Of a DNA stretch of 64,000 nt, positions 1 to 64,000 are shown piece after piece (position 1 is the stretch's first letter; every line of letters starts with the position of its first letter). The stretch comes from Deltaproteobacteria bacterium. GTDB lineage: Bacteria > Desulfobacterota > Binatia > UBA1149 > SPBQ01. The translations under genes and the position numbers were made by a program. Location: positions 62,001 to 126,000 of the forward strand of contig JAJCZM010000022.1 of the NCBI GenBank assembly GCA_029262375.1, read 5' to 3'. The notes under the pieces were generated by a model. The model was given only the letters and a program-made list of their open reading frames with translations, had not been told where the DNA came from and ran no database searches.

Positions 1-58
1 GAAGCTCGTCGATCTTGCCGGTCGCGGATCTTTTGACACCGAAATCGACCGCCCGTAG
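1..58 (+). CDS. C-terminal end of an unidentified gene (partial)
   Basis: The window opens inside an open frame that reads 18 residues, beginning KLVDLAGRGSF and ending EIDRP, before a TAG at 56-58. The next gene starts 12 bp later on the same strand, so the two probably share an operon. The fragment is too short to assign. Because the neighbour looks like an ethylmalonyl-CoA pathway enzyme, this could be another acyl-CoA enzyme, but nothing in the residues proves it. Confidence 0.4.
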   Translation, partial: KLVDLAGRGSFDTEIDRP

Positions 59-70
59 CGTTTCGTCGCA

Positions 71-1738
71 ATGAGCGACAATTCAACCCCGACCCCCGTT
101 TCCTTGGATACCGTCGATCGAGTCGTCTCGGCCATCGACGACCTCGTCAATGCTGCGATCGCGTCTGCGTCCACCGCTACCAACGGTGGCAAGGCCATCG
201 ACGACTTTCAGGTTCATACCGAGCGAATCGCCTACGCGGCCACCGAGCGCGAGGCGGCCAAGGCGCTCGCGACCTATGCGCGTCGCGCCGCTACCGCAGG
301 CGCGGACGAAGCCGATCTGTACGCCGAAGAGGCTGGCCTGTACGTAGGCGAAGTGGCCTCGCGTCTGTTCGGCGAGGTTACGCAGGCTCGCGACGAATAC
401 GCGCTCCCCGAAGGACTCCTGGAAAAGACGCTCGGTAGCGACGCTATCCTGGGGGCGATTCGCTCTCTGTGCGCGGAAGCGCGTTACCGCGCCGTCGGGC
501 GCCGTGTCGCCGAGACGCGCGGCGTGAACAATGGTTGGCTCGATGAAGACAGCGTCATGGTACGAGACTCCGTGCGCGCGTTTGCGAATCAGGAGGTCGT
601 TCACCTCGCCGAGCACATTCACCGCCACGATGAGCTGGTGCCGGATTCACTGATCTCGAAAATGGCCGAAATGGGCTACTTCGGAATGTCGGTTCCCGAA
701 GAATACGGCGGACTCGGCATGGGCAATCTTGCGATGATCATGACGACCGAGGAGCTTTCCCGCGCCTCTCTCGCAGCCGCGGGATCGTTGATCACTCGTC
801 CCGAAATCCTGACGAAAGCGCTACTCGCCGGTGGGACCGAGGAGCAGAAGAGCCAGTGGCTCGGGCGTGCCGCATCGGGAGAGATCATGGTGGGCATCTC
901 GGTCACCGAGCCCGACGTGGGGTCTGACGTGGCCTCCGTGGCCTGCCGCGCCGAAGAGGCCGAAGTCGGAGGCAAGAAAGGGTTCGTGATCAACGGAGCC
1001 AAGGCTTGGTGTACCTTCGCCGGACGCGCCAACGTGCTCGCACTGCTTGCGCGTACCGATCCCGATCCGAAAGCGGGAGCCCGCGGGCTCTCCCTGTTCA
1101 TCGTAGAGAAAGACCCGTTCGAAGGGCATGAGTTCGTCATGCGCCAGCCCACTGGTGGCTCGATGACCGGCAAGGCCGACGCGACGCCGGGCTATCGCGG
1201 CATGCACTCGTTCACGCTGATGTTTGAAGACTATTTCGTGCCGGCCGAGAACCTCATCGGCGCAGACAAAGGGCGCAACAAGGGGTTCTATCTTCAGATG
1301 GGTGGATTCGCCGCCGGCCGTCTACAGACCGGTGGCCGTGCGAGCGGGCTCGGGCAGGCCGTTCTCGAAGCGACGGCGACATACGTCACCGACCGCAAGC
1401 AGTTCAAGCGCCCGATCATCGAGTTCCAGCTCACGCAGTACAAGCTAGGTCGGATGGCGGCACGACTGCAGGCGGCGCGACAGCTGACGTATCAGGCTGC
1501 GTTGGCGATGGACGAAGACGAATCGATCTCACTCGTTCCCGCCATGGCGAAATTGTTGGCTTGTGACATTGCCGTGTATGCGTCGCAGGAAGGTCAGCTC
1601 CTCCACGGCGGCTGGGGATACGCTGAGGAGTATCCGATCTCGCGCTATGTGATCGATGCTCAGGTGTTGCCGATCTTCGAGGGCGTGAAGCCCATCCTCG
1701 AACTGAAGGTCATTGGACGACAGCTGCTAGCCGGCTGA
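71..1738 (+). CDS. mcd: acyl-CoA dehydrogenase, probably (2S)-methylsuccinyl-CoA dehydrogenase
   Basis: A 555-residue FAD-dependent acyl-CoA dehydrogenase. Ordinary family members are about 380-400 residues; this one has an extra N-terminal helical region of about 160 residues before the dehydrogenase fold, which is the architecture of methylsuccinyl-CoA dehydrogenase of the ethylmalonyl-CoA pathway (methylsuccinyl-CoA to mesaconyl-CoA). The FAD/substrate motif VGISVTEPDVGSD lies near residues 276-288, the GYRGMHSFTLMFEDYFVP stretch follows, and the catalytic base is the Glu of IFEG near residue 537. The family resemblance is recalled, not searched. The alternative is a different long acyl-CoA dehydrogenase. 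The ATG at 71 follows the upstream stop by 12 bp. Confidence 0.8.
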   Translation: MSDNSTPTPVSLDTVDRVVSAIDDLVNAAIASASTATNGGKAIDDFQVHTERIAYAATEREAAKALATYARRAATAGADEADLYAEEAGLYVGEVASRLFGEVTQARDEYALPEGLLEKTLGSDAILGAIRSLCAEARYRAVGRRVAETRGVNNGWLDEDSVMVRDSVRAFANQEVVHLAEHIHRHDELVPDSLISKMAEMGYFGMSVPEEYGGLGMGNLAMIMTTEELSRASLAAAGSLITRPEILTKALLAGGTEEQKSQWLGRAASGEIMVGISVTEPDVGSDVASVACRAEEAEVGGKKGFVINGAKAWCTFAGRANVLALLARTDPDPKAGARGLSLFIVEKDPFEGHEFVMRQPTGGSMTGKADATPGYRGMHSFTLMFEDYFVPAENLIGADKGRNKGFYLQMGGFAAGRLQTGGRASGLGQAVLEATATYVTDRKQFKRPIIEFQLTQYKLGRMAARLQAARQLTYQAALAMDEDESISLVPAMAKLLACDIAVYASQEGQLLHGGWGYAEEYPISRYVIDAQVLPIFEGVKPILELKVIGRQLLAG

Positions 1739-1758
1739 CGTCGCGGGCCGGTTGATCG

Positions 1759-1775
1759 CCGCGACGGCGTCGCGG
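1759..1775. terminator. short hairpin after mcd
   Basis: CCGCGAC (1759-1765) and GTCGCGG (1769-1775) form a perfect 7-bp stem with a 3-nt loop, 21 bp after the mcd stop. No T-run follows, so it is only a possible terminator or 3'-end stabiliser. Confidence 0.3.
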
Positions 1776-1903
1776 TCCCTCACAACGTCACACCTTTGGC
1801 GTGTGTGCGATTGTGTACGTAACCTGTTCGCGTTGCGCCGATGATGGGCGCCGCATTTTCTTGAACCCCCCATAAAACAAGCATTTGTGCACGCATCGGC
1901 CGT

Positions 1904-1919
1904 TGGCAGAGCCTTTGCT
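1904..1919 (+). promoter_or_regulatory. sigma-54 (-24/-12) promoter for the small protein at 1962
   Basis: The sequence tggcagagcctttgct matches the sigma-54 consensus TGGCACG-N4-TTGCW at TGGCA and TTGCT with exact spacing. Transcription would start near 1930, about 30 nt before the ATG at 1962. An NtrC-family activator is encoded 1.8 kb downstream. Confidence 0.65.
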
Positions 1920-1961
1920 TGATGTAGCTCTGTCGCAGTTGGCTGCGACGAGGAGCGTACG

Positions 1962-2339
1962 ATGCACAACTACAATGCGTTGATCGATGCCCTGGGTGAG
2001 GACGAGCCGCAGAGCGCAGCCCGCTCGCGGGCGCAAGAAAGCGCGGTTCGAATGACGGAACCCGATGCGGAGCATGACGAACCGGCACTACAGTGGACCC
2101 CGGAACTCACGCTCATGCTGGCAATTCTCGAAGACGCGGTGGCCTGCTTCTGCATGACACTGAAGCGACCGCGCCAGAATCCCGAAATCCTGTCGCGACA
2201 AGCCGAATTCTGGTTTCGCCTGGATGACTGGGAGTCTCCGTTCTCCTTCAACAACATTTGCGAGGCATTGCGCCTCGACCCCATCGCGACGCGAGAACGC
2301 GTGTTCGCGAAACGGCCGCAGCGGCGGACGAATTCCTAG
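1962..2339 (+). CDS. small protein of unknown function, paralogue of 57170-57547
   Basis: A 125-residue soluble protein that I cannot assign to a named family. Its core (about residues 45-115) reads LMLAILEDAVACF, then ESPFSFNNICEALRLDP, and matches the protein at 57170 (LMLAVLEEALVTF; WPFSFENVCSCLRIDP) in order and spacing. The N-terminal 40 residues are acidic and unlike the paralogue. The start is set by a GAGGAG ribosome-binding site just before the ATG. A sigma-54 promoter lies immediately upstream, so expression probably depends on an NtrC-type activator. I recall similar short proteins as common hypotheticals in deltaproteobacteria-like genomes. The helical C-terminal part could be nucleic-acid binding, but no motif proves it. 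Confidence 0.75.
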   Translation: MHNYNALIDALGEDEPQSAARSRAQESAVRMTEPDAEHDEPALQWTPELTLMLAILEDAVACFCMTLKRPRQNPEILSRQAEFWFRLDDWESPFSFNNICEALRLDPIATRERVFAKRPQRRTNS

Positions 2340-2370
2340 GCGCAGTGCAGCCGTGCAAAATCTGGGTTGA

Positions 2371-2437
2371 ATTCGTGCGAGATGCCGGAGTAGCTTTGAT
2401 GCATGGCTGCAATGGTGCCGCACGAATGCCCTGGTTT
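2371..2437 (+). terminator. possible terminator after the small protein gene
   Basis: ATTCGTGCG (2371-2379) pairs perfectly with CGCACGAAT (2419-2427). A T6 run follows at about 2434. The 39-nt loop is long for an intrinsic terminator, so this is tentative. Confidence 0.35.
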
Positions 2438-2557
2438 TTTATCGGCTCGCACGCGCGATATCGCAGCTGCGCAAGGAATGCCTGTTTCCGGTGTGACTTG
2501 CGAAGACGCTAACCTCTTGAAAGATATACCAAATTCTTTGTCGGGCCGGTTTGCTGG

Positions 2558-2573
2558 TGGCATGGGATTTGCT
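2558..2573 (+). promoter_or_regulatory. sigma-54 (-24/-12) promoter of the regulatory operon
   Basis: The sequence tggcatgggatttgct matches TGGCACG-N4-TTGCW at every defined position but one. Start of transcription would fall near 2585, about 100 nt before the GTG at 2684. Since the operon encodes a sigma-54 activator (3775), this site suggests autoregulation. A weaker match, tggcatccgcgttgta, sits at 2587-2602. Confidence 0.7.
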
Positions 2574-2683
2574 TTGCAAAACTGCATGGCATCCGCGTTG
2601 TATGGCAGGGGCCGTACAGAAGCGCGGAACCGAGACTGGGCGAGGCCCCCCTCTGACCCACTCGCAGCCAAAAGGGGTAAGGC

Positions 2684-3028
2684 GTGACAGAAAACGTAAG
2701 AGAGCATCTGGAACGGATCCTGGCGTCCTACGAGGACATCAACAAACGGTTCTCCGATGTCGGCGGCATCGGCCGATTGTTGGGCTTGTTCGAGGACGTG
2801 AAGCGCGAGTTGGAGCGTGTATCGGATCAAGAACTGGAACGGGTGACCGGTGAAATCAGGCAAGTGGTCGAAGGGCTGCTGAAAGTCGATTACGAGCTGC
2901 GCAAGGTTCAGAACCTGAAGCTCCTCTTCGAACAGCGTTCGCCTGCCTCGGCTGAGGATCCTCGCGAGGATCAGCGGAAGGAGCATCGCGATGCTCCTAG
3001 GAAGGATCAGCCCGAGGATCGCAACTGA
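2684..3028 (+). CDS. small coiled-coil protein of unknown function
   Basis: A 114-residue protein that is almost wholly alpha-helical and charged. Residues 1-90 alternate hydrophobic and Glu/Arg/Lys positions (for example VKRELERVSDQELERVTGEI) and predict a coiled coil. The last 25 residues are very polar and rich in D, E, R, K, P and Q. A GTG start at 2684 is preceded by AAAAGGGG. It is the first gene of the operon with the kinase-like and sigma-54 regulator genes, so a role as scaffold or partner of the sensor is plausible but unproven. No signal peptide or membrane segment. Confidence 0.65.
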   Translation: MTENVREHLERILASYEDINKRFSDVGGIGRLLGLFEDVKRELERVSDQELERVTGEIRQVVEGLLKVDYELRKVQNLKLLFEQRSPASAEDPREDQRKEHRDAPRKDQPEDRN

Positions 3029-3080
3029 TCGTCGCAGTGACAGGCGAAGGAGTCTCGGCTGCATAGCGGCCGACGTACCA

Positions 3081-3761
3081 GTGAAGGCGAGGAAGGAAGA
3101 AGGACCCGCTGTCGAGCAGCGCGAGGACGAAGGTGGCGAACAGCCGGCCGGCGGTCTCGGTCTGCCCGACGATCATGTTCTCGGCGAGATTTCGCACGAG
3201 ATGGGGAACTACTTTCACAAGCTTTATTACTGGACGGACTATCTGAAGAACTCGGTCGGCGATACCGGCGAGCAGGGAGCCGTCGAGATGCTCGAGGGGA
3301 CGGTCGAACGTCTCGAGCGTTTTATGCGGATGATCCTCGAGTACTTCGCGCCTGCGCGACTGTGTTTTGCGAAGGTCCCGGTGTCGGAACTGATAGGAAG
3401 TATGGAGTCTCAGTTGATAGGGCGGCGTTTGCGTGTCGAAGGCGATGATCTCACCGACACCGTCGTGATGGTCGATCCGTCGCTCATCGCCCACGCGCTG
3501 CGCATCACGTTCGAGCGAGCGACGTCAACGCTGCTCGATGAGCCGGAGATGAGCGTTCGCGTATCGAAGACGCGTCGTGGTGAGTACGAAGGAATAGAAA
3601 TCGAGTTTCTGGTGGGTAAGGAGTCGCGCGACCAAGCGCAGCTCATGAAAGGTATTGAGATGGTCGTGGCAGAGAAGTTTTTTCAGATGCACGGCGGGGA
3701 ACTGTTCGAGCGCGAAGGCGTTGACCACGCATTGGTCGTCTTCCTTCCGTTGTACGCGTGA
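3081..3761 (+). CDS. degenerate histidine-kinase-like protein
   Basis: With the GTG at 3081 this is a 226-residue protein; the frame is open back to an ATG at 2991, but that start would overlap the previous gene and encode a basic, repetitive leader. Neither start has a clear ribosome-binding site. GEISHEMGNYFHKLYYW resembles an H-box, placing the phospho-acceptor candidate at His39. The ATPase half is eroded: the N-box region reads DPSLIAHALRITFERA without the usual Asn, the DxGxG G1 box is absent, and only the tail FFQMHGGEL...VVFLPL keeps kinase shape. It has no sensor or membrane domain. It probably acts as a phospho-relay or inhibitor partner of the response regulator 14 bp downstream, rather than as an autokinase. 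Confidence 0.65.
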   Translation: MKARKEEGPAVEQREDEGGEQPAGGLGLPDDHVLGEISHEMGNYFHKLYYWTDYLKNSVGDTGEQGAVEMLEGTVERLERFMRMILEYFAPARLCFAKVPVSELIGSMESQLIGRRLRVEGDDLTDTVVMVDPSLIAHALRITFERATSTLLDEPEMSVRVSKTRRGEYEGIEIEFLVGKESRDQAQLMKGIEMVVAEKFFQMHGGELFEREGVDHALVVFLPLYA

Positions 3762-3774
3762 TCGGTAAAGGCAG

Positions 3775-5172
3775 ATGGTAACACACCGCATATTAATCGT
3801 AGACGATGACCCATTGATTCGACGGCAGCTCGAGGACCTTTATCGCGAGCGCAAGTACGACGTCGATACGGCCGGCACGGCTGAAGACGCGATGTCGCTT
3901 CTCGAGGAGTACGAGTACTCGCTGGCAGTCGTTGATCTGAAGATTCCCGGCACGGACGGTATCAGCCTGACGAAGCAGGTCCGAGAGCGCTGGGAAGACC
4001 TCGACGTCATCATCGTGACCGGGTACGCGTCGATCAAGGGGGCCGTCGAGGCGATTCGCCACGGCGCCAGCGACTACATCACCAAGCCTTTCGAGCGTGA
4101 AGAGATCCTGCTCGCGACCGAGAAGGTGTTGGAGAAGCGGCGCCTACTCGACGAGATCAGTTACCTGCGCAACCAACTCTCCGAGCGTTACTCGTTCGCG
4201 AACATGGTGAGCCGCAACGTTGTGATGCACGAGATCTTCTCGACCATCGAAGCGTTGGCGCAGAACGATGCGACGGTACTCATCTCGGGCGAGTCGGGGA
4301 CGGGTAAGGAACTTGCTGCTCGCGCGATTCACTTCCAGGGGCGACGGCGGACCGGGCGCTTCGTCGCGATTAACTGCGCGGCGTTCCCCGACTCACTGCT
4401 CGAGAGCGAGCTGTTCGGTTATGAACGCGGCGCGTTCACCGGTGCGGTGCACGATCGCATCGGCAAGATCGAGTTGTCGAGCGGCGGCACGCTGTTCCTC
4501 GACGAAGTCGAATCAATCTCGCTGCCGATGCAGTTGAAATTGTTGCGGACGCTCGAGCAACGCGAAATCGAGAAGCTAGGCGGCAACCGCATCGTAAAGG
4601 TCAACATGCGGATTATCACCGCAACTAACCGTAATCTTGAAGACATGGTCGAGCGCGGCGACATGCGCGAGGATTTCTTCTACCGAATCAACGTCGTTCC
4701 GATAGATATTCCGCCACTAAGAGATCGCATCGAAGATATTCCCTTACTGGTGGCAGAGATGCTAAGAGCCAATCCCCTTGGGCGAGACCGCGAGATCACG
4801 AAGGTCTCGAACAAGGCTTTGCAGAGTCTGATGAGCTATCACTGGCCGGGCAACGTACGCGAACTCGCCAACGTGATAGAGCGCTCGATTCTCAAGACTG
4901 CTGGGTCAACCATCAAAGAAGTCGATATACCGGGAACCATAAACGCTCCCGGGGCCTCGACGGCGGCCCGATTTAAGGATTACGATCTACCTTTGAAGGA
5001 GTTTCTGAAGCGTGCCGAGCGGGAGTACCTCTCGACCCTGCTCAAACGCAATCGCGGTGGTATCGCCACTACCGCGGAGGCGGCAATGATCGATGCCGCC
5101 ACTTTGCATCGGAAGATGAAACTCCACGCTTTGAAACGTGAAGATTTCAAAGAAGTCGCAAAGGCGATCTGA
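3775..5172 (+). CDS. NtrC-family sigma-54-dependent response regulator (PrsR-like)
   Basis: A 465-residue activator with three domains in order. Receiver (1-118) has the acidic pair at 10-12, phospho-acceptor Asp54 in VVDLKIPG and the conserved Lys in ITKPFE. The AAA+ domain (about 145-375) has Walker A GESGTGKE, the sigma-54 contact loop GAFTGA in full, and Walker B LFLDEVES. A Fis-type helix-turn-helix lies at the C terminus (about 425-460), though it is less conserved than usual. The kinase-like protein directly upstream is the presumed partner. Sigma-54 promoters upstream of its own operon and of the Wza-like gene make it the likely regulator of the polysaccharide locus. Organisation resembles PrsK/PrsR pairs of exopolysaccharide-exosortase systems, but no exosortase is present here. 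Confidence 0.9.
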   Translation: MVTHRILIVDDDPLIRRQLEDLYRERKYDVDTAGTAEDAMSLLEEYEYSLAVVDLKIPGTDGISLTKQVRERWEDLDVIIVTGYASIKGAVEAIRHGASDYITKPFEREEILLATEKVLEKRRLLDEISYLRNQLSERYSFANMVSRNVVMHEIFSTIEALAQNDATVLISGESGTGKELAARAIHFQGRRRTGRFVAINCAAFPDSLLESELFGYERGAFTGAVHDRIGKIELSSGGTLFLDEVESISLPMQLKLLRTLEQREIEKLGGNRIVKVNMRIITATNRNLEDMVERGDMREDFFYRINVVPIDIPPLRDRIEDIPLLVAEMLRANPLGRDREITKVSNKALQSLMSYHWPGNVRELANVIERSILKTAGSTIKEVDIPGTINAPGASTAARFKDYDLPLKEFLKRAEREYLSTLLKRNRGGIATTAEAAMIDAATLHRKMKLHALKREDFKEVAKAI

Positions 5173-5233
5173 GGTTGTGGTGGGTGCGGTGTTGTTGATG
5201 ACGGAACCTATGTCGCTGCGCAGGGATTGAGCT

Positions 5234-7600
5234 ATGTACGCCCATTTTTACCACCTGTCTGAAAGTCCGTTTAATCTGACGCCGGACCCGAAGTTCCAGT
5301 ACGTGAACGAAGCAACACGCGAAGCCATGGCTTCGTTGCTGCACGGTATTCGTTCGCGCAAGGGCTTCATCACCCTCATCGCGGAAGCGGGCACCGGCAA
5401 GACGACGATGCTCAAGCGCGTCGTCGACGAGATAGAAGGCGAGACGAAAATTGTATTCGTCTTCAATCCGGGCGTGAGTTTCGATGAACTCCTCGAGTTC
5501 ATCTGCATGGAACTGGGCATTCGCACGGAGAGCCCGAAGCGACTGCACCTCCTGGACCGTCTGAACGGCTTCCTGCTCGAACAGCTGACCGCGGGCGTAA
5601 ATGTCGTCGTGATGATCGACGAGGCGCAAACTCTAGAAGAGTCCGTACTAGAAGAACTCCGACTTCTCTCGAACCTGGAAACGGCCAAGGAAAAGATTCT
5701 ACAGATCGTCTTGTCGGGGCAGCCGGAGCTCGAAGACAAGCTACGCTTGCCGCAACTGCGCCAGCTTCGCCAGCGCATCGGTGTCCGCTGTACCTTGCGC
5801 CCCATGCAGGCCGGCGAGATAGGCGCGTACGTTGAGACTCGACTACGAAGTGCAGGAGCGGATCGAGCGGACTTCTTTACGCCGGTCGGTCTTCGCAAAG
5901 TGTGGCAGGCCTCCAAGGGTATCCCGCGCGTCATCAATGCAATCTGCGACAACGCGATGATGATCGCGTTTGCGGAAGGCAAGCAGCGAATCGATTCGTC
6001 GGTCGTGAACGAAGCAGTGCGCGATCTACACGGCGGCGACCTGGGGATGGATATGCGGGCCGGCGTGCGCGAATGGCTCTCGCACCCCGCTGCGCGCTAT
6101 GTTGCAGCGGCGGTGCTGGCGCTCGCGTTCCTCATCCCGAGTGCGGCGAACGTGCTCGATGTCTGGCGCAATCTTGACGATGCGCCGCGACAAGCCGAAG
6201 CGCTTACGCCGGATAGCGACGGTACCGGGCGGGCAGTCGCCGGTATTGCGGCGACGCGTGTGCCGGCGCCGCAGCAGGCGGCCATGGCGCCGCGCGAAGT
6301 TCCTCCCAGCCCTGTCTTCGCGACTGCAGGCGAACCCAGGCGATTGCCGGAAGCCGTAGCCTCCAAGCCGGAACTTCCGATGCACTCATCCGCGCCGCTG
6401 GTAGCTGCCGGACGTGCGGCGGCTGAAGCCGCCGCAGTTGGAGGCGACAGCGACAGGAGCGACGCGGTTCTAGCATCGATCCGACGTGCAGAGCTCCTCG
6501 CCCGTTCTACGGCCGCGCGGATCTACGATGGCCGTCGACGTTCCCTCGAGGATTCAGCTGCGAATGCGTTGGATAGTCCCGACCTATCGCGCTCGGCCGC
6601 ACCGACGCCTATTGCGCCGGAACAAAGCGAGAGCCTGGTCGAGGTCGTCAGTCCAGAGCGAGATGTTGTCGGAGCCGATGACTCCGACATGATCGGTGGT
6701 CTGGAGGATGACCTCGGCGCTCTAGCAGGCGACATGGTCGGCGGTCGAGAGCCTGACGCGACCGTTGCCGTCGCTGAAGTCGAAAGGAAAGCTACGCCGG
6801 CCGAGCGCCGCAAGCCTGATCAGGGCAAGCAGCCGGCCAGCGACGCGGCTGAGACCACCGCGGCGAAAGCGAGCGCCATGGGCGCCGGTATCGAGAAGGA
6901 AGCGGAGAACGCTCGAGAACTGTCGCAGGCCGTCGAACGCCTGGCAGAAGCGGCGTCGACGCTAGCGGTGGCCGTGGAAGACGGAACCGAGAAAGAGCAG
7001 AAGGTCGCGATGGCGCCTGCCGAGAAGAAGCCGGAGCCGACGAAGTCAGCGTCCAAAAAGCCCGAGGCCAAGACGCCTGAGCCCGAGTCGTCGCCGGCCG
7101 AACGCTATGCCAAAGCTGAATCGACGATTGAAACACTCGGACCGCGCAGGGGGGCGCTGTTCGTGGGCCGGCACGTACGCGTTCAGCCCGGCGACACGAT
7201 CTGGGATATCGCGATTGGCTACTACGGCACCGCCGGGGAGAGCGCGCTCACGCGTATCCTCAACAACAATCCTGGGATCCGCGACCCGCGACGCCTCATT
7301 GCAGGTGCGCACGTCTACGTTCCCTTCCAGCGTGCGGAGCGCATGGTTCAGGCCGACGCGAATGATACGTATCGCGTGCTTCTGACGGTGTCGCCGAAGC
7401 GCTCGGTGCTCGAGGAGACCAAGGCCTGGTTGGCCGGGGCGGGCGAGCAAGTGCGGGTTGGCATGGCAACGGTCGAAGCAGGTGAGACCCTGTATCACCT
7501 CTACGCCGTAGGTATTCGCAATCGTCGCGATGCGGTTGCCCTCGCCGAGCGTCTCCTCGCATCGAGACAGAGTGCATCGACGACTCCGCAGACCGCCTAA
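5234..7600 (+). CDS. GspA/ExeA-type AAA ATPase with transmembrane, LysM and SPOR-like regions
   Basis: A 788-residue protein. Residues 1-270 are a cytoplasmic AAA ATPase (Walker A with Lys56 in AEAGTGKTT; Walker B VVVMIDEAQ) opening with the family signature LSESPFNLTPDPKF. One transmembrane helix follows (about 288-303, AAVLALAFLIPSAA). Residues 310-640 are a low-complexity Ala/Glu/Pro/Ser stretch suited to span the periplasm. A LysM peptidoglycan-binding domain occupies about 643-698 (VQPGDTIWDIAIGYYG) and a SPOR-like repeat domain about 710-785. The layout suggests energy transduction through the cell wall at an export site. Related ATPases accompany polysaccharide loci with PrsK/PrsR regulators. 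A purine-rich AGGGA lies 8 bases before the ATG. Confidence 0.85.
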   Translation: MYAHFYHLSESPFNLTPDPKFQYVNEATREAMASLLHGIRSRKGFITLIAEAGTGKTTMLKRVVDEIEGETKIVFVFNPGVSFDELLEFICMELGIRTESPKRLHLLDRLNGFLLEQLTAGVNVVVMIDEAQTLEESVLEELRLLSNLETAKEKILQIVLSGQPELEDKLRLPQLRQLRQRIGVRCTLRPMQAGEIGAYVETRLRSAGADRADFFTPVGLRKVWQASKGIPRVINAICDNAMMIAFAEGKQRIDSSVVNEAVRDLHGGDLGMDMRAGVREWLSHPAARYVAAAVLALAFLIPSAANVLDVWRNLDDAPRQAEALTPDSDGTGRAVAGIAATRVPAPQQAAMAPREVPPSPVFATAGEPRRLPEAVASKPELPMHSSAPLVAAGRAAAEAAAVGGDSDRSDAVLASIRRAELLARSTAARIYDGRRRSLEDSAANALDSPDLSRSAAPTPIAPEQSESLVEVVSPERDVVGADDSDMIGGLEDDLGALAGDMVGGREPDATVAVAEVERKATPAERRKPDQGKQPASDAAETTAAKASAMGAGIEKEAENARELSQAVERLAEAASTLAVAVEDGTEKEQKVAMAPAEKKPEPTKSASKKPEAKTPEPESSPAERYAKAESTIETLGPRRGALFVGRHVRVQPGDTIWDIAIGYYGTAGESALTRILNNNPGIRDPRRLIAGAHVYVPFQRAERMVQADANDTYRVLLTVSPKRSVLEETKAWLAGAGEQVRVGMATVEAGETLYHLYAVGIRNRRDAVALAERLLASRQSASTTPQTA

Positions 7601-7638
7601 TCGTTCGCGATTTCCTTACCAATTGAACTTTAGCGGCG

Positions 7639-7697
7639 GGCGGTATTGCGACACTGCAATACCGCCTAACCCCCTCAAACGGGCCTAACCGTTTGAG
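7639..7697. promoter_or_regulatory. two tandem perfect dyads, candidate enhancer (UAS) or terminators
   Basis: GGCGGTATTGC (7639-7649) and GCAATACCGCC (7656-7666) form an 11-bp dyad; CTCAAACGG (7674-7682) and CCGTTTGAG (7689-7697) form a 9-bp dyad. Both have 6-nt centres and their midpoints are 33 bp apart, about three helical turns. They lie 141-174 bp upstream of the -24 element at 7825, where NtrC-type activators usually bind. Neither is followed by a T-run, which argues against intrinsic termination of the gene ending at 7600, although that remains possible. Confidence 0.5.
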
Positions 7698-7824
7698 TTC
7701 GCTATGGTTTTAACCCAAATAGTAGAAATGGGCGCCGCAAATGCGCGCGATGGCTCCCCCGAGAGGGGGGCAACAAAACCCCTTTAACTCCGCGAGTTTC
7801 CGTGTCTACAGTTTATTTCCCAGG

Positions 7825-7840
7825 TGGCATCCTGCTTGCT
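7825..7840 (+). promoter_or_regulatory. sigma-54 (-24/-12) promoter of the polysaccharide export operon
   Basis: The sequence tggcatcctgcttgct matches the consensus at TGGCA and TTGCT with exact spacing. The predicted start near 7852 gives an unusually long leader before the ATG at 8078. It is the best candidate promoter for the locus running to 38.3 kb. Confidence 0.7.
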
Positions 7841-8077
7841 GCTTTGGGACCAGGGATTGCGAAGATTTAGGCCACGACGGAGGACACCGACCCAGGCACT
7901 GCCGCTCAATAGTAACGACCCACGCCGACAACCGATCTCGCACTACGCGAGGTCAGGCAAGGTGTCGTTTGAGCGCGCCTCCACAAAGGCCAACGCAATT
8001 TCGGAAGGTTAGGAAGACGAGCTGTGCTCGTCGGGCCGCGGCACGACCGCGACCGGCGAGACAACGGTAAAGCTTAG

Positions 8078-8860
8078 ATGACCGGACGGTTCTACGACAT
8101 GAAAAACGCATTCGGAACTACACTGACCTCGACGATCGGAAGCGTTGCCGTAGCATGTGCATTGCTGCTTATGTCCGGCTGTTCGAGTACGAACTACTCG
8201 ACGCTCACGCCCGGCAACATGACCGAGCCCGTCTATTCCGTTCAGCAGGGTGACTACCGGATGGTGCCCGGCGATGTCATCAGGATCGATTTCACTTTCC
8301 ACCAGGATCTCAACGCTGAGGCGGACGTCAAGCGAGAGGGCGATGTGACACTCGCGGGTCTAGGCGAATTCTATGCGGCCGGCCTGACGACACCCGAGCT
8401 CGAAGAAAGCATCTATCGCCGCGCATCACTCACGTACAGAAATCCTGAAGTGAGCGTCGTCGTTTCACGCCGCCAGGAATACCGCGCCTATGTCGGCGGC
8501 GAAGTACGCCGGCCCGGATACGTTGATGTGCGCCCAGGTCTTACCTCGATGCGCGCTATCTTCGATCGCGGCGGTTTTCTCGATACCGCAAAAACGAACA
8601 ATGTTCTGCACGTTCGATGGGACGACGAGGGGCGTTACAAAGCCCGCGTCGTCGATCTCGAAAGCAGCTTGGAGACCGGTGATGTTCGCAACGATGTGAT
8701 CATCGGCCCGAACGACGTCGTCTTCGTACCGAAGACGCGCATCGCGAACGCTGATCTGTGGGTCAGCCAGTACATCTTGAAATTGATTCCCATCAGGCCG
8801 CCGACAACCAGGCTGCCTGAATTCGGCGGCCCTTGGGGCGATAACAATACTGAGAACTGA
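8078..8860 (+). CDS. Wza-like polysaccharide export lipoprotein (SLBB)
   Basis: A 260-residue outer-membrane export protein. A lipoprotein signal ends at the lipobox LMSGC with Cys35 if translation starts at 8078; the internal ATG at 8099 would give a more standard signal (Cys28), and ribosome-binding sites do not settle the choice. The polysaccharide-export domain begins at YRMVPGDVIRIDF, and an SLBB domain follows from YVGGEVRRPGYVDV. At 260 residues it is shorter than E. coli Wza (about 380), like many Wza homologues of the exosortase-associated type. It starts the export set with the Wzz/GNVR protein and the BY-kinase-like protein. Confidence 0.88.
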   Translation: MTGRFYDMKNAFGTTLTSTIGSVAVACALLLMSGCSSTNYSTLTPGNMTEPVYSVQQGDYRMVPGDVIRIDFTFHQDLNAEADVKREGDVTLAGLGEFYAAGLTTPELEESIYRRASLTYRNPEVSVVVSRRQEYRAYVGGEVRRPGYVDVRPGLTSMRAIFDRGGFLDTAKTNNVLHVRWDDEGRYKARVVDLESSLETGDVRNDVIIGPNDVVFVPKTRIANADLWVSQYILKLIPIRPPTTRLPEFGGPWGDNNTEN

Positions 8861-8896
8861 CGGCAGCCGCCGTGACATGCGCGAACTGAGCTAAGA

Positions 8897-10378
8897 ATGG
8901 AGCAACGATCCCTATACCTGATTCGGCAGGCGCTCAATGCGGTCTTCAAAAGACGACGCATGGCGATCCTGCTGTTCCTGCTGATCTTTCTCCCCGTGAA
9001 TGTGGGCAGCATGTTTTCGCCGGCGCGCTATCGTGCGTCTGCGAAACTGATGCTGAACAATTCGAGGATTTACCCCGAAGTCTCGCCGCTCGCGCGTCAG
9101 GCATCCGTGGATCGTCCGCCGAACGAGACAAACATCAACAGCGAAGTGCAATTGCTGCGCAGTCGCGATCTCATGCGGCGCGTACAGTTCGAGCTGGAGA
9201 CGGCTGCGAAAGAGGCAGGTGAGGAAGATCGCGCGATCCCGGGAATCAAGTCGATAGAGAGCGGTCTGTCGGTTTTGCGTAAACCCGGGTCGAACGTCAT
9301 CGAAGTTGCGTTCCGAAGCGCCGACGAACAACTCGCCATCGATGTCGTCAATACGGTCGTCAGTCAGTACGCCGAGTACAGCATTGAGCAACATACTTCT
9401 TCAGGAGCCGTGGATTTCTTCCGCCGGCAAGCCGATGTTGCGCGAGTAGAGTTCGAGGAATCCGACCTAGACCTCGAGCGTTACGACGCCGCCCACGGAT
9501 TGACGTCGATCGCGGTCGAGAAAGACCAACTGCTCCGGCAGCGCGCACAGCTCGAAGCCGATCTGAGACGCACAGAGGCCGAGGTCACTGAGTTGGCCAC
9601 GAAGGCCGCTGCTTTCGAAGCGGAGTTGGTCTACATCCCGGAACACGAGGCCATCGAGGTCGACATGATCCCGAACCCTATGATCGGGTTCCTCCGCCAG
9701 AATCTCGCGCGGCTCGAGATGGAGCAGACGAAGCTGCTACGTCTCTATACTCCGCAGCATCGATTGGTGATGGACGTGGAGGCTGAGGTCTCGGCGCTCC
9801 AACAACAGATCGTCGGCGAAGAGGCGAGCATCATCGGCCGCAAACGTATGGCCACGACGTCCGTGCGGCGAGAGATCGAAGAGGATCTACTCAACGTGCA
9901 GGCCGAACTCGGCGCCCTAGAGGCACGTAGCGCTCTGCTCTCTGATCGAATGGGCGACTACGACACCCGTATCCGTGTGATGCACAGCAAGCACTATCAG
10001 GTGATGCGTCTTCGTAGAGAGCGCACAGAAAAGCGCCTCGCGTACGACACCGTGATGGGCAAGCTCAACCAGCTCGAAGTATCTGCGGCGATGGACCGTG
10101 CGGGCCTGGCCAATATGACTATCGTCGAAGCCGCGGCACCGCCTCTGCGTGCCGAACCCGACTTCAAGGGCGTTACTTTCGTGCTATCTCTGTTCGCCGC
10201 GCTGCTACTAGGTGTCGCATCGGCGGTTGTGACGGAGATGCTCAACCCAGTGATGAATAGCGAGATTGATATCAGGCACCATCTCGGACTTCCGGTGCTA
10301 GCAGAGATTCCTCTTAACGGGATCGATTCGAACGGTCGAAACGGAAACGGTCATGGCGACGGGGCGGAAGTAGGATGA
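8897..10378 (+). CDS. Wzz/GNVR-type chain-length determinant
   Basis: A 493-residue inner-membrane copolymerase. A transmembrane helix lies at about residues 18-35 (MAILLFLLIFLPVNVG) and a second near 430-450 (FVLSLFAALLLGVASAV). Between them is a long periplasmic region with coiled coils (for example LEADLRRTEAEVTELATKAA), typical of the GNVR subgroup of Wzc/Wzz proteins. It controls chain length and links export to the outer-membrane channel. It lacks a fused kinase domain; the separate BY-kinase-like gene overlaps its last codons (ATGA), the arrangement seen in split Wzc systems. Confidence 0.88.
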   Translation: MEQRSLYLIRQALNAVFKRRRMAILLFLLIFLPVNVGSMFSPARYRASAKLMLNNSRIYPEVSPLARQASVDRPPNETNINSEVQLLRSRDLMRRVQFELETAAKEAGEEDRAIPGIKSIESGLSVLRKPGSNVIEVAFRSADEQLAIDVVNTVVSQYAEYSIEQHTSSGAVDFFRRQADVARVEFEESDLDLERYDAAHGLTSIAVEKDQLLRQRAQLEADLRRTEAEVTELATKAAAFEAELVYIPEHEAIEVDMIPNPMIGFLRQNLARLEMEQTKLLRLYTPQHRLVMDVEAEVSALQQQIVGEEASIIGRKRMATTSVRREIEEDLLNVQAELGALEARSALLSDRMGDYDTRIRVMHSKHYQVMRLRRERTEKRLAYDTVMGKLNQLEVSAAMDRAGLANMTIVEAAAPPLRAEPDFKGVTFVLSLFAALLLGVASAVVTEMLNPVMNSEIDIRHHLGLPVLAEIPLNGIDSNGRNGNGHGDGAEVG

Positions 10379-11121
10379 GTAAGACCTACGAAGCACTGAA
10401 GCGCGCCGAGGCGCTCCGCGCGCGGCGTCAGGGCCAGACGACGACACCGGATGAAGTCGAAATGCCCATGGGCGGCGACATCGACTTGCCGGTCTCGGGT
10501 GCCGACGACTACTACGAACTGCGTCGAAGGCTGCTGGGCTCAGCGGTAGGCGATAGCGTTCGTACCGTACTCGTGGTCAGTCCTCTGCACGGCGAGGGCG
10601 CGTCGAACGTTGCTTGTCTTCTCGGCAAGGCCATGTCGGAGCGCGGCCGATCGCATGTCCTTCTCGTCGATCTCAACCTGCGCACACCTTCGCTCTGGCG
10701 TCTCATGCACGCCAAAGGGCGCGACGGATTCACGAGTGTTATCGCTGAGGATCGTCCCGTCGAAGACATCATGCAGGAGACCGAGTACGAAGGTCTCAAG
10801 GTAGTCACGGCCGGCAACGGCTACGTCGACGCCATCGATGTCATCGACAACCAGCGCACGTTGGATATCGTGAGCGACCTCGGTCGACACGCCGACGTCG
10901 TCTTCATCGATGCGGCGCCGGTGACACTGTATCCTGATGCACGCGCATTGGCTCCTCTGGTAGACGGCGTGATTCTAGTCGTCGAGGCCGATGTCACGCC
11001 GGTTAGCGTTGCGAATCGCGCCGTCGAACTCATTCGTGACACAGGAGCGAATCTTCTTGGAGTCGTGCTCAATAAGCGGCGCGACTACATCCCCGATCGC
11101 CTGTTGCAGCTGATCGGCTGA
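10375..11121 (+). CDS. BY-kinase-like (CpsD/Wzc C-terminal) protein with altered Walker A
   Basis: A 248-residue MinD/BY-kinase-fold protein that begins MSKTYEALKRAE, the usual opening of split polysaccharide kinases. The Walker A position reads SPLHGEGASNVA: the lysine that contacts ATP phosphates (GEGKS) is Ala, with codon GCG. Walker A-prime LLVDLNLRTPSL keeps the first Asp but has Asn at the second. Walker B reads VFIDAAPV instead of xIDxPP. The C terminus (NKRRDYIPDRLLQLIG) has no tyrosine cluster for autophosphorylation. It is therefore probably a non-catalytic partner of the GNVR protein, or uses a different mechanism. Overlaps the previous gene by 4 bp. Confidence 0.8.
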   Translation: MSKTYEALKRAEALRARRQGQTTTPDEVEMPMGGDIDLPVSGADDYYELRRRLLGSAVGDSVRTVLVVSPLHGEGASNVACLLGKAMSERGRSHVLLVDLNLRTPSLWRLMHAKGRDGFTSVIAEDRPVEDIMQETEYEGLKVVTAGNGYVDAIDVIDNQRTLDIVSDLGRHADVVFIDAAPVTLYPDARALAPLVDGVILVVEADVTPVSVANRAVELIRDTGANLLGVVLNKRRDYIPDRLLQLIG

Positions 11122-11136
11122 AGGAAGTTGCGAACC

Positions 11137-12468
11137 GTGAGTCGTATCGCATATCTGTTTCCGGCCTTTCCGGTGCTTCATCAGACGTTCACCTTGGGTG
11201 AAGTGCTCGGGCTGAAGCGTCGTGGCTACGACTTGCGACTCGTCTCTCTCAAGGGGTCGGATTCCGACCTGCAACAAGATGAAGCGCGCCCGCTCATCGA
11301 CGAGACTGCATACTGCCCGCGGCTACTCTCTTCTGACGTCTTGAGCGCGTTCGGACGGGCGTTCGTCAAGCGCCCCGGCGCAGTCCTGGGATTGTTCGGC
11401 AAGGTGTTCGCCGCTTGGCGCACGCGTGCAACCGAAGAGCCCGGTGCAGACGTGAAGGTGCCCACCACGCTGACGTTCTCGGAGAAGATGCTGGCGATCT
11501 ATCACAGCAACGCCTACGTCTATCTTGCGAAATCTTTGGCGCTCGTCCCGTATGCAATCTACCTCTCGGAGCTCTTTGAGCGTGAAGGGATTTCTCACGT
11601 TCACGCGCATTGGGCGACTTATCCGACGACGGTCGCCTATCTCGTGAAGCAATGGTCTGGACGCCCCTACAGCTTCACCGCGCACGCCTACGACATCTAC
11701 ATGATCAGCCGAATGCTACCGGCAAAGGTGTCGGGCGCATCGTTCGTCGTGACCTGTGCCGATACGAATCGGCGGTACCTCGCCGCACTCAGCGAAAACG
11801 GTTCGGCCAGCAGGATTCACGTGAACTATCACGGCACAGATCTTTCGCGGTTCGCGCCGATCGAACGCAGGCGGACGGAGAAGTTTCGCGTCATGAGCTG
11901 TGGTTGGCTGAAAGAGTACAAGGGCTTCCACTACTTGCTCGACGCCGTGGCTGCACTTGCGAGCAAGGGGATCGACGTTCACTTGGATCTCGCCGGCGAC
12001 GGTCCTCAGCGCCCGTATTTGGTCGCCAAAGCCGCGCAGTTGGGTATCGCTGACCGGCTCACGCTGCACGGCTATCTCGGGCACGACAAGCTGATCGAAC
12101 TCTATCGCCAGTCCGACGTATTCGCGTTGCCGAGCATCGTCATGGGCCGCTACGGCCGGCAGGACGTGATCCCAAACGTCTTGGCCGAAGCAATGGCGGT
12201 CGGGATCCCGGTGGTTGGGACGAACGTCGGCGGCGTGGCCGAACTCATAGACTCGGGCGAGAACGGATTCGTCGTGCCCGAACGTAACGTCGAGGCCTTA
12301 GTAGAGGCGCTGGAAACGATTTGGAAAGATCCTGCTCGTGCGGCCGAACTGGCAAAGGCCGGCAGAGCGAAGGTCGAACGCATTTGGGACAGAGACGTCA
12401 ATCTCGGCGAGCTTGCGGGCTTGCTCGATGAATACGTGCCCGATGCGCGACCGGATGTAGCAGCCTAG
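11137..12468 (+). CDS. GT4 family glycosyltransferase
   Basis: A 443-residue GT-B glycosyltransferase of the WcaL/ExoL type. The start is the GTG at 11137, placed 9 nt after AAGGAAG; the frame extends to a TTG at 11128 that would sit on that site. The N-terminal lobe begins SRIAYLFPAFPVLHQTF; FTAHAYDIYMISRM lies in the middle; the donor-binding lobe contains VLAEAMAVGIPVVGTNVGG near residues 345-363, including the EX7E-type glutamate. It presumably adds one sugar to the lipid-linked repeat unit on the cytoplasmic face. First transferase after the export genes. Confidence 0.85.
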   Translation: MSRIAYLFPAFPVLHQTFTLGEVLGLKRRGYDLRLVSLKGSDSDLQQDEARPLIDETAYCPRLLSSDVLSAFGRAFVKRPGAVLGLFGKVFAAWRTRATEEPGADVKVPTTLTFSEKMLAIYHSNAYVYLAKSLALVPYAIYLSELFEREGISHVHAHWATYPTTVAYLVKQWSGRPYSFTAHAYDIYMISRMLPAKVSGASFVVTCADTNRRYLAALSENGSASRIHVNYHGTDLSRFAPIERRRTEKFRVMSCGWLKEYKGFHYLLDAVAALASKGIDVHLDLAGDGPQRPYLVAKAAQLGIADRLTLHGYLGHDKLIELYRQSDVFALPSIVMGRYGRQDVIPNVLAEAMAVGIPVVGTNVGGVAELIDSGENGFVVPERNVEALVEALETIWKDPARAAELAKAGRAKVERIWDRDVNLGELAGLLDEYVPDARPDVAA

Positions 12469-12514
12469 TTCGCTGCGCGATGGCGCGCACTAGGGTGGAG
12501 AACGTACAAGACTC

Positions 12515-12590
12515 GGTCGGTGGGACCCCGACGACTTTTCGCCAGGTCCCGTCGTGGTTGGCAATCCCTGGGTTGTCGGGCCCACCGACC
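12515..12590. promoter_or_regulatory. long stem in the leader of the aminotransferase gene
   Basis: GGTCGGTGGG (12515-12524) pairs perfectly with CCCACCGACC (12581-12590). The stem continues inward with CCCGAC against GTCGGG after a small bulge. A ctgattttct tract follows at once, so it may act as a terminator between the glycosyltransferase and aminotransferase genes, or as part of an attenuator together with the next hairpin. Confidence 0.45.
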
Positions 12591-12598
12591 CTGATTTT

Positions 12599-12624
12599 CT
12601 CCGCGCGCCGAAAGGCGCGCGGAG
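12599..12624. promoter_or_regulatory. 11-bp GC-rich hairpin with GAAA tetraloop
   Basis: CTCCGCGCGCC (12599-12609) and GGCGCGCGGAG (12614-12624) form a perfect 11-bp stem closed by GAAA, a stable tetraloop that strongly suggests an RNA element. A further stem GCGCGC/GCGCGC (12639-12656, 6-nt loop) follows, ending 21 bp before the ATG at 12678. Confidence 0.5.
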
Positions 12625-12677
12625 AGGCATACGAAGACGCGCGCAACGAAGCGCGCCGATACTGAGAAGCGACCAAG

Positions 12678-13901
12678 ATGGCGGGCAAATTAGCAACAGA
12701 TTCCAGTAGCGACGGCAGCAACGCGGCGCCGTCGCCGACGCGGCTCCCGGAGTTCCTCCCGTTTCATCGCCCTTCGATTACCGAGGCCGAGATCTCGGAG
12801 GTCGTCGATACGTTGCGCTCCGGTTGGCTGACTCTCGGTCCGCGTACACAGCGATTCGAAGAACAGTTTGCAGAGCGCGTCGGCGCCAAACGTGCCATCG
12901 GTGTGTCTTCGTGCACGGCCGGTCTACATCTGACGCTCGTTGCGATGGGAGTCGGGGAAGGCGACGAGGTCATCACCTCGCCGTATACGTTCCCCTCGAC
13001 CGTTAGCTCGATCCTGTACACAGGTGCAACGCCGGTTCTCGTAGATACGCTCCCGGATTATCCGAACATCGATCCCGAAGCCGTTGCTGCCAAGGTGTCG
13101 TCGAAGACCAAGGCGATCGTGCCGATCCATTTCGCCGGCGCGGCTTGCGATCTCGATCGCATCACCGAGATCGCTGAATCTGTCGGCGCTCGAGTTTTGG
13201 AAGATGCAGCGCACGCGCTTCCGACGACATACAAAGGGCGCACCGTGGGCGGTATCGGAGACGCTGCAGCGTTCAGCCTGTATGCCGGCAAGAACATGAC
13301 GACGGGCGAGGGTGGCATGGTGACCACCAACGACGACGCACTAGCCGACGAGGTCAAGTGTCTTCGCCTACACGGCATCTCGCGCGACGCCTGGAAACGC
13401 TACACCGCGGAAGGCAGCTGGTACTACGAAGTTTCGATGCTCGGTTTCAAGTACAACATGACCGACATTGCGGCGGCCATGGGGCTGCAGCAACTCGCGC
13501 GTCTCGACGAGATGCAGGAGCGGCGTATGCAGCTCATTCGTGCATACGACGGTGCGCTCGCGGGTATTGCCGGAGTCATACTGCCGAGACCCGCTGATTA
13601 CACCGAAAGCTCGTGGCACCTCTACGTGATTCGGATCGATCCTGACGTGATCGGCATGGGCCGATCCCAGGTCATCGAGGAGCTCAAGGCCGACAATATT
13701 GGCACGAGTGTGCACTTCATCCCGGCTCACCATCATCCCTTCTTTCAAGAGCGCCTGGGCTGTAAAGAAAGCGACTTGCCCAACGCGACCAGACTATTCG
13801 AGACCGCGATCTCGCTGCCGCTATTCCCCGATATGGAACTCGCAGCCGTCGACCAAGTGGCGGCGAGCTTGGCGCGTATTCTCGAGGAGAATCGACGATG
13901 A
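12678..13901 (+). CDS. DegT/DnrJ/EryC1/StrS-family sugar aminotransferase
   Basis: A 407-residue PLP-dependent aminotransferase that moves an amino group onto a keto sugar bound to a nucleotide. The PLP lysine is about residue 205 in LYAGKNMTTGEGG; the upstream VLEDAAHALPTTY supplies the pyridine-ring Asp. FHRPSITEAEISEVVDTLRSGWLTLGP is the usual opening but is preceded by about 30 low-complexity residues. With the Gfo/Idh protein at 16506 and the UDP-sugar dehydrogenase at 33118 it could form a WbpA/WbpB/WbpE-like route to a 3-amino uronic acid; that is inference. Overlaps the next gene by 4 bp. Confidence 0.9.
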   Translation: MAGKLATDSSSDGSNAAPSPTRLPEFLPFHRPSITEAEISEVVDTLRSGWLTLGPRTQRFEEQFAERVGAKRAIGVSSCTAGLHLTLVAMGVGEGDEVITSPYTFPSTVSSILYTGATPVLVDTLPDYPNIDPEAVAAKVSSKTKAIVPIHFAGAACDLDRITEIAESVGARVLEDAAHALPTTYKGRTVGGIGDAAAFSLYAGKNMTTGEGGMVTTNDDALADEVKCLRLHGISRDAWKRYTAEGSWYYEVSMLGFKYNMTDIAAAMGLQQLARLDEMQERRMQLIRAYDGALAGIAGVILPRPADYTESSWHLYVIRIDPDVIGMGRSQVIEELKADNIGTSVHFIPAHHHPFFQERLGCKESDLPNATRLFETAISLPLFPDMELAAVDQVAASLARILEENRR

Positions 13902-15319
13902 GCCCCGGTGCGGCACTAACGAAGCGTATCATCGACTTCGTCGTTGCGTCGCTGGCGTTGGCGGTGATCTGGCCGTTCTTCGTCATCATCGCGTTGCTGA
14001 TCAAGCTCGACTCGAAAGGACCGGTCTTCTTCCGCCAAGAACGCGCCGGCCAGGACGGGAGCGACTTCCGGATCTTCAAGTTTCGAACGATGATCGTTGG
14101 TGCGTATCGTAGTGGTGCGCGACTGACGGTGAAGCGGGATCCTCGAATCACACAAGTCGGCCAGGTCTTACGTTGGACCAAGCTCGACGAGCTGCCACAG
14201 ATTCTCAATGTCTTGCTCGGAGACATGGCACTGGTCGGTCCGCGTCCCGAGGATCCTTACTTCGTCAACTTCTACGGCGAAGAGAATCTCGATGTCCTAT
14301 CGGTCAAGCCCGGCTTGATTGGTCCGAGCCAGCTCGAGGGGCGTGACGAAGTCGAGATGTATCCCGACGGGGTCGAAGACACCGAGAAGTACTACATCGA
14401 GCACATCCTTCCTGAGAAGCTCGAGCGCGACCTGAACTACGTGCGCAACGCGACCGTCTGGGGAGACATCAAGTTCCTTGTGAGTGGCGCGTTCGGCGTG
14501 CTCGCCAGTCAGGTGAAGACGAGTTTCGTAGCTCGTTCCAAAGGGCGCCTTGCGCTGCTGAGCATGGACCTCGGGCTGATTGTCATCGCGTACATCGTGG
14601 CGAACTTCATCCATTTCGAGTGGAGTCTGCCGCCGGAAGCGTGGGATTACATTTTCCAGACCGCGTTCTGGTGCGTGCTGCTCAAGCCGCCGGTCCTCAT
14701 CTACTTCGGGTTGTACCAGCGCTCCGCGCGTTGGGTGGGGCGCCGCGATTTGGCTGCGATCGTCAAGGCGGTCGGTTTTAGTTCAGCGTTCGTCGTCGCA
14801 GTGACGTTCCTCAGCGGCCTGCAGGCCCACTCACGTGCTGTGTTCGTTGTTGACGCAACTATGTTGATCTTCCTGATGGCCGGTTTTCGGTTCACACTAC
14901 GTCATGTACTTAGTGGCGCGAGCAGGAACATCGACCGAGGTCCGTACACGCGGGTGCTGGTCGCCGGTTCCGGGCACGGCGGCGAAACGATTCTGCGTTC
15001 GCTGTTGGAAGACCCGAAATCGCGATTCCTGCCGGTGGGCATCATCGATCACGAACCCAATCGTTGGGGGGCATTGATCCACGGTATTCGTGTCATGGGT
15101 GGGGCGACCGATATCGCAATGGCCGCATCGACCCATGGTGTGGAAATGGTGCTAGTGTCGCTATCAGATATGGATCCGTCGGTGGTCCGAGATATCGCGG
15201 AGGCGTGTCGAAAGCTGGATATTGAATTCCGATTGATTCCGACCCTGTCGGACGTGCTCTCACAGGAGCAGACGGAACTTATTGCCACGACCACGCTGTC
15301 GCATGAGGGAAGAATATGA
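13898..15319 (+). CDS. phosphoglycosyl transferase fused to a membrane-Rossmann (CoA_binding_3-like) domain, inverted order
   Basis: A 473-residue fusion. Residues 1-195 are a monotopic phosphoglycosyl transferase (bacterial sugar transferase): entry helix RIIDFVVASLALAVIWPFF, catalytic Asp-Glu in TKLDELPQILN, and VGPRP. It moves a sugar phosphate from UDP-sugar to undecaprenyl phosphate and so starts the repeat unit. Residues about 215-345 hold four hydrophobic helices and 348-473 a Rossmann-like domain (TRVLVAGSGHGGETILRSLL). In WbaP/WcaJ proteins the membrane and Rossmann parts come first and the transferase last; here the order is reversed. The second half also equals the N-terminal half of FlaA1/WbpM dehydratases without the dehydratase. 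The ATGA overlap with an SDR gene may be meaningful. Confidence 0.85.
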   Translation: MSPGAALTKRIIDFVVASLALAVIWPFFVIIALLIKLDSKGPVFFRQERAGQDGSDFRIFKFRTMIVGAYRSGARLTVKRDPRITQVGQVLRWTKLDELPQILNVLLGDMALVGPRPEDPYFVNFYGEENLDVLSVKPGLIGPSQLEGRDEVEMYPDGVEDTEKYYIEHILPEKLERDLNYVRNATVWGDIKFLVSGAFGVLASQVKTSFVARSKGRLALLSMDLGLIVIAYIVANFIHFEWSLPPEAWDYIFQTAFWCVLLKPPVLIYFGLYQRSARWVGRRDLAAIVKAVGFSSAFVVAVTFLSGLQAHSRAVFVVDATMLIFLMAGFRFTLRHVLSGASRNIDRGPYTRVLVAGSGHGGETILRSLLEDPKSRFLPVGIIDHEPNRWGALIHGIRVMGGATDIAMAASTHGVEMVLVSLSDMDPSVVRDIAEACRKLDIEFRLIPTLSDVLSQEQTELIATTTLSHEGRI

Positions 15320-16398
15320 GTAGCGCCGTTTTGAAGAAGGGTGACGTAGTGTTGGTAACGGGGGGCGAAGGATACGTCGGCTCCCACCTCGTCCGGATGA
15401 TGTTGGCGAAAGGGTACCGTGTGCGCGTCCTCGATACGTTCCTCTTCGGCAACGTGGGACTGAGCGGGTGTGCCGAAGATCCGAATTTGGAAATCGTACA
15501 CGGCGACATCTGCAACATCCGCGACATGATTCGCTGTACGAAGGACGCGAAGGCCGTGATCGCCTTAGCCGCGCTCGTCGGCGATGCCGCTTGCGATCTG
15601 AATCACGATGAGACTGTCGCGATCAATATCGAATCCACGAAGATTCTGAGCAATGTCGTGCAGCTGACGCCCTCCATCGAGCGCGTCGTGTTCGCTTCGT
15701 CCTGCAGCGTTTACGGTGCGACGGAGGGGCTCATCCTTAACGAAGGTTCGCGCCTGAACCCGGTCTCGTTTTACGCTCGTAGCCGCATCGTGTCCGAGGG
15801 GATTTTGGCGCGTGAACTCGACGATCGATCGGTGGTTACGCTGCGTCTCGGCACCGTGTTCGGTGCCTCCGAGCGGATGCGCCTCGATTTGATGGTAAAC
15901 ACGATGACGCATCGAGCGGTCACCACCGGCCAGATTACGGTGACCGGCGGTGAGGCATGGCGTCCGCATGTTCACGTTCGCGACGTTGCTCAGGCGTTCC
16001 TGCTTGCCGCAGAAGCGCCCCACGAGAAGGCGAGCGGCGAGACCTTCAATGTTGGCTCCGACCAGAACAACTTCACGATATCGGAAACGGCCGTCATGGT
16101 TGCCGCGCAGATTCCGGGTACCAACATCGAGTACCACGACGTCGTCGAAGATCTGCGTAGCTATCGCGTGAGTTTCGACAAGATTCGTCACGTCCTGGGC
16201 TTCGCGGCACGATACCGTATCGAAGACGGTGTGCGTGAGGTCCAGAGCTTGCTCGCGCGCGACGATTTCGACGCGAACAACCCCGTATATTCCAACCTGA
16301 AATCCCTAGATACCTATGGATTCACCGGCGTCGCTGCGTCGCTACAGCCTGAGGTAGCGGCCGAAGAAGCCGTCGCGGGTGGTTCGGCCGCGAGCTAA
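15316..16398 (+). CDS. NAD-dependent epimerase/dehydratase-like SDR with Arg in place of catalytic Lys
   Basis: A 360-residue extended SDR. The nucleotide-binding motif is VTGGEGYVGSH (about residues 14-24). The Ser of the triad is in FASSCSVYG, but the YxxxK motif reads FYARSR: the lysine that orients NAD and lowers the Tyr pKa is Arg (codon CGC). GGEAWRPHVHVRDVAQAF is the usual substrate-domain motif. It may still work on a sugar nucleotide with altered activity, or be a binding protein. It overlaps the sugar transferase fusion by 4 bp, which suggests their products act together, much as a split WbpM-like protein would. Confidence 0.8.
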   Translation: MSSAVLKKGDVVLVTGGEGYVGSHLVRMMLAKGYRVRVLDTFLFGNVGLSGCAEDPNLEIVHGDICNIRDMIRCTKDAKAVIALAALVGDAACDLNHDETVAINIESTKILSNVVQLTPSIERVVFASSCSVYGATEGLILNEGSRLNPVSFYARSRIVSEGILARELDDRSVVTLRLGTVFGASERMRLDLMVNTMTHRAVTTGQITVTGGEAWRPHVHVRDVAQAFLLAAEAPHEKASGETFNVGSDQNNFTISETAVMVAAQIPGTNIEYHDVVEDLRSYRVSFDKIRHVLGFAARYRIEDGVREVQSLLARDDFDANNPVYSNLKSLDTYGFTGVAASLQPEVAAEEAVAGGSAAS

Positions 16399-16505
16399 CG
16401 ACCTGCGCGGTCGTTCGGCGACCGGTAACCGAAGTTTCGGATTTATATGTCGGATGCCGCTCGGCGAGCGGTGCCGTCGTATAGTATGCTGCCCACCGGG
16501 CACAG

Positions 16506-17585
16506 ATGGTGATGAGCGAAGCACGTCCAGATACATTGAAAGTGGGAGTCGTCGGTGGCGGAACCATCGCCGAGACCCATGTTCCCTACATTCGAGCTGC
16601 CGGCGGCGAGATCGTCGCTGTTTCGGACCTGTCGGTTGTGGCCTCCAACGACCTGGCCGACCGATTCGCGATACAGAAGATCCATCGTTCGGTTGAAGAT
16701 CTGATCGAGGTCGAGCGCCCCGATGTCATCCACGTGCTGACTCCGCCGCATACGCACGCGGCGGTCGCTATTGCGGCTCTCGAGCGCGGCGTGCACGTGC
16801 TCGTAGAGAAGCCGATGGCGTTGGATCCCGACGAGGTCGATCGCATGGCCGCGGCGGCCAAGGCCGGCGGAGCCATGCTCACCGTGGATCACAACCGATT
16901 GTTCGACCCGGTCATGCTCGAGGCCCGTCGCCTGGTCGAGAGCGGTGAGATCGGCGATCTCGTTGCGATCGAAAGTTATCAGGCTGGAACGGCCAGCGAG
17001 CGCGCCTGGCTCAGTACGCTCCAGGGCGGAGGACTGGGAGATTTGGTTCCCCATCCGCTCTATCTGCAACTCGCGTTCCTTGGCGGAGTGCAGTCGATCC
17101 AATCGATGGCGATGGATCGCCAGGGCCGTGGGACGCCCGATGAACTTCGCGTGTTGATGCAGGGCGATGATCGTAGCGGCGTACTCACGATTTCGACGCA
17201 CGCGGTGCCGCACCTCAATACGCTCAAGCTCTGCGGCTCGAAGATGACAGTTGAAGTGAATCTCAACAACATGTCGCTCGTGCGTCGGCGCGACTATGAT
17301 GTCCCCAAGATTATCGGCAAACCGTTGCCGAACATCGACGAGTCCTACCAGCTTATGACTCAGGTCGTCGCCAATACCGTGAATTTCGTGCGCGGCAAGA
17401 TTCGCTACTACCCCGGCATGAAGACGCTGATCCAGCGATTCTACGATGCGATACGAGATGGCGGTGAGCCGCCTGTCAGCATTGAGCAAGGCGGGGAGGT
17501 CGTTCGCGTTACATCGGCGATCTGGGACTCACTGGCCCAGGCGGGAGCAGATCCACGCGCCGACCGTGTGGAGGCGGCGCGATGA
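16506..17585 (+). CDS. Gfo/Idh/MocA-family oxidoreductase
   Basis: A 359-residue NAD(P)-dependent sugar oxidoreductase. The Rossmann motif is VGVVGGGTIAETH near the N terminus, and the hallmark EKP is in VLVEKPMAL near residue 100. The C-terminal domain is of the GFO_IDH_MocA type. Two starts are possible, ATG 16506 or ATG 16512; no strong ribosome-binding site separates them. In the Pseudomonas WbpA-B-E pathway a member of this family oxidises C3 of a UDP-uronic acid before transamination, so this protein and the DegT protein at 12678 are a likely pair. The next gene overlaps by 4 bp. Confidence 0.87.
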   Translation: MVMSEARPDTLKVGVVGGGTIAETHVPYIRAAGGEIVAVSDLSVVASNDLADRFAIQKIHRSVEDLIEVERPDVIHVLTPPHTHAAVAIAALERGVHVLVEKPMALDPDEVDRMAAAAKAGGAMLTVDHNRLFDPVMLEARRLVESGEIGDLVAIESYQAGTASERAWLSTLQGGGLGDLVPHPLYLQLAFLGGVQSIQSMAMDRQGRGTPDELRVLMQGDDRSGVLTISTHAVPHLNTLKLCGSKMTVEVNLNNMSLVRRRDYDVPKIIGKPLPNIDESYQLMTQVVANTVNFVRGKIRYYPGMKTLIQRFYDAIRDGGEPPVSIEQGGEVVRVTSAIWDSLAQAGADPRADRVEAAR

Positions 17586-18565
17586 TTGCTTTCGTTACCG
17601 GTGCGACCGGCTTCCTAGGCAAGCGTGTTGTCAGGCGTCTACTTGATCGTGGTGACTCGGTGCGAGTGCTCGCGCGCGACGAGGCGAAAGCCGCGGCAAT
17701 GGCCGAAGCCGGAGCCGAGGTCGTGATCGGCGATTTGTCCGATGTCGATGCGTTTCGCGACAAGCTCGCCGGTTGTGACGTACTCTACCACATCGGCGCG
17801 CGCGTACTCTCGCACGGTGATTGGGATGAGTTCGTTCAAGCCAACATCGTTGCCACTCAGAAGTTGATCGACTACGGGCTCGAAGTCGGCGTTTCACGCA
17901 TCGTGCATGTCAGCTCGATTGGTATCTTCGAAATCCCCGCAGACGGTGTCACGATTTCCGAAGAGACGGACTACGATCACCAGCCCGTTCTGCGCGGCTA
18001 CTACACGCGCTCCAAGATCGACGCGGACCGTATCGCGCGTGCGGCGCAGTCGACCGGTAAGCCGGTCGTCATCGTTCGCCCGGGACAGCTCTATGGACCG
18101 GATGCGCCCGAGCCGTTGTTCATGGGGCGTGTCAACAAGCGCATCGGGCCCGTACTGATAGTGGTCGGGACGCCAAGCTACTACGCGCCTCTCGTGTACG
18201 TCGAGAACGCTGCCGATGCGGTGGTGTCGGCCGGAATCGTCGAGGGGGTCGAAGGCCGCATCTTCAATGTGGTCGATGAATCCGATCTGCGTCAGCGCGA
18301 CTATTTCGAGGTGATCAAGCAGCTACCCGGGTATCCGAAGTTCATCATCTACTTGCCTGTGGGGCTCTTCATGCCGGCGGTGAACGTCGTCGATAAGATT
18401 TTCAAGACGTTGAAGCGGCGCGCGTGGTCTCCGGCGTACCAACTGCGACGTTCGGGGCGCAATGCGCGGTACGCGACTGACGTCGTTCGAAACACACTGG
18501 GCTGGAAGCCACGCCTGGCATGGCAGGAAGCCGTGCACGCGACGGCCACCGGTATCGAAAAATGA
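17582..18565 (+). CDS. NAD-dependent epimerase/dehydratase (SDR)
   Basis: A 327-residue extended SDR with an intact active site: GATGFLGKRVV at residues 7-17, Ser in VHVSSIGIFE and YYTRSK as YxxxK. The C-terminal part (VVDKIFKTLKRRAWSP) resembles the 3-beta-hydroxysteroid dehydrogenase or dihydroflavonol reductase-like branch rather than GalE. The substrate is probably a nucleotide- or lipid-linked sugar of the cluster. Overlaps by 4 bp with genes on both sides. Confidence 0.85.
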   Translation: MIAFVTGATGFLGKRVVRRLLDRGDSVRVLARDEAKAAAMAEAGAEVVIGDLSDVDAFRDKLAGCDVLYHIGARVLSHGDWDEFVQANIVATQKLIDYGLEVGVSRIVHVSSIGIFEIPADGVTISEETDYDHQPVLRGYYTRSKIDADRIARAAQSTGKPVVIVRPGQLYGPDAPEPLFMGRVNKRIGPVLIVVGTPSYYAPLVYVENAADAVVSAGIVEGVEGRIFNVVDESDLRQRDYFEVIKQLPGYPKFIIYLPVGLFMPAVNVVDKIFKTLKRRAWSPAYQLRRSGRNARYATDVVRNTLGWKPRLAWQEAVHATATGIEK

Positions 18566-19830
18566 AAATTCTCTACCTCGAAGCATCATCAGGGCAGGTT
18601 GTCGGTGGTTCGCTGACAGGCATGCTGCACCTGATCGGAGGGCTCGACCGCAGCAAGCACGAGCCTACCGTAGTGCTTTACGAGGAGAAGCCGGTCATCA
18701 AGCAACTCGCGGCGCGCGATATTCGTGTGCGTGTCTTCAGCAAGCGGCGCCTGCCGAAGGAACACTCGTTGCAGGAAGCCCCCGCGTATCACAAGGCGAA
18801 GGGGTACCCCGGCGTCACGCCGATTCTGAAGAACTTCCGCGCCGCAGGTACTTTCGTCTTCGAGACACTTCCGGCGGCATTGCGACTCTCGCGTATCTTC
18901 CGCGAGGAATCCCCCGATCTGGTCCACGTCTGCAACGGCTTTCGCGGGAACCTCGATGCAATCGTCGCGGCGCGAATCTGCGGCATTCCGTGCATCGTAC
19001 ACTGCAAGGGGTTCGACAAGCACAGCTTCATCGAACGGGCGTTCGCACCTGGTGTCGCCGCTGCGGTGTGCATGACTCGCGCTATCGAGGATCACTGCAA
19101 GAATCAGAAAGTCCGTCCGCCCGAGTACAGCGTCATCTATGACGGGCTCGATTTGGACGAATTCAAGCCTACGCGCGAGCGCGACGATGTGCGAGAGGAG
19201 CTGGGGATTGATTCCGACGCTCCGGTAGTCGGCGTCGTCGGCAATATTCAGGAATGGAAAGGGCAGCGTATTTTGCTCGAGGCCATGGTCGAAGTGACGA
19301 AGTCATATCCGGCCGCAGTTGCGATGATCGTCGGCGGAGCCCATCGCAGTGGGCGCCAGTACGCCGAGGGACTGCGCCAGTTCGTTGCGGACAACGGCCT
19401 TGGCGAGAACGTGATTTTCACGGGCGCGCGCGAGGACGTCAGCGATCTCATGCGATCGATGGATGTCGTGGCACACACGTCGATTCGAGGCGAACCGTTC
19501 GGGCGCGTCATCATCGAAGGCATGAGCGTCGGACGACCGGTAGTCGCGACGCGTGCCGGTGGTGTGCCCGAGTTCGTGCACGACGGTGACAACGGTCTGC
19601 TGGTCGCTGCAGGTGACGCGCCCGCGCTCGCGCGCACGCTCTCGCAACTGTTCGCAGACCCAGGACTCCGCGAGCGACTGTCGGCCGGTGCGCTTCGCGC
19701 CGTCCAAGGCTTCAGTGTTCAGCACCATGTCGAGGAGATGACCGCGCTATACGAGCGCGTCGCCGAGCGTTACGGAATTCCGATAGCGCGAAGGGCCGCA
19801 CGCCCGAGCGCGATCGGCCACAGAGCATGA
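18562..19830 (+). CDS. GT4 family glycosyltransferase
   Basis: A 422-residue GT-B transferase. The ATG at 18562 overlaps the preceding stop (ATGA) and gives a clean start MKILYLEASSGQ; a longer frame from 18520 only adds residues read from inside the upstream gene. Motifs include the glycine-rich acceptor loop VVGGSLTGMLHLI, VCNGFRGNLDAIVAARI, and the donor site RGEPFGRVIIEGMSVGRPVV with the EX7E glutamates. It presumably extends the lipid-linked glycan. It overlaps the HPr-kinase-like gene that follows. Confidence 0.87.
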   Translation: MKILYLEASSGQVVGGSLTGMLHLIGGLDRSKHEPTVVLYEEKPVIKQLAARDIRVRVFSKRRLPKEHSLQEAPAYHKAKGYPGVTPILKNFRAAGTFVFETLPAALRLSRIFREESPDLVHVCNGFRGNLDAIVAARICGIPCIVHCKGFDKHSFIERAFAPGVAAAVCMTRAIEDHCKNQKVRPPEYSVIYDGLDLDEFKPTRERDDVREELGIDSDAPVVGVVGNIQEWKGQRILLEAMVEVTKSYPAAVAMIVGGAHRSGRQYAEGLRQFVADNGLGENVIFTGAREDVSDLMRSMDVVAHTSIRGEPFGRVIIEGMSVGRPVVATRAGGVPEFVHDGDNGLLVAAGDAPALARTLSQLFADPGLRERLSAGALRAVQGFSVQHHVEEMTALYERVAERYGIPIARRAARPSAIGHRA

Positions 19831-20951
19831 CAGCCCCGGCGGACACTCAGCCCGTCGTCATCGAACTACACGGCGTGCGCCTCAGGCTGACGTCGTCGCT
19901 GCCGCTGTTCTGCGACTACGTTCGCCACACGATGCAGCCGTATGTGGTGGACACGCAACAGCCCGCCGATCTCGAGAGCCACCTCGACTGGATCGATGCG
20001 CCGCCGGCGCGCTCGCTGGAAGACGCGTTTCCGGGAGCTGGCTGGCGCAGTCGTCCGGATCGCGATCTCTACATCGACGGAGAGAAGCTATGCTGGCTTC
20101 GCATCGATGATTTCACCGATCTTCATCTTGCAGCCGCACATACCGGCGGGCGTCTCTGCGTCACAGGTCGATACTACTTTCAGATAGGTCGCGCACCATC
20201 GACCGAGTGGTTGCGCCGCCTGCGATATCGCGGCGATCTCGCGCGGCTTCAGGCTCGACGCTTTAGTACTTTGCTCTACTACCTGGTCTATCATCCGATC
20301 TTGTGGCGCCTCAGCCGAGACAGTGGCTGGAGTGTCGCGCACGGCGGCGCTGTGGCTACGCCTGACGGAGCGCTGGTGCTGTTCGGGATGCCCGGCTGCG
20401 GTAAATCGACCTTGAGTGTCGGATTGCTCGCGGATGCACGGCGCACGATGCTGTCCGATAACATAGTGCTTCATAGTCGCGAGCGAGTGCTTGCATGCCC
20501 CGAAGTCCTGTTGCTCGATGATCGGAGTCTCGAGCGCGCGGCCGGCGGCGCGGCTCATTTGGTGCCGACCGGTGAACGGCGCGTCTACGAGCGGGATGCT
20601 TACCGACCTGATCGCGTTGCGATGGAGCCGACTCCGCCCGCGGCGTTCTTCTGCGTAGAGCGCGCCCAGCGTACTCAACTCACCGAAATCACGGTCGACG
20701 AGTGCGCGCGGTTCGCGATCGCGGGTAACCAGTTGGCCAAAGAGGTTCGGCGCATCGCTATCAACAATGAGGTGTACGACCTCATCGCCGGCACGCAGGC
20801 GCCTGACGCAGGCGCCGACCTGCGTGCACTCGTGGCGAAGGCGCCCTGCTATCGGCTCTCGGTAGGCCAGGACGATTCTCTCGCCCGAGTTATCTCGGAC
20901 TTGATCGAGCCGGCACTTGCCGAGCATGCGGTCTCGGCGGTGGCCAAGTGA
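19827..20951 (+). CDS. HPr-kinase-like P-loop protein
   Basis: A 374-residue protein. The C-terminal two thirds resemble the HprK/serine-kinase fold: HGGAVATPDGALVLFGMPGCGKST places a P-loop near residues 187-194, followed by MLSDNIVL, where HPr kinases have the acidic SDD motif (here SDN). The N-terminal 170 residues have no recognised domain. Similar HPr-kinase-related proteins occur in exosortase and polysaccharide loci and in peptide-modification clusters, where the substrate is generally unknown. Here the gene sits between a glycosyltransferase and the flippase with 4-bp overlaps, so its product probably phosphorylates a sugar, a lipid-linked intermediate or a protein of this pathway. 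No phosphotransferase-system genes are nearby. Confidence 0.75.
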   Translation: MTAPADTQPVVIELHGVRLRLTSSLPLFCDYVRHTMQPYVVDTQQPADLESHLDWIDAPPARSLEDAFPGAGWRSRPDRDLYIDGEKLCWLRIDDFTDLHLAAAHTGGRLCVTGRYYFQIGRAPSTEWLRRLRYRGDLARLQARRFSTLLYYLVYHPILWRLSRDSGWSVAHGGAVATPDGALVLFGMPGCGKSTLSVGLLADARRTMLSDNIVLHSRERVLACPEVLLLDDRSLERAAGGAAHLVPTGERRVYERDAYRPDRVAMEPTPPAAFFCVERAQRTQLTEITVDECARFAIAGNQLAKEVRRIAINNEVYDLIAGTQAPDAGADLRALVAKAPCYRLSVGQDDSLARVISDLIEPALAEHAVSAVAK

Positions 20952-22309
20952 GCGAAGAGGGGAATTCGGAGAAGCCCGCAGCGAGCGGGCTGCAGCGACT
21001 CGCGACGGATGTCACGGGCACGCTCGGTACCCGTGTCATCACCATGGCCTTCGGTCTGTTTACGGGCATTATCACTGCGCGCGCGTTGGGGCCGGAGAAT
21101 CGCGGCATTTTTACGTTGGCTGCGCTCTTTCCGGCCAGTCTTGTTACGCTGTCGAAGTTCGGTCAGGGCGTCGCGTCGATCTACTTCATTCGCAAGAAAG
21201 ACGAGGATGTTTCCCAGGTCGCGTCCAACGTGCTTTGGATCGCGCTGGTTACCGGCGCGGCGTTGATAGGGATCGCGCTCACGTTGCGCGAGAGTCTGCT
21301 TGGCTCGGTTCTCAAGGGCGTACCCATGTATGCTTTTGTCGCCGTACTTCCGCTCGCGCCGATCCTATTGGTCGAGAGCTATCTATACGGCGTGCTCCAG
21401 GCCACCGATCGGTTCAAAATCTACAATATCCGATTGTTAGCCGAGGCCGTGATGACGGTGACCGGCATGGCAGTCGCGTTGCTAATTTTCGAGCTCGGTC
21501 TGCCCGGTGCGTTCGGAGTTGCTGTCGGTGTGCGGCTCTTCATGGTCTCTTGGGTCGTTTTCACGATTCACAAGGGGTCGCCGCTGCGATTCAAATTCGA
21601 TTTCGAACTTGCGCGACGCATGTTTCGCTACGGATTGAAGTCGCACATGCAGATCATTGCTTCTCACTTTCATTTCAAGGCTGCGATGTATCTCGTTGCG
21701 TTCTACTCGAGCCCGGCGCAGGTCGCGTTCTACTCGATCGCTGCGCGGCTTGCGGAACACATTCTCTGGTTACCGCAGTCGCTCGGTCTCGCGTTGTTCC
21801 CTCGGCTCGCCGGAAGTGACGAGCAGCGCGCGCATCAGATGACGGCCATGGCCGTGCGCCAGGCTCTTGTCCTGACAGCTCTGGCCGCCGGGGGGCTCGT
21901 CGTCTTCGGTAAGTTCTTGATCACGCTGTGGTACGGCGCGCAGTATGCACCGGCGGCCGAACCCTTGCCTTACGTCGCCGGCGGGATTGTGATGATGGCG
22001 ATGTACGTTCTGCTCTCGCGCAACTTTACGAGCCGCAATAAGCAGTCGGTCAACATCGTCGCTGCGTACATCGCATTGGTCGGAAACCTGGGCCTCAACG
22101 TTCTGCTCATCCCGACGATGGGCATCACGGGGGCGGCAATCGCTACGGCAGTCTCCTATACGACGGCAGCGCTTCTTCTGTTGGTGTTCTTCCTGCGCGA
22201 CTCGGGCCTGCCGCTGTACGCCGTCATCTTTCCGCAGCGCGAGGATCTCGCTACGTGGCGCCGCTTGATCGGTGGCCTCAAGCTGCGTGGGGTAGCCGCG
22301 AAGTCCTGA
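20948..22309 (+). CDS. Wzx-type polysaccharide flippase
   Basis: A 453-residue polytopic membrane protein of the MATE/MOP exporter superfamily with about 12-14 hydrophobic helices. Typical features are TLGTRVITMAFGLFTGIITARALGP at the N terminus and ASHFHFKAAMYLVAFYSSP before the second half. It should flip the undecaprenyl-linked repeat unit to the periplasm. The GTG start overlaps the previous stop (GTGA). It is the only flippase in the locus (MurJ at 54121 belongs to peptidoglycan synthesis). No ABC-2 transporter is present, so the locus is of the Wzx-dependent type. Confidence 0.87.
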   Translation: MSEEGNSEKPAASGLQRLATDVTGTLGTRVITMAFGLFTGIITARALGPENRGIFTLAALFPASLVTLSKFGQGVASIYFIRKKDEDVSQVASNVLWIALVTGAALIGIALTLRESLLGSVLKGVPMYAFVAVLPLAPILLVESYLYGVLQATDRFKIYNIRLLAEAVMTVTGMAVALLIFELGLPGAFGVAVGVRLFMVSWVVFTIHKGSPLRFKFDFELARRMFRYGLKSHMQIIASHFHFKAAMYLVAFYSSPAQVAFYSIAARLAEHILWLPQSLGLALFPRLAGSDEQRAHQMTAMAVRQALVLTALAAGGLVVFGKFLITLWYGAQYAPAAEPLPYVAGGIVMMAMYVLLSRNFTSRNKQSVNIVAAYIALVGNLGLNVLLIPTMGITGAAIATAVSYTTAALLLLVFFLRDSGLPLYAVIFPQREDLATWRRLIGGLKLRGVAAKS

Positions 22310-22310
22310 C

Positions 22311-23465
22311 ATGTTGATCGAGGGGAACGCATCGGGCGACCGCAAGCCGCTGGAGATCGTCTACGTCATTGCTTCGATGATCGTCGGCGGAACGCAGACA
22401 CATCTGCTGCAAGTATTCCGCTTTCTGGACCGCGAACGCTTCCGGCCGCATCTCTTCGCTCTGCGCGACGGCGGCGGCTTGGTTTCGGCGGCTGAAGATC
22501 TCGGCGTCCCCGTAACGTCGTTCGGGATGCAGGGAAGTCTCAGGAATCCGCGCGATCTCGTTGGTATGTGGCGTATGCGCCAAGCGATGCGGACGCTTGC
22601 TCCCGACATCGCGCATACCTACCTCATGCGTGGAAATTTCTACGGCGCCATGGCGGCGCGTCTGGCCGGAGTACCGCGCGTCATCACGAGCAAGCGCGGA
22701 CACCACGACATCGCCGGTTGGTCCGAGCGCGCGGGGATTGCCGCGTCGAACCGGGCATCCGACGTCATTACGGGCAACGCGCCATCGGTCTTGGAGTTCA
22801 CCCGTGAGACCGAGCCGTGGGTGCGCGCTCCGATGGAAATGATTCCGAGCGGCATCGACACCGACAAATTCGATCCGTCGGGCTGCGACGATCTTCGCGC
22901 CGAGCTCTCGCTGGGGGATCGCCTCGTCGTTGGAACGGCGATCACGTGGCGGCCGCGCAAAGGCTTTCGGATGCTGTTTCACGCGTTCGATCTCGTGCGG
23001 CGTCGTCATCCGGATGCGGCATTGTTGATCGCCGGTGTGGAAAATTGGCACAGCGGTGACAGCGATCCGCGCGTGGTGGCGGAAGAGTTGGGAATCACCG
23101 ATTCCGTCTATCTACTCGGCCGTCGCGCGGACATGCCGCGCGTTCTCAAAACGTTCGACGTCTTCACGCTCCCTTCGCAGAGCGAGGGGATGTCGAATGC
23201 CGTTCTCGAGGCGATGGCGATGGCGCGGCCGGTTGTGGCGACCGCCGTTGGCGGGAACCCCGTGGTCATCGCGGAAGGTGAGAGCGGTTTCTTGGTCGAT
23301 TACCCGGATCACGCCGCGTTGGCAGAACGTTTGCTGCGCTATCTCGACGATGCGGGATTGCGCGAGAGCGCAGGCCGGCGTGGGCGTCAGCGCGCGGTTG
23401 AGCACTATTCGGCGCGCAGTATGGTCGCCCAAATGGAGGCGCTCTATTCGCGCCTGACGGGTTGA
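22311..23465 (+). CDS. GT4 family glycosyltransferase
   Basis: A 384-residue GT-B glycosyltransferase. VYVIASMIVGGTQTHLLQVF is the N-terminal acceptor-side loop; TSKRGHHDIAGW and the donor motif SQSEGMSNAVLEAMAMARPVV follow, with both glutamates of EX7E present. The ATG at 22311 lies 1 bp after the flippase stop. Presumed role is extension of the repeat unit; the sugar cannot be told from sequence. Confidence 0.87.
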   Translation: MLIEGNASGDRKPLEIVYVIASMIVGGTQTHLLQVFRFLDRERFRPHLFALRDGGGLVSAAEDLGVPVTSFGMQGSLRNPRDLVGMWRMRQAMRTLAPDIAHTYLMRGNFYGAMAARLAGVPRVITSKRGHHDIAGWSERAGIAASNRASDVITGNAPSVLEFTRETEPWVRAPMEMIPSGIDTDKFDPSGCDDLRAELSLGDRLVVGTAITWRPRKGFRMLFHAFDLVRRRHPDAALLIAGVENWHSGDSDPRVVAEELGITDSVYLLGRRADMPRVLKTFDVFTLPSQSEGMSNAVLEAMAMARPVVATAVGGNPVVIAEGESGFLVDYPDHAALAERLLRYLDDAGLRESAGRRGRQRAVEHYSARSMVAQMEALYSRLTG

Positions 23466-23598
23466 ATATCGCGCGCAGACTTGGGATCCAGGCCGTAGAA
23501 GTATAGGATAAAGCGCTCGCCGCGCCCGCATTGCGGCAGCATACCGACACCTCATCATCGGGAACCGGTACGAGCCACAAAACAAAGGGAATTTTCGA

Positions 23599-25467
23599 AT
23601 GGACTTCATTAAGCGTGTGGTCGCCGGCTGCGTCGGCGGATTCATCGGCGGCGCCATCGTCGGCGTCGACGAAGCGATTGTCGTTGCGACGGTCAGCGAT
23701 CTTACAGAGTTTTGGGCTTTCTGGTTCGGTGCGATTTCGTACGGTTTCTTCGGGGCCGTGATGGGCGCCGGGTGGGGTGTCGCGACGCTCGTCACCGGAG
23801 CCATCTTCAGCAAGCTCAAAGAGCTGCCCGTCGCGATGGGCTCTGCGGCCGGCCTCGTCGTCGCATTGCTCGGGATGGTTGTCGGACGTTTTCGCATCAT
23901 TCGCGACGTGTTCTCGGAAAGTCTCGCGATCGGCTCCACGGAAGGAATCATCGTTCACGTCGGCTTGGTCGTGTTCGGCGTCGTCGCATTCTTCGCAGTC
24001 ACCCGTCTCATGGCCGGGTCGGTAGAGAAGCGCGGCGCGGTAACGGCAGCCGGTCTGTGGGGCGGCGTCGTGCTCGGATTCGCTCTGATCGCATCGGTCG
24101 GCTTGACTGCGGTCGCCGGCGGTGAAGAGGCGGGGGACGCGGGCACAGCCACGGCGAAAGGCCCCAACGTTTTGCTATTCATTGCCGATACGACGCGTGC
24201 CGATCATCTCGGCCCGTACGGCGCGTCCGATGTGAAGACGCCGGCGCTCGATCAACTGGCGGCCGACGGCTTGGTCTTCAAGAACGCCTTCGCTCATTCC
24301 TCGTGGACGCGCCCATCGATCGCGACGATTTTGACGTCGATGTACGCGTCATCGCATCAGGTGATGCACAAGACTGATCTGTTGCCGGAAGACGTGGTTA
24401 CGATCGCGGAAGTACTGAAAGACGCCGGCTATCGTACGAGCGGTTTCGTCACCAACATCAACGTGGCGCCGTCGTTCAACTTCCAACAAGGCTTCGACAC
24501 GTACGAATATCTCTCTCCGTCGTTCTTCTTCGGTGCGACCGATTCCGGTTCGAAGTTGTCGCTATACAGCGGCATGCGGCTGATTCGTGAGCGCTTCCTG
24601 TCGAAGAACAAATACGTCGAGAGCTACTACCAAGACGGAGCCACGGTTAATGGGCGAGCAGTGCCGTGGCTCGATACGCATGGTACCCAGCCGTTCTTCA
24701 CTCTCATCCACTACATGGATCCGCACGATCCGTACTTTGAGATTCCATATAACGGCAAGGCCATTGCGCGTGTGGAAGATCCGCACCCTGATGGATCGCG
24801 GGCCGGCGAACTGCGTGATCTCTACATCGCGAACATCGAGTACCTCGATCAGTTCATTGCCGGTGTTCTCGATCAGCTGCGCGAGACCGGCGTATATGAC
24901 AACACGATCATCGCGTTCGTTGCCGATCACGGCGAAGAGTTCTACGAGCACGAAGGCTGGTGGCACGGCACGACGCTGTACGACGAGCAGATCCACGTTC
25001 CGTTGATCATCAAGCAAGCGAACAACGCCGGCGCGGGTGGGCGTATCGGAGATCTCGCAGGCATGATCGACGTACTACCGACGCTTGTGACCGCTGCCGG
25101 AGTCGACGTTCCCGCGAGCGCACAGGGGCGTGACCTGCTCGGCGGCACCAAGGTGCCGACGGCCGTCTATGCCGAAGAAGATCACGAGGGGAACATCCTC
25201 GAGTCCATCCGGTCGACCGAATGGAAACTCATCGTTGCCAACGAAGGGAATCCCCGAGGCGTCGAGCCGCTGGAACTCTACAATGTCGCCTCGGATCCGG
25301 GCGAGACGAATAACGTCGCTGCCGGCAAAGCCGACGTGGTCTCGCGACTTCAGGGTGAGTTGGATGCCCTGCGAACGCTCGCGGCCGCCAGCGCGGTAAG
25401 CGGTTCGGTGGGGGCACTGGACTCTGCCGACGAAGAGCGACTCAGAGCGCTAGGTTACATGGAGTAG
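23599..25467 (+). CDS. membrane-anchored sulfatase-fold enzyme with Thr nucleophile
   Basis: A 622-residue protein. The first 175 residues hold about five hydrophobic helices rich in Gly and Ala; residues 185-620 are an alkaline-phosphatase-superfamily catalytic domain facing the periplasm. Metal-site motifs are LFIADTTRADHLG and VADHGEEFYEH with WWHGTTLYDE. The nucleophile position reads HSSWTRPSIA, with Thr and not the Cys/Ser-x-P-S-R needed for formylglycine, so sulfatase activity is unlikely. Phosphotransfer (for example phosphoethanolamine or phosphoglycerol addition) or phosphodiester cleavage is more likely. The tail EERLRALGYME is shared with two other enzymes of the locus. A 133-bp gap precedes it, with aaagggaa ahead of the ATG. 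Confidence 0.8.
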   Translation: MDFIKRVVAGCVGGFIGGAIVGVDEAIVVATVSDLTEFWAFWFGAISYGFFGAVMGAGWGVATLVTGAIFSKLKELPVAMGSAAGLVVALLGMVVGRFRIIRDVFSESLAIGSTEGIIVHVGLVVFGVVAFFAVTRLMAGSVEKRGAVTAAGLWGGVVLGFALIASVGLTAVAGGEEAGDAGTATAKGPNVLLFIADTTRADHLGPYGASDVKTPALDQLAADGLVFKNAFAHSSWTRPSIATILTSMYASSHQVMHKTDLLPEDVVTIAEVLKDAGYRTSGFVTNINVAPSFNFQQGFDTYEYLSPSFFFGATDSGSKLSLYSGMRLIRERFLSKNKYVESYYQDGATVNGRAVPWLDTHGTQPFFTLIHYMDPHDPYFEIPYNGKAIARVEDPHPDGSRAGELRDLYIANIEYLDQFIAGVLDQLRETGVYDNTIIAFVADHGEEFYEHEGWWHGTTLYDEQIHVPLIIKQANNAGAGGRIGDLAGMIDVLPTLVTAAGVDVPASAQGRDLLGGTKVPTAVYAEEDHEGNILESIRSTEWKLIVANEGNPRGVEPLELYNVASDPGETNNVAAGKADVVSRLQGELDALRTLAAASAVSGSVGALDSADEERLRALGYME

Positions 25468-25469
25468 GC

Positions 25470-27134
25470 ATGATCCTGGTCGTCGCATGGGACGGCGCGT
25501 GTTTCGATGTCGTCGGGCCGCTACTCGACGACGGCCAACTCCCCGTGCTCGCATCGCTCATCGAAAGCGGGGCGTCGCGTGCGGTTCGGTCGACCGTTCC
25601 CGCCGTGACCTTCCCTGCCTGGTCTTCGTTCCTGACCGCCGCGCGGCCGGATCGTCACGGTCTCACCGATTTCACGATGCGTGACGGCTATCGGGTGCGT
25701 TTCATGAACGCATCGCATCGTCGCCTGCCCACGATGTTTGCCCAGCTCGACGCCTGCGGGCGCAAGTGCGGGTCGTACGCGGTGCCCTGCACATTCCCTG
25801 CGGATCCGATCGACGGCGTGATCGTTTGTGGCTTCGATACGCCACTCGGGTCCGGTCGCATGAGTCGGCGTACGCATCCGCCCGAGCTAGGCGACCGCAT
25901 AGAGAAGCGTTACGGGAGCCTCGCGGTCGATGGGCCGCAGCAGTCGCAAATTGGTGCCGGATGGCATGACGATGCGCTGGCTCAGATGAAGCGAGAGATC
26001 GCACTACGTACGGAGATTGTCGTCGATCTGATACGCGAAGGCCGGGCTGCTTCAGCTTGGGATCTTTTCATGGTGCACTACGGCGAGTCCGACACTGTCT
26101 CGCATCAGTTCTGGCAGTTCATCGACCCTCGATCTCCCCGCTATCGCGAAGGCGGTCCAAGCGACGCGCTCGCCGATGTTTACCGCGCCATGGACGGGGC
26201 GCTAGGAACGCTGATCGATGCGCTGCCCGCCGAGTCCAGCGTCGTGGTCGTATCGGATCATGGGTCGGGTGGCGCGAGCGATCGCGTGATTCACTGGAAT
26301 CGCTGGCTCGCCGATCGCGGGTGGCTGTCGTTCTCGGGTGCGCGAAGTGCCGGCGCGATGAGCTTGGCTCGGCGCGCGGCGTTGGCCCTGGTACCAACCT
26401 CGATGCAGGCCTCTGCGTTCGAGTCGTTTCCGAAGTTGGCGGGCGCCGTCGAATCGGGGCATCGACTCGGAGGTATCGATTGGTCGCGCACTCAGGTGTT
26501 CAGCGAAGAACTCAATTACTTCCCCGCGCTCTGGATCAATCGTCGAGAACGTGACCCGCGCGGTATCGTGGCGGAGTCGCGGACGTCCGAACTCGTCGAA
26601 CGGCTGCGCGCGCAGCTATTGGAGTTCGTCGATCCGTTTGACGGGCAACCGGTCGTCAAGCGCGTGCTCGAGCGAAGCGATGTCTATGACGGCCCGTATG
26701 CTGAGCGGGTTCCCGATCTGATTCTCGAGCTGCGAGATCCTGACGGGTACAGCTACAACGGCGCCTCGAGCAGGGCAGGACAGGAAACGGTGGCGTTGCG
26801 CCGACTGGACGACCCCGAGATGACGGGCGCGCGCGGCACGACGATGGCGGGTGCGCACCGCACTGAGGGTCTGTGTGTGATGCGCGGGCCGGCCGTCGAG
26901 CCGGGGTCTTACGTGACCGGCGATCTGCACGATGCGGGGGCAACAGTGATGGCCATGGCGGGCGTCACTGTGGCTGCGGGTGCCGACGGCCAGGTGTGGA
27001 CCGATGTATTGTCGGTAGGCGAGGGGGACTTGGTCTCGGGCTCGGCTGCCGTGCCCACTGCAGTTCGAGAGTACGACGCTGCTGAGGCTGAAGAAGTCGA
27101 GCGACGTCTGCGAGCTTTGGGGTACGTCGAGTGA
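25470..27134 (+). CDS. type I phosphodiesterase/nucleotide pyrophosphatase-like protein
   Basis: A 554-residue soluble member of the alkaline-phosphatase superfamily. LVVAWDGACFD supplies the first metal ligand, VPAVTFPAWSSFLTA the Thr nucleophile, VHYGESDTVSHQFW and VVVSDHGSGG further metal ligands. No signal peptide is visible, so it probably acts in the cytoplasm, perhaps on a nucleotide- or lipid-linked phosphodiester. The last residues VERRLRALGYVE repeat the tail of the enzymes at 23599 and 29492. The start lies 2 bp after the preceding stop, so the two are co-translated. Confidence 0.82.
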   Translation: MILVVAWDGACFDVVGPLLDDGQLPVLASLIESGASRAVRSTVPAVTFPAWSSFLTAARPDRHGLTDFTMRDGYRVRFMNASHRRLPTMFAQLDACGRKCGSYAVPCTFPADPIDGVIVCGFDTPLGSGRMSRRTHPPELGDRIEKRYGSLAVDGPQQSQIGAGWHDDALAQMKREIALRTEIVVDLIREGRAASAWDLFMVHYGESDTVSHQFWQFIDPRSPRYREGGPSDALADVYRAMDGALGTLIDALPAESSVVVVSDHGSGGASDRVIHWNRWLADRGWLSFSGARSAGAMSLARRAALALVPTSMQASAFESFPKLAGAVESGHRLGGIDWSRTQVFSEELNYFPALWINRRERDPRGIVAESRTSELVERLRAQLLEFVDPFDGQPVVKRVLERSDVYDGPYAERVPDLILELRDPDGYSYNGASSRAGQETVALRRLDDPEMTGARGTTMAGAHRTEGLCVMRGPAVEPGSYVTGDLHDAGATVMAMAGVTVAAGADGQVWTDVLSVGEGDLVSGSAAVPTAVREYDAAEAEEVERRLRALGYVE

Positions 27135-27200
27135 AGCGCGTAAGATTCGAGCTCGGCAGTGGTGATTCGCGCAGCAGGGCGTCGCGATGAGGACTGCGCC

Positions 27201-28430
27201 GTGAGGATCGCGATGGTCGCGGCCTGTCCTTTTCCGTCGCCTCAGGGGTCGCAGGTCTTTGTGCGTGATCTCTGCGGCGGATTGGCGCGGCGAGGGCACG
27301 AAGTCCATCTGTTGACCTACGGGCAGGGCGATGGTGCGGACCACGCCGGCGAGGGTCTGCATCAGCTCGCCGAGGTGAGGCACGAGCGCATCCGTCGGCT
27401 GCCCGGAGACGACGCCATGCGGTCCGGTCCCACGCCGGTCAAGCCGCTACTCGACGTCATGATGGCGGCACGACTCACGAGTATGCTGGGGCGCGGGTCT
27501 TTCGACGTCGTGCACTGCCACAACTACGAAGCCGCGATGATCGGCTTGGTTGCGCGCGTGCGACGAAACGTTCCCGTCGTCTATCACAGCCACAATATGA
27601 TGGGCGATGAGTTGCCCACGTACTTCACGGGTGCGCTGACGCGATCCGCCGCGTTTGCTGCCGGGCGATTGCTCGACCGTACGGTCCCGAGAGCCGTCGA
27701 TCAGGCGATCGCTCTGTGCGACCACACGGCCTCCGCTCTCGGCGGCCTCGGCGTTGCAGCCGAGCGACTGACAATCATCCCGCCCGCGGTGGACGACCCC
27801 GGCGAGTGTCGTGACAAGCGCGAGGCCCGCGCGGCCTTGGGTGTGGCACAGAACGCACGCGTCGTAACCTACGCAGGGAACCTCGACGCTTATCAGAATA
27901 TGGGCTTACTCGTCGGCGCGTTTCGTCTTCTTGTCGAGAACGCGGGCGCTGATCGACCGTTGTTGCTGGTTGCCACCCACCGGTATGAGAAGTCGTTCGA
28001 CGCGCTCGTGTCGGCAGCAGGAATTGCTGCCGACGTGAAGATCGTGCGCGCGGCTGAATTCGGTCCGATCTGGGGTGCAATCGAAGCGGCCGACGCGGTA
28101 GTCATGCCGCGCCGGCTGGGCTCGGGTTTTCCGATCAAACTGCTCAACTACCTGGCGTGCGGACGCGCGGTCGTCACGGCCGGCTGCGGTGGTAAGGCCG
28201 TGACGGACGGCGTCGACGGGCTCGTGGTCGCAGACGACGATCCTGAGGCTCTATCGAGCGCGCTCGGCCGTGTTTTGGATGCGCCGGACCTTGCACAGCG
28301 GCTCGGCCGGGAGGCGCGCCGAACCTACCTCGCATCGTTTACGTGGGATGCTGTGCTGCCCGCAATGGAGGCGGTATATGACCGCGCGATGGAGAGCGGG
28401 ACGCGTAGCTATCGTGCCCCCGCCATGTAA
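27201..28430 (+). CDS. GT4-like glycosyltransferase with altered donor site
   Basis: A 409-residue GT-B protein. The GTG at 27201 is chosen because GAGGA lies 7 nt upstream; the frame is open to GTG 27159, which has no such site and would add basic, non-typical residues. The opening VRIAMVAACPFPSPQGSQVFV is typical. In the donor region, where most GT4 enzymes have E-x7-E, this one reads LGSGFPIKLLNYLACGRAVV, with Ser and Asn at the two glutamate positions. Some GT4 branches share this feature, so activity is not excluded. Followed by an unusual 10-bp tandem repeat. Confidence 0.78.
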   Translation: MRIAMVAACPFPSPQGSQVFVRDLCGGLARRGHEVHLLTYGQGDGADHAGEGLHQLAEVRHERIRRLPGDDAMRSGPTPVKPLLDVMMAARLTSMLGRGSFDVVHCHNYEAAMIGLVARVRRNVPVVYHSHNMMGDELPTYFTGALTRSAAFAAGRLLDRTVPRAVDQAIALCDHTASALGGLGVAAERLTIIPPAVDDPGECRDKREARAALGVAQNARVVTYAGNLDAYQNMGLLVGAFRLLVENAGADRPLLLVATHRYEKSFDALVSAAGIAADVKIVRAAEFGPIWGAIEAADAVVMPRRLGSGFPIKLLNYLACGRAVVTAGCGGKAVTDGVDGLVVADDDPEALSSALGRVLDAPDLAQRLGREARRTYLASFTWDAVLPAMEAVYDRAMESGTRSYRAPAM

Positions 28431-28480
28431 CGTTGGGGAGCGTTGGGTGACGTTGGGTAACCTTGGGGAGCGTGGCGGGC
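28431..28480. repeat. 10-bp tandem repeat between two glycosyltransferase genes
   Basis: Five 10-bp units directly after the stop of the preceding gene: cgttggggag, cgttgggtga, cgttgggtaa, ccttggggag and the degenerate cgtggcgggc. The consensus is CGTTGGGKRR. The array ends 22 bp before the GTG of the next gene. Confidence 0.7.
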
Positions 28481-28502
28481 AGGGGTCCGACAGCCGCGAG
28501 AA

Positions 28503-29495
28503 GTGACAGTGGGCGATAGCAGCGAAACGAAGACAGCAGGAAACGGGCGACCCGAGATCTCGGTCATCATCCCGGTATACAACGAACAAGAGACGCTCGA
28601 TGCGCTCATGGAGCGCCTGATCAGCGTTCTCGACGCTTTCGGTGAACCGTTCGAACTGCTGTTCGTGGATGACGGTAGCAGCGACAAGTCCCTGCAGATG
28701 CTGCGCGACTTTCACCTGGCCGATGCACGCATAAAATGCCTGAGCCTGTCGCGCAACTTCGGCCACCAAGTCGCCGTATCTTGCGGGCTCGATCATGCGG
28801 CCGGAAACGCCGTCATTGTGATGGACGGTGATCTTCAGGATCCGCCCGAAATACTTCCGGACCTCGTCCGTAAGTGGCGCGAGGGATTCGATGTCGTCTA
28901 TGCCGTTCGCCAGCAGCGCAAGGAAAACGTCCTCAAGCGCGCTGCGTATGCGTCGTTCTATTGGCTGCTACATCGCGTCTCGTACCTCGACATTCCGCTC
29001 GATAGCGGTGACTTCTCGCTGATGGATCGGCGCGTCGTCGATCTGCTCAGCCAGATGCCCGAGCGCAATCGCTTCGTACGCGGACTGAGGACTTGGGTAG
29101 GCCTGAAACAGACTCCGTTTACTTACGAACGCAGCGCCCGCTTTGCCGGTGAGTCGAAGTACGGTCTGACCAAGCTCATGCGATTGGCCTTCGATGGCTT
29201 GGTCTCCTACTCGTTCGTGCCGCTTAGGCTCGTGAGCAACCTCGGTATGCTCGTCTCGCTATCGGCGCTGGGCTACATGGGTTACCTGATCGTGGACCGG
29301 TTCATCGGCGGGCGCGGTACGATCGAGGGCTGGACGTCCACGGTTGTCATTCTTCTGTTCATCGGCGGCGTACAGCTGCTTTCGCTCGGCATCATCGGCG
29401 AATACATCGGGCGTATCTTCGATGAAGTGAAGCAACGACCGCAGTATGTCGTCGGTGAGCGAATCGGTCTGGAAAGCGAGGAGCGCTCGCAGTGA
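28503..29495 (+). CDS. GT2 glycosyltransferase with two C-terminal membrane helices (GtrB/ArnC-like)
   Basis: A 330-residue GT-A transferase. VIIPVYNEQETLDALMERL opens the domain, VDDGSSDKS binds UDP, VMDGDLQDPPE holds the metal-binding DxD-type motif. Two transmembrane helices near residues 240-262 and 275-300 match the GtrB/ArnC/DPM1-with-TM subgroup that loads a sugar onto undecaprenyl phosphate. Such enzymes commonly feed a periplasmic GT-C transferase; the GT-C-like protein at 31481 is the obvious candidate. GTG start; the next gene overlaps by 4 bp. Confidence 0.87.
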   Translation: MTVGDSSETKTAGNGRPEISVIIPVYNEQETLDALMERLISVLDAFGEPFELLFVDDGSSDKSLQMLRDFHLADARIKCLSLSRNFGHQVAVSCGLDHAAGNAVIVMDGDLQDPPEILPDLVRKWREGFDVVYAVRQQRKENVLKRAAYASFYWLLHRVSYLDIPLDSGDFSLMDRRVVDLLSQMPERNRFVRGLRTWVGLKQTPFTYERSARFAGESKYGLTKLMRLAFDGLVSYSFVPLRLVSNLGMLVSLSALGYMGYLIVDRFIGGRGTIEGWTSTVVILLFIGGVQLLSLGIIGEYIGRIFDEVKQRPQYVVGERIGLESEERSQ

Positions 29496-31453
29496 TCGCT
29501 CGGTTCAATCGTGCGCTGGGCGCGCTTGCCGTGTTCGGCCTGATCCAGGCGCTGCTCGAAACCTTCGTGATCGCGACGCTGTACCGCGACCTGCTGTTCG
29601 CACCGTATCGATTCTTTACGCTGCAGCTCTACGATGCGTCGACGAAGCTGTATTTCTTCCTGAGCGAGTATCTACCGCTGCCATCGGTTCTTACCGAATT
29701 CATAGGGCAGGGGTTCGGAGCGAAGTTCGCGCTATTCCCCGAACTGGCCGCCATCAATCTGTTCATCGCAGTTCCGCTGGCGGTGATAGCCCTGCCGCTT
29801 GCCGGCGAGACTGGTCGTCCGGGGCGTCGCGTTGTCGCAGCAGCTGCGGTAGCCGCGCTCGTGCTGCACGTTGCTGTGTGGGTGTTGGGCACGAAGATTC
29901 CGGTGGATCCTACCGTCGCGAACGTGGCGGCGAACCTGGTGCGCGACGCCCTGTACGACGGCGCTCTTCTCGCGATTGCCGTTGCCGCGGTCTCTGCCTT
30001 GATCGCGACGGCGTTGCTTTCCGGGGGGCGTGCGGGTGGATCGGCTGCGGTCGTGAGTAGCGCGCTGCTGGCGCTCGCGCTCGCGATTCCTCTCGTTGTC
30101 GACGCCGCTCGCGGCGACGGTCCCGTCGTAGGGCGAGGCGAGAAAGCCCCCGCGCACGGCTTTAACGTGATTCTGGTGTCGATCGACAGTCTACGCGCTG
30201 ATCGCATGAGCCTGCACGGTCACACGCGAGAGACTTCCCCCGCCATGACCCAACTCGCCCGCGACGGCGTCTATTTTGAGGCGGCACGATCGACCACGTC
30301 TTGGACACTGCCGTCGCATATGTCGATTCTCACGGGACGTTCGCTGCTCGGGCACGGTGTCGTTAGCGATGATCGGCGCTTGAGCGCGGATGTTCCTACG
30401 CTCGCGGAATCGTTTTCGATGGCCGGTTACCGCACCGGTGGAATCGTGTCGGCGCCCTACGTCGAGTCTCGCTATGGCTTCAACCGCGGTTTTGATCACT
30501 ACGACGACAGCACCGTCTCCTTCGCGACCAACAACGAATCCTACAAGAGTGTGACCGCGCCGCTACTAAACAAGACGGCGGTGAAATGGATTGAGGAGTC
30601 GGCCGACGATCCGTTCTTTCTCTTTCTGCACTATTGGGACGTGCACTACGACTTCGCACCGGGTCCCCCTTACGACACGATGTTCGACCCGGACTACGAG
30701 GGCGACGTCGATGGCACGGATTTCTATTTCAGCAAAGCCGTTCACGCCAACATGGCACCGCGCGATCTCGAACATGTCCTGGCGTTGTACGACGGAGAGA
30801 TACGATTGGTCGACGACCATATCGGTAAGCTACGTGCGGCGCTCGAGCGACTCGGGGTCGCCGATCGCACGATAATAGTCGTCACGTCAGATCATGGCGA
30901 CGAGTTCTTCGAGCACGGTCGCAAGGGACATCACCGCACGTTGTACGAAGAGGTCTTGCATGTTCCGCTCATCGTTTACGTGCCGCACATGGAGATGGCG
31001 GTCGAGAGCATCGCCGACAATGCGAGCACGATCGACATCATGCCCACCGTGCTCGGTCTGACCGGGCTCGATCAGCCGTCTGGATTGGAGGGCGTGGATT
31101 TCACGGACGTCATGACGGGAACCGCCCCGGTGCCCGATCGGACGGTCTTCGGCGAACTGTACCGCAAGGGATCGCTGATCGTCGAAGTGGCTGCGATCGA
31201 CGAGAAATCGAAAGTCATCCACCACTTCAACCATCGTAGTCTCGAGAGTTTCGATCTTGCTTCCGATCCCGGCGAGCGTAGTGCGCTTTCGAACGTCGAA
31301 GGCGAGACTCCGCGAGTGCTCGGGCTGATGGCGGATTGGCTCACGGCACGTTGGCGAACCTTCGATGGGCGTCTCCAGCGCGATGGCGTCGAATCTCTGC
31401 AACTCGATCAGCACAACGAGGACGCACTGCGCGCCCTCGGCTATATTGAGTAG
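29492..31453 (+). CDS. membrane-anchored sulfatase-fold enzyme with Thr nucleophile
   Basis: A 653-residue protein with an N-terminal membrane part (about residues 8-215, about five helices) and a C-terminal alkaline-phosphatase-superfamily domain (about 225-650). Motifs are VSIDSLRADRMSLHGH, the nucleophile stretch TSWTLPSHMSILTG with Thr, and VTSDHGDEFFEHG with HHRTLYEEVLHVPL. There is no CxPSR sulfatase signature, so a phosphoethanolamine- or phosphoglycerol-transferase-like activity is the better guess. The C terminus ALRALGYIE matches the enzymes at 23599 and 25470. Start is GTG 29492, overlapping the stop of the GT2 gene. Confidence 0.8.
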   Translation: MIARFNRALGALAVFGLIQALLETFVIATLYRDLLFAPYRFFTLQLYDASTKLYFFLSEYLPLPSVLTEFIGQGFGAKFALFPELAAINLFIAVPLAVIALPLAGETGRPGRRVVAAAAVAALVLHVAVWVLGTKIPVDPTVANVAANLVRDALYDGALLAIAVAAVSALIATALLSGGRAGGSAAVVSSALLALALAIPLVVDAARGDGPVVGRGEKAPAHGFNVILVSIDSLRADRMSLHGHTRETSPAMTQLARDGVYFEAARSTTSWTLPSHMSILTGRSLLGHGVVSDDRRLSADVPTLAESFSMAGYRTGGIVSAPYVESRYGFNRGFDHYDDSTVSFATNNESYKSVTAPLLNKTAVKWIEESADDPFFLFLHYWDVHYDFAPGPPYDTMFDPDYEGDVDGTDFYFSKAVHANMAPRDLEHVLALYDGEIRLVDDHIGKLRAALERLGVADRTIIVVTSDHGDEFFEHGRKGHHRTLYEEVLHVPLIVYVPHMEMAVESIADNASTIDIMPTVLGLTGLDQPSGLEGVDFTDVMTGTAPVPDRTVFGELYRKGSLIVEVAAIDEKSKVIHHFNHRSLESFDLASDPGERSALSNVEGETPRVLGLMADWLTARWRTFDGRLQRDGVESLQLDQHNEDALRALGYIE

Positions 31454-31480
31454 TCCTCATGAATCGCAAGTGACTCGACT

Positions 31481-33121
31481 GTGAATCGGTATCTCTTCTA
31501 CGGTTTGGTGCTGGCGGGAGTCGCCTTCCGCCTGCTCATGCTCGCTGAGTACGAGTTCGTCAACGGCGGAGATGTAGACGTATATCTTGCCGATGAGGGC
31601 ATCGTCGGCCTGATGGGCAAGCACATCATGGAAGGGCGTGAGTTCCCGGTCTTCTTCTACGGCCAGCACTATCTCGGCGCCTTGGAAGCCTACTGCACGG
31701 CGCTGAGCTTCAGCATCTTCGGCGTTAGTGTTCCCGCGTTGCGGCTGGTGCCTCTGCTGTTCTCGTTGGGACTTCTTCCGCTTCTGTTCACGTTCGTCTA
31801 CCGGAACTATTCGGTATCGGCGGCGCGCTGGTCCACGGCGCTCGTAGCCGTGGCGCCTCTGTATTTTCTACAATGGAACCTCAAGGCACGCGGTGGGTTT
31901 GTCGAGCACATCGTGTTGATCTTTGCGGTCTTCCTGTTGTTTTGGCGCTTCTACCTCGAGCATGACCGTAGGCCGTCCGTATCGTTCTTACTCGGACTGA
32001 TCGCAGGCATTGCGCTATGGGTGAACCAGCTCGCTGCGCCGTACTTCATCGTCATGGCCGGTCTGCTCTGGCTGCGTCGCAGGCAGCGAGAGGGGTTGGT
32101 TTTGGTGGTCGCCGGCTTGCTGCTGGGGTCTAGCCTGTTGCTTGTCCACAATGTCGTGCACCCCGGTGCGACGGCGCGGGCGCTCGCGCGTAAGGCAGTG
32201 GTGCTCAATCGAGTTCCCATCGAGGAGCGCGATCAAGGTTGGATTTCGCGCGGTGTCGGGAAGCGTATCGAGGCGGTTGGCCACGGCGCCGGCAAGCTGG
32301 GGATCGTCTTCGGTGTTCCACCGGGTGCCGAGATAGAGCGATTGGGACTGAGCGAGACCATGCGCGAGGGAGGCAGGCTGACTCAAGTCCGTAAGAGCCT
32401 CTGGCTGATCCCGCTCTCACTATTCGGAGTCGCGATCGTCGCCTGTAGGCCCCGCCGCGGGATCGCCGGCTGGGAGCCGCCGGCCTCGAATCAGTTGTTG
32501 GCTCTGATGTTCTTGGTGACCGTCGCTGTGGGCTATGTGAGCCCCCGCTACATGCTGCCGGCTTATCCGCTGGCGGCCGCGGCTGTGGGCGTCCTAATGG
32601 CCCGAATGCGCGGTACCAGGCGCCGCCTGATGGCGATCGGGATGGCTGCGGTGCTCGCCTTCAATATGGCGAGCTGGGCCGACGCCTCCCGCCTCCTGGG
32701 GACGGGGGCGACCGAGCGGACCAGGGCGCTTATCGAAGCGCTTGAGGCCCGCGGGTTGACGCATTGCTACTCAGCGGGGCCTCTCTACCATGTGGTATTC
32801 GAGAGTCGGGAGAACTTGATCCTGGCGCCTCTGCAGAAGGATCGATATCCGGACTACGGGGACGAGGTCGGCGCCGCAGATGAGATTTGCTATGTATTCC
32901 GCCAGGACCAGAGTACCAAACGACAACATATCGCTTTGATGCAGTTCCTCAGCGAACGCGGTGTGTCACATGCTAGCTTTGAAGTGGGTGAATATCGCAT
33001 TTTGCACGGTTTTGAGCCTCGTGAGGCGCTGACCGTGGATGCAATTGCCAGCATACGACGACAGGAGACCGTCCGCCTAGATTTGGGCACGGTCTTCGAC
33101 CAGGGAGACAGTGAAGAATGA
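31481..33121 (+). CDS. polytopic GT-C-like glycosyltransferase (GT39/ArnT type)
   Basis: A 546-residue membrane protein with roughly 9-11 hydrophobic helices in the first 400 residues and a soluble tail of about 130 residues. The first extracytoplasmic loop carries acidic residues (GGDVDVYLADEGIVG), where GT-C enzymes keep the catalytic Asp/Glu. It probably moves a sugar from undecaprenyl phosphate in the periplasm. It could instead be the missing Wzy-type polymerase, because no other candidate polymerase is seen. GTG start; overlaps the dehydrogenase gene by 4 bp. Confidence 0.7.
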   Translation: MNRYLFYGLVLAGVAFRLLMLAEYEFVNGGDVDVYLADEGIVGLMGKHIMEGREFPVFFYGQHYLGALEAYCTALSFSIFGVSVPALRLVPLLFSLGLLPLLFTFVYRNYSVSAARWSTALVAVAPLYFLQWNLKARGGFVEHIVLIFAVFLLFWRFYLEHDRRPSVSFLLGLIAGIALWVNQLAAPYFIVMAGLLWLRRRQREGLVLVVAGLLLGSSLLLVHNVVHPGATARALARKAVVLNRVPIEERDQGWISRGVGKRIEAVGHGAGKLGIVFGVPPGAEIERLGLSETMREGGRLTQVRKSLWLIPLSLFGVAIVACRPRRGIAGWEPPASNQLLALMFLVTVAVGYVSPRYMLPAYPLAAAAVGVLMARMRGTRRRLMAIGMAAVLAFNMASWADASRLLGTGATERTRALIEALEARGLTHCYSAGPLYHVVFESRENLILAPLQKDRYPDYGDEVGAADEICYVFRQDQSTKRQHIALMQFLSERGVSHASFEVGEYRILHGFEPREALTVDAIASIRRQETVRLDLGTVFDQGDSEE

Positions 33122-34413
33122 GCCTGCTTGAGAAGATTAAGAGCGGAGAAGCACGCGCGGGCGTGGTCGGGTTGGGGTACGTCGGATTGCCTCTCGCCGT
33201 TGAGATGGCGAAATCCGGATTGCACGTGACCGGTATCGACGTCAGCGAACCGAAAGTCGCCGCGATCAATGCAGGCAAGTCCTATATTCTGGATGTTCCC
33301 GAGAGCGATGTGGCTACGCTGGTCGAAGCGGGGAAGCTCGACGCCACCACCGATTTTTCAATCGCGAGAGAACTCGACACGATCAACATTTGCGTGCCGA
33401 CGCCGTTGCGAAAGACGCGAGAGCCGGATCTGTCCTACATCATCGACGCGGTGAAGGGACTCGTCGAGCACATGCGTCCCGGACAGCTTCTCGTGCTCGA
33501 GAGCACGACCTACCCAGGCACCACGGAAGAGATTGTGCTGCCGATTCTTGCCGAGGCAGGTCTCGTGTCGGGCAAGGACGTCGAAGTCGCATTCTCACCG
33601 GAGCGTACCGATCCAGGGAACACGGCGTTCCCGACGCGGTCGATCCCAAAGGTCGTAGGCGGAGTCACAAAAGCTGCGACCGAGGCGGCGTGCGCACTGT
33701 ATGGACGCTGCATCGAGACCGTCGTGCCGGTGAGCTCAACGAAGGTTGCCGAGATGGTCAAGCTGCTCGAGAATACCTTCCGCAGCGTGAACATCGCGTT
33801 GGTGAACGAATTCTCGATGCTGTGTGCGAACTTCCACATCGATGCTTGGGAAGTGATCGATGCGGCAGCGACCAAGCCGTTTGGATTCATGCCGTTTTAT
33901 CCTGGGCCGGGACTCGGCGGGCATTGTATTCCCGTCGATCCGCACTATCTGACATGGAAAGCGCGTGCAGAAGGCTTCGAGCCACGCTTCATCGAGCTCG
34001 CCACACAGATCAACGCGCAGAAACCTCAGTTCGTAGCCGAGCGCATCGGCGCTCTGCTCAACGATGCGTCGAAGCCGCTCAAGGGTTCGAATGTGCTGAT
34101 CCTCGGTGTCGCGTACAAGCGCGATGTGGACGACTGTCGCGAGTCGCCGTCTCTCGACGTGATGTCCTTGCTGCTCGAACGCGGTGCCGAAATCACGATT
34201 GCAGATCCGATGGTGACGTCGATCTCTCTGCAAGGGAAAACGTACGAGACTGTAACCCTGACGCCGGAGCTCGTCGCGTCCGCGGACGTCGTCGCACTGC
34301 TCACCGATCACACCGCCTTTGATCGCAAGATGATCGTGGAAAATGCATCTCTCATCGTAGACACGCGCAACGCGTTCAAAGGATTCGACGCAGACCAAAT
34401 CTTCCGTGTCTGA
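33118..34413 (+). CDS. UDP-N-acetylhexosamine/UDP-glucose 6-dehydrogenase family protein
   Basis: A 431-residue NAD-dependent nucleotide-sugar dehydrogenase that oxidises C6 to a carboxylate. VVGLGYVGLPLAVEMAKSG binds NAD; VAFSPERTDPGN and VAEMVKLLENTFRSVNIALVNE mark the family; the catalytic Cys is residue 270 in GGHCIPVDP. The SPERTDPG and GGHCIPVDP versions fit the WbpA/WbpO/VipA/WecC branch acting on N-acetyl sugars better than UDP-glucose dehydrogenase. With the epimerase at 37363 it could make UDP-GalNAc uronic acid; with 16506 and 12678 a 3-amino uronic acid. Confidence 0.92.
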   Translation: MSLLEKIKSGEARAGVVGLGYVGLPLAVEMAKSGLHVTGIDVSEPKVAAINAGKSYILDVPESDVATLVEAGKLDATTDFSIARELDTINICVPTPLRKTREPDLSYIIDAVKGLVEHMRPGQLLVLESTTYPGTTEEIVLPILAEAGLVSGKDVEVAFSPERTDPGNTAFPTRSIPKVVGGVTKAATEAACALYGRCIETVVPVSSTKVAEMVKLLENTFRSVNIALVNEFSMLCANFHIDAWEVIDAAATKPFGFMPFYPGPGLGGHCIPVDPHYLTWKARAEGFEPRFIELATQINAQKPQFVAERIGALLNDASKPLKGSNVLILGVAYKRDVDDCRESPSLDVMSLLLERGAEITIADPMVTSISLQGKTYETVTLTPELVASADVVALLTDHTAFDRKMIVENASLIVDTRNAFKGFDADQIFRV

Positions 34414-35521
34414 GACCGTCTCCAAGCCGGATTCGAAGATCGGCTTGGGGCTGGTCATCGGGCAACTGACATACGGTGGCGCGGAGGGCCAGCTCTACGA
34501 GTTGGCCCGCGGTTTGCCCCACCCATGGAAACCTATCGTCTACTGTCTCTCGGATGCGCGCGAGCCTTATGGGTCGAAGCTCGAAGCGGCCGGTGTGACG
34601 GTGCGCTGCATTCCCGGGCTGATCCCGCTCGATCCGTTTCGTGTCTTGCGTCTCGCTCGCGCTATGCGGCGAGACGGTGTCGTGCTCGCGCACGCGTTCC
34701 TTTTCATCGCATCCGCCTACACGTACCTTGCCACTCGGCTATTGCCCCGAACTCGTTTCATCGCCTCGGCGCGCAACTGTAAGCCTGAGCCGAGCCGTAT
34801 TCGCCGCGAGTTGATGCGCCGGGCATTTGCCGGTGCGGACGCGGTGATCGCCAATTCAGCAGAGATGTCGCGTTTTGCCAGCCTGTATTACGATTCCCCC
34901 AGTGATCGCAGCCATGTCGTGTACAACGGCGTGGACACTGCGCGCTTCGGTGTCCACCGGGGCAGCGGCGGCGGGTTGGAGATCGGCACGATCGGTAGAA
35001 TCGAATCGCAGAAGAACCTTGATGGGTTTCTCGAGGCGGCGGCAGCCGTTCTTGCCGTTCGTCCCCAGGCGCGCTTTCGTATCGTGGGGACGGGCAGCGA
35101 GCGCGAGCGGCTGGAGAGCAAAGTGAAGGCCGTCGGGCTGCAAGCGAGCGTTCAATTTTTGGGAACCACCGACGACGTTCCCGGCTTTCTAGCCGACATC
35201 GATCAGTTCTGGCTCACATCGGACTGGGAAGGGACACCGAACGTCGTGCTCGAAGCGATGGCCGCAGGGGTGCCGGTCGTGGCGACCCGGGTCGGCGGTA
35301 CTCCGGAAGTCGTGTCCGATAGTCACAGCGGGTTGCTCGTGGAACGTGGCGACATGGGCGGGGTCGCGCAGGCTTCGCTTCGGCTCGCAGCGGACGCCGA
35401 GTATCGGCAGCGAATGGGGATTGCGGCGCGCGCGGCTGCATCGGAGCGCTTCTCGCTCGATGCGATGGTGGGCGCGACGACTGAAGTCTACGACACGATA
35501 TTGGGGCGCGGCGGTGGCTGA
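34406..35521 (+). CDS. GT4 family glycosyltransferase
   Basis: A 371-residue GT-B transferase. The GTG at 34406 overlaps the dehydrogenase gene by 8 bp. LTYGGAEGQLYELARGLP is the N-terminal loop, SARNCKPEPSRIRREL the middle, and SDWEGTPNVVLEAMAAGVPVV the donor site with intact EX7E. Length and motifs are normal for the family. Acceptor and donor cannot be told from sequence. Confidence 0.87.
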   Translation: MSETVSKPDSKIGLGLVIGQLTYGGAEGQLYELARGLPHPWKPIVYCLSDAREPYGSKLEAAGVTVRCIPGLIPLDPFRVLRLARAMRRDGVVLAHAFLFIASAYTYLATRLLPRTRFIASARNCKPEPSRIRRELMRRAFAGADAVIANSAEMSRFASLYYDSPSDRSHVVYNGVDTARFGVHRGSGGGLEIGTIGRIESQKNLDGFLEAAAAVLAVRPQARFRIVGTGSERERLESKVKAVGLQASVQFLGTTDDVPGFLADIDQFWLTSDWEGTPNVVLEAMAAGVPVVATRVGGTPEVVSDSHSGLLVERGDMGGVAQASLRLAADAEYRQRMGIAARAAASERFSLDAMVGATTEVYDTILGRGGG

Positions 35522-36536
35522 GCAACCGCTGGTCAGCGTGATCATCCCGATGCGCAACGAGGCCGCTTGGCTCGAGCGTTGTCTCGGCTCGGTTTTTTCG
35601 CAGGACTATCCTGCCGATCGCACGGAGGTGATCGTCGTCGACGGGATGTCTGATGACGGTTCCTATGAGACCCTGTGCGAGCTCGCGAAGAACGAGCCTC
35701 GCCTGTCGGTCTGTCGCAATCCAGCGCGAATCGTACCGAGCAGTCTCAACATCGCGATCAACGCGGCGAAGGGGGACATCATCGCCCGAGTCGATTCGCA
35801 CACGACGCTGGAGCCGGACTATCTCTCCAAAGGAGTGGAGATCCTCGAGCGCACGGGCGCGGACAATGTCGGCGGTCCGATGATTTCGATAGGGGGCGGA
35901 GCCGTGGGAGACGCCATAGCGGCCGCCATGGAGTCCCGGTTCGGTATCGGGGCCTATTTCCATTACGCGACCGAGGAGCGTGAAAGCGATACGGTCTACA
36001 TGGGAATGTGGCAGCGACGCGTATTCGAGAACGTCGGACTGTTCGACGAAGAACTCGTGCGCAATCAGGACGACGAGTTCAACTACCGGCTTCGCAAGGC
36101 CGGAGGGCGGATTATCGTGAGCCCGGCCATGAAATCGGCCTACCAGAATCGCCAGTCGTGGCAGAAGTTGCGTCGGCAGTTCTATGAGTACGGGGTTTGG
36201 AAAGTACGGGTGCTGCAAAAACATCCGGGTCAGATGAGCCTGCGCCATTTTGTACCGCCGGCGTTCGATTTTTCCCTGCTCTCGGGCCTACTGGCAGGGG
36301 TTTTCTGGACGCCCCCGGTTTTCGCAGTTTCAGCCGCAGCAGTATTATATCTTGGTGTAATGGCCTGCGTATCGTTGGCCTCTCAGAGATCGATACCGAG
36401 AGGCATGAGGATGTTCGTCGCGTTGACGATCATCCACCACGCGTGGGCGTTGGGTTTTCTGGTCGGAAGTGTCCGTTTCGCGACTCGATGGTTCGAGCAG
36501 CGTGAAATGGAGCCTCCCCGACTTGGAGTGAATTAG
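35514..36536 (+). CDS. GT2 glycosyltransferase (ExoA-like) with C-terminal membrane helices
   Basis: A 340-residue GT-A enzyme. The start is taken at GTG 35514, overlapping the previous stop by 8 bp and placing SVIIPMRNEAAWLERCL near the N terminus; the frame is open further upstream, but that part only reads through the previous gene. Motifs are VVDGMSDDGS, ARVDSHTTLEPDYL (DxD-like DSH) and FDEELVRNQDDEFNYRLR. Two hydrophobic helices close the protein (about 245-300), as in succinoglycan-type ExoA. A 32-bp gap separates it from the next gene. Confidence 0.85.
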   Translation: MAEQPLVSVIIPMRNEAAWLERCLGSVFSQDYPADRTEVIVVDGMSDDGSYETLCELAKNEPRLSVCRNPARIVPSSLNIAINAAKGDIIARVDSHTTLEPDYLSKGVEILERTGADNVGGPMISIGGGAVGDAIAAAMESRFGIGAYFHYATEERESDTVYMGMWQRRVFENVGLFDEELVRNQDDEFNYRLRKAGGRIIVSPAMKSAYQNRQSWQKLRRQFYEYGVWKVRVLQKHPGQMSLRHFVPPAFDFSLLSGLLAGVFWTPPVFAVSAAAVLYLGVMACVSLASQRSIPRGMRMFVALTIIHHAWALGFLVGSVRFATRWFEQREMEPPRLGVN

Positions 36537-36568
36537 TACAAGAGGCAGGCAAGACGCCTGATACGAGC

Positions 36569-37360
36569 GTGAGCGAACTTACACTTTCAGTTCTTATTCC
36601 GGTCTACAACGAGCGTGAGACCATTCACGAAGTCATCGAACGGGTCCGTGCGGTTCCGATCGAAACGGAGATCATCCTGGTCGACGACTATTCCGTCGAT
36701 GGGACGCGCGATGTTCTCAAGAAACTCGCCGAGACGGAAAAGGATCTCAAGATTCGATTCCATGATGTGAACCGTGGCAAGGGTGCCGCGATTCGCACTG
36801 CGCTGGCGGAGGCCACCTGCGATGTGGTGATCATTCAGGATGCCGATATGGAGTACGACCCGGTCGAGTATCCGCGTCTGCTTGCACCGATCGAGCAGGG
36901 TGTTGCCGATGTCGTCTACGGTTCGCGATTTCTCGGCGGTCCGCACCGCGTGCTGTTTTTCTGGCACCAGCTCGGAAACCAATTCCTGACCTTGATGTCG
37001 AACGTGCTCACCAACCTGAACCTCACCGACATGGAGACCGGCTACAAGGCCTTCAAGACCGATCTGATGAAGTCCATGCGGCTGACGACCGATCGCTTCG
37101 GCTTCGAGCCCGAAGTCACCGCCCGCGTGGCGCAGATGCGATGCCGTATCTTCGAACTGCCCATCTCCTACTGGGGGCGCGACTACGACGACGGCAAGAA
37201 GATCACGTGGAAGGACGGCGTGGCGGCGTTCTGGCACATATTCAAGTTCAACGTTCTCGACCGCATGCCGGCGCCAAGCGACGCAGAGCGCGCAGCACGT
37301 AGGTCGTGGCAGGGGAGCAATCAGGCTCTCGAAGCGCTGAACCAGAAAGGTAAAGCCTAG
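36569..37360 (+). CDS. GT2 glycosyltransferase, dolichol-phosphate-mannose-synthase-like
   Basis: A 263-residue soluble GT-A enzyme without membrane helices. VLIPVYNERETIHEVIERV and LVDDYSVDGTRDVL form the nucleotide site; IIQDADMEYDPVEYP carries the DxD; ETGYKAFKTDLMKSM and FGFEPEVTARVAQMRCRIFELPISYWGR are family hallmarks. It likely transfers a sugar to a polyprenyl phosphate. This is the second enzyme of that kind in the locus, the other (28503) having membrane helices. GTG start; epimerase gene follows after 2 bp. Confidence 0.87.
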   Translation: MSELTLSVLIPVYNERETIHEVIERVRAVPIETEIILVDDYSVDGTRDVLKKLAETEKDLKIRFHDVNRGKGAAIRTALAEATCDVVIIQDADMEYDPVEYPRLLAPIEQGVADVVYGSRFLGGPHRVLFFWHQLGNQFLTLMSNVLTNLNLTDMETGYKAFKTDLMKSMRLTTDRFGFEPEVTARVAQMRCRIFELPISYWGRDYDDGKKITWKDGVAAFWHIFKFNVLDRMPAPSDAERAARRSWQGSNQALEALNQKGKA

Positions 37361-37362
37361 CG

Positions 37363-38301
37363 ATGTATCTCGTCACGGGCGGCGCCGGGTTTATCGGCTC
37401 GAACATCATTGAGACGCTCGTCAAGCAGGGCGAGCGCGTGCGAGTGCTCGACAACTTCAGCAACGGCCTGGAATCGAATCTCACCGAGTTCGCCGGCTCC
37501 ATTGAGATCGTCAGCGGTGACATTCGCGATGCGGACATCGTGCGTCGCGCTGCCGACGGTGCGGAAATCGTGTTACATCTCGCGGCCCTCGGTTCGGTTC
37601 CTCGATCGATCGACGATCCTGTTACCAGCAACGACGTAAACGTCGGCGGCACCATGAACGTACTCTGTGCGGCTCGAGATGCCGGTGTTCGTCGCGTCGT
37701 GTTTTCATCGTCGTCGTCCGTGTACGGCGAGAATCCGACCCTACCGAAAGACGAATCGCTGCAGACCGCACCGATCTCACCCTACGCCGTGAGCAAGCTG
37801 GCGGGCGAGAGCTATACGCGGGTCTTCTCACGGGTCTACGACATCGAAACGGTCGCGCTGCGCTACTTCAACGTGTTTGGGCCGCGGCAGCGTCCCGACG
37901 CAGCATATGCTGCGGTGATCCCGCTGTTCATGCGTGCCGCGCTCGACGGTACTTCCGTACCCATCAATGGCGACGGTACCCAGTCACGTGACTTCACCTT
38001 CGTGGAGAACGTCGTGCGAGCGAACTTGCTGGCGGCCACGGCTCCCAGTCAGGCTTCGGGCGGTGTCTATAACATTGCCTGTGGAGGCCGGTTCTCGTTG
38101 CTCGATATTGTCGCAGAGTTGGAGAAGCTCAGTGGGAGATCGCTAGAGCGTGATCACTTTCCTCCGCGCGCCGGAGACATCCCGCACAGCGAGGCTTCCA
38201 TCGATGCGGCGCGACGCGATCTCGGCTACGAGGTCGGCGTGAGTTTCGCGGACGGTTTGGCGCGGACCTGGGAAAGCTTCGTCGCCAAGCACGCGGGCTG
38301 A
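37363..38301 (+). CDS. UDP-hexose/UDP-N-acetylhexosamine 4-epimerase (WbpP/GalE-like)
   Basis: A 312-residue extended SDR with an intact site: VTGGAGFIGSNI at the N terminus, SSSSSVYG for the Ser, and PYAVSK as YxxxK. RYFNVFGPRQRPDAAYAAVIP is characteristic of the WbpP/GalE-type branch. It probably interconverts UDP-GlcNAc and UDP-GalNAc (or their uronic acids) for the glycan. It is the last plus-strand gene of the polysaccharide locus; a tandem repeat and a convergent gene follow. Confidence 0.88.
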   Translation: MYLVTGGAGFIGSNIIETLVKQGERVRVLDNFSNGLESNLTEFAGSIEIVSGDIRDADIVRRAADGAEIVLHLAALGSVPRSIDDPVTSNDVNVGGTMNVLCAARDAGVRRVVFSSSSSVYGENPTLPKDESLQTAPISPYAVSKLAGESYTRVFSRVYDIETVALRYFNVFGPRQRPDAAYAAVIPLFMRAALDGTSVPINGDGTQSRDFTFVENVVRANLLAATAPSQASGGVYNIACGGRFSLLDIVAELEKLSGRSLERDHFPPRAGDIPHSEASIDAARRDLGYEVGVSFADGLARTWESFVAKHAG

Positions 38302-38322
38302 AGAAGCGGAGCCGCGATTCAT

Positions 38323-38388
38323 GGCAAGCTCGCGGCTGGCTCGCGGCAAGCTCGCGACTGACTCGCGGCAAGCTCGCGACTGACTCGC
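38323..38388. repeat. three tandem 22-bp repeats between convergent genes
   Basis: Units at 38323-38344, 38345-38366 and 38367-38388. The last two are identical; the first differs at two positions (gctggc for actgac). Each unit holds AAGCTCGCG and ACTCGC, and tgattagctcagctc right after is a decayed partial copy. The array fills the space between the epimerase stop and the stop of the convergent kinase, where a shared terminator would be expected. Confidence 0.85.
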
Positions 38389-38390
38389 GA

Positions 38391-39575
38391 TTAGCTCAGC
38401 TCTTGCGGGCTCGGGATCGACACGGTGATCGTGGTCCCTGCGACGTCGCCGTTGGCGACGCGAATACTCGCACCCAGCACACGTACCCACGTCGCGATGG
38501 CGAAGAGTCCCAGCCCTTGGGTCGGTAACGCCTCTTCGTCGCCTGTAGCGGCCGCCACGAGGCCGGCCTGTACGTCGGCAGGCATTCCCGGGCCGTTGTC
38601 TGATACTTCCAAGATCAGCATCCCGCTGCGTCTGGTGCAGTGAACACGCACGTGCGAGCCGCCGTGTTTGAGTGCGTTGTCGACCAGGTTTTGCGCGATC
38701 GAAGCGAATTTTCGTCGATCCGTGTTGAACGTGAACGCGGCTTCCGGCCCGGGCCAATCGAGTTCACCTTCGCGACCTTTGAAGCAGCGTTCGGCGAGTT
38801 CATCGAAAAGCGTACGTACGTCGAACTCGCTCGTGTCCAAGCTTGCTCCGTGGGCGAATAATCGGTCCACATCGATCAGGTCGTCGACCACCGATAGCAA
38901 CGTCTCGGCTTGCCGACCGATTGCTCCGACTGCTTGGCGCTGATCGTCCGTCATGTCGCCGAGCGCACCCTCGTCGAGGAGATCTGCGTAGCCGATGACC
39001 ACGTTTAGCGGATTACGGAGATCGTGAGCGGCCATCGCGACGTGCCGCCTGGCCCTCGAGTCCGCGAGTGCGGGGTCTGGCTTCGTAGTCTCGTCGTTCG
39101 AGATGGCGTCGTAGTCGGTGCCTGGAGGTATGGACCCTGCATGCGGGCGGGTGCCTAGTACCATCGCCGTGAGAGACGCGAGAAAGCGTAGGAACGAGAC
39201 CTCCGATCCCTCAAACAGCGGTCGATCGATTCGCACATGCAGGCAGCCTGCAAGATCGTCCGCCTGGAACGGGAACACGCCAAGGCTGGCGTCTCCGACT
39301 GTCTTCAGTTGCGGGGTGTTTGAGTCCAGCGCGCGTTTCGCTAGCAGCCCGAGCCGCTGCGGGCTCCCGGGCCAGTCGCCTTCGCGGGCGAGAAGGGCAT
39401 ACGTCCCGTTAGCGCGCATCGCGCCAATCGCTACCGCAGGTCGGTCGAGTAGAATCTCGACTGTACGGCAGATTCTATGAGCGAGTTCGCCCGTATCGGC
39501 GGCACCGACCCAACGGCTCTCGAGATCGAGGAACTGTCCTAGTTTGAGGTAAGAGCTGGAGTTGTGTGGGTTCAT
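38391..39575 (-). CDS. soluble sensor histidine kinase with GAF-like N-terminal region
   Basis: A 394-residue kinase. Residues 1-150 resemble a GAF-type sensor and lack membrane helices, so the signal is probably intracellular. The H-box is MAAHDLRNPLNVVIGYADLL with the phospho-acceptor His near residue 180. The ATPase has N-box IAQNLVDNALKHGG, G1 VSDNGPGMP and a G2-like GLGLFAIATWV. Catalytic motifs are intact, unlike the kinase-like protein at 3081. No response regulator adjoins it; the NtrC-type protein at 3775 is 34 kb away. It faces the polysaccharide locus across the tandem repeats. Confidence 0.88.
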   Translation of the reverse strand: MNPHNSSSYLKLGQFLDLESRWVGAADTGELAHRICRTVEILLDRPAVAIGAMRANGTYALLAREGDWPGSPQRLGLLAKRALDSNTPQLKTVGDASLGVFPFQADDLAGCLHVRIDRPLFEGSEVSFLRFLASLTAMVLGTRPHAGSIPPGTDYDAISNDETTKPDPALADSRARRHVAMAAHDLRNPLNVVIGYADLLDEGALGDMTDDQRQAVGAIGRQAETLLSVVDDLIDVDRLFAHGASLDTSEFDVRTLFDELAERCFKGREGELDWPGPEAAFTFNTDRRKFASIAQNLVDNALKHGGSHVRVHCTRRSGMLILEVSDNGPGMPADVQAGLVAAATGDEEALPTQGLGLFAIATWVRVLGASIRVANGDVAGTTITVSIPSPQELS

Positions 39576-39682
39576 CGAGGCCCGTGATTTCAGTCACTTG
39601 GCCCGCACGAGTCAAGCGGCCCATGAAGTTAGGCGGAAGTCGGCCGCGGGTGGGGGTGTGCCGAGGACCGCGCGTGACATAG

Positions 39683-39711
39683 TTGACATCCAAACCCACC
39701 GTCCGTAGCGT
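39683..39711 (+). promoter_or_regulatory. sigma-70-type promoter for the small membrane protein
   Basis: A perfect TTGACA -35 (39683-39688) is followed after exactly 17 nt by TAGCGT (39706-39711), a weak -10. The leader to the ATG at 39780 would be about 60 nt. Confidence 0.45.
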
Positions 39712-39779
39712 GAACGCGCGGATCGGCCGCCAAATCACGGCGACCGACCCGCTCTCACTTCCAGGAGGAATACGACCCG

Positions 39780-39998
39780 ATGATGACCTTGCTTTCTGCA
39801 GCCGCAGCCGGTGCCCACAAAGTAACCGCCTGGGGTCAGTTCGTCGAAATCATCAGCAAGCCCGACAACATGCCCGTCGCAGGCGCTTTGATTCTGGTCG
39901 TATATTTCACCTGGTTGTCGATGCGCGAGGCGCTCAAAAACGACAGGCTCATCGCGGAGGGGCGCAAGTCCGAGATCCTCTCCGAGATGCAGAAGTAG
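39780..39998 (+). CDS. small single-span membrane protein of unknown function
   Basis: A 72-residue protein with one transmembrane helix (about residues 33-47, VAGALILVVYFTWL), preceded by WGQFVEIISKPDNMP and followed by a charged tail (REALKNDRLIAEG). A strong AGGAGGA lies 10 nt before the ATG and a promoter-like pair lies upstream, so it is probably a real, well-expressed gene. It stands alone between divergent kinase and convergent secreted-protein genes. I do not recognise the family. Confidence 0.75.
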   Translation: MMTLLSAAAAGAHKVTAWGQFVEIISKPDNMPVAGALILVVYFTWLSMREALKNDRLIAEGRKSEILSEMQK

Positions 39999-40042
39999 CC
40001 GCCTCTTCTAGCTCCATTCCCACCACAGATTCTCGTCACGCC

Positions 40043-41329
40043 TTAGGGTAGATCCGCGCACGTTGACGGTGGTAAACCCGGTGTGCCGAAATCGCCGTCG
40101 GCCAATGGCGAAGCGGATGCGCACCAAGACGTGGCTTCATCGTTGGTTGATGCGCTCGGCGCGGCGTCAAGCAACTCCATCGCAGCGCCGGCGACCAGTG
40201 GGAACGTTGAATCCCACGCAAGCGAATCCAACACGATTCCATCGCGCTCGATGATGATCTGGTCACTCGCGTTCGAGAGGCTCATGGCACTTCCGTACAC
40301 GTAGTCGACGGCACCGTCTGCTGCGGTGATCGAGCGTCCCAGCACGGCGCGCGCCGTGGTTGCCACCACAATGGAGTCCGTGATTGTAAAGCTGTTCGAG
40401 CCAAGATCACGGAATACCGTCCCCTGTAGGTCCAGTGGTGCGCTACCGGTGTTCATCACCTCAAAATACTCACCAGCACTGTCGGATTGCGCGGCCGGAT
40501 TCGTCATCACTTCCGTCACTACGATGCTAGGTGCCTCCGGCTGCGGCAACGTCGTACTCGTCGTGGTGGTCGTCGGTTGCGGTACCGTCGTGCTGGTCGT
40601 CGTTGGTGCGGGCAGTGTGGTGGTCGTCGTTGATGTTGTGGTGGTGGTCGATGTCGTCGTCGTCGTCGTTGTCGTTGTCTTTGTGGCGAGGTGCATCGTC
40701 GTAGTCGTCGTGGACTCGTCGTACACGCAGGCGCCGAACGTTTGACCGGGGGCTCCCGCGAGTTCGAAGTCGAAGAGCCCGGGATTGCTCTGATCGAGTA
40801 AGTTCGTCACATCGTCGAAGATCTGAGCGTTGAGCGAGAGCGCCGCACAGCGGCCACTCCCGAGCGCGCAGTCGGCGGCGCCGAGCGCATCAGCGATGAC
40901 TTGGCCGCGCATGGGCCCGGCTACATCGCATAGCGTGGGGAGCCATGATGGGAGAGTGCCGGGGCTGCACTGCTCCAGAACCCGAGTTCGTGCGAGGCGC
41001 TCCGTGCGATCCGCGCCGTGCCCGGGCGTGTAGAGTTTACCGCACTTGTAATCGACCTTCCGTAGCGGCGCCTGTTCGACGACCGAGTGCGCGCAGCGTG
41101 CGAGCATCGCTGCTTCGCGTGTGAGCACCTGCTGCTGGCTCGCGATGATGGCCCGTCCGCAACGCTCGCTGGGCGTGGGGACGGAACCGGCCTGGGCGGG
41201 CACCGCGGTAGTGGTCGTCACGAGCGCGATAAGCGCTACAAGTGCAGCACGTGCAACACGTGCACCGACTGTAACGAGGGTCAGAGCGGCGGTAGTCCAC
41301 CGGGACGCTCCACTGTGTGATGTTCTCAT
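40043..41329 (-). CDS. secreted protein: Cys-rich domain, poly-Thr linker, lamin-tail domain
   Basis: A 428-residue exported protein. An extended signal peptide ends near AVPAQA (about residue 47). Residues 50-200 form a domain with about eight cysteines (for example ERCGRAI, RCAHSVV, DYKCGKL). Residues about 204-260 are a Thr/Ser/Pro low-complexity linker. Residues about 265-380 are a lamin-tail-like domain (TEVMTNPAAQ, GEYFEVMNTGSAPLDLQG, LSNASDQIIIE). The C terminus has two more Cys. AGGAGGTGG precedes the ATG. Bacterial lamin-tail domains usually sit in cell-surface or secreted proteins. Neither partner nor substrate is apparent. Confidence 0.82.
   Translation of the reverse strand: MRTSHSGASRWTTAALTLVTVGARVARAALVALIALVTTTTAVPAQAGSVPTPSERCGRAIIASQQQVLTREAAMLARCAHSVVEQAPLRKVDYKCGKLYTPGHGADRTERLARTRVLEQCSPGTLPSWLPTLCDVAGPMRGQVIADALGAADCALGSGRCAALSLNAQIFDDVTNLLDQSNPGLFDFELAGAPGQTFGACVYDESTTTTTMHLATKTTTTTTTTTSTTTTTSTTTTTLPAPTTTSTTVPQPTTTTTSTTLPQPEAPSIVVTEVMTNPAAQSDSAGEYFEVMNTGSAPLDLQGTVFRDLGSNSFTITDSIVVATTARAVLGRSITAADGAVDYVYGSAMSLSNASDQIIIERDGIVLDSLAWDSTFPLVAGAAMELLDAAPSASTNDEATSWCASASPLADGDFGTPGLPPSTCADLP
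40548..40720. repeat. low-complexity GTC/GTT/GTG tract encoding poly-Thr
   Basis: On the plus strand this is a dense run of gtc/gtt/gtg triplets. Read on the minus strand it encodes the Thr-rich linker of the secreted protein, using several Thr codons (mostly ACG, ACC and ACA/ACT), so it is selected as protein and is not a simple trinucleotide expansion. Confidence 0.75.
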
Positions 41330-41424
41330 ATTCCACCTCCTGCGCGTCTTGCGCAGAGATGGAGTCGCATGAGGTCGGCCGTCGCCTCAACGACAGGCAA
41401 TGAATGAACGAGAGAGGGGCTCGG

Positions 41425-42297
41425 TTAGATGACCTTGTTCAAGGGGTACTCGACGATACCCTCTGCGCCCAGTTCGATGAGCTGCGGGATGAGGTCTCGA
41501 ACGGTCGTCTCAGCGATGACGCTTTCAACGGAGACCCAACCGCTGTCGGACAGGCCCGCCACTGTCGGTGAGGTGATGCTCGGCAGTAGAGCCAAAACCT
41601 TGTCGAGGCTGTCCTGTTTGATGTTCAGCTTCAGTCCAACCTGCGCTTCTGCGCGCAAGGCGCCCTGCAGCATCGTAGAGATCTGCTCTATTTTCTTTCG
41701 TCGTACCGGATCGGCGAGTGCGTCGCTGTTCGCGATCAGCTGTGGATTCGATTCCATCAGCTCTTCGATGATCTTCAAGCCGTTCGCTCGCAATGTGCTG
41801 CCCGACTCGGTGACTTCAACGACCGCGTCGCACAGACCGGCAGCGACCTTCGCTTCGGTCGCGCCCCACGAGAACTCGACATCGACTTTAACGTTGCGGT
41901 CCGCGAAGTAGCGCTTCGTAAAACCGACGAGTTCGGTAGATATGCGTTTGCCGTCGAGGTCGGCAGCGCTTGCGTACGCCGATTCGTTCGGTACGGCGAG
42001 TACCCAGCGCGTCGGCCTGAAGGAGGCTTTCGAGTAGACGAGATCGCAGATGACTTCGACGTTCGAACCGTTCTCCAAGGTCCAGTCCTTGCCGGTGATG
42101 CCGCAGTCGAGCGATCCGAGTTCTACGTAGCGCGACATCTCTTGGGCTCGGACGAGCGAGCAGGAGATCTCGTCGTCGTCGATGGAAGGGAAGTAGCTGC
42201 GCGAACTGGAACTCACACGCCAGCCGGACTTGCGGAGCAATTCGACAGTGGTTTGTTCGAGGCTGCCTTTAGGGACACCGAGCTTTAGTACGCTCAT
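41425..42297 (-). CDS. hisG: ATP phosphoribosyltransferase, long form
   Basis: First enzyme of histidine synthesis: ATP plus PRPP gives phosphoribosyl-ATP. The 290 residues match the long form with a C-terminal regulatory domain (about 215-290) for histidine feedback, so no HisZ is needed. [17 protein letters not shown] opens the protein and the PRPP-binding part is in [18 protein letters not shown]. Its start overlaps the hisI stop by 4 bp, so the pair is one operon. Confidence 0.95.
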
Positions 42298-42671
42298 TTC
42301 TTGTAGACCTCGGAGGGATCGAACACGCGCTCGGCATTGACTGCCAGATCTCCGTCTTTCTCGGAGCGGTAAAAGCAGCTTCGATAGCCAACATGGCAGG
42401 CCGCATCACCGATCTGTTTCACCTTGAGCAGCACGGTGTCTTCGTCGCAGTCGACGAGCACCTCGTGCACTTCCTGCGTGTTGCCGGAACTCTCGCCTTT
42501 CACCCAAAGCTGATTGCGCGAACGGCTCCAGTAGGTGGCCTTGCCGGTCTCCAGGGTTTTGTTGAAGGCAAGCTCGTTCATGTAAGCGAGCATCAGCACG
42601 GCGCCGTCGTCGACGTCTTGTACGATGACGGGGATCATCCCGTCGCCCTTGGCGAAATCCAGTTCGATCAT
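42294..42671 (-). CDS. hisI: phosphoribosyl-AMP cyclohydrolase
   Basis: Third step of histidine synthesis, opening the adenine ring of phosphoribosyl-AMP. The 125-residue protein from the ATG at 42671 has the normal length; the frame is open to 42857 but that part lacks homologous features and runs into lpxD. Metal-binding and catalytic motifs are [27 protein letters not shown] and [16 protein letters not shown] lies 12 nt before the start. No HisE domain is fused. Confidence 0.93.
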
Positions 42672-42789
42672 GCGGTTCGAGAACTCCTGCTGGCGGCGTG
42701 GCGCCGCGGCCGGATAGTTGCGCGGGTGGGGCTGAAAGGCAAAGTGAAGTGCGATTGTGCTCGGCTGCTCGGGGTGGTTTAAGGCAGCT

Positions 42790-43809
42790 ATGCGTCTGGC
42801 CGTACTCGCAGAGAAAATTGGTGCCGTGGTCGACGGCGACGGCTCGCTCGAGATCACCGGTCTTGCGCCTATTGACGAGGCCGGCCCCGGCTCGCTGACG
42901 TTCGTTGCGAATCCTCGTTACGCGAAACATCTGCTGACGACGGCGGCTTCCGCGGTGATCGTTGCGGAAGATGTCGAGGTCGGCAATCTCACGGCGCTAC
43001 GCGCACCGGAGCCCTATGCCGCCTTTGTCGCGGCGCTGGCGATCTTCGACGCCCGTCCGCGTCCGGTTGCGGGCATTCATCCCACCGCTGTCGTTGCCGA
43101 CTCGGCCAGCGTGGGCGAAGGCGCCTACGTGGGGCCATACGCCGTAATCGGCGACGATACCGTGATCGGGCGGGATGCCCGTATTTATCCTCATGTGGTG
43201 ATCTATCCGCAGGTAACGATCGGCGATCGTTTTGTCGCGCACGCGGGTGCGGTCGTGCGAGAGTGCGTGCGCCTTGGCGACGATGTCAGGCTCCAGCCGG
43301 GCTGCGTTCTCGGCGGCGACGGCTTCGGATTTTTGCCTGTAGGCGACGTTCCGCCGGCGATTCCTCAGATCGGCGGTGTGGAGGTCGGTGACGGCGTGGA
43401 CATCGGCGCCAACACGACGGTCGATCGGGCCGCGATAGGCGACACACGGCTGGCGAAGGGGGTGAAGCTCGACAATCTCGTGATGGTCGCCCACGGCTGC
43501 CGGATCGGCGAAGCGAGCTTGCTGGCGGGCCAGGTCGGGATGGCCGGTAGCACAGTGATTGGGCGCCGGGTACAGGCAGGCGGGCAGGCCGGGTTCTCGG
43601 GCCACCAGGTAATTGGTGACGACGTTCGCCTAGGGGCTCGGGCCGTCCCGGTGGGAGATGTGGCCGAAGGGCGTACGGTGGCCGGCTACCCGGCAGTTGA
43701 GGCCGGTCTGTGGCGTCGTTGCGTCGCCGCGCTGGAGCGGCTTCCCGATCTTCTCAAGCGTGTGCGGGCACTCGAGCGACGTCTGGACGGAGACGGCGAT
43801 AGAAAATAG
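42790..43809 (+). CDS. lpxD: UDP-3-O-(acyl)glucosamine N-acyltransferase
   Basis: Third enzyme of lipid A synthesis, adding an acyl chain from acyl-ACP. The 339-residue protein from the ATG at 42790 (AAGG 5 nt upstream) begins [11 protein letters not shown]; an upstream start at 42757 would add 11 atypical residues. The middle is a left-handed beta helix of hexapeptide repeats ([20 protein letters not shown]), with the catalytic His in [10 protein letters not shown]. Transcribed away from hisI. It confirms an outer membrane with lipid A. Confidence 0.94.
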
Positions 43810-43861
43810 GCCGAAGCTCCCACGGTGATGAGCGTAAGCCCCCGCATACACGTACATTTCA

Positions 43862-43890
43862 TTGCCTTCTCCAGGGGAACTGGCTACAGT
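43862..43890 (+). promoter_or_regulatory. sigma-70-type promoter of the yceD-rpmF operon
   Basis: TTGCCT (43862-43867) and TACAGT (43885-43890) are separated by 17 nt, in the 164-bp gap after lpxD. Each box matches 4 of 6 consensus positions. It would give a leader of about 75 nt to the GTG at 43974. Confidence 0.45.
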
Positions 43891-43973
43891 CTCGCCCGTC
43901 AGCGCGGTGCCTGTGATCGCACGACTCGAAGCGAGCGTTCCGTCGACAAGGCGGGCTCCACTGGGAGAGATCC

Positions 43974-44447
43974 GTGATCGTCAAAGTAGCCGACCTTAGC
44001 GACGAGGTCCGGCAGCTTCGTTTCGCTGAGCAGCCGGCTGCTCTCAACGCGGTGCTTGCCGATACCTCGAACGTTGCGGGGGTTCGTTTCGAAAGTCCGG
44101 TCGAGGTTGATGCCGAGATGTACCGGCATGGTAGCGATGTCTACCTGGCGGGAAAGCTTGGCAGTGAGGTGACGGCCGCTTGTTGCCGTTGCGCCGAGGA
44201 GTTCAGCACGTCGGTCGATCGCTCTTTCAAGTTCCTCCTGGTGCAGGCCGCCGCGGCAAATGCCGAGGGATTGGAAGATGACCGAGGGCTCGATCACTAC
44301 GATGGCGACGAGATCGATGTCGGTCCGCTCGTACTCGAGCAAGCGTTGCTTGCGCTGGAAGCTGCGCCGGTGTGTGCGCCAGATTGTAAGGGGCTCTGCG
44401 TCGGTTGCGGTGCGAATTTGAATTCCGAGGATTGCAGCTGTAGCTGA
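43974..44447 (+). CDS. yceD: YceD/DUF177 family protein
   Basis: A 157-residue protein of the DUF177 family, needed for 23S rRNA accumulation in other bacteria and almost always next to rpmF. The family hallmarks are present: a CxxC in CCRCAEEF, then PVCAPDCKGLCVGCGANLN near the C terminus with cysteine pairs. The GTG at 43974 follows GGGAGAG. Rpm F follows after 33 bp. Confidence 0.88.
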   Translation: MIVKVADLSDEVRQLRFAEQPAALNAVLADTSNVAGVRFESPVEVDAEMYRHGSDVYLAGKLGSEVTAACCRCAEEFSTSVDRSFKFLLVQAAAANAEGLEDDRGLDHYDGDEIDVGPLVLEQALLALEAAPVCAPDCKGLCVGCGANLNSEDCSCS

Positions 44448-44480
44448 GCAGCCCGGTCCCGCTAGGAGAGAGTTAGAACC

Positions 44481-44663
44481 ATGCCTGTTCCAAAACGCAG
44501 AACTTCAAGCGCCAAGCGCGATCGTCGTCGCTCGCACGATGCCCTTGCCCAACCGTCGTTCGGCACCTGCTCGAATTGCGGCTCGAAAACCATCCCTCAC
44601 CGCGTCTGTTCGTCCTGCGGCCACTACAAAGGTCGGCAGGTCATCGCGGTCAAGGACGACTAG
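44481..44663 (+). CDS. rpmF: 50S ribosomal protein L32
   Basis: A 60-residue L32 with the standard opening MPVPKRRTSSAKRDRRRSHD and a zinc-ribbon: cysteines in FGTCSNCGSK and VCSSCGHYKG (C+ form). GGAGAG lies ahead of the ATG. Normally followed by plsX and fab genes; here the next gene is acpP. Confidence 0.96.
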   Translation: MPVPKRRTSSAKRDRRRSHDALAQPSFGTCSNCGSKTIPHRVCSSCGHYKGRQVIAVKDD

Positions 44664-44717
44664 AACTCAGACTGATGACGCCGTTCGCGACCGCGTCCGG
44701 ACGGACATCCCGTAAGG

Positions 44718-44784
44718 CGGTTGCCGTCGGGCGCAACCGTCTTGCAAGTCGGATCCGGCGTGTATAAGTAACGCCCCATCGGGC
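44718..44784. other. hairpins between rpmF and acpP
   Basis: CGGTTGC (44718-44724) pairs with GCAACCG (44733-44739), and GCCC (44773-44776) with GGGC (44781-44784). The region occupies the place where plsX-fabH-fabD-fabG lie in many genomes. No open frame is credible here. Confidence 0.35.
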
Positions 44785-44817
44785 GGGCTTTGACGTCCCA
44801 ACGTACGGAGGTTTCTG

Positions 44818-45048
44818 ATGGCGGCGGCGATGGAGAAAGTAATCGAGATCATCTGCGATCAGCTCACGCTGGACCGCTCGCAGGTCACCGCAGAGTCCTC
44901 GTTCCTAGAGGACCTTGGAGCCGACTCCTTGGACATCGTACAGCTGATTATGGCTCTCGAAGAAGAGTATCAGCTGGAAATCTCGGACGAAGAAGCCGAG
45001 AAGATCCGCACCGTCCAGGACATCGTCGCCTACATCGAAGGCCATTAG
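44818..45048 (+). CDS. acpP: acyl carrier protein
   Basis: A 76-residue carrier protein for fatty acid and lipid A synthesis. The phosphopantetheine attachment Ser is in [15 protein letters not shown] near residue 40. The protein is strongly acidic, as expected. Start ATG 44818 has GGAGG 7 nt upstream; ATG 44830 is a less favoured alternative. Its neighbours plsX, fabHDG and fabF, normal in this position, are absent. Confidence 0.95.
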
Positions 45049-45076
45049 CAAAAGCGCATCAGGATCACCCGACCCG

Positions 45077-45559
45077 GTGTCGGTGTTCATCGGCTGCGAC
45101 CACGCGGCCGTCACCGCCAAGCGAGTTGTGGTCGAAGCGCTGGCTTCCTACGACGTTGACATCGTTGACGTCGGAACTGACTCAGATCAATCCGTCGATT
45201 ACCCCGACTTTGCTCGTGCGGTCGCAGAGTCGGTAGCAGCAACGCCCGGCGCGCGCGGCATCTTGCTGTGTGGTACGGGAATCGGCATGTCTATCGCGGC
45301 CAACAAGGTCGCCGGTGTCCGCGCTGCTCTCGTCGGCGACGTGACGGGCGCAAAGATGTCGCGCCAGCATAACGATGCGAACGTCTTGGTGCTCGGTGGT
45401 GGTGTGCTCGGCCCGCGCCTGATTGCGGATATCGTAGAAGTTTGGATGTCTACGGACTTCGAAGGCGGCCGCCATCAACGTCGCCTCGATAAGATCACCG
45501 CGATGGAAAACAGTTCGGCCTCACGCGCGGCCGGCAACCCGAAGGAGAGTAATTCGTGA
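45077..45559 (+). CDS. rpiB: ribose-5-phosphate isomerase B
   Basis: Interconverts ribose 5-phosphate and ribulose 5-phosphate, whose product feeds the riboflavin pathway downstream. FIGCDHAA, the catalytic Cys in [15 protein letters not shown] and [13 protein letters not shown] are diagnostic. The GTG at 45077 is used; GTG 45083 is an alternative. At 160 residues it is slightly long owing to a Ser/Asn-rich tail that overlaps the glyA start (GTGA). Confidence 0.92.
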
Positions 45560-46815
45560 AGACGCTCATGCAGCAGGATCCCGAGGTGTATGCCGCAGTT
45601 CGCGCCGAAGGGCGTCGCCAAGAACTGAACCTCGAACTGATCGCCTCGGAGAACGTGGTGAGCCAGGCCGTCCTCGACGCCATGAGCTCCGTGCTCACGA
45701 ACAAGTACGCCGAAGGATATCCTGGCAAGCGCTATTACGGTGGTTGTGAGCATGTCGATGTTGCGGAGACGCTGGCGATTGATCGTGCGAAGCAGCTATT
45801 CGGCGCCGACCATGTGAACGTTCAGCCGCACTCTGGGTCGCAGGCCAACATGGCCGTCTACTTCTCTGCGCTCGATCCCGGCGACACGATTCTGGCCATG
45901 AATCTGTCGCACGGCGGGCACCTGACACACGGTAGTCCTGTAAATTTCTCGGGACGGTTCTTCAATGTTGTGCCGTACGGCGTGCGGCCCGATACGTCGC
46001 AGATCGACTTCGACGAAGTTGCCGACCTCGCCCGTAAGAACAAGCCCAAGATGATCGTCGCGGGACATAGCGCGTACCCACGCCAGCTCGATTTTGCGCG
46101 TTTCCGAGAGATCGCCGACGAAGTCGGGGCCTTGCTGATGGCCGACATCGCGCACATCGCCGGCCTGGTTGTCGCGGGCTTGCATCCCGATCCGGTGCCG
46201 TACTGTGACTACGTCACGACGACCACGCACAAGACGCTGCGCGGCCCGCGCGGCGGGCTCATTCTCTGCAGGCAAGAGCACGCGAAGAAGATCAACTCGT
46301 CGATCTTCCCTGGCAATCAAGGCGGCCCGCTCATGCATGTGATTGCAGCGAAGGCGGTTGCCTTCGGCGAAGCACTGCGGCCCGACTTCAAGGAATACCA
46401 AAAGGCCGTCGTCGAAAACGCGGCAACGTTGGCCGCTTCACTTACATCGCGCGGCTTCAAGCTCGTGAGCGGCGGTACAGAGAATCATCTCATGCTGCTC
46501 GACTTCCGTGACAGTGAACTGACCGGCCGCAAGGCGCAGACGACTCTCGACGAAGCGCGCATTACGACCAACTGCAATTCCGTGCCGTTCGACGAGCGAT
46601 CTCCGTTCACGACCTCGGGGCTGCGCATCGGAACGCCGGCTGTTACCACGCGAGGGATGAGAGGCGCCGAGATGGAGACGATCGCCGAGTTCATCGCGCG
46701 CAGCCTGGCGGCGATCGGCAATGAAGCAGTGCAGCAGGGCTTGGCGGAAGAGGTGGGGGCGCTGTGTCGCCGTTTCGTCAACTATCCGGAGCACGGCTAT
46801 CTCAGCGAGGACTGA
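45556..46815 (+). CDS. glyA: serine hydroxymethyltransferase
   Basis: Converts serine and tetrahydrofolate to glycine and methylene-THF. The 419-residue PLP enzyme has [39 protein letters not shown] and the PLP lysine near residue 227 in [17 protein letters not shown] start overlapping rpiB. Standard position in the acpP-rpiB-glyA-nrdR gene order. Confidence 0.97.
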
Positions 46816-46967
46816 GGGCGAACCGCTTGCTTGAGTCGGTCGGCGCAGACTGAATCTGTGTCTCAGCACCGAGAGCGGCACGGCCTCGCTCGCGAGCGCC
46901 TCCGAGTTCGCCCGCGCGTGCTGGAGGGCGATCCTGCGATAGCTCTGCATTGGTTTGAGACTGCACC

Positions 46968-47444
46968 ATGAGATGCCCTTTTTGTCAGCATGACGACAAC
47001 CGCGTCGTAGACTCGCGCGAGGGTCCGGACTCCGACTCCATTCGACGCCGCAGGGAATGCGTGGGCTGCAATCGGCGATTTACAACCTACGAGCGAATCG
47101 ATCAGGTCATGCCGATGGTCGTCAAGAAGGACGATCAACGCGAGTCTTGGGACAGGACAAAGGTGTTGGCGGGGCTGCACAAGGCGTGCGAGAAGCGCCC
47201 TGTACCGGCGGATGCCATCGAGCGTGCCGTCGCCGATGTCGAACGCCGTGTAACCGAAGCGGGCTCGCGCGAGATCTCCAGTTCCTCCATCGGTGAAGCG
47301 GTCATGGACGTCCTGAAGACGCTCGACGATGTGGCCTATGTGCGTTTCGCTTCGGTGTACAAATCGTTCCGCGACATCGAAGAATTCATGGATGCGCTCG
47401 AGACCATCAGCAATGAGCGGCGCGGGCGCGGCAATAGACCGTGA
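46968..47444 (+). CDS. nrdR: transcriptional repressor NrdR
   Basis: A 158-residue repressor of ribonucleotide reductase genes. The zinc ribbon uses Cys3, Cys6, Cys31 and Cys34; an ATP-cone domain (VKKDDQRESWDRTKVLAGL) follows from about residue 48. A 152-bp gap after glyA suggests its own promoter, though none is clear. Overlaps ribD by 4 bp. Confidence 0.96.
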   Translation: MRCPFCQHDDNRVVDSREGPDSDSIRRRRECVGCNRRFTTYERIDQVMPMVVKKDDQRESWDRTKVLAGLHKACEKRPVPADAIERAVADVERRVTEAGSREISSSSIGEAVMDVLKTLDDVAYVRFASVYKSFRDIEEFMDALETISNERRGRGNRP

Positions 47445-48535
47445 GTAGTAACGATCCAGTCTCCAACGAGCAGTGGATGGCGAAGGCCGTCGAACTTGCG
47501 AAGCTCGGTCTCGGGCATACAGCGCCGAATCCGGCGGTTGGTTGCGTACTGGTTCGCAACGGGCGTGTGGTCGGCAAGGGCTACCACCGACGAGCGGGTG
47601 CGCCGCACGCTGAAGCCGCGGCGCTGGTCGATGCTGGTAGGCGTGCACGCGGCTCGACCGCATACGTCACCTTGGAGCCGTGTTGCACGCACGGTCGAAC
47701 GCCGCCGTGTACCGACGCCCTCATTGACGCAGGCGTAGAGCGCGTCGTCGTCGGAGTACGAGATCCGAATCCAGCGGTTGGCGGCAAGGGGCTGCGCAAG
47801 TTGCGCGCTGCGGGGATCGACGTGACGATCGGCGTCGGTGATGCCGACTGTACTGAGCTAGTTCGCGGTTTTCGCCGCTGGATCGAAACCGGCAAGCCGT
47901 GGGTGCATCTGAAACTCGCAGCTACGATGGACGGCCGCATCGCTGCGCGCGGCGGCGCGTCGAAGTGGATCAGTTCCAAACCGTCTCGTGTGCTGGTCGC
48001 GCACATGCGAGCGCGCGCGGACGCGATCGTGGTCGGCGCGGGGACGGTCGCAGCCGACGATCCGCGCCTGACGAGTCGCCTGAAGGGCACGCGCGACCCT
48101 CTTCGCGTCGTGCTCGACGACAGGCTCAGTATTTCGCCCGGTGCACGCGTCGTGACCGGCCGAGGCGGATGTCTCATCGCGGCGGCTCCATCGGCGTCTT
48201 CCGCAAAGAGGCGTTCTCTGGAGAAGGCCGGCGCCGAGGTGCTGTCGTTGTCGGTACGCGGCAAGCGTGGCTGGGATCGCCTTCTGCGAGAACTGGGCGG
48301 ACGCGGGGTGCACGAGGTCCTCGTGGAGGGCGGCTCTAGCGTGGCTACCCGTCTGCTCCGGGCCGGCGTGGTGAATTCGATGACGATCTTTTATAATCCT
48401 CGGCTCATGGGCTCTGATGGTGTTCCTCTCGTTGGGAGCCTCGGAGTTCGTTCGCCCGAGCGTGCGCTGCGACTGGAAACCGCCGGCGTCTCCTTATCGG
48501 GTGACGATATCGTGTGGACCGGCAAGCCGGCATGA
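47441..48535 (+). CDS. ribD: bifunctional riboflavin deaminase/reductase
   Basis: Second and third steps of riboflavin synthesis. The N-terminal deaminase has GAPHAEAAAL and the zinc motif EPCCTHGRTPPC; the C-terminal reductase has KLAATMDGRIAA and VVGAGTVAADDPRLT. 364 residues, GTG start. No FMN riboswitch precedes it. The usual next gene, ribE, is not here; ribBA overlaps directly. Confidence 0.95.
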   Translation: MSSNDPVSNEQWMAKAVELAKLGLGHTAPNPAVGCVLVRNGRVVGKGYHRRAGAPHAEAAALVDAGRRARGSTAYVTLEPCCTHGRTPPCTDALIDAGVERVVVGVRDPNPAVGGKGLRKLRAAGIDVTIGVGDADCTELVRGFRRWIETGKPWVHLKLAATMDGRIAARGGASKWISSKPSRVLVAHMRARADAIVVGAGTVAADDPRLTSRLKGTRDPLRVVLDDRLSISPGARVVTGRGGCLIAAAPSASSAKRRSLEKAGAEVLSLSVRGKRGWDRLLRELGGRGVHEVLVEGGSSVATRLLRAGVVNSMTIFYNPRLMGSDGVPLVGSLGVRSPERALRLETAGVSLSGDDIVWTGKPA

Positions 48536-49785
48536 AGCAAAGCGACTCCAACCGTTTCGAAAGTGCGCGTTTAGAAAGCGCGATCGAAGAGCTCGCGCGT
48601 GGCGAACTCGTCGTCTTGTACGATGAGCGAGATCCGTACGCAGGTGGTTGTCTGTGTGCGGTGGCTCGACGCATCGACGCCGACAAGGTCAACGTCTTCG
48701 TGACCCACGCGCGTGGCTTGGTTTGTCTCGCGATGACCGAGGTCCGCATGCAAGCGCTCGGGATTCCGCTACTCGCGACGGATACTCTGTTCGCGCGTGG
48801 TTTGTCCTTCGGTGCATCGATCGAGGCGAGCGAAGGCGTGACGACCGGCATCTCTGCCGCCGACCGTGCCCGTACGATCCTCGCCGCGAGTGCGCCCGGA
48901 GCCACTCCGTCTGCGATCGTGATGCCCGGTCACGTTCACCCGGTTCAGGTGCGTACCGGAGGAGTGCTCATTCGCGCCTCGCTGTGCGAAGCGGCTGTGG
49001 ATCTCGTCGCGATGACCGGTGACGAAGACGTCGCTGCAACCTGCAGCATACTCGATGAAGAGGGTGCGCTTGCCGATCACGATGCGCTTGCAGAGTTCGC
49101 CAAGAAGCACGGACTCGCGATGGTCAGCATTGGCGACGTCGTCGCGGAGCGGCTCTGCAAAGAGAGTGTTGTCGAGCGTGTTGCCGAACGCGAGATAGAA
49201 AGCAGCTTTGGCGGTACGTATAAGGCCATCGTCTACCGCAACGAGATCGATGACCACGAGCATATGGCGATGGTCGCCGGGAATCCCGCGACCGACGAAC
49301 CGGTGACTGTACGTGTTCATTCGCAGTGTCTGACCGGCGATGTCCTCGGCTCGACCCGCTGTGATTGCGGCGAGCAATTGGAACTCGCGCTGCAGCGCAT
49401 CAGCCAAGAAGGCCGGGGCGCGGTCATCTACATGCATCAAGAGGGGCGGGGGATCGGCCTTGGTAACAAGATCAGCGCCTATGCGTTGCAAGACTGCGGT
49501 CGTGATACGGTCGAGGCCAACTTGGAACTCGGCTTTGACGAAGATCTACGAGACTACGGGCTCACCGCCCAGATCATCAAGGACCTAGGCATTCAGAAAG
49601 TGCGCCTGCTGACGAACAACCCCCAGAAAGTGAACGGCTTGGTCCGTTATGGGATTGACGTCGTGGCGCGTGAAGCCATCGTGGCGAAGCCACATGAGGA
49701 CAATATCGAATACCTGCGAACCAAACGCGCGAAGCTCGGACATATCCTTGACGACCAACATCTTGGCCCCGGAGATCCCAAGTAG
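48532..49785 (+). CDS. ribBA: RibBA-type protein: degenerate DHBP synthase domain plus intact GTP cyclohydrolase II
   Basis: A 417-residue fusion, starting at ATG 48532 (ATGA overlap with ribD). The C-terminal half (about 215-405) is a normal GTP cyclohydrolase II: HSQCLTGDVLGSTRCDCGEQ with the zinc cysteines and YMHQEGRGIGL. The N-terminal half has the DHBP synthase fold (EGVTTGISAADRARTI) but lacks its catalytic motifs: ENEGD is replaced by PYAGG, GHTEA by SLCEA and CEI by CSI. It should therefore supply only the GTP branch of riboflavin synthesis. Another source of dihydroxybutanone phosphate must exist elsewhere. The retained domain may be structural or regulatory. Confidence 0.9.
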   Translation: MKQSDSNRFESARLESAIEELARGELVVLYDERDPYAGGCLCAVARRIDADKVNVFVTHARGLVCLAMTEVRMQALGIPLLATDTLFARGLSFGASIEASEGVTTGISAADRARTILAASAPGATPSAIVMPGHVHPVQVRTGGVLIRASLCEAAVDLVAMTGDEDVAATCSILDEEGALADHDALAEFAKKHGLAMVSIGDVVAERLCKESVVERVAEREIESSFGGTYKAIVYRNEIDDHEHMAMVAGNPATDEPVTVRVHSQCLTGDVLGSTRCDCGEQLELALQRISQEGRGAVIYMHQEGRGIGLGNKISAYALQDCGRDTVEANLELGFDEDLRDYGLTAQIIKDLGIQKVRLLTNNPQKVNGLVRYGIDVVAREAIVAKPHEDNIEYLRTKRAKLGHILDDQHLGPGDPK

Positions 49786-50234
49786 TGAGTGCGCTTTATC
49801 GGATCGCGGTGGTGGTGAGTCACTTCAATCGCGGCGTCACGGAGAACCTGCTGAGCGGCGCGAGAACGGCTTGCGAGGAGTTCGAGATCGACCTACCTGA
49901 TCGCGATGTTTACAGCGTCCCGGGGGCCTTCGAGTTGCCGATCCTTGCCGGTGAAGCGGTTGCGAGCGGTCGCTACGACGGGGTCGTCTGTCTCGGTGCG
50001 GTTATTCGCGGAGAAACACCTCATTTCGACTATGTCTGCGATCAGGCAGCGGCAGGAATCCTACGGGTGTCGTTGGACTCGGGAGTCCCCGTTACATTCT
50101 CAGTGCTGACCACCGATACCGTAGAGCAGGCAATGGCGCGTGCCGGCGGTGATGTTGGCAACAAGGGGTACGAGGGAGTGGTCGGGTTGTTGCGGACGAT
50201 CGACGAAATGCGTCGCGTCGGCACGGGCGGCTGA
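49785..50234 (+). CDS. ribH: 6,7-dimethyl-8-ribityllumazine synthase
   Basis: Penultimate step of riboflavin synthesis, joining the two branches. The 149 residues have FNRGVTENLLSGA, VPGAFELPILA and the catalytic His in GAVIRGETPHFDYV, plus GNKGYEG near the C terminus. GTG start shares the last base of the ribBA stop. Confidence 0.95.
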   Translation: MSALYRIAVVVSHFNRGVTENLLSGARTACEEFEIDLPDRDVYSVPGAFELPILAGEAVASGRYDGVVCLGAVIRGETPHFDYVCDQAAAGILRVSLDSGVPVTFSVLTTDTVEQAMARAGGDVGNKGYEGVVGLLRTIDEMRRVGTGG

Positions 50235-50249
50235 GCCAGGAAGCCGCGA

Positions 50250-50675
50250 ATGGGATTACGTCACAAAGGCCGCGAGGCAGCACTTCGCCTTCTGTATCAA
50301 ATCGACGCCTCCGGCGATTCTTCCGCTCAGGCACGCGACGACTTCTGGGCGGCTCACGGGAACAACACCAGTGAGCCCGAGTTTGCCGATCAACTGGTGG
50401 ACACCGTCCTGGCACGCGCGGACGAACTGGATCGGGAGATCGAAGCGGCGCTGGAAAACTGGCAACTGGATCGATTGGCACGCGTGGACTTGCTCGTTTT
50501 GCGCTTGGCGGTCTGCGAGATGCTGGGCGAGTCGGGCGTGCCGGCCGAGGTGATCATCAACGAAGCCATCGAGGTTGCGCGCACTTATTCCGATCCGGAA
50601 TCCTGCGCCTTCATCAATGGAGTGTTGGACCGGGTTGCGCGTGAACACGGTCTGGTCGACAAATTGGCCCGATGA
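50250..50675 (+). CDS. nusB: transcription antitermination factor NusB
   Basis: A 141-residue all-helical protein that, with NusE, drives rRNA antitermination. HKGREAALRLLYQID opens it and VPAEVIINEAIEVARTYSDPES...FINGVLDRVA is the family hallmark. Lies in the ribH-nusB order common in proteobacteria; overlaps leuS by 4 bp. Confidence 0.94.
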   Translation: MGLRHKGREAALRLLYQIDASGDSSAQARDDFWAAHGNNTSEPEFADQLVDTVLARADELDREIEAALENWQLDRLARVDLLVLRLAVCEMLGESGVPAEVIINEAIEVARTYSDPESCAFINGVLDRVAREHGLVDKLAR

Positions 50676-53161
50676 GCGACGCATCCACGGCCGACTTCTA
50701 CGATCCGCAAGAGATCGAGCTGCGATGGCAAAAGCATTGGCGTGATACGAACGCCGGCGCGGCTCCTGCCGATGGCGATCCCTGTTACTTGCTCGAGATG
50801 TTTCCGTACCCATCAGGGCGGATCCATATGGGGCATGTGCGCAACTACACGATCGGCGATGTGATGGCGCGCTTCCTCAGCGCCAACGGGCGGGCGGTAT
50901 TGCACCCGATGGGCTGGGATGCGTTCGGCTTGCCCGCCGAGCAGGCCGCGATCAAGCGTGGGATCCCACCGGCGGTCTGGACCAAAGACAACATCGATAC
51001 GATGCGCGTGCAGCTCGAGCGCATGGGCTTCTGCTACGACTGGGATCGAGAGATCGCGACCTGCGACAAGGAATACTATCGCTGGGAGCAATTGTTCTTC
51101 ATCCAAATGCTCGAGCGGGGAATTGCCTATCGCAAGACGGCGAAGGTTAACTGGTGCGATGAGTGCGGCACCGTGTTGGCCAACGAGCAGGTCGATGGCG
51201 ACGAGTGCTGGCGCGGCCACTCGCCGGTTCGTCAGAAAGAGCTCGATCAGTGGTTTCTGCGCATTACGGACTATGCCGACGAGCTGCTCGAGGGCCTCGA
51301 AGAACTCGGTGGCTGGCCCGAAAAAGTCGTTACCATGCAGCGCAATTGGATCGGGCGCAGTACCGGCGTCGAGATCGATTTCGACATCGTCGAGTCCGGC
51401 AGCTCGGTTACCGTATTCACGACGCGCGCCGATACCCTGTTCGGCTGTACGTTCGCGAGTCTAGCCGTTGAGCATCCCTTGGCGCAGGCTCTGGCAGATG
51501 CCGGCGGTCGTGGCGACGAGGTGCGGGCCTTTATTGAGAAGGTGTCGGCGCAGGATCCTCGCGAACGCGCAGAGGGCAAAGACGGTGTGTTCACCGGCTG
51601 CCACGCCATCAACCCCATCAACGACGAGAAAGTTCCGATCTATCTCGCCAATTTCGTTCTGATGGACTATGGCACCGGCGCCGTGATGGCCGTGCCCGCC
51701 CACGATCAGCGAGACTTCGAATTCGCAACGGCGATGTCGATTCCGATCAAGCAGGTGATTGCGTCCGACGACGGCCGCGCATTGCCGGCCGAGCTCGATG
51801 AAGCGTTCGTCGACGCCGGCATCTTGCACGCTAGCGGCGCTTTCGATGGACAAGCAAGCGCAGATGCGCGCAGAGCGATCGCCACGCGGTTGCATGAGCT
51901 CGGTAAGGGACGAGAGGTCGTTCACTACAGGCTGCGTGACTGGGGGGTGTCTCGGCAGCGTTACTGGGGCACTCCGATACCGGTGATCTATTGCGACAGC
52001 TGTGGAGTTCTTCCGGTTCCGGAAGACACGCTACCGGTCGTGCTGCCCACCAATATCGGTCCACTCGAGGGCGGGAAGTCGCCGCTCCCCGAGATGGAGA
52101 GCTTCACTCGCACGACGTGTCCGAACTGCAAAGGGCCGGCGCGGCGCGAGACCGACACCATGGACACGTTCATGGAATCGTCGTGGTACTTCTTGCGCTT
52201 CACTGCGCCTCGATGCAGCGATGCGCCGTTTGATCCCGATGCGCTCAAGCGTTGGCTGCCGGTGTCGCAATACATTGGCGGCGTCGAGCACGCGGTCTTG
52301 CACCTCCTATATTCGCGCTTCTATACACGCGTGCTCCGCGATCTGGGTTGGCTCGAGATCTCTGAGCCGTTCGAACGATTGCTGACTCAGGGCATGGTGA
52401 TCAAGGACGGCGCGAAGATGAGTAAGTCTCGCGGCAACGTCGTTGATCCTGACGATCTCGTCGGGAAGTACGGCGCCGATACCGCCCGGCTGTTCTCGTT
52501 GTTCGCGGCGCCGCCGGAGAAGGACCTCGAGTGGAGTGACCGTGGCGTGGAAGGCGCCTCGCGATTCCTCGGGCGTGTGTGGCGGCTGGGCGTAAGCGTG
52601 ATCGCAGCCGGCGACAGGCAGGCCGCTGTATCCTGGGACGACCCGGGCCCCGGTGGCGACAGCGATGCGAAAGCGCTCTGGGCGAAGACCCACGAAACGA
52701 CCATGCGCGTCACGCGCGATATCGGCGAGCGGATGCACTTCAACACCGCGGTTGCGGCGATCATGGAATTGGTCAACGCAACGTACGAGTACCGGTCCTC
52801 CGGCGAAGATAGAGACACCGCGCCGGCGACCACATTCGCGGTCACAACCACGCTGCGCCTGCTACTGCCGTTCGTCCCTCATCTCGCATGCGAGTTGTGG
52901 AGCCGGCTTACCGGCGGCGCTGCGATCGAAGACGTTGGTTGGCCGTCGTTCGATGAGGCTGCACTCGCAAAAGATACGGTCGAGATCGTCGTGCAAGTTA
53001 ACGGGAAACTGCGAGCGCGCTTGCAGGTTGCCGCCGATACCAGCGATGCCGATTTACAGGCGGCCGCACTCGCCGAGAGCAAAGTCGCCGATGCACTCGA
53101 AGGCCGAGAGCCGCGAAAGGTGATCGTCGTGCCCGGTCGGCTCGTCAACGTGGTACTGTGA
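50672..53161 (+). CDS. leuS: leucyl-tRNA synthetase
   Basis: An 829-residue class I synthetase. The HIGH motif is YPSGRIHMGHVRNY (about residues 46-59); the KMSKS motif is DGAKMSKSRGNVVDP (about 580-594). Zinc-binding cysteines lie in WCDECGTVL and CDSCG / TCPNCKG. The editing domain (about 220-420) contains TTRADTLFG and PVPAHDQRDFEF-like AVPAHDQRDFEF. Length normal. lptE overlaps its stop. Confidence 0.97.
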   Translation: MSDASTADFYDPQEIELRWQKHWRDTNAGAAPADGDPCYLLEMFPYPSGRIHMGHVRNYTIGDVMARFLSANGRAVLHPMGWDAFGLPAEQAAIKRGIPPAVWTKDNIDTMRVQLERMGFCYDWDREIATCDKEYYRWEQLFFIQMLERGIAYRKTAKVNWCDECGTVLANEQVDGDECWRGHSPVRQKELDQWFLRITDYADELLEGLEELGGWPEKVVTMQRNWIGRSTGVEIDFDIVESGSSVTVFTTRADTLFGCTFASLAVEHPLAQALADAGGRGDEVRAFIEKVSAQDPRERAEGKDGVFTGCHAINPINDEKVPIYLANFVLMDYGTGAVMAVPAHDQRDFEFATAMSIPIKQVIASDDGRALPAELDEAFVDAGILHASGAFDGQASADARRAIATRLHELGKGREVVHYRLRDWGVSRQRYWGTPIPVIYCDSCGVLPVPEDTLPVVLPTNIGPLEGGKSPLPEMESFTRTTCPNCKGPARRETDTMDTFMESSWYFLRFTAPRCSDAPFDPDALKRWLPVSQYIGGVEHAVLHLLYSRFYTRVLRDLGWLEISEPFERLLTQGMVIKDGAKMSKSRGNVVDPDDLVGKYGADTARLFSLFAAPPEKDLEWSDRGVEGASRFLGRVWRLGVSVIAAGDRQAAVSWDDPGPGGDSDAKALWAKTHETTMRVTRDIGERMHFNTAVAAIMELVNATYEYRSSGEDRDTAPATTFAVTTTLRLLLPFVPHLACELWSRLTGGAAIEDVGWPSFDEAALAKDTVEIVVQVNGKLRARLQVAADTSDADLQAAALAESKVADALEGREPRKVIVVPGRLVNVVL

Positions 53162-53772
53162 GCATCGTCATGCGAAGTGTCCGAGCCATGTTCGCCATCC
53201 TCTTGTTCTCGGCTGTGGTCCCGGTCGTTTCAGGCTGTGGTTACAGCTTCGTCGCGCCGGGTGCGTACCTCCCGGACGACGTACGCCGGGTTTACGTCGC
53301 CGCTATTGATGAGAGGCGTTCAGACCCGGAGCTGTCCGAGGCGCTCGAGCGTGAGTTGCGCGGGGTCTTCCGGCGGTCAGGCCGCTTCGAACTAGCCGCC
53401 AGCGAGGCTGCATCCGACGCGAAGCTCCACGTCGCGATTGTCAGTGCAGCGAGTCGTCCAGTGGCGTTCGACGATCTGGACGAAGTGCTCGACTACGAAA
53501 CGACGATGCGAGTCGATGCGGTGCTCAAGTCCGATGAAGGAGAGGTGTTGTGGACAGGCAAAGGGATCGGTGCGACCCGAGCACACGCCGCGGTGGCGGG
53601 CGCTGTGATTACTTCGAGTTCGGCGTTTCAATCATCCGAACGATTGACGGACGCCGATCTGGCCGGGTTCGATACGGTGCAGCTGGGCGAGCAGCGCACG
53701 CATGTGGCGCGCGAGCAGCTCGTGGTCGATCTCGCCACGAACATCTACACATTGATGGCCGAGGGCCGCTAG
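53158..53772 (+). CDS. lptE: LPS-assembly lipoprotein LptE
   Basis: A 204-residue lipoprotein with lipobox VVSGC (Cys27) followed by GYSF, the usual LptE opening. It plugs the LptD barrel that inserts lipopolysaccharide in the outer membrane. GTG start overlapping leuS; position after leuS is the conserved one. The typical next gene holA is missing: rpsT, on the opposite strand, ends 59 bp away. Confidence 0.85.
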   Translation: MSIVMRSVRAMFAILLFSAVVPVVSGCGYSFVAPGAYLPDDVRRVYVAAIDERRSDPELSEALERELRGVFRRSGRFELAASEAASDAKLHVAIVSAASRPVAFDDLDEVLDYETTMRVDAVLKSDEGEVLWTGKGIGATRAHAAVAGAVITSSSAFQSSERLTDADLAGFDTVQLGEQRTHVAREQLVVDLATNIYTLMAEGR

Positions 53773-53831
53773 CGCGAAGTGGCATTGCGGGCCGGCCAAG
53801 CGGCCGGACTTGCGGATGGCGGAAGTGCTAT

Positions 53832-54095
53832 TTAGCCGAGCGCGCTGACTTTCGTCGCGAGACGCGAGATGCGGCGCGCAGCATTACGGTTGTGAATGAT
53901 GCCTTTCGAAGCAGCCTTCGACAGGGCCACCGAGGCGATCTTGAGTTGGGCCGCCGCGGCTTCCTTGTCACCGGCCGCAACGGCTTCGTTGACCGTACGT
54001 ACGATGCCACCAACGGTAGCTTTGGATGAACGGGCACGAATGCGGCGCTTTAGCGATTGTCTATGACGCTTCGTTGCAGAAGGGTGATTTGCCAA
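53832..54095 (-). CDS. rpsT: 30S ribosomal protein S20
   Basis: An 87-residue basic protein binding 16S rRNA. Translation most likely starts at a TTG (54093-54095), with GGAGG 7 nt upstream, giving the normal opening LANHPSATKRHRQSLKRR; the longer ATG frame from 54134 would add 13 odd residues and bury this site. A TTG start fits the weak translation of S20 known in other bacteria. Divergent from murJ. Confidence 0.93.
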   Translation of the reverse strand: MANHPSATKRHRQSLKRRIRARSSKATVGGIVRTVNEAVAAGDKEAAAAQLKIASVALSKAASKGIIHNRNAARRISRLATKVSALG

Positions 54096-54120
54096 CGGGG
54101 ATCCTCCGAGGTGAGTAGCG

Positions 54121-55791
54121 GTGGAAACTAGCAAGGGGACCGCAGGCGGTCAACCGGGAGATTCCGGTGTGCGGGCGGACATCGCATCTGCTGCAGGACT
54201 GTTGGGCGGCCTTACCTTGCTCAGTCGGCTCGGGGGGCTTGCCCGCGACGTCGTGATCGGAGCGCTTTTCGGCGCATCCACCAGTGCCGACGCGTTCTTC
54301 GTCGCATTTCGGATCCCGAATCTCTTCCGTCGCGTCGTCGCAGAGGGGGCCGCGAGCACTGCCTTTGTCCCCGTTTTCACGTCCAGGCTCGTAGAGGACG
54401 GACGCGAAGCGGCGCTCGAGTCTGCCGGAGGGGTGGGGCGAGCGGCCGCGATCACGCTCAGCATTATCGTGATCGTAGGCGTGGTATTCGCCGATCAGGT
54501 GGTTTCCCTGTTCGCGCCGGGCTTCAGCGCCGACCCCGCCAAGCGTGCGCTCACGGTGGAACTGACCGCTTGGACCTTCCCCTATCTGTTGCTCGTCGGG
54601 ATGGGGGCCTGGGCGATGGGGACGCTGCACACGTTCAAGCGTTTCGCGGCGCCCGCCTACGGGCCGATTCTCCTCAACATCTCCATCATCGTTGCTGCGC
54701 TTTGGCTCGCGGACGTATTCGAGCGCCCCGTGTTTGCCTTGGTGGTCGGAGTTCTAGTCGGCGGATTCTGCCAGTTCGGTGTGCAGATACCGGCACTGCG
54801 CCGGGAAGGCCTGACGCTCGCGCATCTCCTGACGCGCGGCGACGCCGCCGTACGTCGTGTCGGTGGACTACTGATACCAACGCTGTTCGGCGGGGCCGTC
54901 TACCAGATCAACATCCTCGTCGCGACGATTCTCGCTTCGCTGCTTCCGGACCGAAGCGTTTCCTATCTCTGGTACGCCGACCGCATATTCGAGTTCCCTT
55001 TGGGGATCATCGCGGTTGCGATCGGCACCGCGGCGTTGCCGAGTCTTTCCGCTCAGGCCAGCGCCAAGAACTGGCAGCAGATGGCTGACAGCCTGTCCTA
55101 TTCGCTGCGTCTTACGTGGGCGCTGTGTATTCCTGCGACGGTCGGGCTTTGGCTGCTGGGGCCTACGATTGTGGAGGTGCTATTCGAGCGTGGCGAGTTC
55201 GGCGCAACCGATACGGCACAGACCGCGTGGGCTCTTCGCGCTTACGTCGTTGGTCTTCTCGGAGTGGCGTCGGTGCGAGTACTCGTGTCCGTGTTCTATG
55301 CGCTCGAGAAGCCTCGCATTCCCGTCGCGGTGGCGGCCATGGCGCTCATCGTAAACGGCGTGTCCGATCTTGCGCTAATGGGGCCGACCGATGCGACGGC
55401 CGGGTGGTGGGGTGCTGCGCTGGTGGCGTCGATAGGCGATGCACTCGCAGTCGTCGATTTGCGGCATGCAGGTTTGGCGCTGGGCACCAGCATTGCCGCG
55501 ACGTTGAACGCCGTCGTACTCTTCGTACTGGCAAAAAAACAGCTTCCCACGTTGGATCTCGCCCGACTTGCTCGCTGCATTGCGGTTCATGCGGCGGCAA
55601 CGGCCGCGATGGCGATGGTGGTCATGGCTGGGATCAGGCTAGTGCCCGCGATGGCGGGTGACGCTGCACCCTGGGTCTGTGTGGCATTGGTCGTGCCGAT
55701 CGCTGCCGCCACCTACGGCGCCGCGGCGATCGCGCTCGGGAGTAGCGAAATGCGCGACATGTTCGCTATCTTGCTGGGCCGACGAAGTTAG
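54121..55791 (+). CDS. murJ: lipid II flippase MurJ
   Basis: A 556-residue membrane protein of the MOP superfamily with about 14 helices. LSRLGGLARDVVIGALFGASTSADAFFVAFRIPNLFRR and the GAASTAFVPVF that follows are diagnostic; APGF in VVSLFAPGFS and FALGMPAF-like regions support it. Flips lipid II to the periplasm. GTG start. About 30 Ala/Gly/Ser-rich residues precede the first helix. It lies divergent to rpsT, the usual order. Confidence 0.94.
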   Translation: METSKGTAGGQPGDSGVRADIASAAGLLGGLTLLSRLGGLARDVVIGALFGASTSADAFFVAFRIPNLFRRVVAEGAASTAFVPVFTSRLVEDGREAALESAGGVGRAAAITLSIIVIVGVVFADQVVSLFAPGFSADPAKRALTVELTAWTFPYLLLVGMGAWAMGTLHTFKRFAAPAYGPILLNISIIVAALWLADVFERPVFALVVGVLVGGFCQFGVQIPALRREGLTLAHLLTRGDAAVRRVGGLLIPTLFGGAVYQINILVATILASLLPDRSVSYLWYADRIFEFPLGIIAVAIGTAALPSLSAQASAKNWQQMADSLSYSLRLTWALCIPATVGLWLLGPTIVEVLFERGEFGATDTAQTAWALRAYVVGLLGVASVRVLVSVFYALEKPRIPVAVAAMALIVNGVSDLALMGPTDATAGWWGAALVASIGDALAVVDLRHAGLALGTSIAATLNAVVLFVLAKKQLPTLDLARLARCIAVHAAATAAMAMVVMAGIRLVPAMAGDAAPWVCVALVVPIAAATYGAAAIALGSSEMRDMFAILLGRRS

Positions 55792-56618
55792 CCTTCATCG
55801 GCGAGGCGGCGTTTCGCCTGCTTCCACATCTCATCGATCGTGTCTCGATCCTGTTTTGTGCCGGCAAGTCCCTGATCGCGCAGTTCGGCTTCTATGAAGT
55901 GTGTGCGGCGCTCGAATCGATCAATCGCACCGCGCAGCGCGAACTCGGCGTTCACCCCGAGGTGGCGGGAGTAGCTTGCGACCGCCAACAGGAGGTCGCC
56001 TATTTCATCGGAGACTGCCTGCTGGTCCCCGCTAGCGCGCGCCTGGGCGATTTCGTCTAACTCCTCTGCGATTTTGGGTCGGACATCGTCGGCATCGGTC
56101 CAGTCGAGCCCAATGCTCGCCGCTTTCTGCCCGATGCGATGGCCTCGCAGTAGAGCGGGGAGACCTCTAGGTACACCATCGAGTACACTCGGCGGCGTCG
56201 ATACGTCATGTCCGCGCGCCGCGCGCCGACGCGCCTTCTCGACACGCTCCTCCGCTTTGATGGCCGCCCAGTTTCGTTTTACCTCAGCTGCGTCTTCGAC
56301 ATCGATGTCGGCGAAGACGTGTGGATGGCGCCGCACGAGCTTGTCATGCAGACCCGCAATCACGTCTGCGATGTCGAACGCTCCGCGCTCCGCGCCGAGC
56401 TCCGCATGGAAGACAACTTGTAACAGAACGTCACCGAGCTCCTCGCGTAGGTCGTCATCGGTTCCGTTGTCGAGTGCATCGAGGACCTCGTACGCTTCTT
56501 CGATGAGGTAGGGGCGCAGCGTCTCGTGCGTTTGCTCGCTGTCCCAAGGGCATCCTCCGGGAGAGCGCAATCGGTGCATGAGCGCCGTGAGATCGGCGAA
56601 GGACTTACGCTCGGACAT
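55788..56618 (-). CDS. mazG: nucleoside triphosphate pyrophosphohydrolase MazG
   Basis: Hydrolyses NTPs and dNTPs to monophosphates, clearing damaged nucleotides. The 276 residues contain two MazG domains: the first has GGCPWDSEQTHETLRPYLIEEAYE and REELGDVLLQVVFHA (metal ligands), the second DEIAQARASGDQQAVSDEIGDLLLA. The ATG at 56618 is preferred; the frame extends to a TTG at 56657. Overlaps the murJ stop by 4 bp, tail to tail. Confidence 0.92.
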   Translation of the reverse strand: MSERKSFADLTALMHRLRSPGGCPWDSEQTHETLRPYLIEEAYEVLDALDNGTDDDLREELGDVLLQVVFHAELGAERGAFDIADVIAGLHDKLVRRHPHVFADIDVEDAAEVKRNWAAIKAEERVEKARRRAARGHDVSTPPSVLDGVPRGLPALLRGHRIGQKAASIGLDWTDADDVRPKIAEELDEIAQARASGDQQAVSDEIGDLLLAVASYSRHLGVNAEFALRGAIDRFERRTHFIEAELRDQGLAGTKQDRDTIDEMWKQAKRRLADEG

Positions 56619-57169
56619 CGCGGGTCTGGGTGTACGTTCCGCGGTTTCGATCCGCAAGCCGATCGCTTGCTCGTTGGCCGCCTGCGCGAACGCAGGTAGC
56701 AGCGCAGGTGTTGTGCCGCTGTTGATGCGAGCTGTTTATGTCGCGTTGCGTCGGTACCGAACGGGGGGCAAATGGCGCTTCGCCTTGCGTCGCCGGCGCG
56801 GGGGTGGTCGAGCGCGCTGATCAGCGCCGGGGCCGCGACTGCGGGAAAAACACGGTGAAGATGGTTCAGTCAGTGCGACGCTACCTCAGAAATCGGAGGT
56901 TGAACCAAGCAAAGCAATCAGCACAACAAGGTTCATGACATCTGTTCCTTATCCGAACTCTTCCTACCGCGTTCGTATTGCGTTGCTTGCGAAGGAGCGG
57001 GTGTACACGCGCTACATCGCCGTTCTCGAAAGTCCCGAAAAAACAATGCTTTCCGTTTCGATCACGTTGACCGAATCGGGAACCGCTACGTATTGTTGGC
57101 GTACTCAATCACTCGCGAGAGCGAACAGATTGAGGGCGGAGAACGCCGAACGGCAGGGAGGATACGAAG
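56619..57169. other. gene-poor stretch upstream of the second small unknown protein
   Basis: About 550 bp without a convincing gene. An open frame from 56935 to 57315 has no ribosome-binding site and overlaps the real gene at 57170. A 25-codon frame at 56860-56937 encodes a basic peptide with no clear ribosome-binding site. No sigma-54 match is seen here, unlike upstream of the paralogue at 1962. Confidence 0.5.
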
Positions 57170-57547
57170 ATGACGCTATCAGGGACACAGCTCATTGCCG
57201 CAAACGAAGGAGAGAGCCGCGAGCTTACGGCCAGCCCACGCAATCGATTGATGTTGGCTGTACTGGAAGAAGCACTCGTCACCTTCCAGCGCGGCCTCAA
57301 TTCCCCAAAGGCTGAACAGCGCCGCCAATTCCATGAAGTCGATCGCTGGGTGGCAAGTGCCGACACGGACTGGCCATTTTCATTCGAGAACGTGTGCAGC
57401 TGTCTGCGGATCGACCCGGACTACATCCGCATGGGTCTGCGAAGCCTCAAGAAGGATGGGCTCCGCTCAGGCGAGAGCACTAAGTCACCCCGTCTTCGCC
57501 GCGAGCGTATCTACGATCGGCGCGGCTGGCGCGGACAGATCAAGTAA
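57170..57547 (+). CDS. small protein of unknown function, paralogue of 1962-2339
   Basis: A 125-residue soluble protein. Residues 26-85 align with the protein at 1962: LMLAVLEEALVTFQRGLNSP and DTDWPFSFENVCSCLRIDPDYIRMGL carry the shared aromatic-Ser-Phe-x-Asn-x-Cys core. The C-terminal 35 residues are very basic (RLRRERIYDRRGWRGQIK), which fits nucleic-acid or membrane-surface binding. GGGAGG precedes the ATG. A strong hairpin follows. It stands alone between mazG and purU. No annotated family recognised. Confidence 0.8.
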   Translation: MTLSGTQLIAANEGESRELTASPRNRLMLAVLEEALVTFQRGLNSPKAEQRRQFHEVDRWVASADTDWPFSFENVCSCLRIDPDYIRMGLRSLKKDGLRSGESTKSPRLRRERIYDRRGWRGQIK

Positions 57548-57574
57548 GACTCCGACAACTAGACAGGACCCCAC

Positions 57575-57640
57575 GGAACCGCCTACCTCGCCTCACCAGC
57601 GTGCCCTTGTCTCGAGGGAGGTAGGCGGTTCCAGTTTCTT
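57575..57640 (+). terminator. 15-bp inverted repeat terminator
   Basis: ggaaccgcctacctc (57575-57589) pairs perfectly with gaggtaggcggttcc (57618-57632), followed by agtttctt. The 28-nt loop can fold further. It separates the small unknown gene from purU. Confidence 0.6.
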
Positions 57641-57688
57641 CCCCACCCACTTGCCGCGCTCGCCCGAGCCCGTTACCGTTCCTGCTCT

Positions 57689-58567
57689 ATGGCGGCCAAC
57701 AACCCAGCGGTAATTTCGGTCATCGGCAGTGACCAGAAAGGCGTCGTCGCGAAGGTCTCGACCTATCTGGCGAGCCACAACGTTAACATCGAAAATATCG
57801 AGCAGCGTGTGATGGAGGGGCTCTTCATCATGACCATGCTCGTTGATCTAGGGGACCTGAGCTCGAGCTTGGATCAGCTGATTCTCGACCTGAAGAAGAT
57901 CTGCGGCGAGATGGACATGGAAGTCACCGTGCGACTTCACGGCGAGCGCAGCCGCAAACGCATCGCGATCTTGGCGTCCAAAGAGTCCCACTGTCTCGAT
58001 GAGATCGCGAGAGAACACCAGGAAGGGCGGCTCGATGCCGACCTCGTAGTGGTCCTCTCGAACCATCAAGACCTCGCGCCCCTAGCGGAAAAGTACAAGA
58101 TCCCGTTCCGGTATCATCCCTCGGCCGACAAGCCGGAGCACATGGCGTTCTTGTTGCGTGAACTCTCGGAACTAGACCCAGATCTCGTCGTGCTTGCGCG
58201 CTACATGCAGGTGCTATCGCCGGAGATCGTTACGGCGTTTCGCAATCGAATCGTGAATATTCATCCGTCTCTGCTGCCGTACTATCCCGGAGCGAACGCA
58301 TACAAACAGGCGCATGAGGCCGGTGTTCGGGTCTGTGGTTGCACCGCTCACTTCGTGACCGAGGACCTGGATGAAGGACCGGTCATCCTCCAGGACGTCT
58401 TTCACATCAACGTGGGCGCCGATTCGCTGGAAGAGATCAAGCGCCATGGGCGTGCGCTCGAGGCCAGCGTGCTAACGGACGCAGTGAAGATGTTTGTGCG
58501 CGACGAGTTGGTCGTCGCGGATAGTAAGGTTCTTTTCAAGCCCGGCCGTGTCGGGCAGGCCGAGTAG
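57689..58567 (+). CDS. purU: formyltetrahydrofolate deformylase
   Basis: Hydrolyses 10-formyl-THF to formate and THF, balancing one-carbon pools. The 292 residues have an N-terminal ACT domain (about 8-85, GSDQKGVVAKVSTYLASHNVNI) and a formyl-transferase-fold catalytic domain with NIHPSLLPYYPG and GPVI; catalytic Asn, His and Asp are conserved. Convergent with the ACT regulator at 58587, which may sense glycine in the same network. Confidence 0.94.
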   Translation: MAANNPAVISVIGSDQKGVVAKVSTYLASHNVNIENIEQRVMEGLFIMTMLVDLGDLSSSLDQLILDLKKICGEMDMEVTVRLHGERSRKRIAILASKESHCLDEIAREHQEGRLDADLVVVLSNHQDLAPLAEKYKIPFRYHPSADKPEHMAFLLRELSELDPDLVVLARYMQVLSPEIVTAFRNRIVNIHPSLLPYYPGANAYKQAHEAGVRVCGCTAHFVTEDLDEGPVILQDVFHINVGADSLEEIKRHGRALEASVLTDAVKMFVRDELVVADSKVLFKPGRVGQAE

Positions 58568-58586
58568 TCGGCCGATCGGCAAACGA

Positions 58587-59135
58587 TCAGCCGGCGTCTT
58601 CGGTCAGGGTGATCTCGACGTCCAGCGTCGATGCGATCTCTGCGAGCGCCGCTTCGAGGTCTGTAGCGGAGGTTTCCTTCGCCACGCGCATTCGAAGCGT
58701 CAACGTGTACAGCGGGGTTCCCGATTGCGGCACCGGCGTGATGCGGCCGCGCAGGTCGACGATGGCAACGTGATGGGTCGCGAGCGAGCGCGAGACGCCG
58801 GCCACGATGCCCGCCTTGTCAACGCCTTCGGCGACCAAGCGATGCGTGCTGTCTGCGGTGGTCGCCGTCGATACCGGCTCGCTATCGAGTGGTCGGACGA
58901 AGACGGTGAGATTGCGCTCCCACTCGAGGCGCCTACAGCCGTCGGTCAACGTCGACCGCACGGAATCGCCTGTGCCACTGACCAGCATGAGAGTGGCGAA
59001 CTCATTGCCCAACATCGTCATGCTGGCATCTTCGAGATTCAGACCGCAGTCGTAGACGCATTCACTCAGATCGGCCACGATACCGGGACGGTCACGACCG
59101 ATAGCGGCGATGGCGAACCATTGTCGAGAACTCAT
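58587..59135 (-). CDS. double-ACT-domain protein (GcvR-like)
   Basis: A 182-residue protein with two ACT domains (about 5-80, GRDRPGIVADLSECVYDCGL; about 96-178, GVDKAGIVAGVSRSLATHHV). This is the GcvR layout, a glycine-responsive regulator of the glycine cleavage system in E. coli. No DNA-binding domain. glyA and purU in the window make a one-carbon role reasonable, but ligand and partner are unknown. Confidence 0.8.
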   Translation of the reverse strand: MSSRQWFAIAAIGRDRPGIVADLSECVYDCGLNLEDASMTMLGNEFATLMLVSGTGDSVRSTLTDGCRRLEWERNLTVFVRPLDSEPVSTATTADSTHRLVAEGVDKAGIVAGVSRSLATHHVAIVDLRGRITPVPQSGTPLYTLTLRMRVAKETSATDLEAALAEIASTLDVEITLTEDAG

Positions 59136-59212
59136 GGGCGAATGCTAGCACCCGCTGGTCGAGTCCCCAAGCACCACGGCGTGATCGTGTGGTGGGGTAG
59201 AGAAATCCAGTC

Positions 59213-59902
59213 GTGGGCTTGCCAGCAGAGATGACGGTGTCGGTGGTCGTGCCTGCGCTCAACGAAGCGTCGGCGATCGAGGCGGCGCTAGCGAGTGCTG
59301 CGGGTGCGTACGAGATCGTCGTCGCAGACGGTGGCAGTGATGACGATACCGTGGATCTGGCGGTCAGGGCCGGCGCGAAGGTGCTCAATGCCACGCGCGG
59401 TCGCGGTCTGCAGCAGAACGCGGGGGCGGCAGTAGCCACCGGCGACGTCCTGCTCTTTCTACACGCCGATACGCATCTGCCGGAAGGGTTTGTCGGTGAG
59501 GTACTCGACAGCCTTCGCCGAGACGGGGCCTCGTGGGGGCGCTTTGATGTGCGCTTCGACGCGGGCAACCCGCTCGTCCATCTCATTGCGCACCTGATCT
59601 CGTGGCGTTCCTGGGCAACACGCGTAGGCACGGGCGATCAGGCGATCTTCGTTCTCCGCGAGACATTCGTGAGCATTGGAGGCTTTCGTGAACCCCAACT
59701 GTTTGAGGATATAGACCTCTGTCGTCGTCTAAAACGCGTGGGCGCGATGGCGGTGCCGAGATCGCCGGTCGTGACGTCGTCACGGCGTTGGCGCAGTGGT
59801 GGCGCTCTGCGCACGAGCTTTCTGATGTGGGGGTTGAAGCTGGCGTATTTGGCGGGGGTGCCGAGTGAGCGCCTGGCGCGGATCTATCGCGACGTTCGCT
59901 GA
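59213..59902 (+). CDS. GT2 glycosyltransferase, TIGR04283-like
   Basis: A 229-residue GT-A enzyme close to the TIGR04283 group (sometimes linked to arsenosugar synthesis). VSVVVPALNEASAIEAAL, VADGGSDDDTVD, RGRGLQQNAGA and LLFLHADTHLP are hallmarks; FEDIDLCRRLKR supplies the catalytic acid. GTG 59213 is used; ATG 59231 is an alternative. Far from the polysaccharide locus, so it probably has a separate role. Its end overlaps purN by 19 bp, tail to tail. Confidence 0.85.
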   Translation: MGLPAEMTVSVVVPALNEASAIEAALASAAGAYEIVVADGGSDDDTVDLAVRAGAKVLNATRGRGLQQNAGAAVATGDVLLFLHADTHLPEGFVGEVLDSLRRDGASWGRFDVRFDAGNPLVHLIAHLISWRSWATRVGTGDQAIFVLRETFVSIGGFREPQLFEDIDLCRRLKRVGAMAVPRSPVVTSSRRWRSGGALRTSFLMWGLKLAYLAGVPSERLARIYRDVR

Positions 59903-60560
59903 AGCGGCGGACTGATGAGGGCGGCCGCTGGTTCTTCCGTCGAGTTCGCTCCGTCGGGTTGGATGTAGACCTGTCGTCCTTCGACGCGGAGTCGATTCTC
60001 CGCGATCAGGTTGATCGCGTACGGATAGATCCGATGTTCCTGTTCGAGGATTCGCAAGCGCACCGTTTCGGCGTTGTCGCCGGGGGATACGGGGACCGCC
60101 GCTTGAACGATGATGGGCCCGTGGTCGAGATCCGTGTCGACCAGATGGACCGTCGCGCCGGTGATTCGAACGCCGTACTCGGCGGCTTGGGTCTGCGCGT
60201 CGAGTCCCTTGAAGGCAGGGAGCAGGGCCGGATGGATGTTGACGACTCGGTTCGGGAAGGCGTCGAGCAGCACGGGGGTGACGATGCGGTCGAACCCGGC
60301 CATGACGACCAGTTCCACGTTCGCAGCTTGCAGGTGCTCGACGATCCGGCTGTCGAAGGTCTCGCGCGTCGGGGACTCGCGATGCTCAACGGTTATTGTG
60401 GCGATTCCGAGCTGTTCGGCCTTGGCCAGAACTTTCGCGCCGGGACGGTTGCAGACGACGACACGAATGTCGGCCGCCAGCGTGCCGGCCTGCACAGCCG
60501 CTGCGATCGCATCGAAGTTGGTTCCCGTCCCCGAGGCCAGAATGCCTATCGGGAGCGGGC

Positions 60561-60564
<4 letters not shown>
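59884..60564 (-). CDS. purN: phosphoribosylglycinamide formyltransferase
   Basis: Third step of purine synthesis, using 10-formyl-THF. The 226 residues begin PIGILASGTGTNFDAI, with NIHPALLPAFKG and VDTDLDHGPIIVQ providing catalytic Asn, His and Asp. A polar tail of about 20 residues extends it. ATG overlaps the purM stop by 4 bp, so purM-purN form an operon. Confidence 0.94.
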
Positions 60565-61637
<1,073 letters not shown>

Positions 61638-61650
61638 GAAGTCAAAATAC

Positions 61651-62229
61651 CTAGCGGGATCTGCGCACCAGAATCGCCGCGCGGGAAGCGTGTGTGTCGT
61701 CGGCTGCTCGCTGCGCCGATCGCACAATCTCCCAGTCACCGAACTCTTCCTCTAGTTCGCCGGGTCTGAGCCGGAACTGCGGATTCGATGGACCGAAACG
61801 ATCGGCGCCGGTCTCAGATTGACGAAACGTGTCGATCAGGAGCAGGCCGCCCGGTCGAAGCGTCGACCTCATGGAGCCGAACAGCGAGCGGTCGAGGAAG
61901 TCATATTGAACGATCAGGTCGAATGCGTCGGATGCGAATGGCCAGCAATCTAGGTCCGCCTGCACCGGGCTGATCGTCGAGGGGCCGGCTTCGGCAAGCG
62001 CGGTGAGCGCTGTGAGCGCTGGACGCGCGATATCTACGGCGACCACGCGATAGCCGAGCGCCGCCAGAGTAAGGGAGTGCCGTCCCCGGCCACAGGCGAG
62101 ATCCAGGGCGATCAACGGCGTTTCGACGGGCTTGAGCCAGCTCAGGCTCTCGCCCGGGGGCGCGGTGTCGCTGTCGGCCGCGCTCCGCTCGTATTTCGAC
62201 TCCCAGCGCGATCTATCTTCTTTGCTCAT
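61651..62229 (-). CDS. class I SAM-dependent methyltransferase (TehB/UbiE-like)
   Basis: A 192-residue soluble methyltransferase. SAM-binding motif I is IALDLACGRGRHSLTLAALG, motif II VVAVDIARPAL, and YDFLDRSLFGSMRSTLRPGGLLLI the post-motif strand. Similar proteins are called TehB-like; substrate unknown. It sits between comF and purM on the minus strand with overlaps or short gaps. Confidence 0.82.
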   Translation of the reverse strand: MSKEDRSRWESKYERSAADSDTAPPGESLSWLKPVETPLIALDLACGRGRHSLTLAALGYRVVAVDIARPALTALTALAEAGPSTISPVQADLDCWPFASDAFDLIVQYDFLDRSLFGSMRSTLRPGGLLLIDTFRQSETGADRFGPSNPQFRLRPGELEEEFGDWEIVRSAQRAADDTHASRAAILVRRSR

Positions 62230-63007
62230 TTGGTCTCCTCTTGGGTAGTTCCGCCTCTGCTCCGTCCTGCTCTGCGCTGCTGGTACGGCCGCGGCGTTGC
62301 GCGCCGTCCGAGAGATGATAGCGGTCTACCCCGAGCAAAGTGACCGCGTCCACCCGATGGGCGCCTGCGCGTGAGAGCGCCAGGGCGCAGTTGGATAACG
62401 TCGTTCCTGTCGTGGCCACATCGTCCACCAACAGAACTCGTTTGCCCTCGAAGCGGCGCTTGTCCGCCGTGAACTCCGCTGCTGATTGTAGGCGGCGTCC
62501 AGCTCGCGAGAGTGTCGCTTGCGCGGCGATATGTCGCTGCCGGCGCAGCCCTACAGTGTCGAGCCTCAAGCGATGGGTGGCGGCGACGCCGCGTGCGATC
62601 CAGGCCGCCTGATTGAATCCTCGGGCTCGCAGTGTACGGCCGTCGAGAGGCACTGGAACGATCAGAGTCTCGTGTGGGGAATCCAGGAGCGCGCTGTAGC
62701 GCCTGGCGAGCCACACCAGTGCACGGCCGGCCGACCGGTCCTGCCGATACTTGAACGCATGTAGGATGCGGCTCACGGCCGTAGGTCGGTGATCGAGACC
62801 GCGATAGGCCCCAAGGCAAAATACGACGAGCGACCGCCCATCCGACAGAGTGTGGCGTCGTGGGCCCGCGTGAAATTGTCCGTCTCGACAGCAGCCTGTG
62901 CATATCGGCGAGGCCGTCATCGCCTGGCATCCCGGGCAGCATCGCGGGCAGACCAAGTGGGGGGGGATGCAGAGTTCTCCCCAAACCGATGGCAAAGCCG
63001 CGCGCAC
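62213..63007 (-). CDS. comF: ComF family phosphoribosyltransferase-like protein
   Basis: A 264-residue protein. The N terminus has a zinc-finger-like set of cysteines (VCPRCCPGC, ICTGCC), the C-terminal half a PRTase fold with the PRPP loop VLLVDDVATTGTTLSNCALAL. VPVPLDGRTLRARGFNQA and RQRHIAAQATLSRAGR are ComF hallmarks. ComF helps natural transformation in some species, but it is widespread in bacteria with no known competence. GTG start; last 17 bp overlap the methyltransferase gene. Confidence 0.88.
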   Translation of the reverse strand: MRAALPSVWGELCIPPHLVCPRCCPGCQAMTASPICTGCCRDGQFHAGPRRHTLSDGRSLVVFCLGAYRGLDHRPTAVSRILHAFKYRQDRSAGRALVWLARRYSALLDSPHETLIVPVPLDGRTLRARGFNQAAWIARGVAATHRLRLDTVGLRRQRHIAAQATLSRAGRRLQSAAEFTADKRRFEGKRVLLVDDVATTGTTLSNCALALSRAGAHRVDAVTLLGVDRYHLSDGAQRRGRTSSAEQDGAEAELPKRRPNEQRR

Positions 63008-63056
63008 GGGTGTTGGATCGCACGAGCATTAGGTCGCCGACAATAAGTTTTCTGCA

Positions 63057-63080
63057 ATAAGAACGTGACCTTATTCTTAT
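63057..63080. promoter_or_regulatory. AT-rich inverted repeat between divergent genes
   Basis: ATAAGAA (63057-63063) and TTCTTAT (63074-63080) form a perfect dyad with a 10-bp centre in an AT-rich island, between comF (minus) and the membrane protein at 63148 (plus). Its form suits an operator. No regulator can be named. Confidence 0.35.
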
Positions 63081-63147
63081 GACCTGGTTTGACGGCCTTT
63101 CCGGTTTGTATTACCCAGAGGCCCTATAAAGCGGGCAGCATAAGCAC

Positions 63148-63600
63148 GTGTCCAGCGACACCCAAGACCACGATTCGAAGGCGCCGACGCCGTCGGTTCG
63201 TGAGGATAGGGGGGAGGAAGCCCCGATCGAAGCCACGCGCTCTTCTGAAGACAATTCGCTCGACGAGATAGAGTCTCGACTGATCGAATTGGCGGATGAG
63301 ATGAGCGAGGTTATCGAAGGTGGACCAGTGGTGGAACGCGAAGCGCTTCATGACTACGCGGTGAGCTTGGTTCGGGACCGACTCCCGGTGGCGGCCGTAG
63401 GTTTGGCCGGTACGACGCGAGAGGGCACCGGGTCGCAAGGGAGCGGCGCTGCAAGCTTATTTGGTTATGGGATCCTACTCATTCCTGTCGGACTCGTTCT
63501 TGTTCCCGTATTCGGGCTCGTCGGCTTTGCGTTATTGCTTGCCGGTGTTGTGCTCGCATCGCTTGGCGTGGTCTCCGGCCTCGTTGGGCGCGTGAAGTAG
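63148..63600 (+). CDS. membrane protein of unknown function
   Basis: A 150-residue protein. Residues 1-80 are acidic and polar, with a helical stretch (SLDEIESRLIELADEMSEVI); two hydrophobic helices fill the C terminus (about 108-146, YGILLIPVGLVLVPVFGLVGFALLLAGVV split by Gly/Pro). GTG start. It lies upstream of the Rieske gene, 55 bp away, and may be co-transcribed with the cytochrome bc genes presumed beyond the window. No family recognised. Confidence 0.65.
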   Translation: MSSDTQDHDSKAPTPSVREDRGEEAPIEATRSSEDNSLDEIESRLIELADEMSEVIEGGPVVEREALHDYAVSLVRDRLPVAAVGLAGTTREGTGSQGSGAASLFGYGILLIPVGLVLVPVFGLVGFALLLAGVVLASLGVVSGLVGRVK

Positions 63601-63655
63601 GGGTAGTTCGAGGGATCGGTAAGGGCGTCGAGTCTCAATAAGTGGTGAGCGAATA

Positions 63656-64000
63656 ATGGCGAGCGCTGATAATTCTCAAGCTGTTGGTGATGCCGCACAG
63701 GCGGGCTCTCAAGCAACGCTTTGGTCGCGACGCGACTTCTTCGGACGGCTTGGATGGGCCGGCTTCGGCCTAGTGAGTCTGGCAACCGTGCTGGCCGGTA
63801 TGCGTTCGGCTTTCCCGCGCGTGCTGTTCAAGCCGGACACGACCTTCAAGGCCGGTCTTCTGAGCGAGTTCATCGTCGGAGAGGTCAATGAGAAGTTCAA
63901 GTCGGACTATCGCGTCTGGATCATTCGCGACTTGCAAGGCCTGTATGCGTTGTACGCGAAGTGCACGCATCTCGGCTGCACGCCGCGATGGCTCAAGGCG
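63656..64000 (+). CDS. Rieske iron-sulfur protein, N-terminal part (cut by window end)
   Basis: The first 115 residues of a Rieske 2Fe-2S protein, probably of a cytochrome bc/b6f-type quinol oxidase. A Tat-type signal anchor SRRDFFGRLGWAGFG is followed by a hydrophobic helix, so it is exported folded and held in the inner membrane. The first cluster-binding motif CTHLGC is near residues 106-111; the second lies beyond the edge. GGTGAG precedes the ATG. The next genes are likely cytochrome b and c subunits. Confidence 0.88.
   Translation, partial: MASADNSQAVGDAAQAGSQATLWSRRDFFGRLGWAGFGLVSLATVLAGMRSAFPRVLFKPDTTFKAGLLSEFIVGEVNEKFKSDYRVWIIRDLQGLYALYAKCTHLGCTPRWLKA

Follow-up and report, generated by a model that had tools for sequence, protein, structure and literature searches.

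An atypical HprK-like protein in a Wzx-type glycan locus of Candidatus Binatota: a candidate accessory glycan kinase

Introduction

What does a protein resembling HPr kinase (HprK) do inside a glycan locus? The question is raised by a gene of the lineage Candidatus Binatota, which lies between a glycosyltransferase gene and a flippase gene in a stretch of 64,000 nucleotides that was analysed as a whole (the window). HprK-type kinases with demonstrated substrates act, as far as the excerpts of the sources extend, on serines of proteins or peptides, and the subfamily described here offers a bounded case in which a new class of substrate can be tested. We know of no glycan kinase of HprK fold. 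Among open-licence full texts, no paper was found that describes a Wzx-type glycan locus with an HprK-like kinase.

A preliminary description of this DNA had placed an HprK-like protein, with no tie to the phosphotransferase system (PTS), in a glycan locus and had connected it to three phosphoesterase-fold enzymes as a sign that phosphate groups are handled there. This interpretation was partly supported: by profile comparison the protein is HprK-like, it is not PTS-related and it is tied to the glycan locus, but the connection to the phosphoesterases was not supported. Probably, the kinase decorates the sugar chain, or a protein building it, rather than regulating sugar uptake.

Results

The gene and its locus

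The open reading frame at 19827-20951 on the plus strand encodes 374 amino acids and is a real gene. At its start, the ATG and the TGA of the upstream GT4 gene, which ends at 19830, share 4 bp (ATGA); at its end, the TGA (20949-20951) and the flippase start codon GTG at 20948 likewise share 4 bp (GTGA). Both overlaps had been noticed before and were measured here at the gene ends. In eight out of eight pairs dN/dS ranged from 0.09 to 0.27 (NG86; the values are rough for two pairs with dS >1), which indicates that the gene is under purifying selection. The protein consists of a family-specific N-terminal domain (about residues 1-165) and an HprK-like kinase domain (about 166-370), the latter with H172, the Walker A motif GMPGCGKS at 187-194 and an SDN motif at 210-212. 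When searched against its own genome it matched only itself at E 10 or better. The features of the locus are as follows:

8078..11121, plus strand: three genes, for a Wza-like exporter, a Wzz-like chain-length protein and a ParA/Wzc-like ATPase
12678..13901, plus strand: DegT/DnrJ-type aminotransferase, a core gene in most versions of the locus
13898..15319, plus strand: initiating polyprenyl-phosphate glycosylphosphotransferase (Bac_transf), with its domains in swapped order
15316..16398, plus strand: NAD-dependent epimerase/dehydratase, a conserved core gene used as locus marker
16506..17585, plus strand: GFO/IDH/MocA-type sugar dehydrogenase, a conserved core gene
17582..18565, plus strand: HpnA-like sugar epimerase, a conserved core gene
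18520..19830, plus strand: GT4 glycosyltransferase (PF00534, 4.6e-35), the most constant neighbour of the kinase; the codon model favours a start at 18562
19827..20951, plus strand: member of the HprK-like kinase subfamily, 374 amino acids, assigned from profile matches, alignment and conserved residues
20948..22309, plus strand: Wzx-like flippase (PF01943, 5.5e-16)
22311..23465, plus strand: GT4 glycosyltransferase, conserved in the locus
23599..25467, plus strand: sulfatase-fold enzyme of the alkaline-phosphatase superfamily, hydrophobic in its N-terminal part and with Thr at the nucleophile position; like the next enzyme, it does not track the kinase
25470..27134, plus strand: type I phosphodiesterase-fold enzyme, which does not track the kinase
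29492..31453, plus strand: second sulfatase-fold enzyme, with Thr at the nucleophile position

Membership in the HprK-like superfamily

In the Pfam scan, the kinase protein matched no family at E 0.01. In the NCBIfam scan it matched TIGR04352 (HprK_rel_A) over residues 170-225 with an E value of 1.3e-7 and 31 bits, against a cut-off of 200, and TIGR04355 (HprK_rel_B) with an E value of 0.0043 and 16 bits, far under the cut-off of that model. TIGR00679, the HprK model with a curated cut-off of 240 bits, was not matched at E 0.1. In none of 58 genomes did a protein exceed the curated cut-off of TIGR04352 (200 bits).

Profile-profile comparison with hhalign was more informative. An alignment of 14 subfamily members (A1) was compared to eight other HprK-like proteins (A2), seven of them from the same class, which match the same TIGR04352 and TIGR04355 models, and to three true HprK proteins above the cut-off (A3), from genomes reached via L021, L023 and L027. 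A1 and A2 aligned with a score of 133 over 232 columns, that is, over most of the kinase domain. Since P-loops by themselves yield spurious similarity, residues 182-198 were masked; the same 232 columns then still scored 79.9, compared with 11-18 for five column-shuffled A2 profiles. With the true HprK proteins, A1 scored 49.8 over 67 columns, which fell to 17.8 upon masking. Shikimate-kinase-type P-loop proteins served as a negative control and scored 77.7 unmasked and 13.9 masked. As this control exceeded true HprK in the unmasked comparison, the unmasked HprK score shows nothing beyond the P-loop. The A1-A2 score, by contrast, outlasted masking, which places the kinase in the HprK-like superfamily, where it sides with the stand-alone members. 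From these profiles, then, the C-terminal 230 or so residues belong to the HprK-like superfamily, and any direct similarity to canonical HprK is confined to the neighbourhood of the P-loop. The preliminary description thus read the gene, the HprK-like half and the glycan-locus setting correctly.

Two AlphaFold2 models had mean pLDDT values of 33.6 and 37.0, too low for a fold comparison. Searching solved structures by sequence and profile was uninformative, with generic P-loop proteins only among the matches listed. The negative control derived from a set of candidate relatives, L021-L027, which was rejected: its readable frames (L022, L024-L027) look shikimate-kinase-type and share the word GMPGCGKS. 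A fusion of glycosyltransferase and kinase, suggested by long open frames in L028 and L041, was discarded as well, the extra part being an out-of-frame reading of the neighbouring gene.

Active site residues

The catalytic residues of HprK are His140, Lys161, Asp179 (proton acceptor/donor) and Arg245, and its Mg ligands are Ser162 and Glu204, according to the accessible part of PMC9399212. Residues were surveyed in 23 subfamily sequences, comprising 21 full or nearly full ones, one open piece (G011) and the fragment of G044; the latter was left out at the SDN positions, where its frame departs, leaving 22 readable members. H172, G187, G190, G192, K193 and S194 were invariant in 23/23 sequences, including the equivalents of His140, Lys161 and Ser162. 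D211, which precedes the Asp179 position, was D in 20 and E in two of the 22 readable members. The Asp179 position itself was occupied by N in 13, T in four and S in five, and by D in none. At the same site, DD was found in 8/8 A2 proteins and in 3/3 A3 proteins. The SDN in place of SDD noted earlier at residues 210-212 is therefore a family-wide trait, the second Asp being lost in 22/22 readable members. Further charged residues are conserved specifically in this family, among them R79, D94, D95, R131, E226, D231, R279, R308 and R309, some of them N-terminal. Judging from the alignment, the missing base may mean that the acceptor does not need deprotonation (a phosphate or carboxylate), that another residue serves as base, or that catalysis was lost.

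Partners of the phosphotransferase system

A Pfam scan of 30 ORFs between 71 and 39575 of the window revealed no PTS gene. In the host genome, which is 87% complete so that absence is not proof, HPr (PF00381) reached at best 14.9 bits against a cut-off of 23. The best HprK (TIGR00679) match had 12.2 bits, under the cut-off and at another place than the kinase gene, and PqqD (PF05402) reached 16.4 bits against 23.4. The absence of PTS genes nearby, claimed before for the surroundings of the gene, thus extends to a genome-wide lack of HPr and HprK matches over cut-off.

Distribution and gene order

Of 148 genomes of the class Candidatus Binatota, 23 contain a member of the subfamily, 22 as a long match and one as the fragment of G044. 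Eleven further genomes of the class matched around the P-loop only, with 36-46 bits, and were counted as having other HprK-like proteins. Among 198 genomes drawn from the phylum, six matched, two of them (G020, G085) weakly. No relative was found in viral contigs. Many of the surveyed genomes are fragmented and incomplete, and genes of relatives were called from tblastn and a simple codon model.

The same GT4 gene adjoins the kinase in 19 of the 23 members and the Wzx gene in 17; the locus is present alongside the kinase in 20. Eleven members belong to the taxonomic order of the window, with the conserved series GT4, aminotransferase, initiating transferase, epimerase, GFO-type dehydrogenase, HpnA-like epimerase, GT4, kinase, Wzx, GT4. 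GT4, kinase and Wzx are consecutive in all 11; the aminotransferase was undetected in G009 and G010, and the stretch of G011 ends before it. Eight members elsewhere in the class have the same locus arranged as (Wzx)-kinase-GT4; in six of them the Wzx gene adjoins the kinase. The gene order around the kinase is inverted in six members outside the window's order. Of the remaining four members, G056 carries the kinase with a methyltransferase gene off the locus, and G031, G051 and G044 have no such locus around the kinase.

For a count over all 148 genomes, the epimerase at E <=1e-90 was used as locus marker (a cut chosen by us within a list compiled at 1e-60). Kinase and marker occurred together in 20 genomes, the kinase alone in three, the locus alone in six and neither in 119. 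Four weaker marker matches between 1e-60 and 1e-90, two of them in G031 and G051, were not counted as locus.

Losses of the kinase

In G006 the GT4 gene ends at 10758 and Wzx starts at 10840 of L099; the 81 bp between them bear no trace of a kinase, and no kinase was found elsewhere in this genome. Four genomes belonging to a single genus (G030, G050, G294, G295) lack all three of the methyltransferase, Wzx and kinase genes between the HpnA-like and GT4 genes. In G301 other genes occupy the kinase site, by eye ketosynthase-like and acyl-carrier-like. Six genomes thus retain the locus but lack the kinase, which makes the kinase dispensable for the locus and points to an accessory tailoring function. 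The stretch between the HpnA-like and GT4 genes holds other apparent tailoring cassettes in G301 (L098:5118-8260) and G300 (L087:2822-7766), with ketosynthase-, ACP-, sulfotransferase- and ligase-like genes by eye.

The methyltransferase partner

The partner of the kinase is a SAM methyltransferase (PF08241, PF13649), encoded beside the kinase, or one gene or short block away, in nine members. Its family was detected in 12 of the 148 class genomes (E 1e-20) and, in this class scan, in no genome of the window's order, the 11 with a kinase and among them the window's own included. Outside that order, 11 genomes had both genes, one the kinase only (G044), one the methyltransferase only (G330) and 122 neither. 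When the 14 locus-bearing genomes outside the window's order were considered, nine had both, five neither and none had one alone. Fisher p-values were 3e-14 outside the order and 5e-4 for the locus-bearing genomes, both calculated with shared ancestry ignored. The two genes lie on different contigs in G031 and in G051. In G056 they overlap by 4 bp and are on a different contig from the locus. Given these split sites and the joint losses of kinase and methyltransferase, shared descent alone is a poor account. The G056 pair (L038:6647-11439) is situated upstream of a hybrid histidine kinase gene, away from the glycan locus.

Discussion

Comparison with known kinases

The HprK-related kinases A and B (TIGR04352, TIGR04355) and the RiPP kinases (paeninodin type, LppK) share with the Binatota kinase a His-GAV strand, the Walker A motif and an Asp after the next strand; they are alignable over 232 columns and, as here, stand alone with no tie to the PTS. 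The Binatota kinase differs from them in its low match (31 bits vs a cut-off of 200), in the loss of the second Asp, which is kept by 8/8 compared proteins, in its distinct N-terminal domain with the invariant D94-D95 and in that no PqqD was found over cut-off. With HprK proper (TIGR00679) it has in common the equivalents of His140, Lys161 and Ser162 and mostly the Asp before Asp179, whereas Asp179 is replaced in 22/22, no HPr was found over cut-off and the likeness is limited to the neighbourhood of the P-loop.

In the part of PMC3482155 available, WbdD is described to phosphorylate and then methylate the terminal mannose of the E. coli O9a O antigen. A kinase and a SAM methyltransferase thus act in a polysaccharide pathway, and both are present here as two genes in 11 of the 12 members outside the window's order. 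However, WbdD combines a eukaryotic-type kinase domain and its methyltransferase in one fused protein and belongs to an ABC-transporter pathway; here, the kinase is HprK-like, the methyltransferase is separate and the flippase is of the Wzx type, and the methyltransferase is absent from the window's genome. The WaaP-type kinases for LPS core heptose, dealt with in the available part of PMC9138534, would be alike in that a sugar of the cell envelope is the target of a kinase. According to the same excerpt WaaP resembles eukaryotic protein kinases, whereas the Binatota kinase had no such match in the Pfam and NCBIfam scans.

Proposed function and alternatives

A kinase and methyltransferase pair in a polysaccharide locus recalls WbdD, and for this reason we favour an accessory kinase that would modify the glycan ahead of the flippase step. 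We tentatively propose, at somewhat less than even confidence, that this atypical HprK-like ATP-dependent kinase is an accessory tailoring enzyme of the Wzx-type Binatota locus that phosphorylates the lipid-linked glycan before export. On the cytoplasmic side, the kinase would use ATP to phosphorylate the lipid-linked repeat unit, most likely at the residue added by the adjacent GT4 enzyme, and the flippase would export the phosphorylated unit afterwards. In many relatives the partner SAM methyltransferase would modify the same product, possibly the phosphate itself. Phosphate would thus end on the glycan or its carrier; we infer this destination, along with the catalytic activity, the identity of the acceptor and the order of the steps. 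No such locus surrounds the kinase in G031, G051 or the G044 fragment, so its substrate may occur beyond this glycan as well. A bolder version, which we regard as unlikely, is that an HprK-type enzyme became a glycan kinase and, with a separate SAM methyltransferase as partner, independently invented a WbdD-like cap or decoration on the lipid-linked unit before Wzx export, working without the Asp base of HprK perhaps because the acceptor is already charged.

The kinase might instead regulate proteins, setting the rate of glycan output by phosphorylating Ser/Thr of the GT4 enzyme, the flippase or the initiating transferase, in the manner of HprK and HPr. That the characterised substrates of HprK-type enzymes are serines of proteins or peptides, in the parts of PMC9138534 and PMC13381572 available, and that GT4 and Wzx are the constant neighbours would suit such a role. 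It has to face, however, the GT4 gene that remains in six locus-bearing genomes without the kinase, the kinase that remains in three genomes where the locus marker was not matched at 1e-90 and a methyltransferase partner with no obvious place, and we hold it to be improbable. Doubtful, too, is a pseudokinase, that is, a non-catalytic ATP-binding or switch protein assisting the GT4 or flippase step. Replacement of Asp179, the proton acceptor/donor of HprK in the accessible part of PMC9399212, by N, T or S in 22/22 speaks for it, but the other ATP-site residues and the family-specific charged residues are kept, and co-occurrence with a methyltransferase suggests chemistry.

A RiPP-type peptide kinase with a still unrecognised precursor, comparable to the kinases known for paeninodin-type lasso peptides and for LPPs, appears very unlikely. 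The nearest detectable relatives are indeed HprK-like, L045 lies near asparagine-synthetase-like and small PqqD-like genes (by eye), and the available part of PMC13381572 reports LPP clusters embedded in glycosyltransferase-rich loci. Yet PqqD stayed under cut-off in the host genome, the 4-bp overlaps leave no space for an adjoining precursor, and the 30 ORFs scanned included no NTP transferase, macrolactam synthetase or leader peptidase. A true HPr kinase, of the PTS or a regulatory PTS, is already close to refuted and has next to no credence with us: the P-loop region resembles HprK, but this similarity fell to 17.8 upon masking, the matches were far under the cut-offs, Asp179 is absent and the genome held neither HPr nor HprK over cut-off, and the canonical role was rejected on these grounds. 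The natural gene losses and the one relocated kinase-methyltransferase pair are ready-made comparisons of glycan chemistry.

Other features of the locus

All three phosphoesterase-fold genes that had been reported for the locus were present in the Pfam scan. Their supposed link to the kinase was not supported: two of the three stay in the kinase-less G006, and none was detected within <=20 kb of the kinases of distant members. Both sulfatase-fold proteins, 23599-25467 and 29492-31453, carry a Thr (T-R-P-S-I and T-L-P-S-H) at the nucleophile position of the Cys/Ser-x-P-x-R motif of sulfatases, and are therefore probably not FGly sulfatases. Thr in place of Cys/Ser presumably fits phospho-transfer better than sulfate hydrolysis in both.

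In the initiating glycosylphosphotransferase (13898-15319), Bac_transf was located at residues 9-201 and CoA_binding_3 at 270-448, and the EPS_sugtrans model matched in two stretches, the C-terminal part of the model first. Relatives of this swapped-domain protein align along most of its length. A DAP_DH_C-type dehydrogenase gene lies between the epimerase and GFO genes at L028:14207-15202, and similarly in L029, L030, L036 and L099; the window lacks it (gap 16398-16506). Distant versions of the locus (L041:888-8235, L042, L043, L086, L088-L090 and L096-L102 except L099) contain genes for a carbamoyltransferase, an AlgX/SGNH-like protein and a large beta-helix protein, none of which was seen in the locus of the window.
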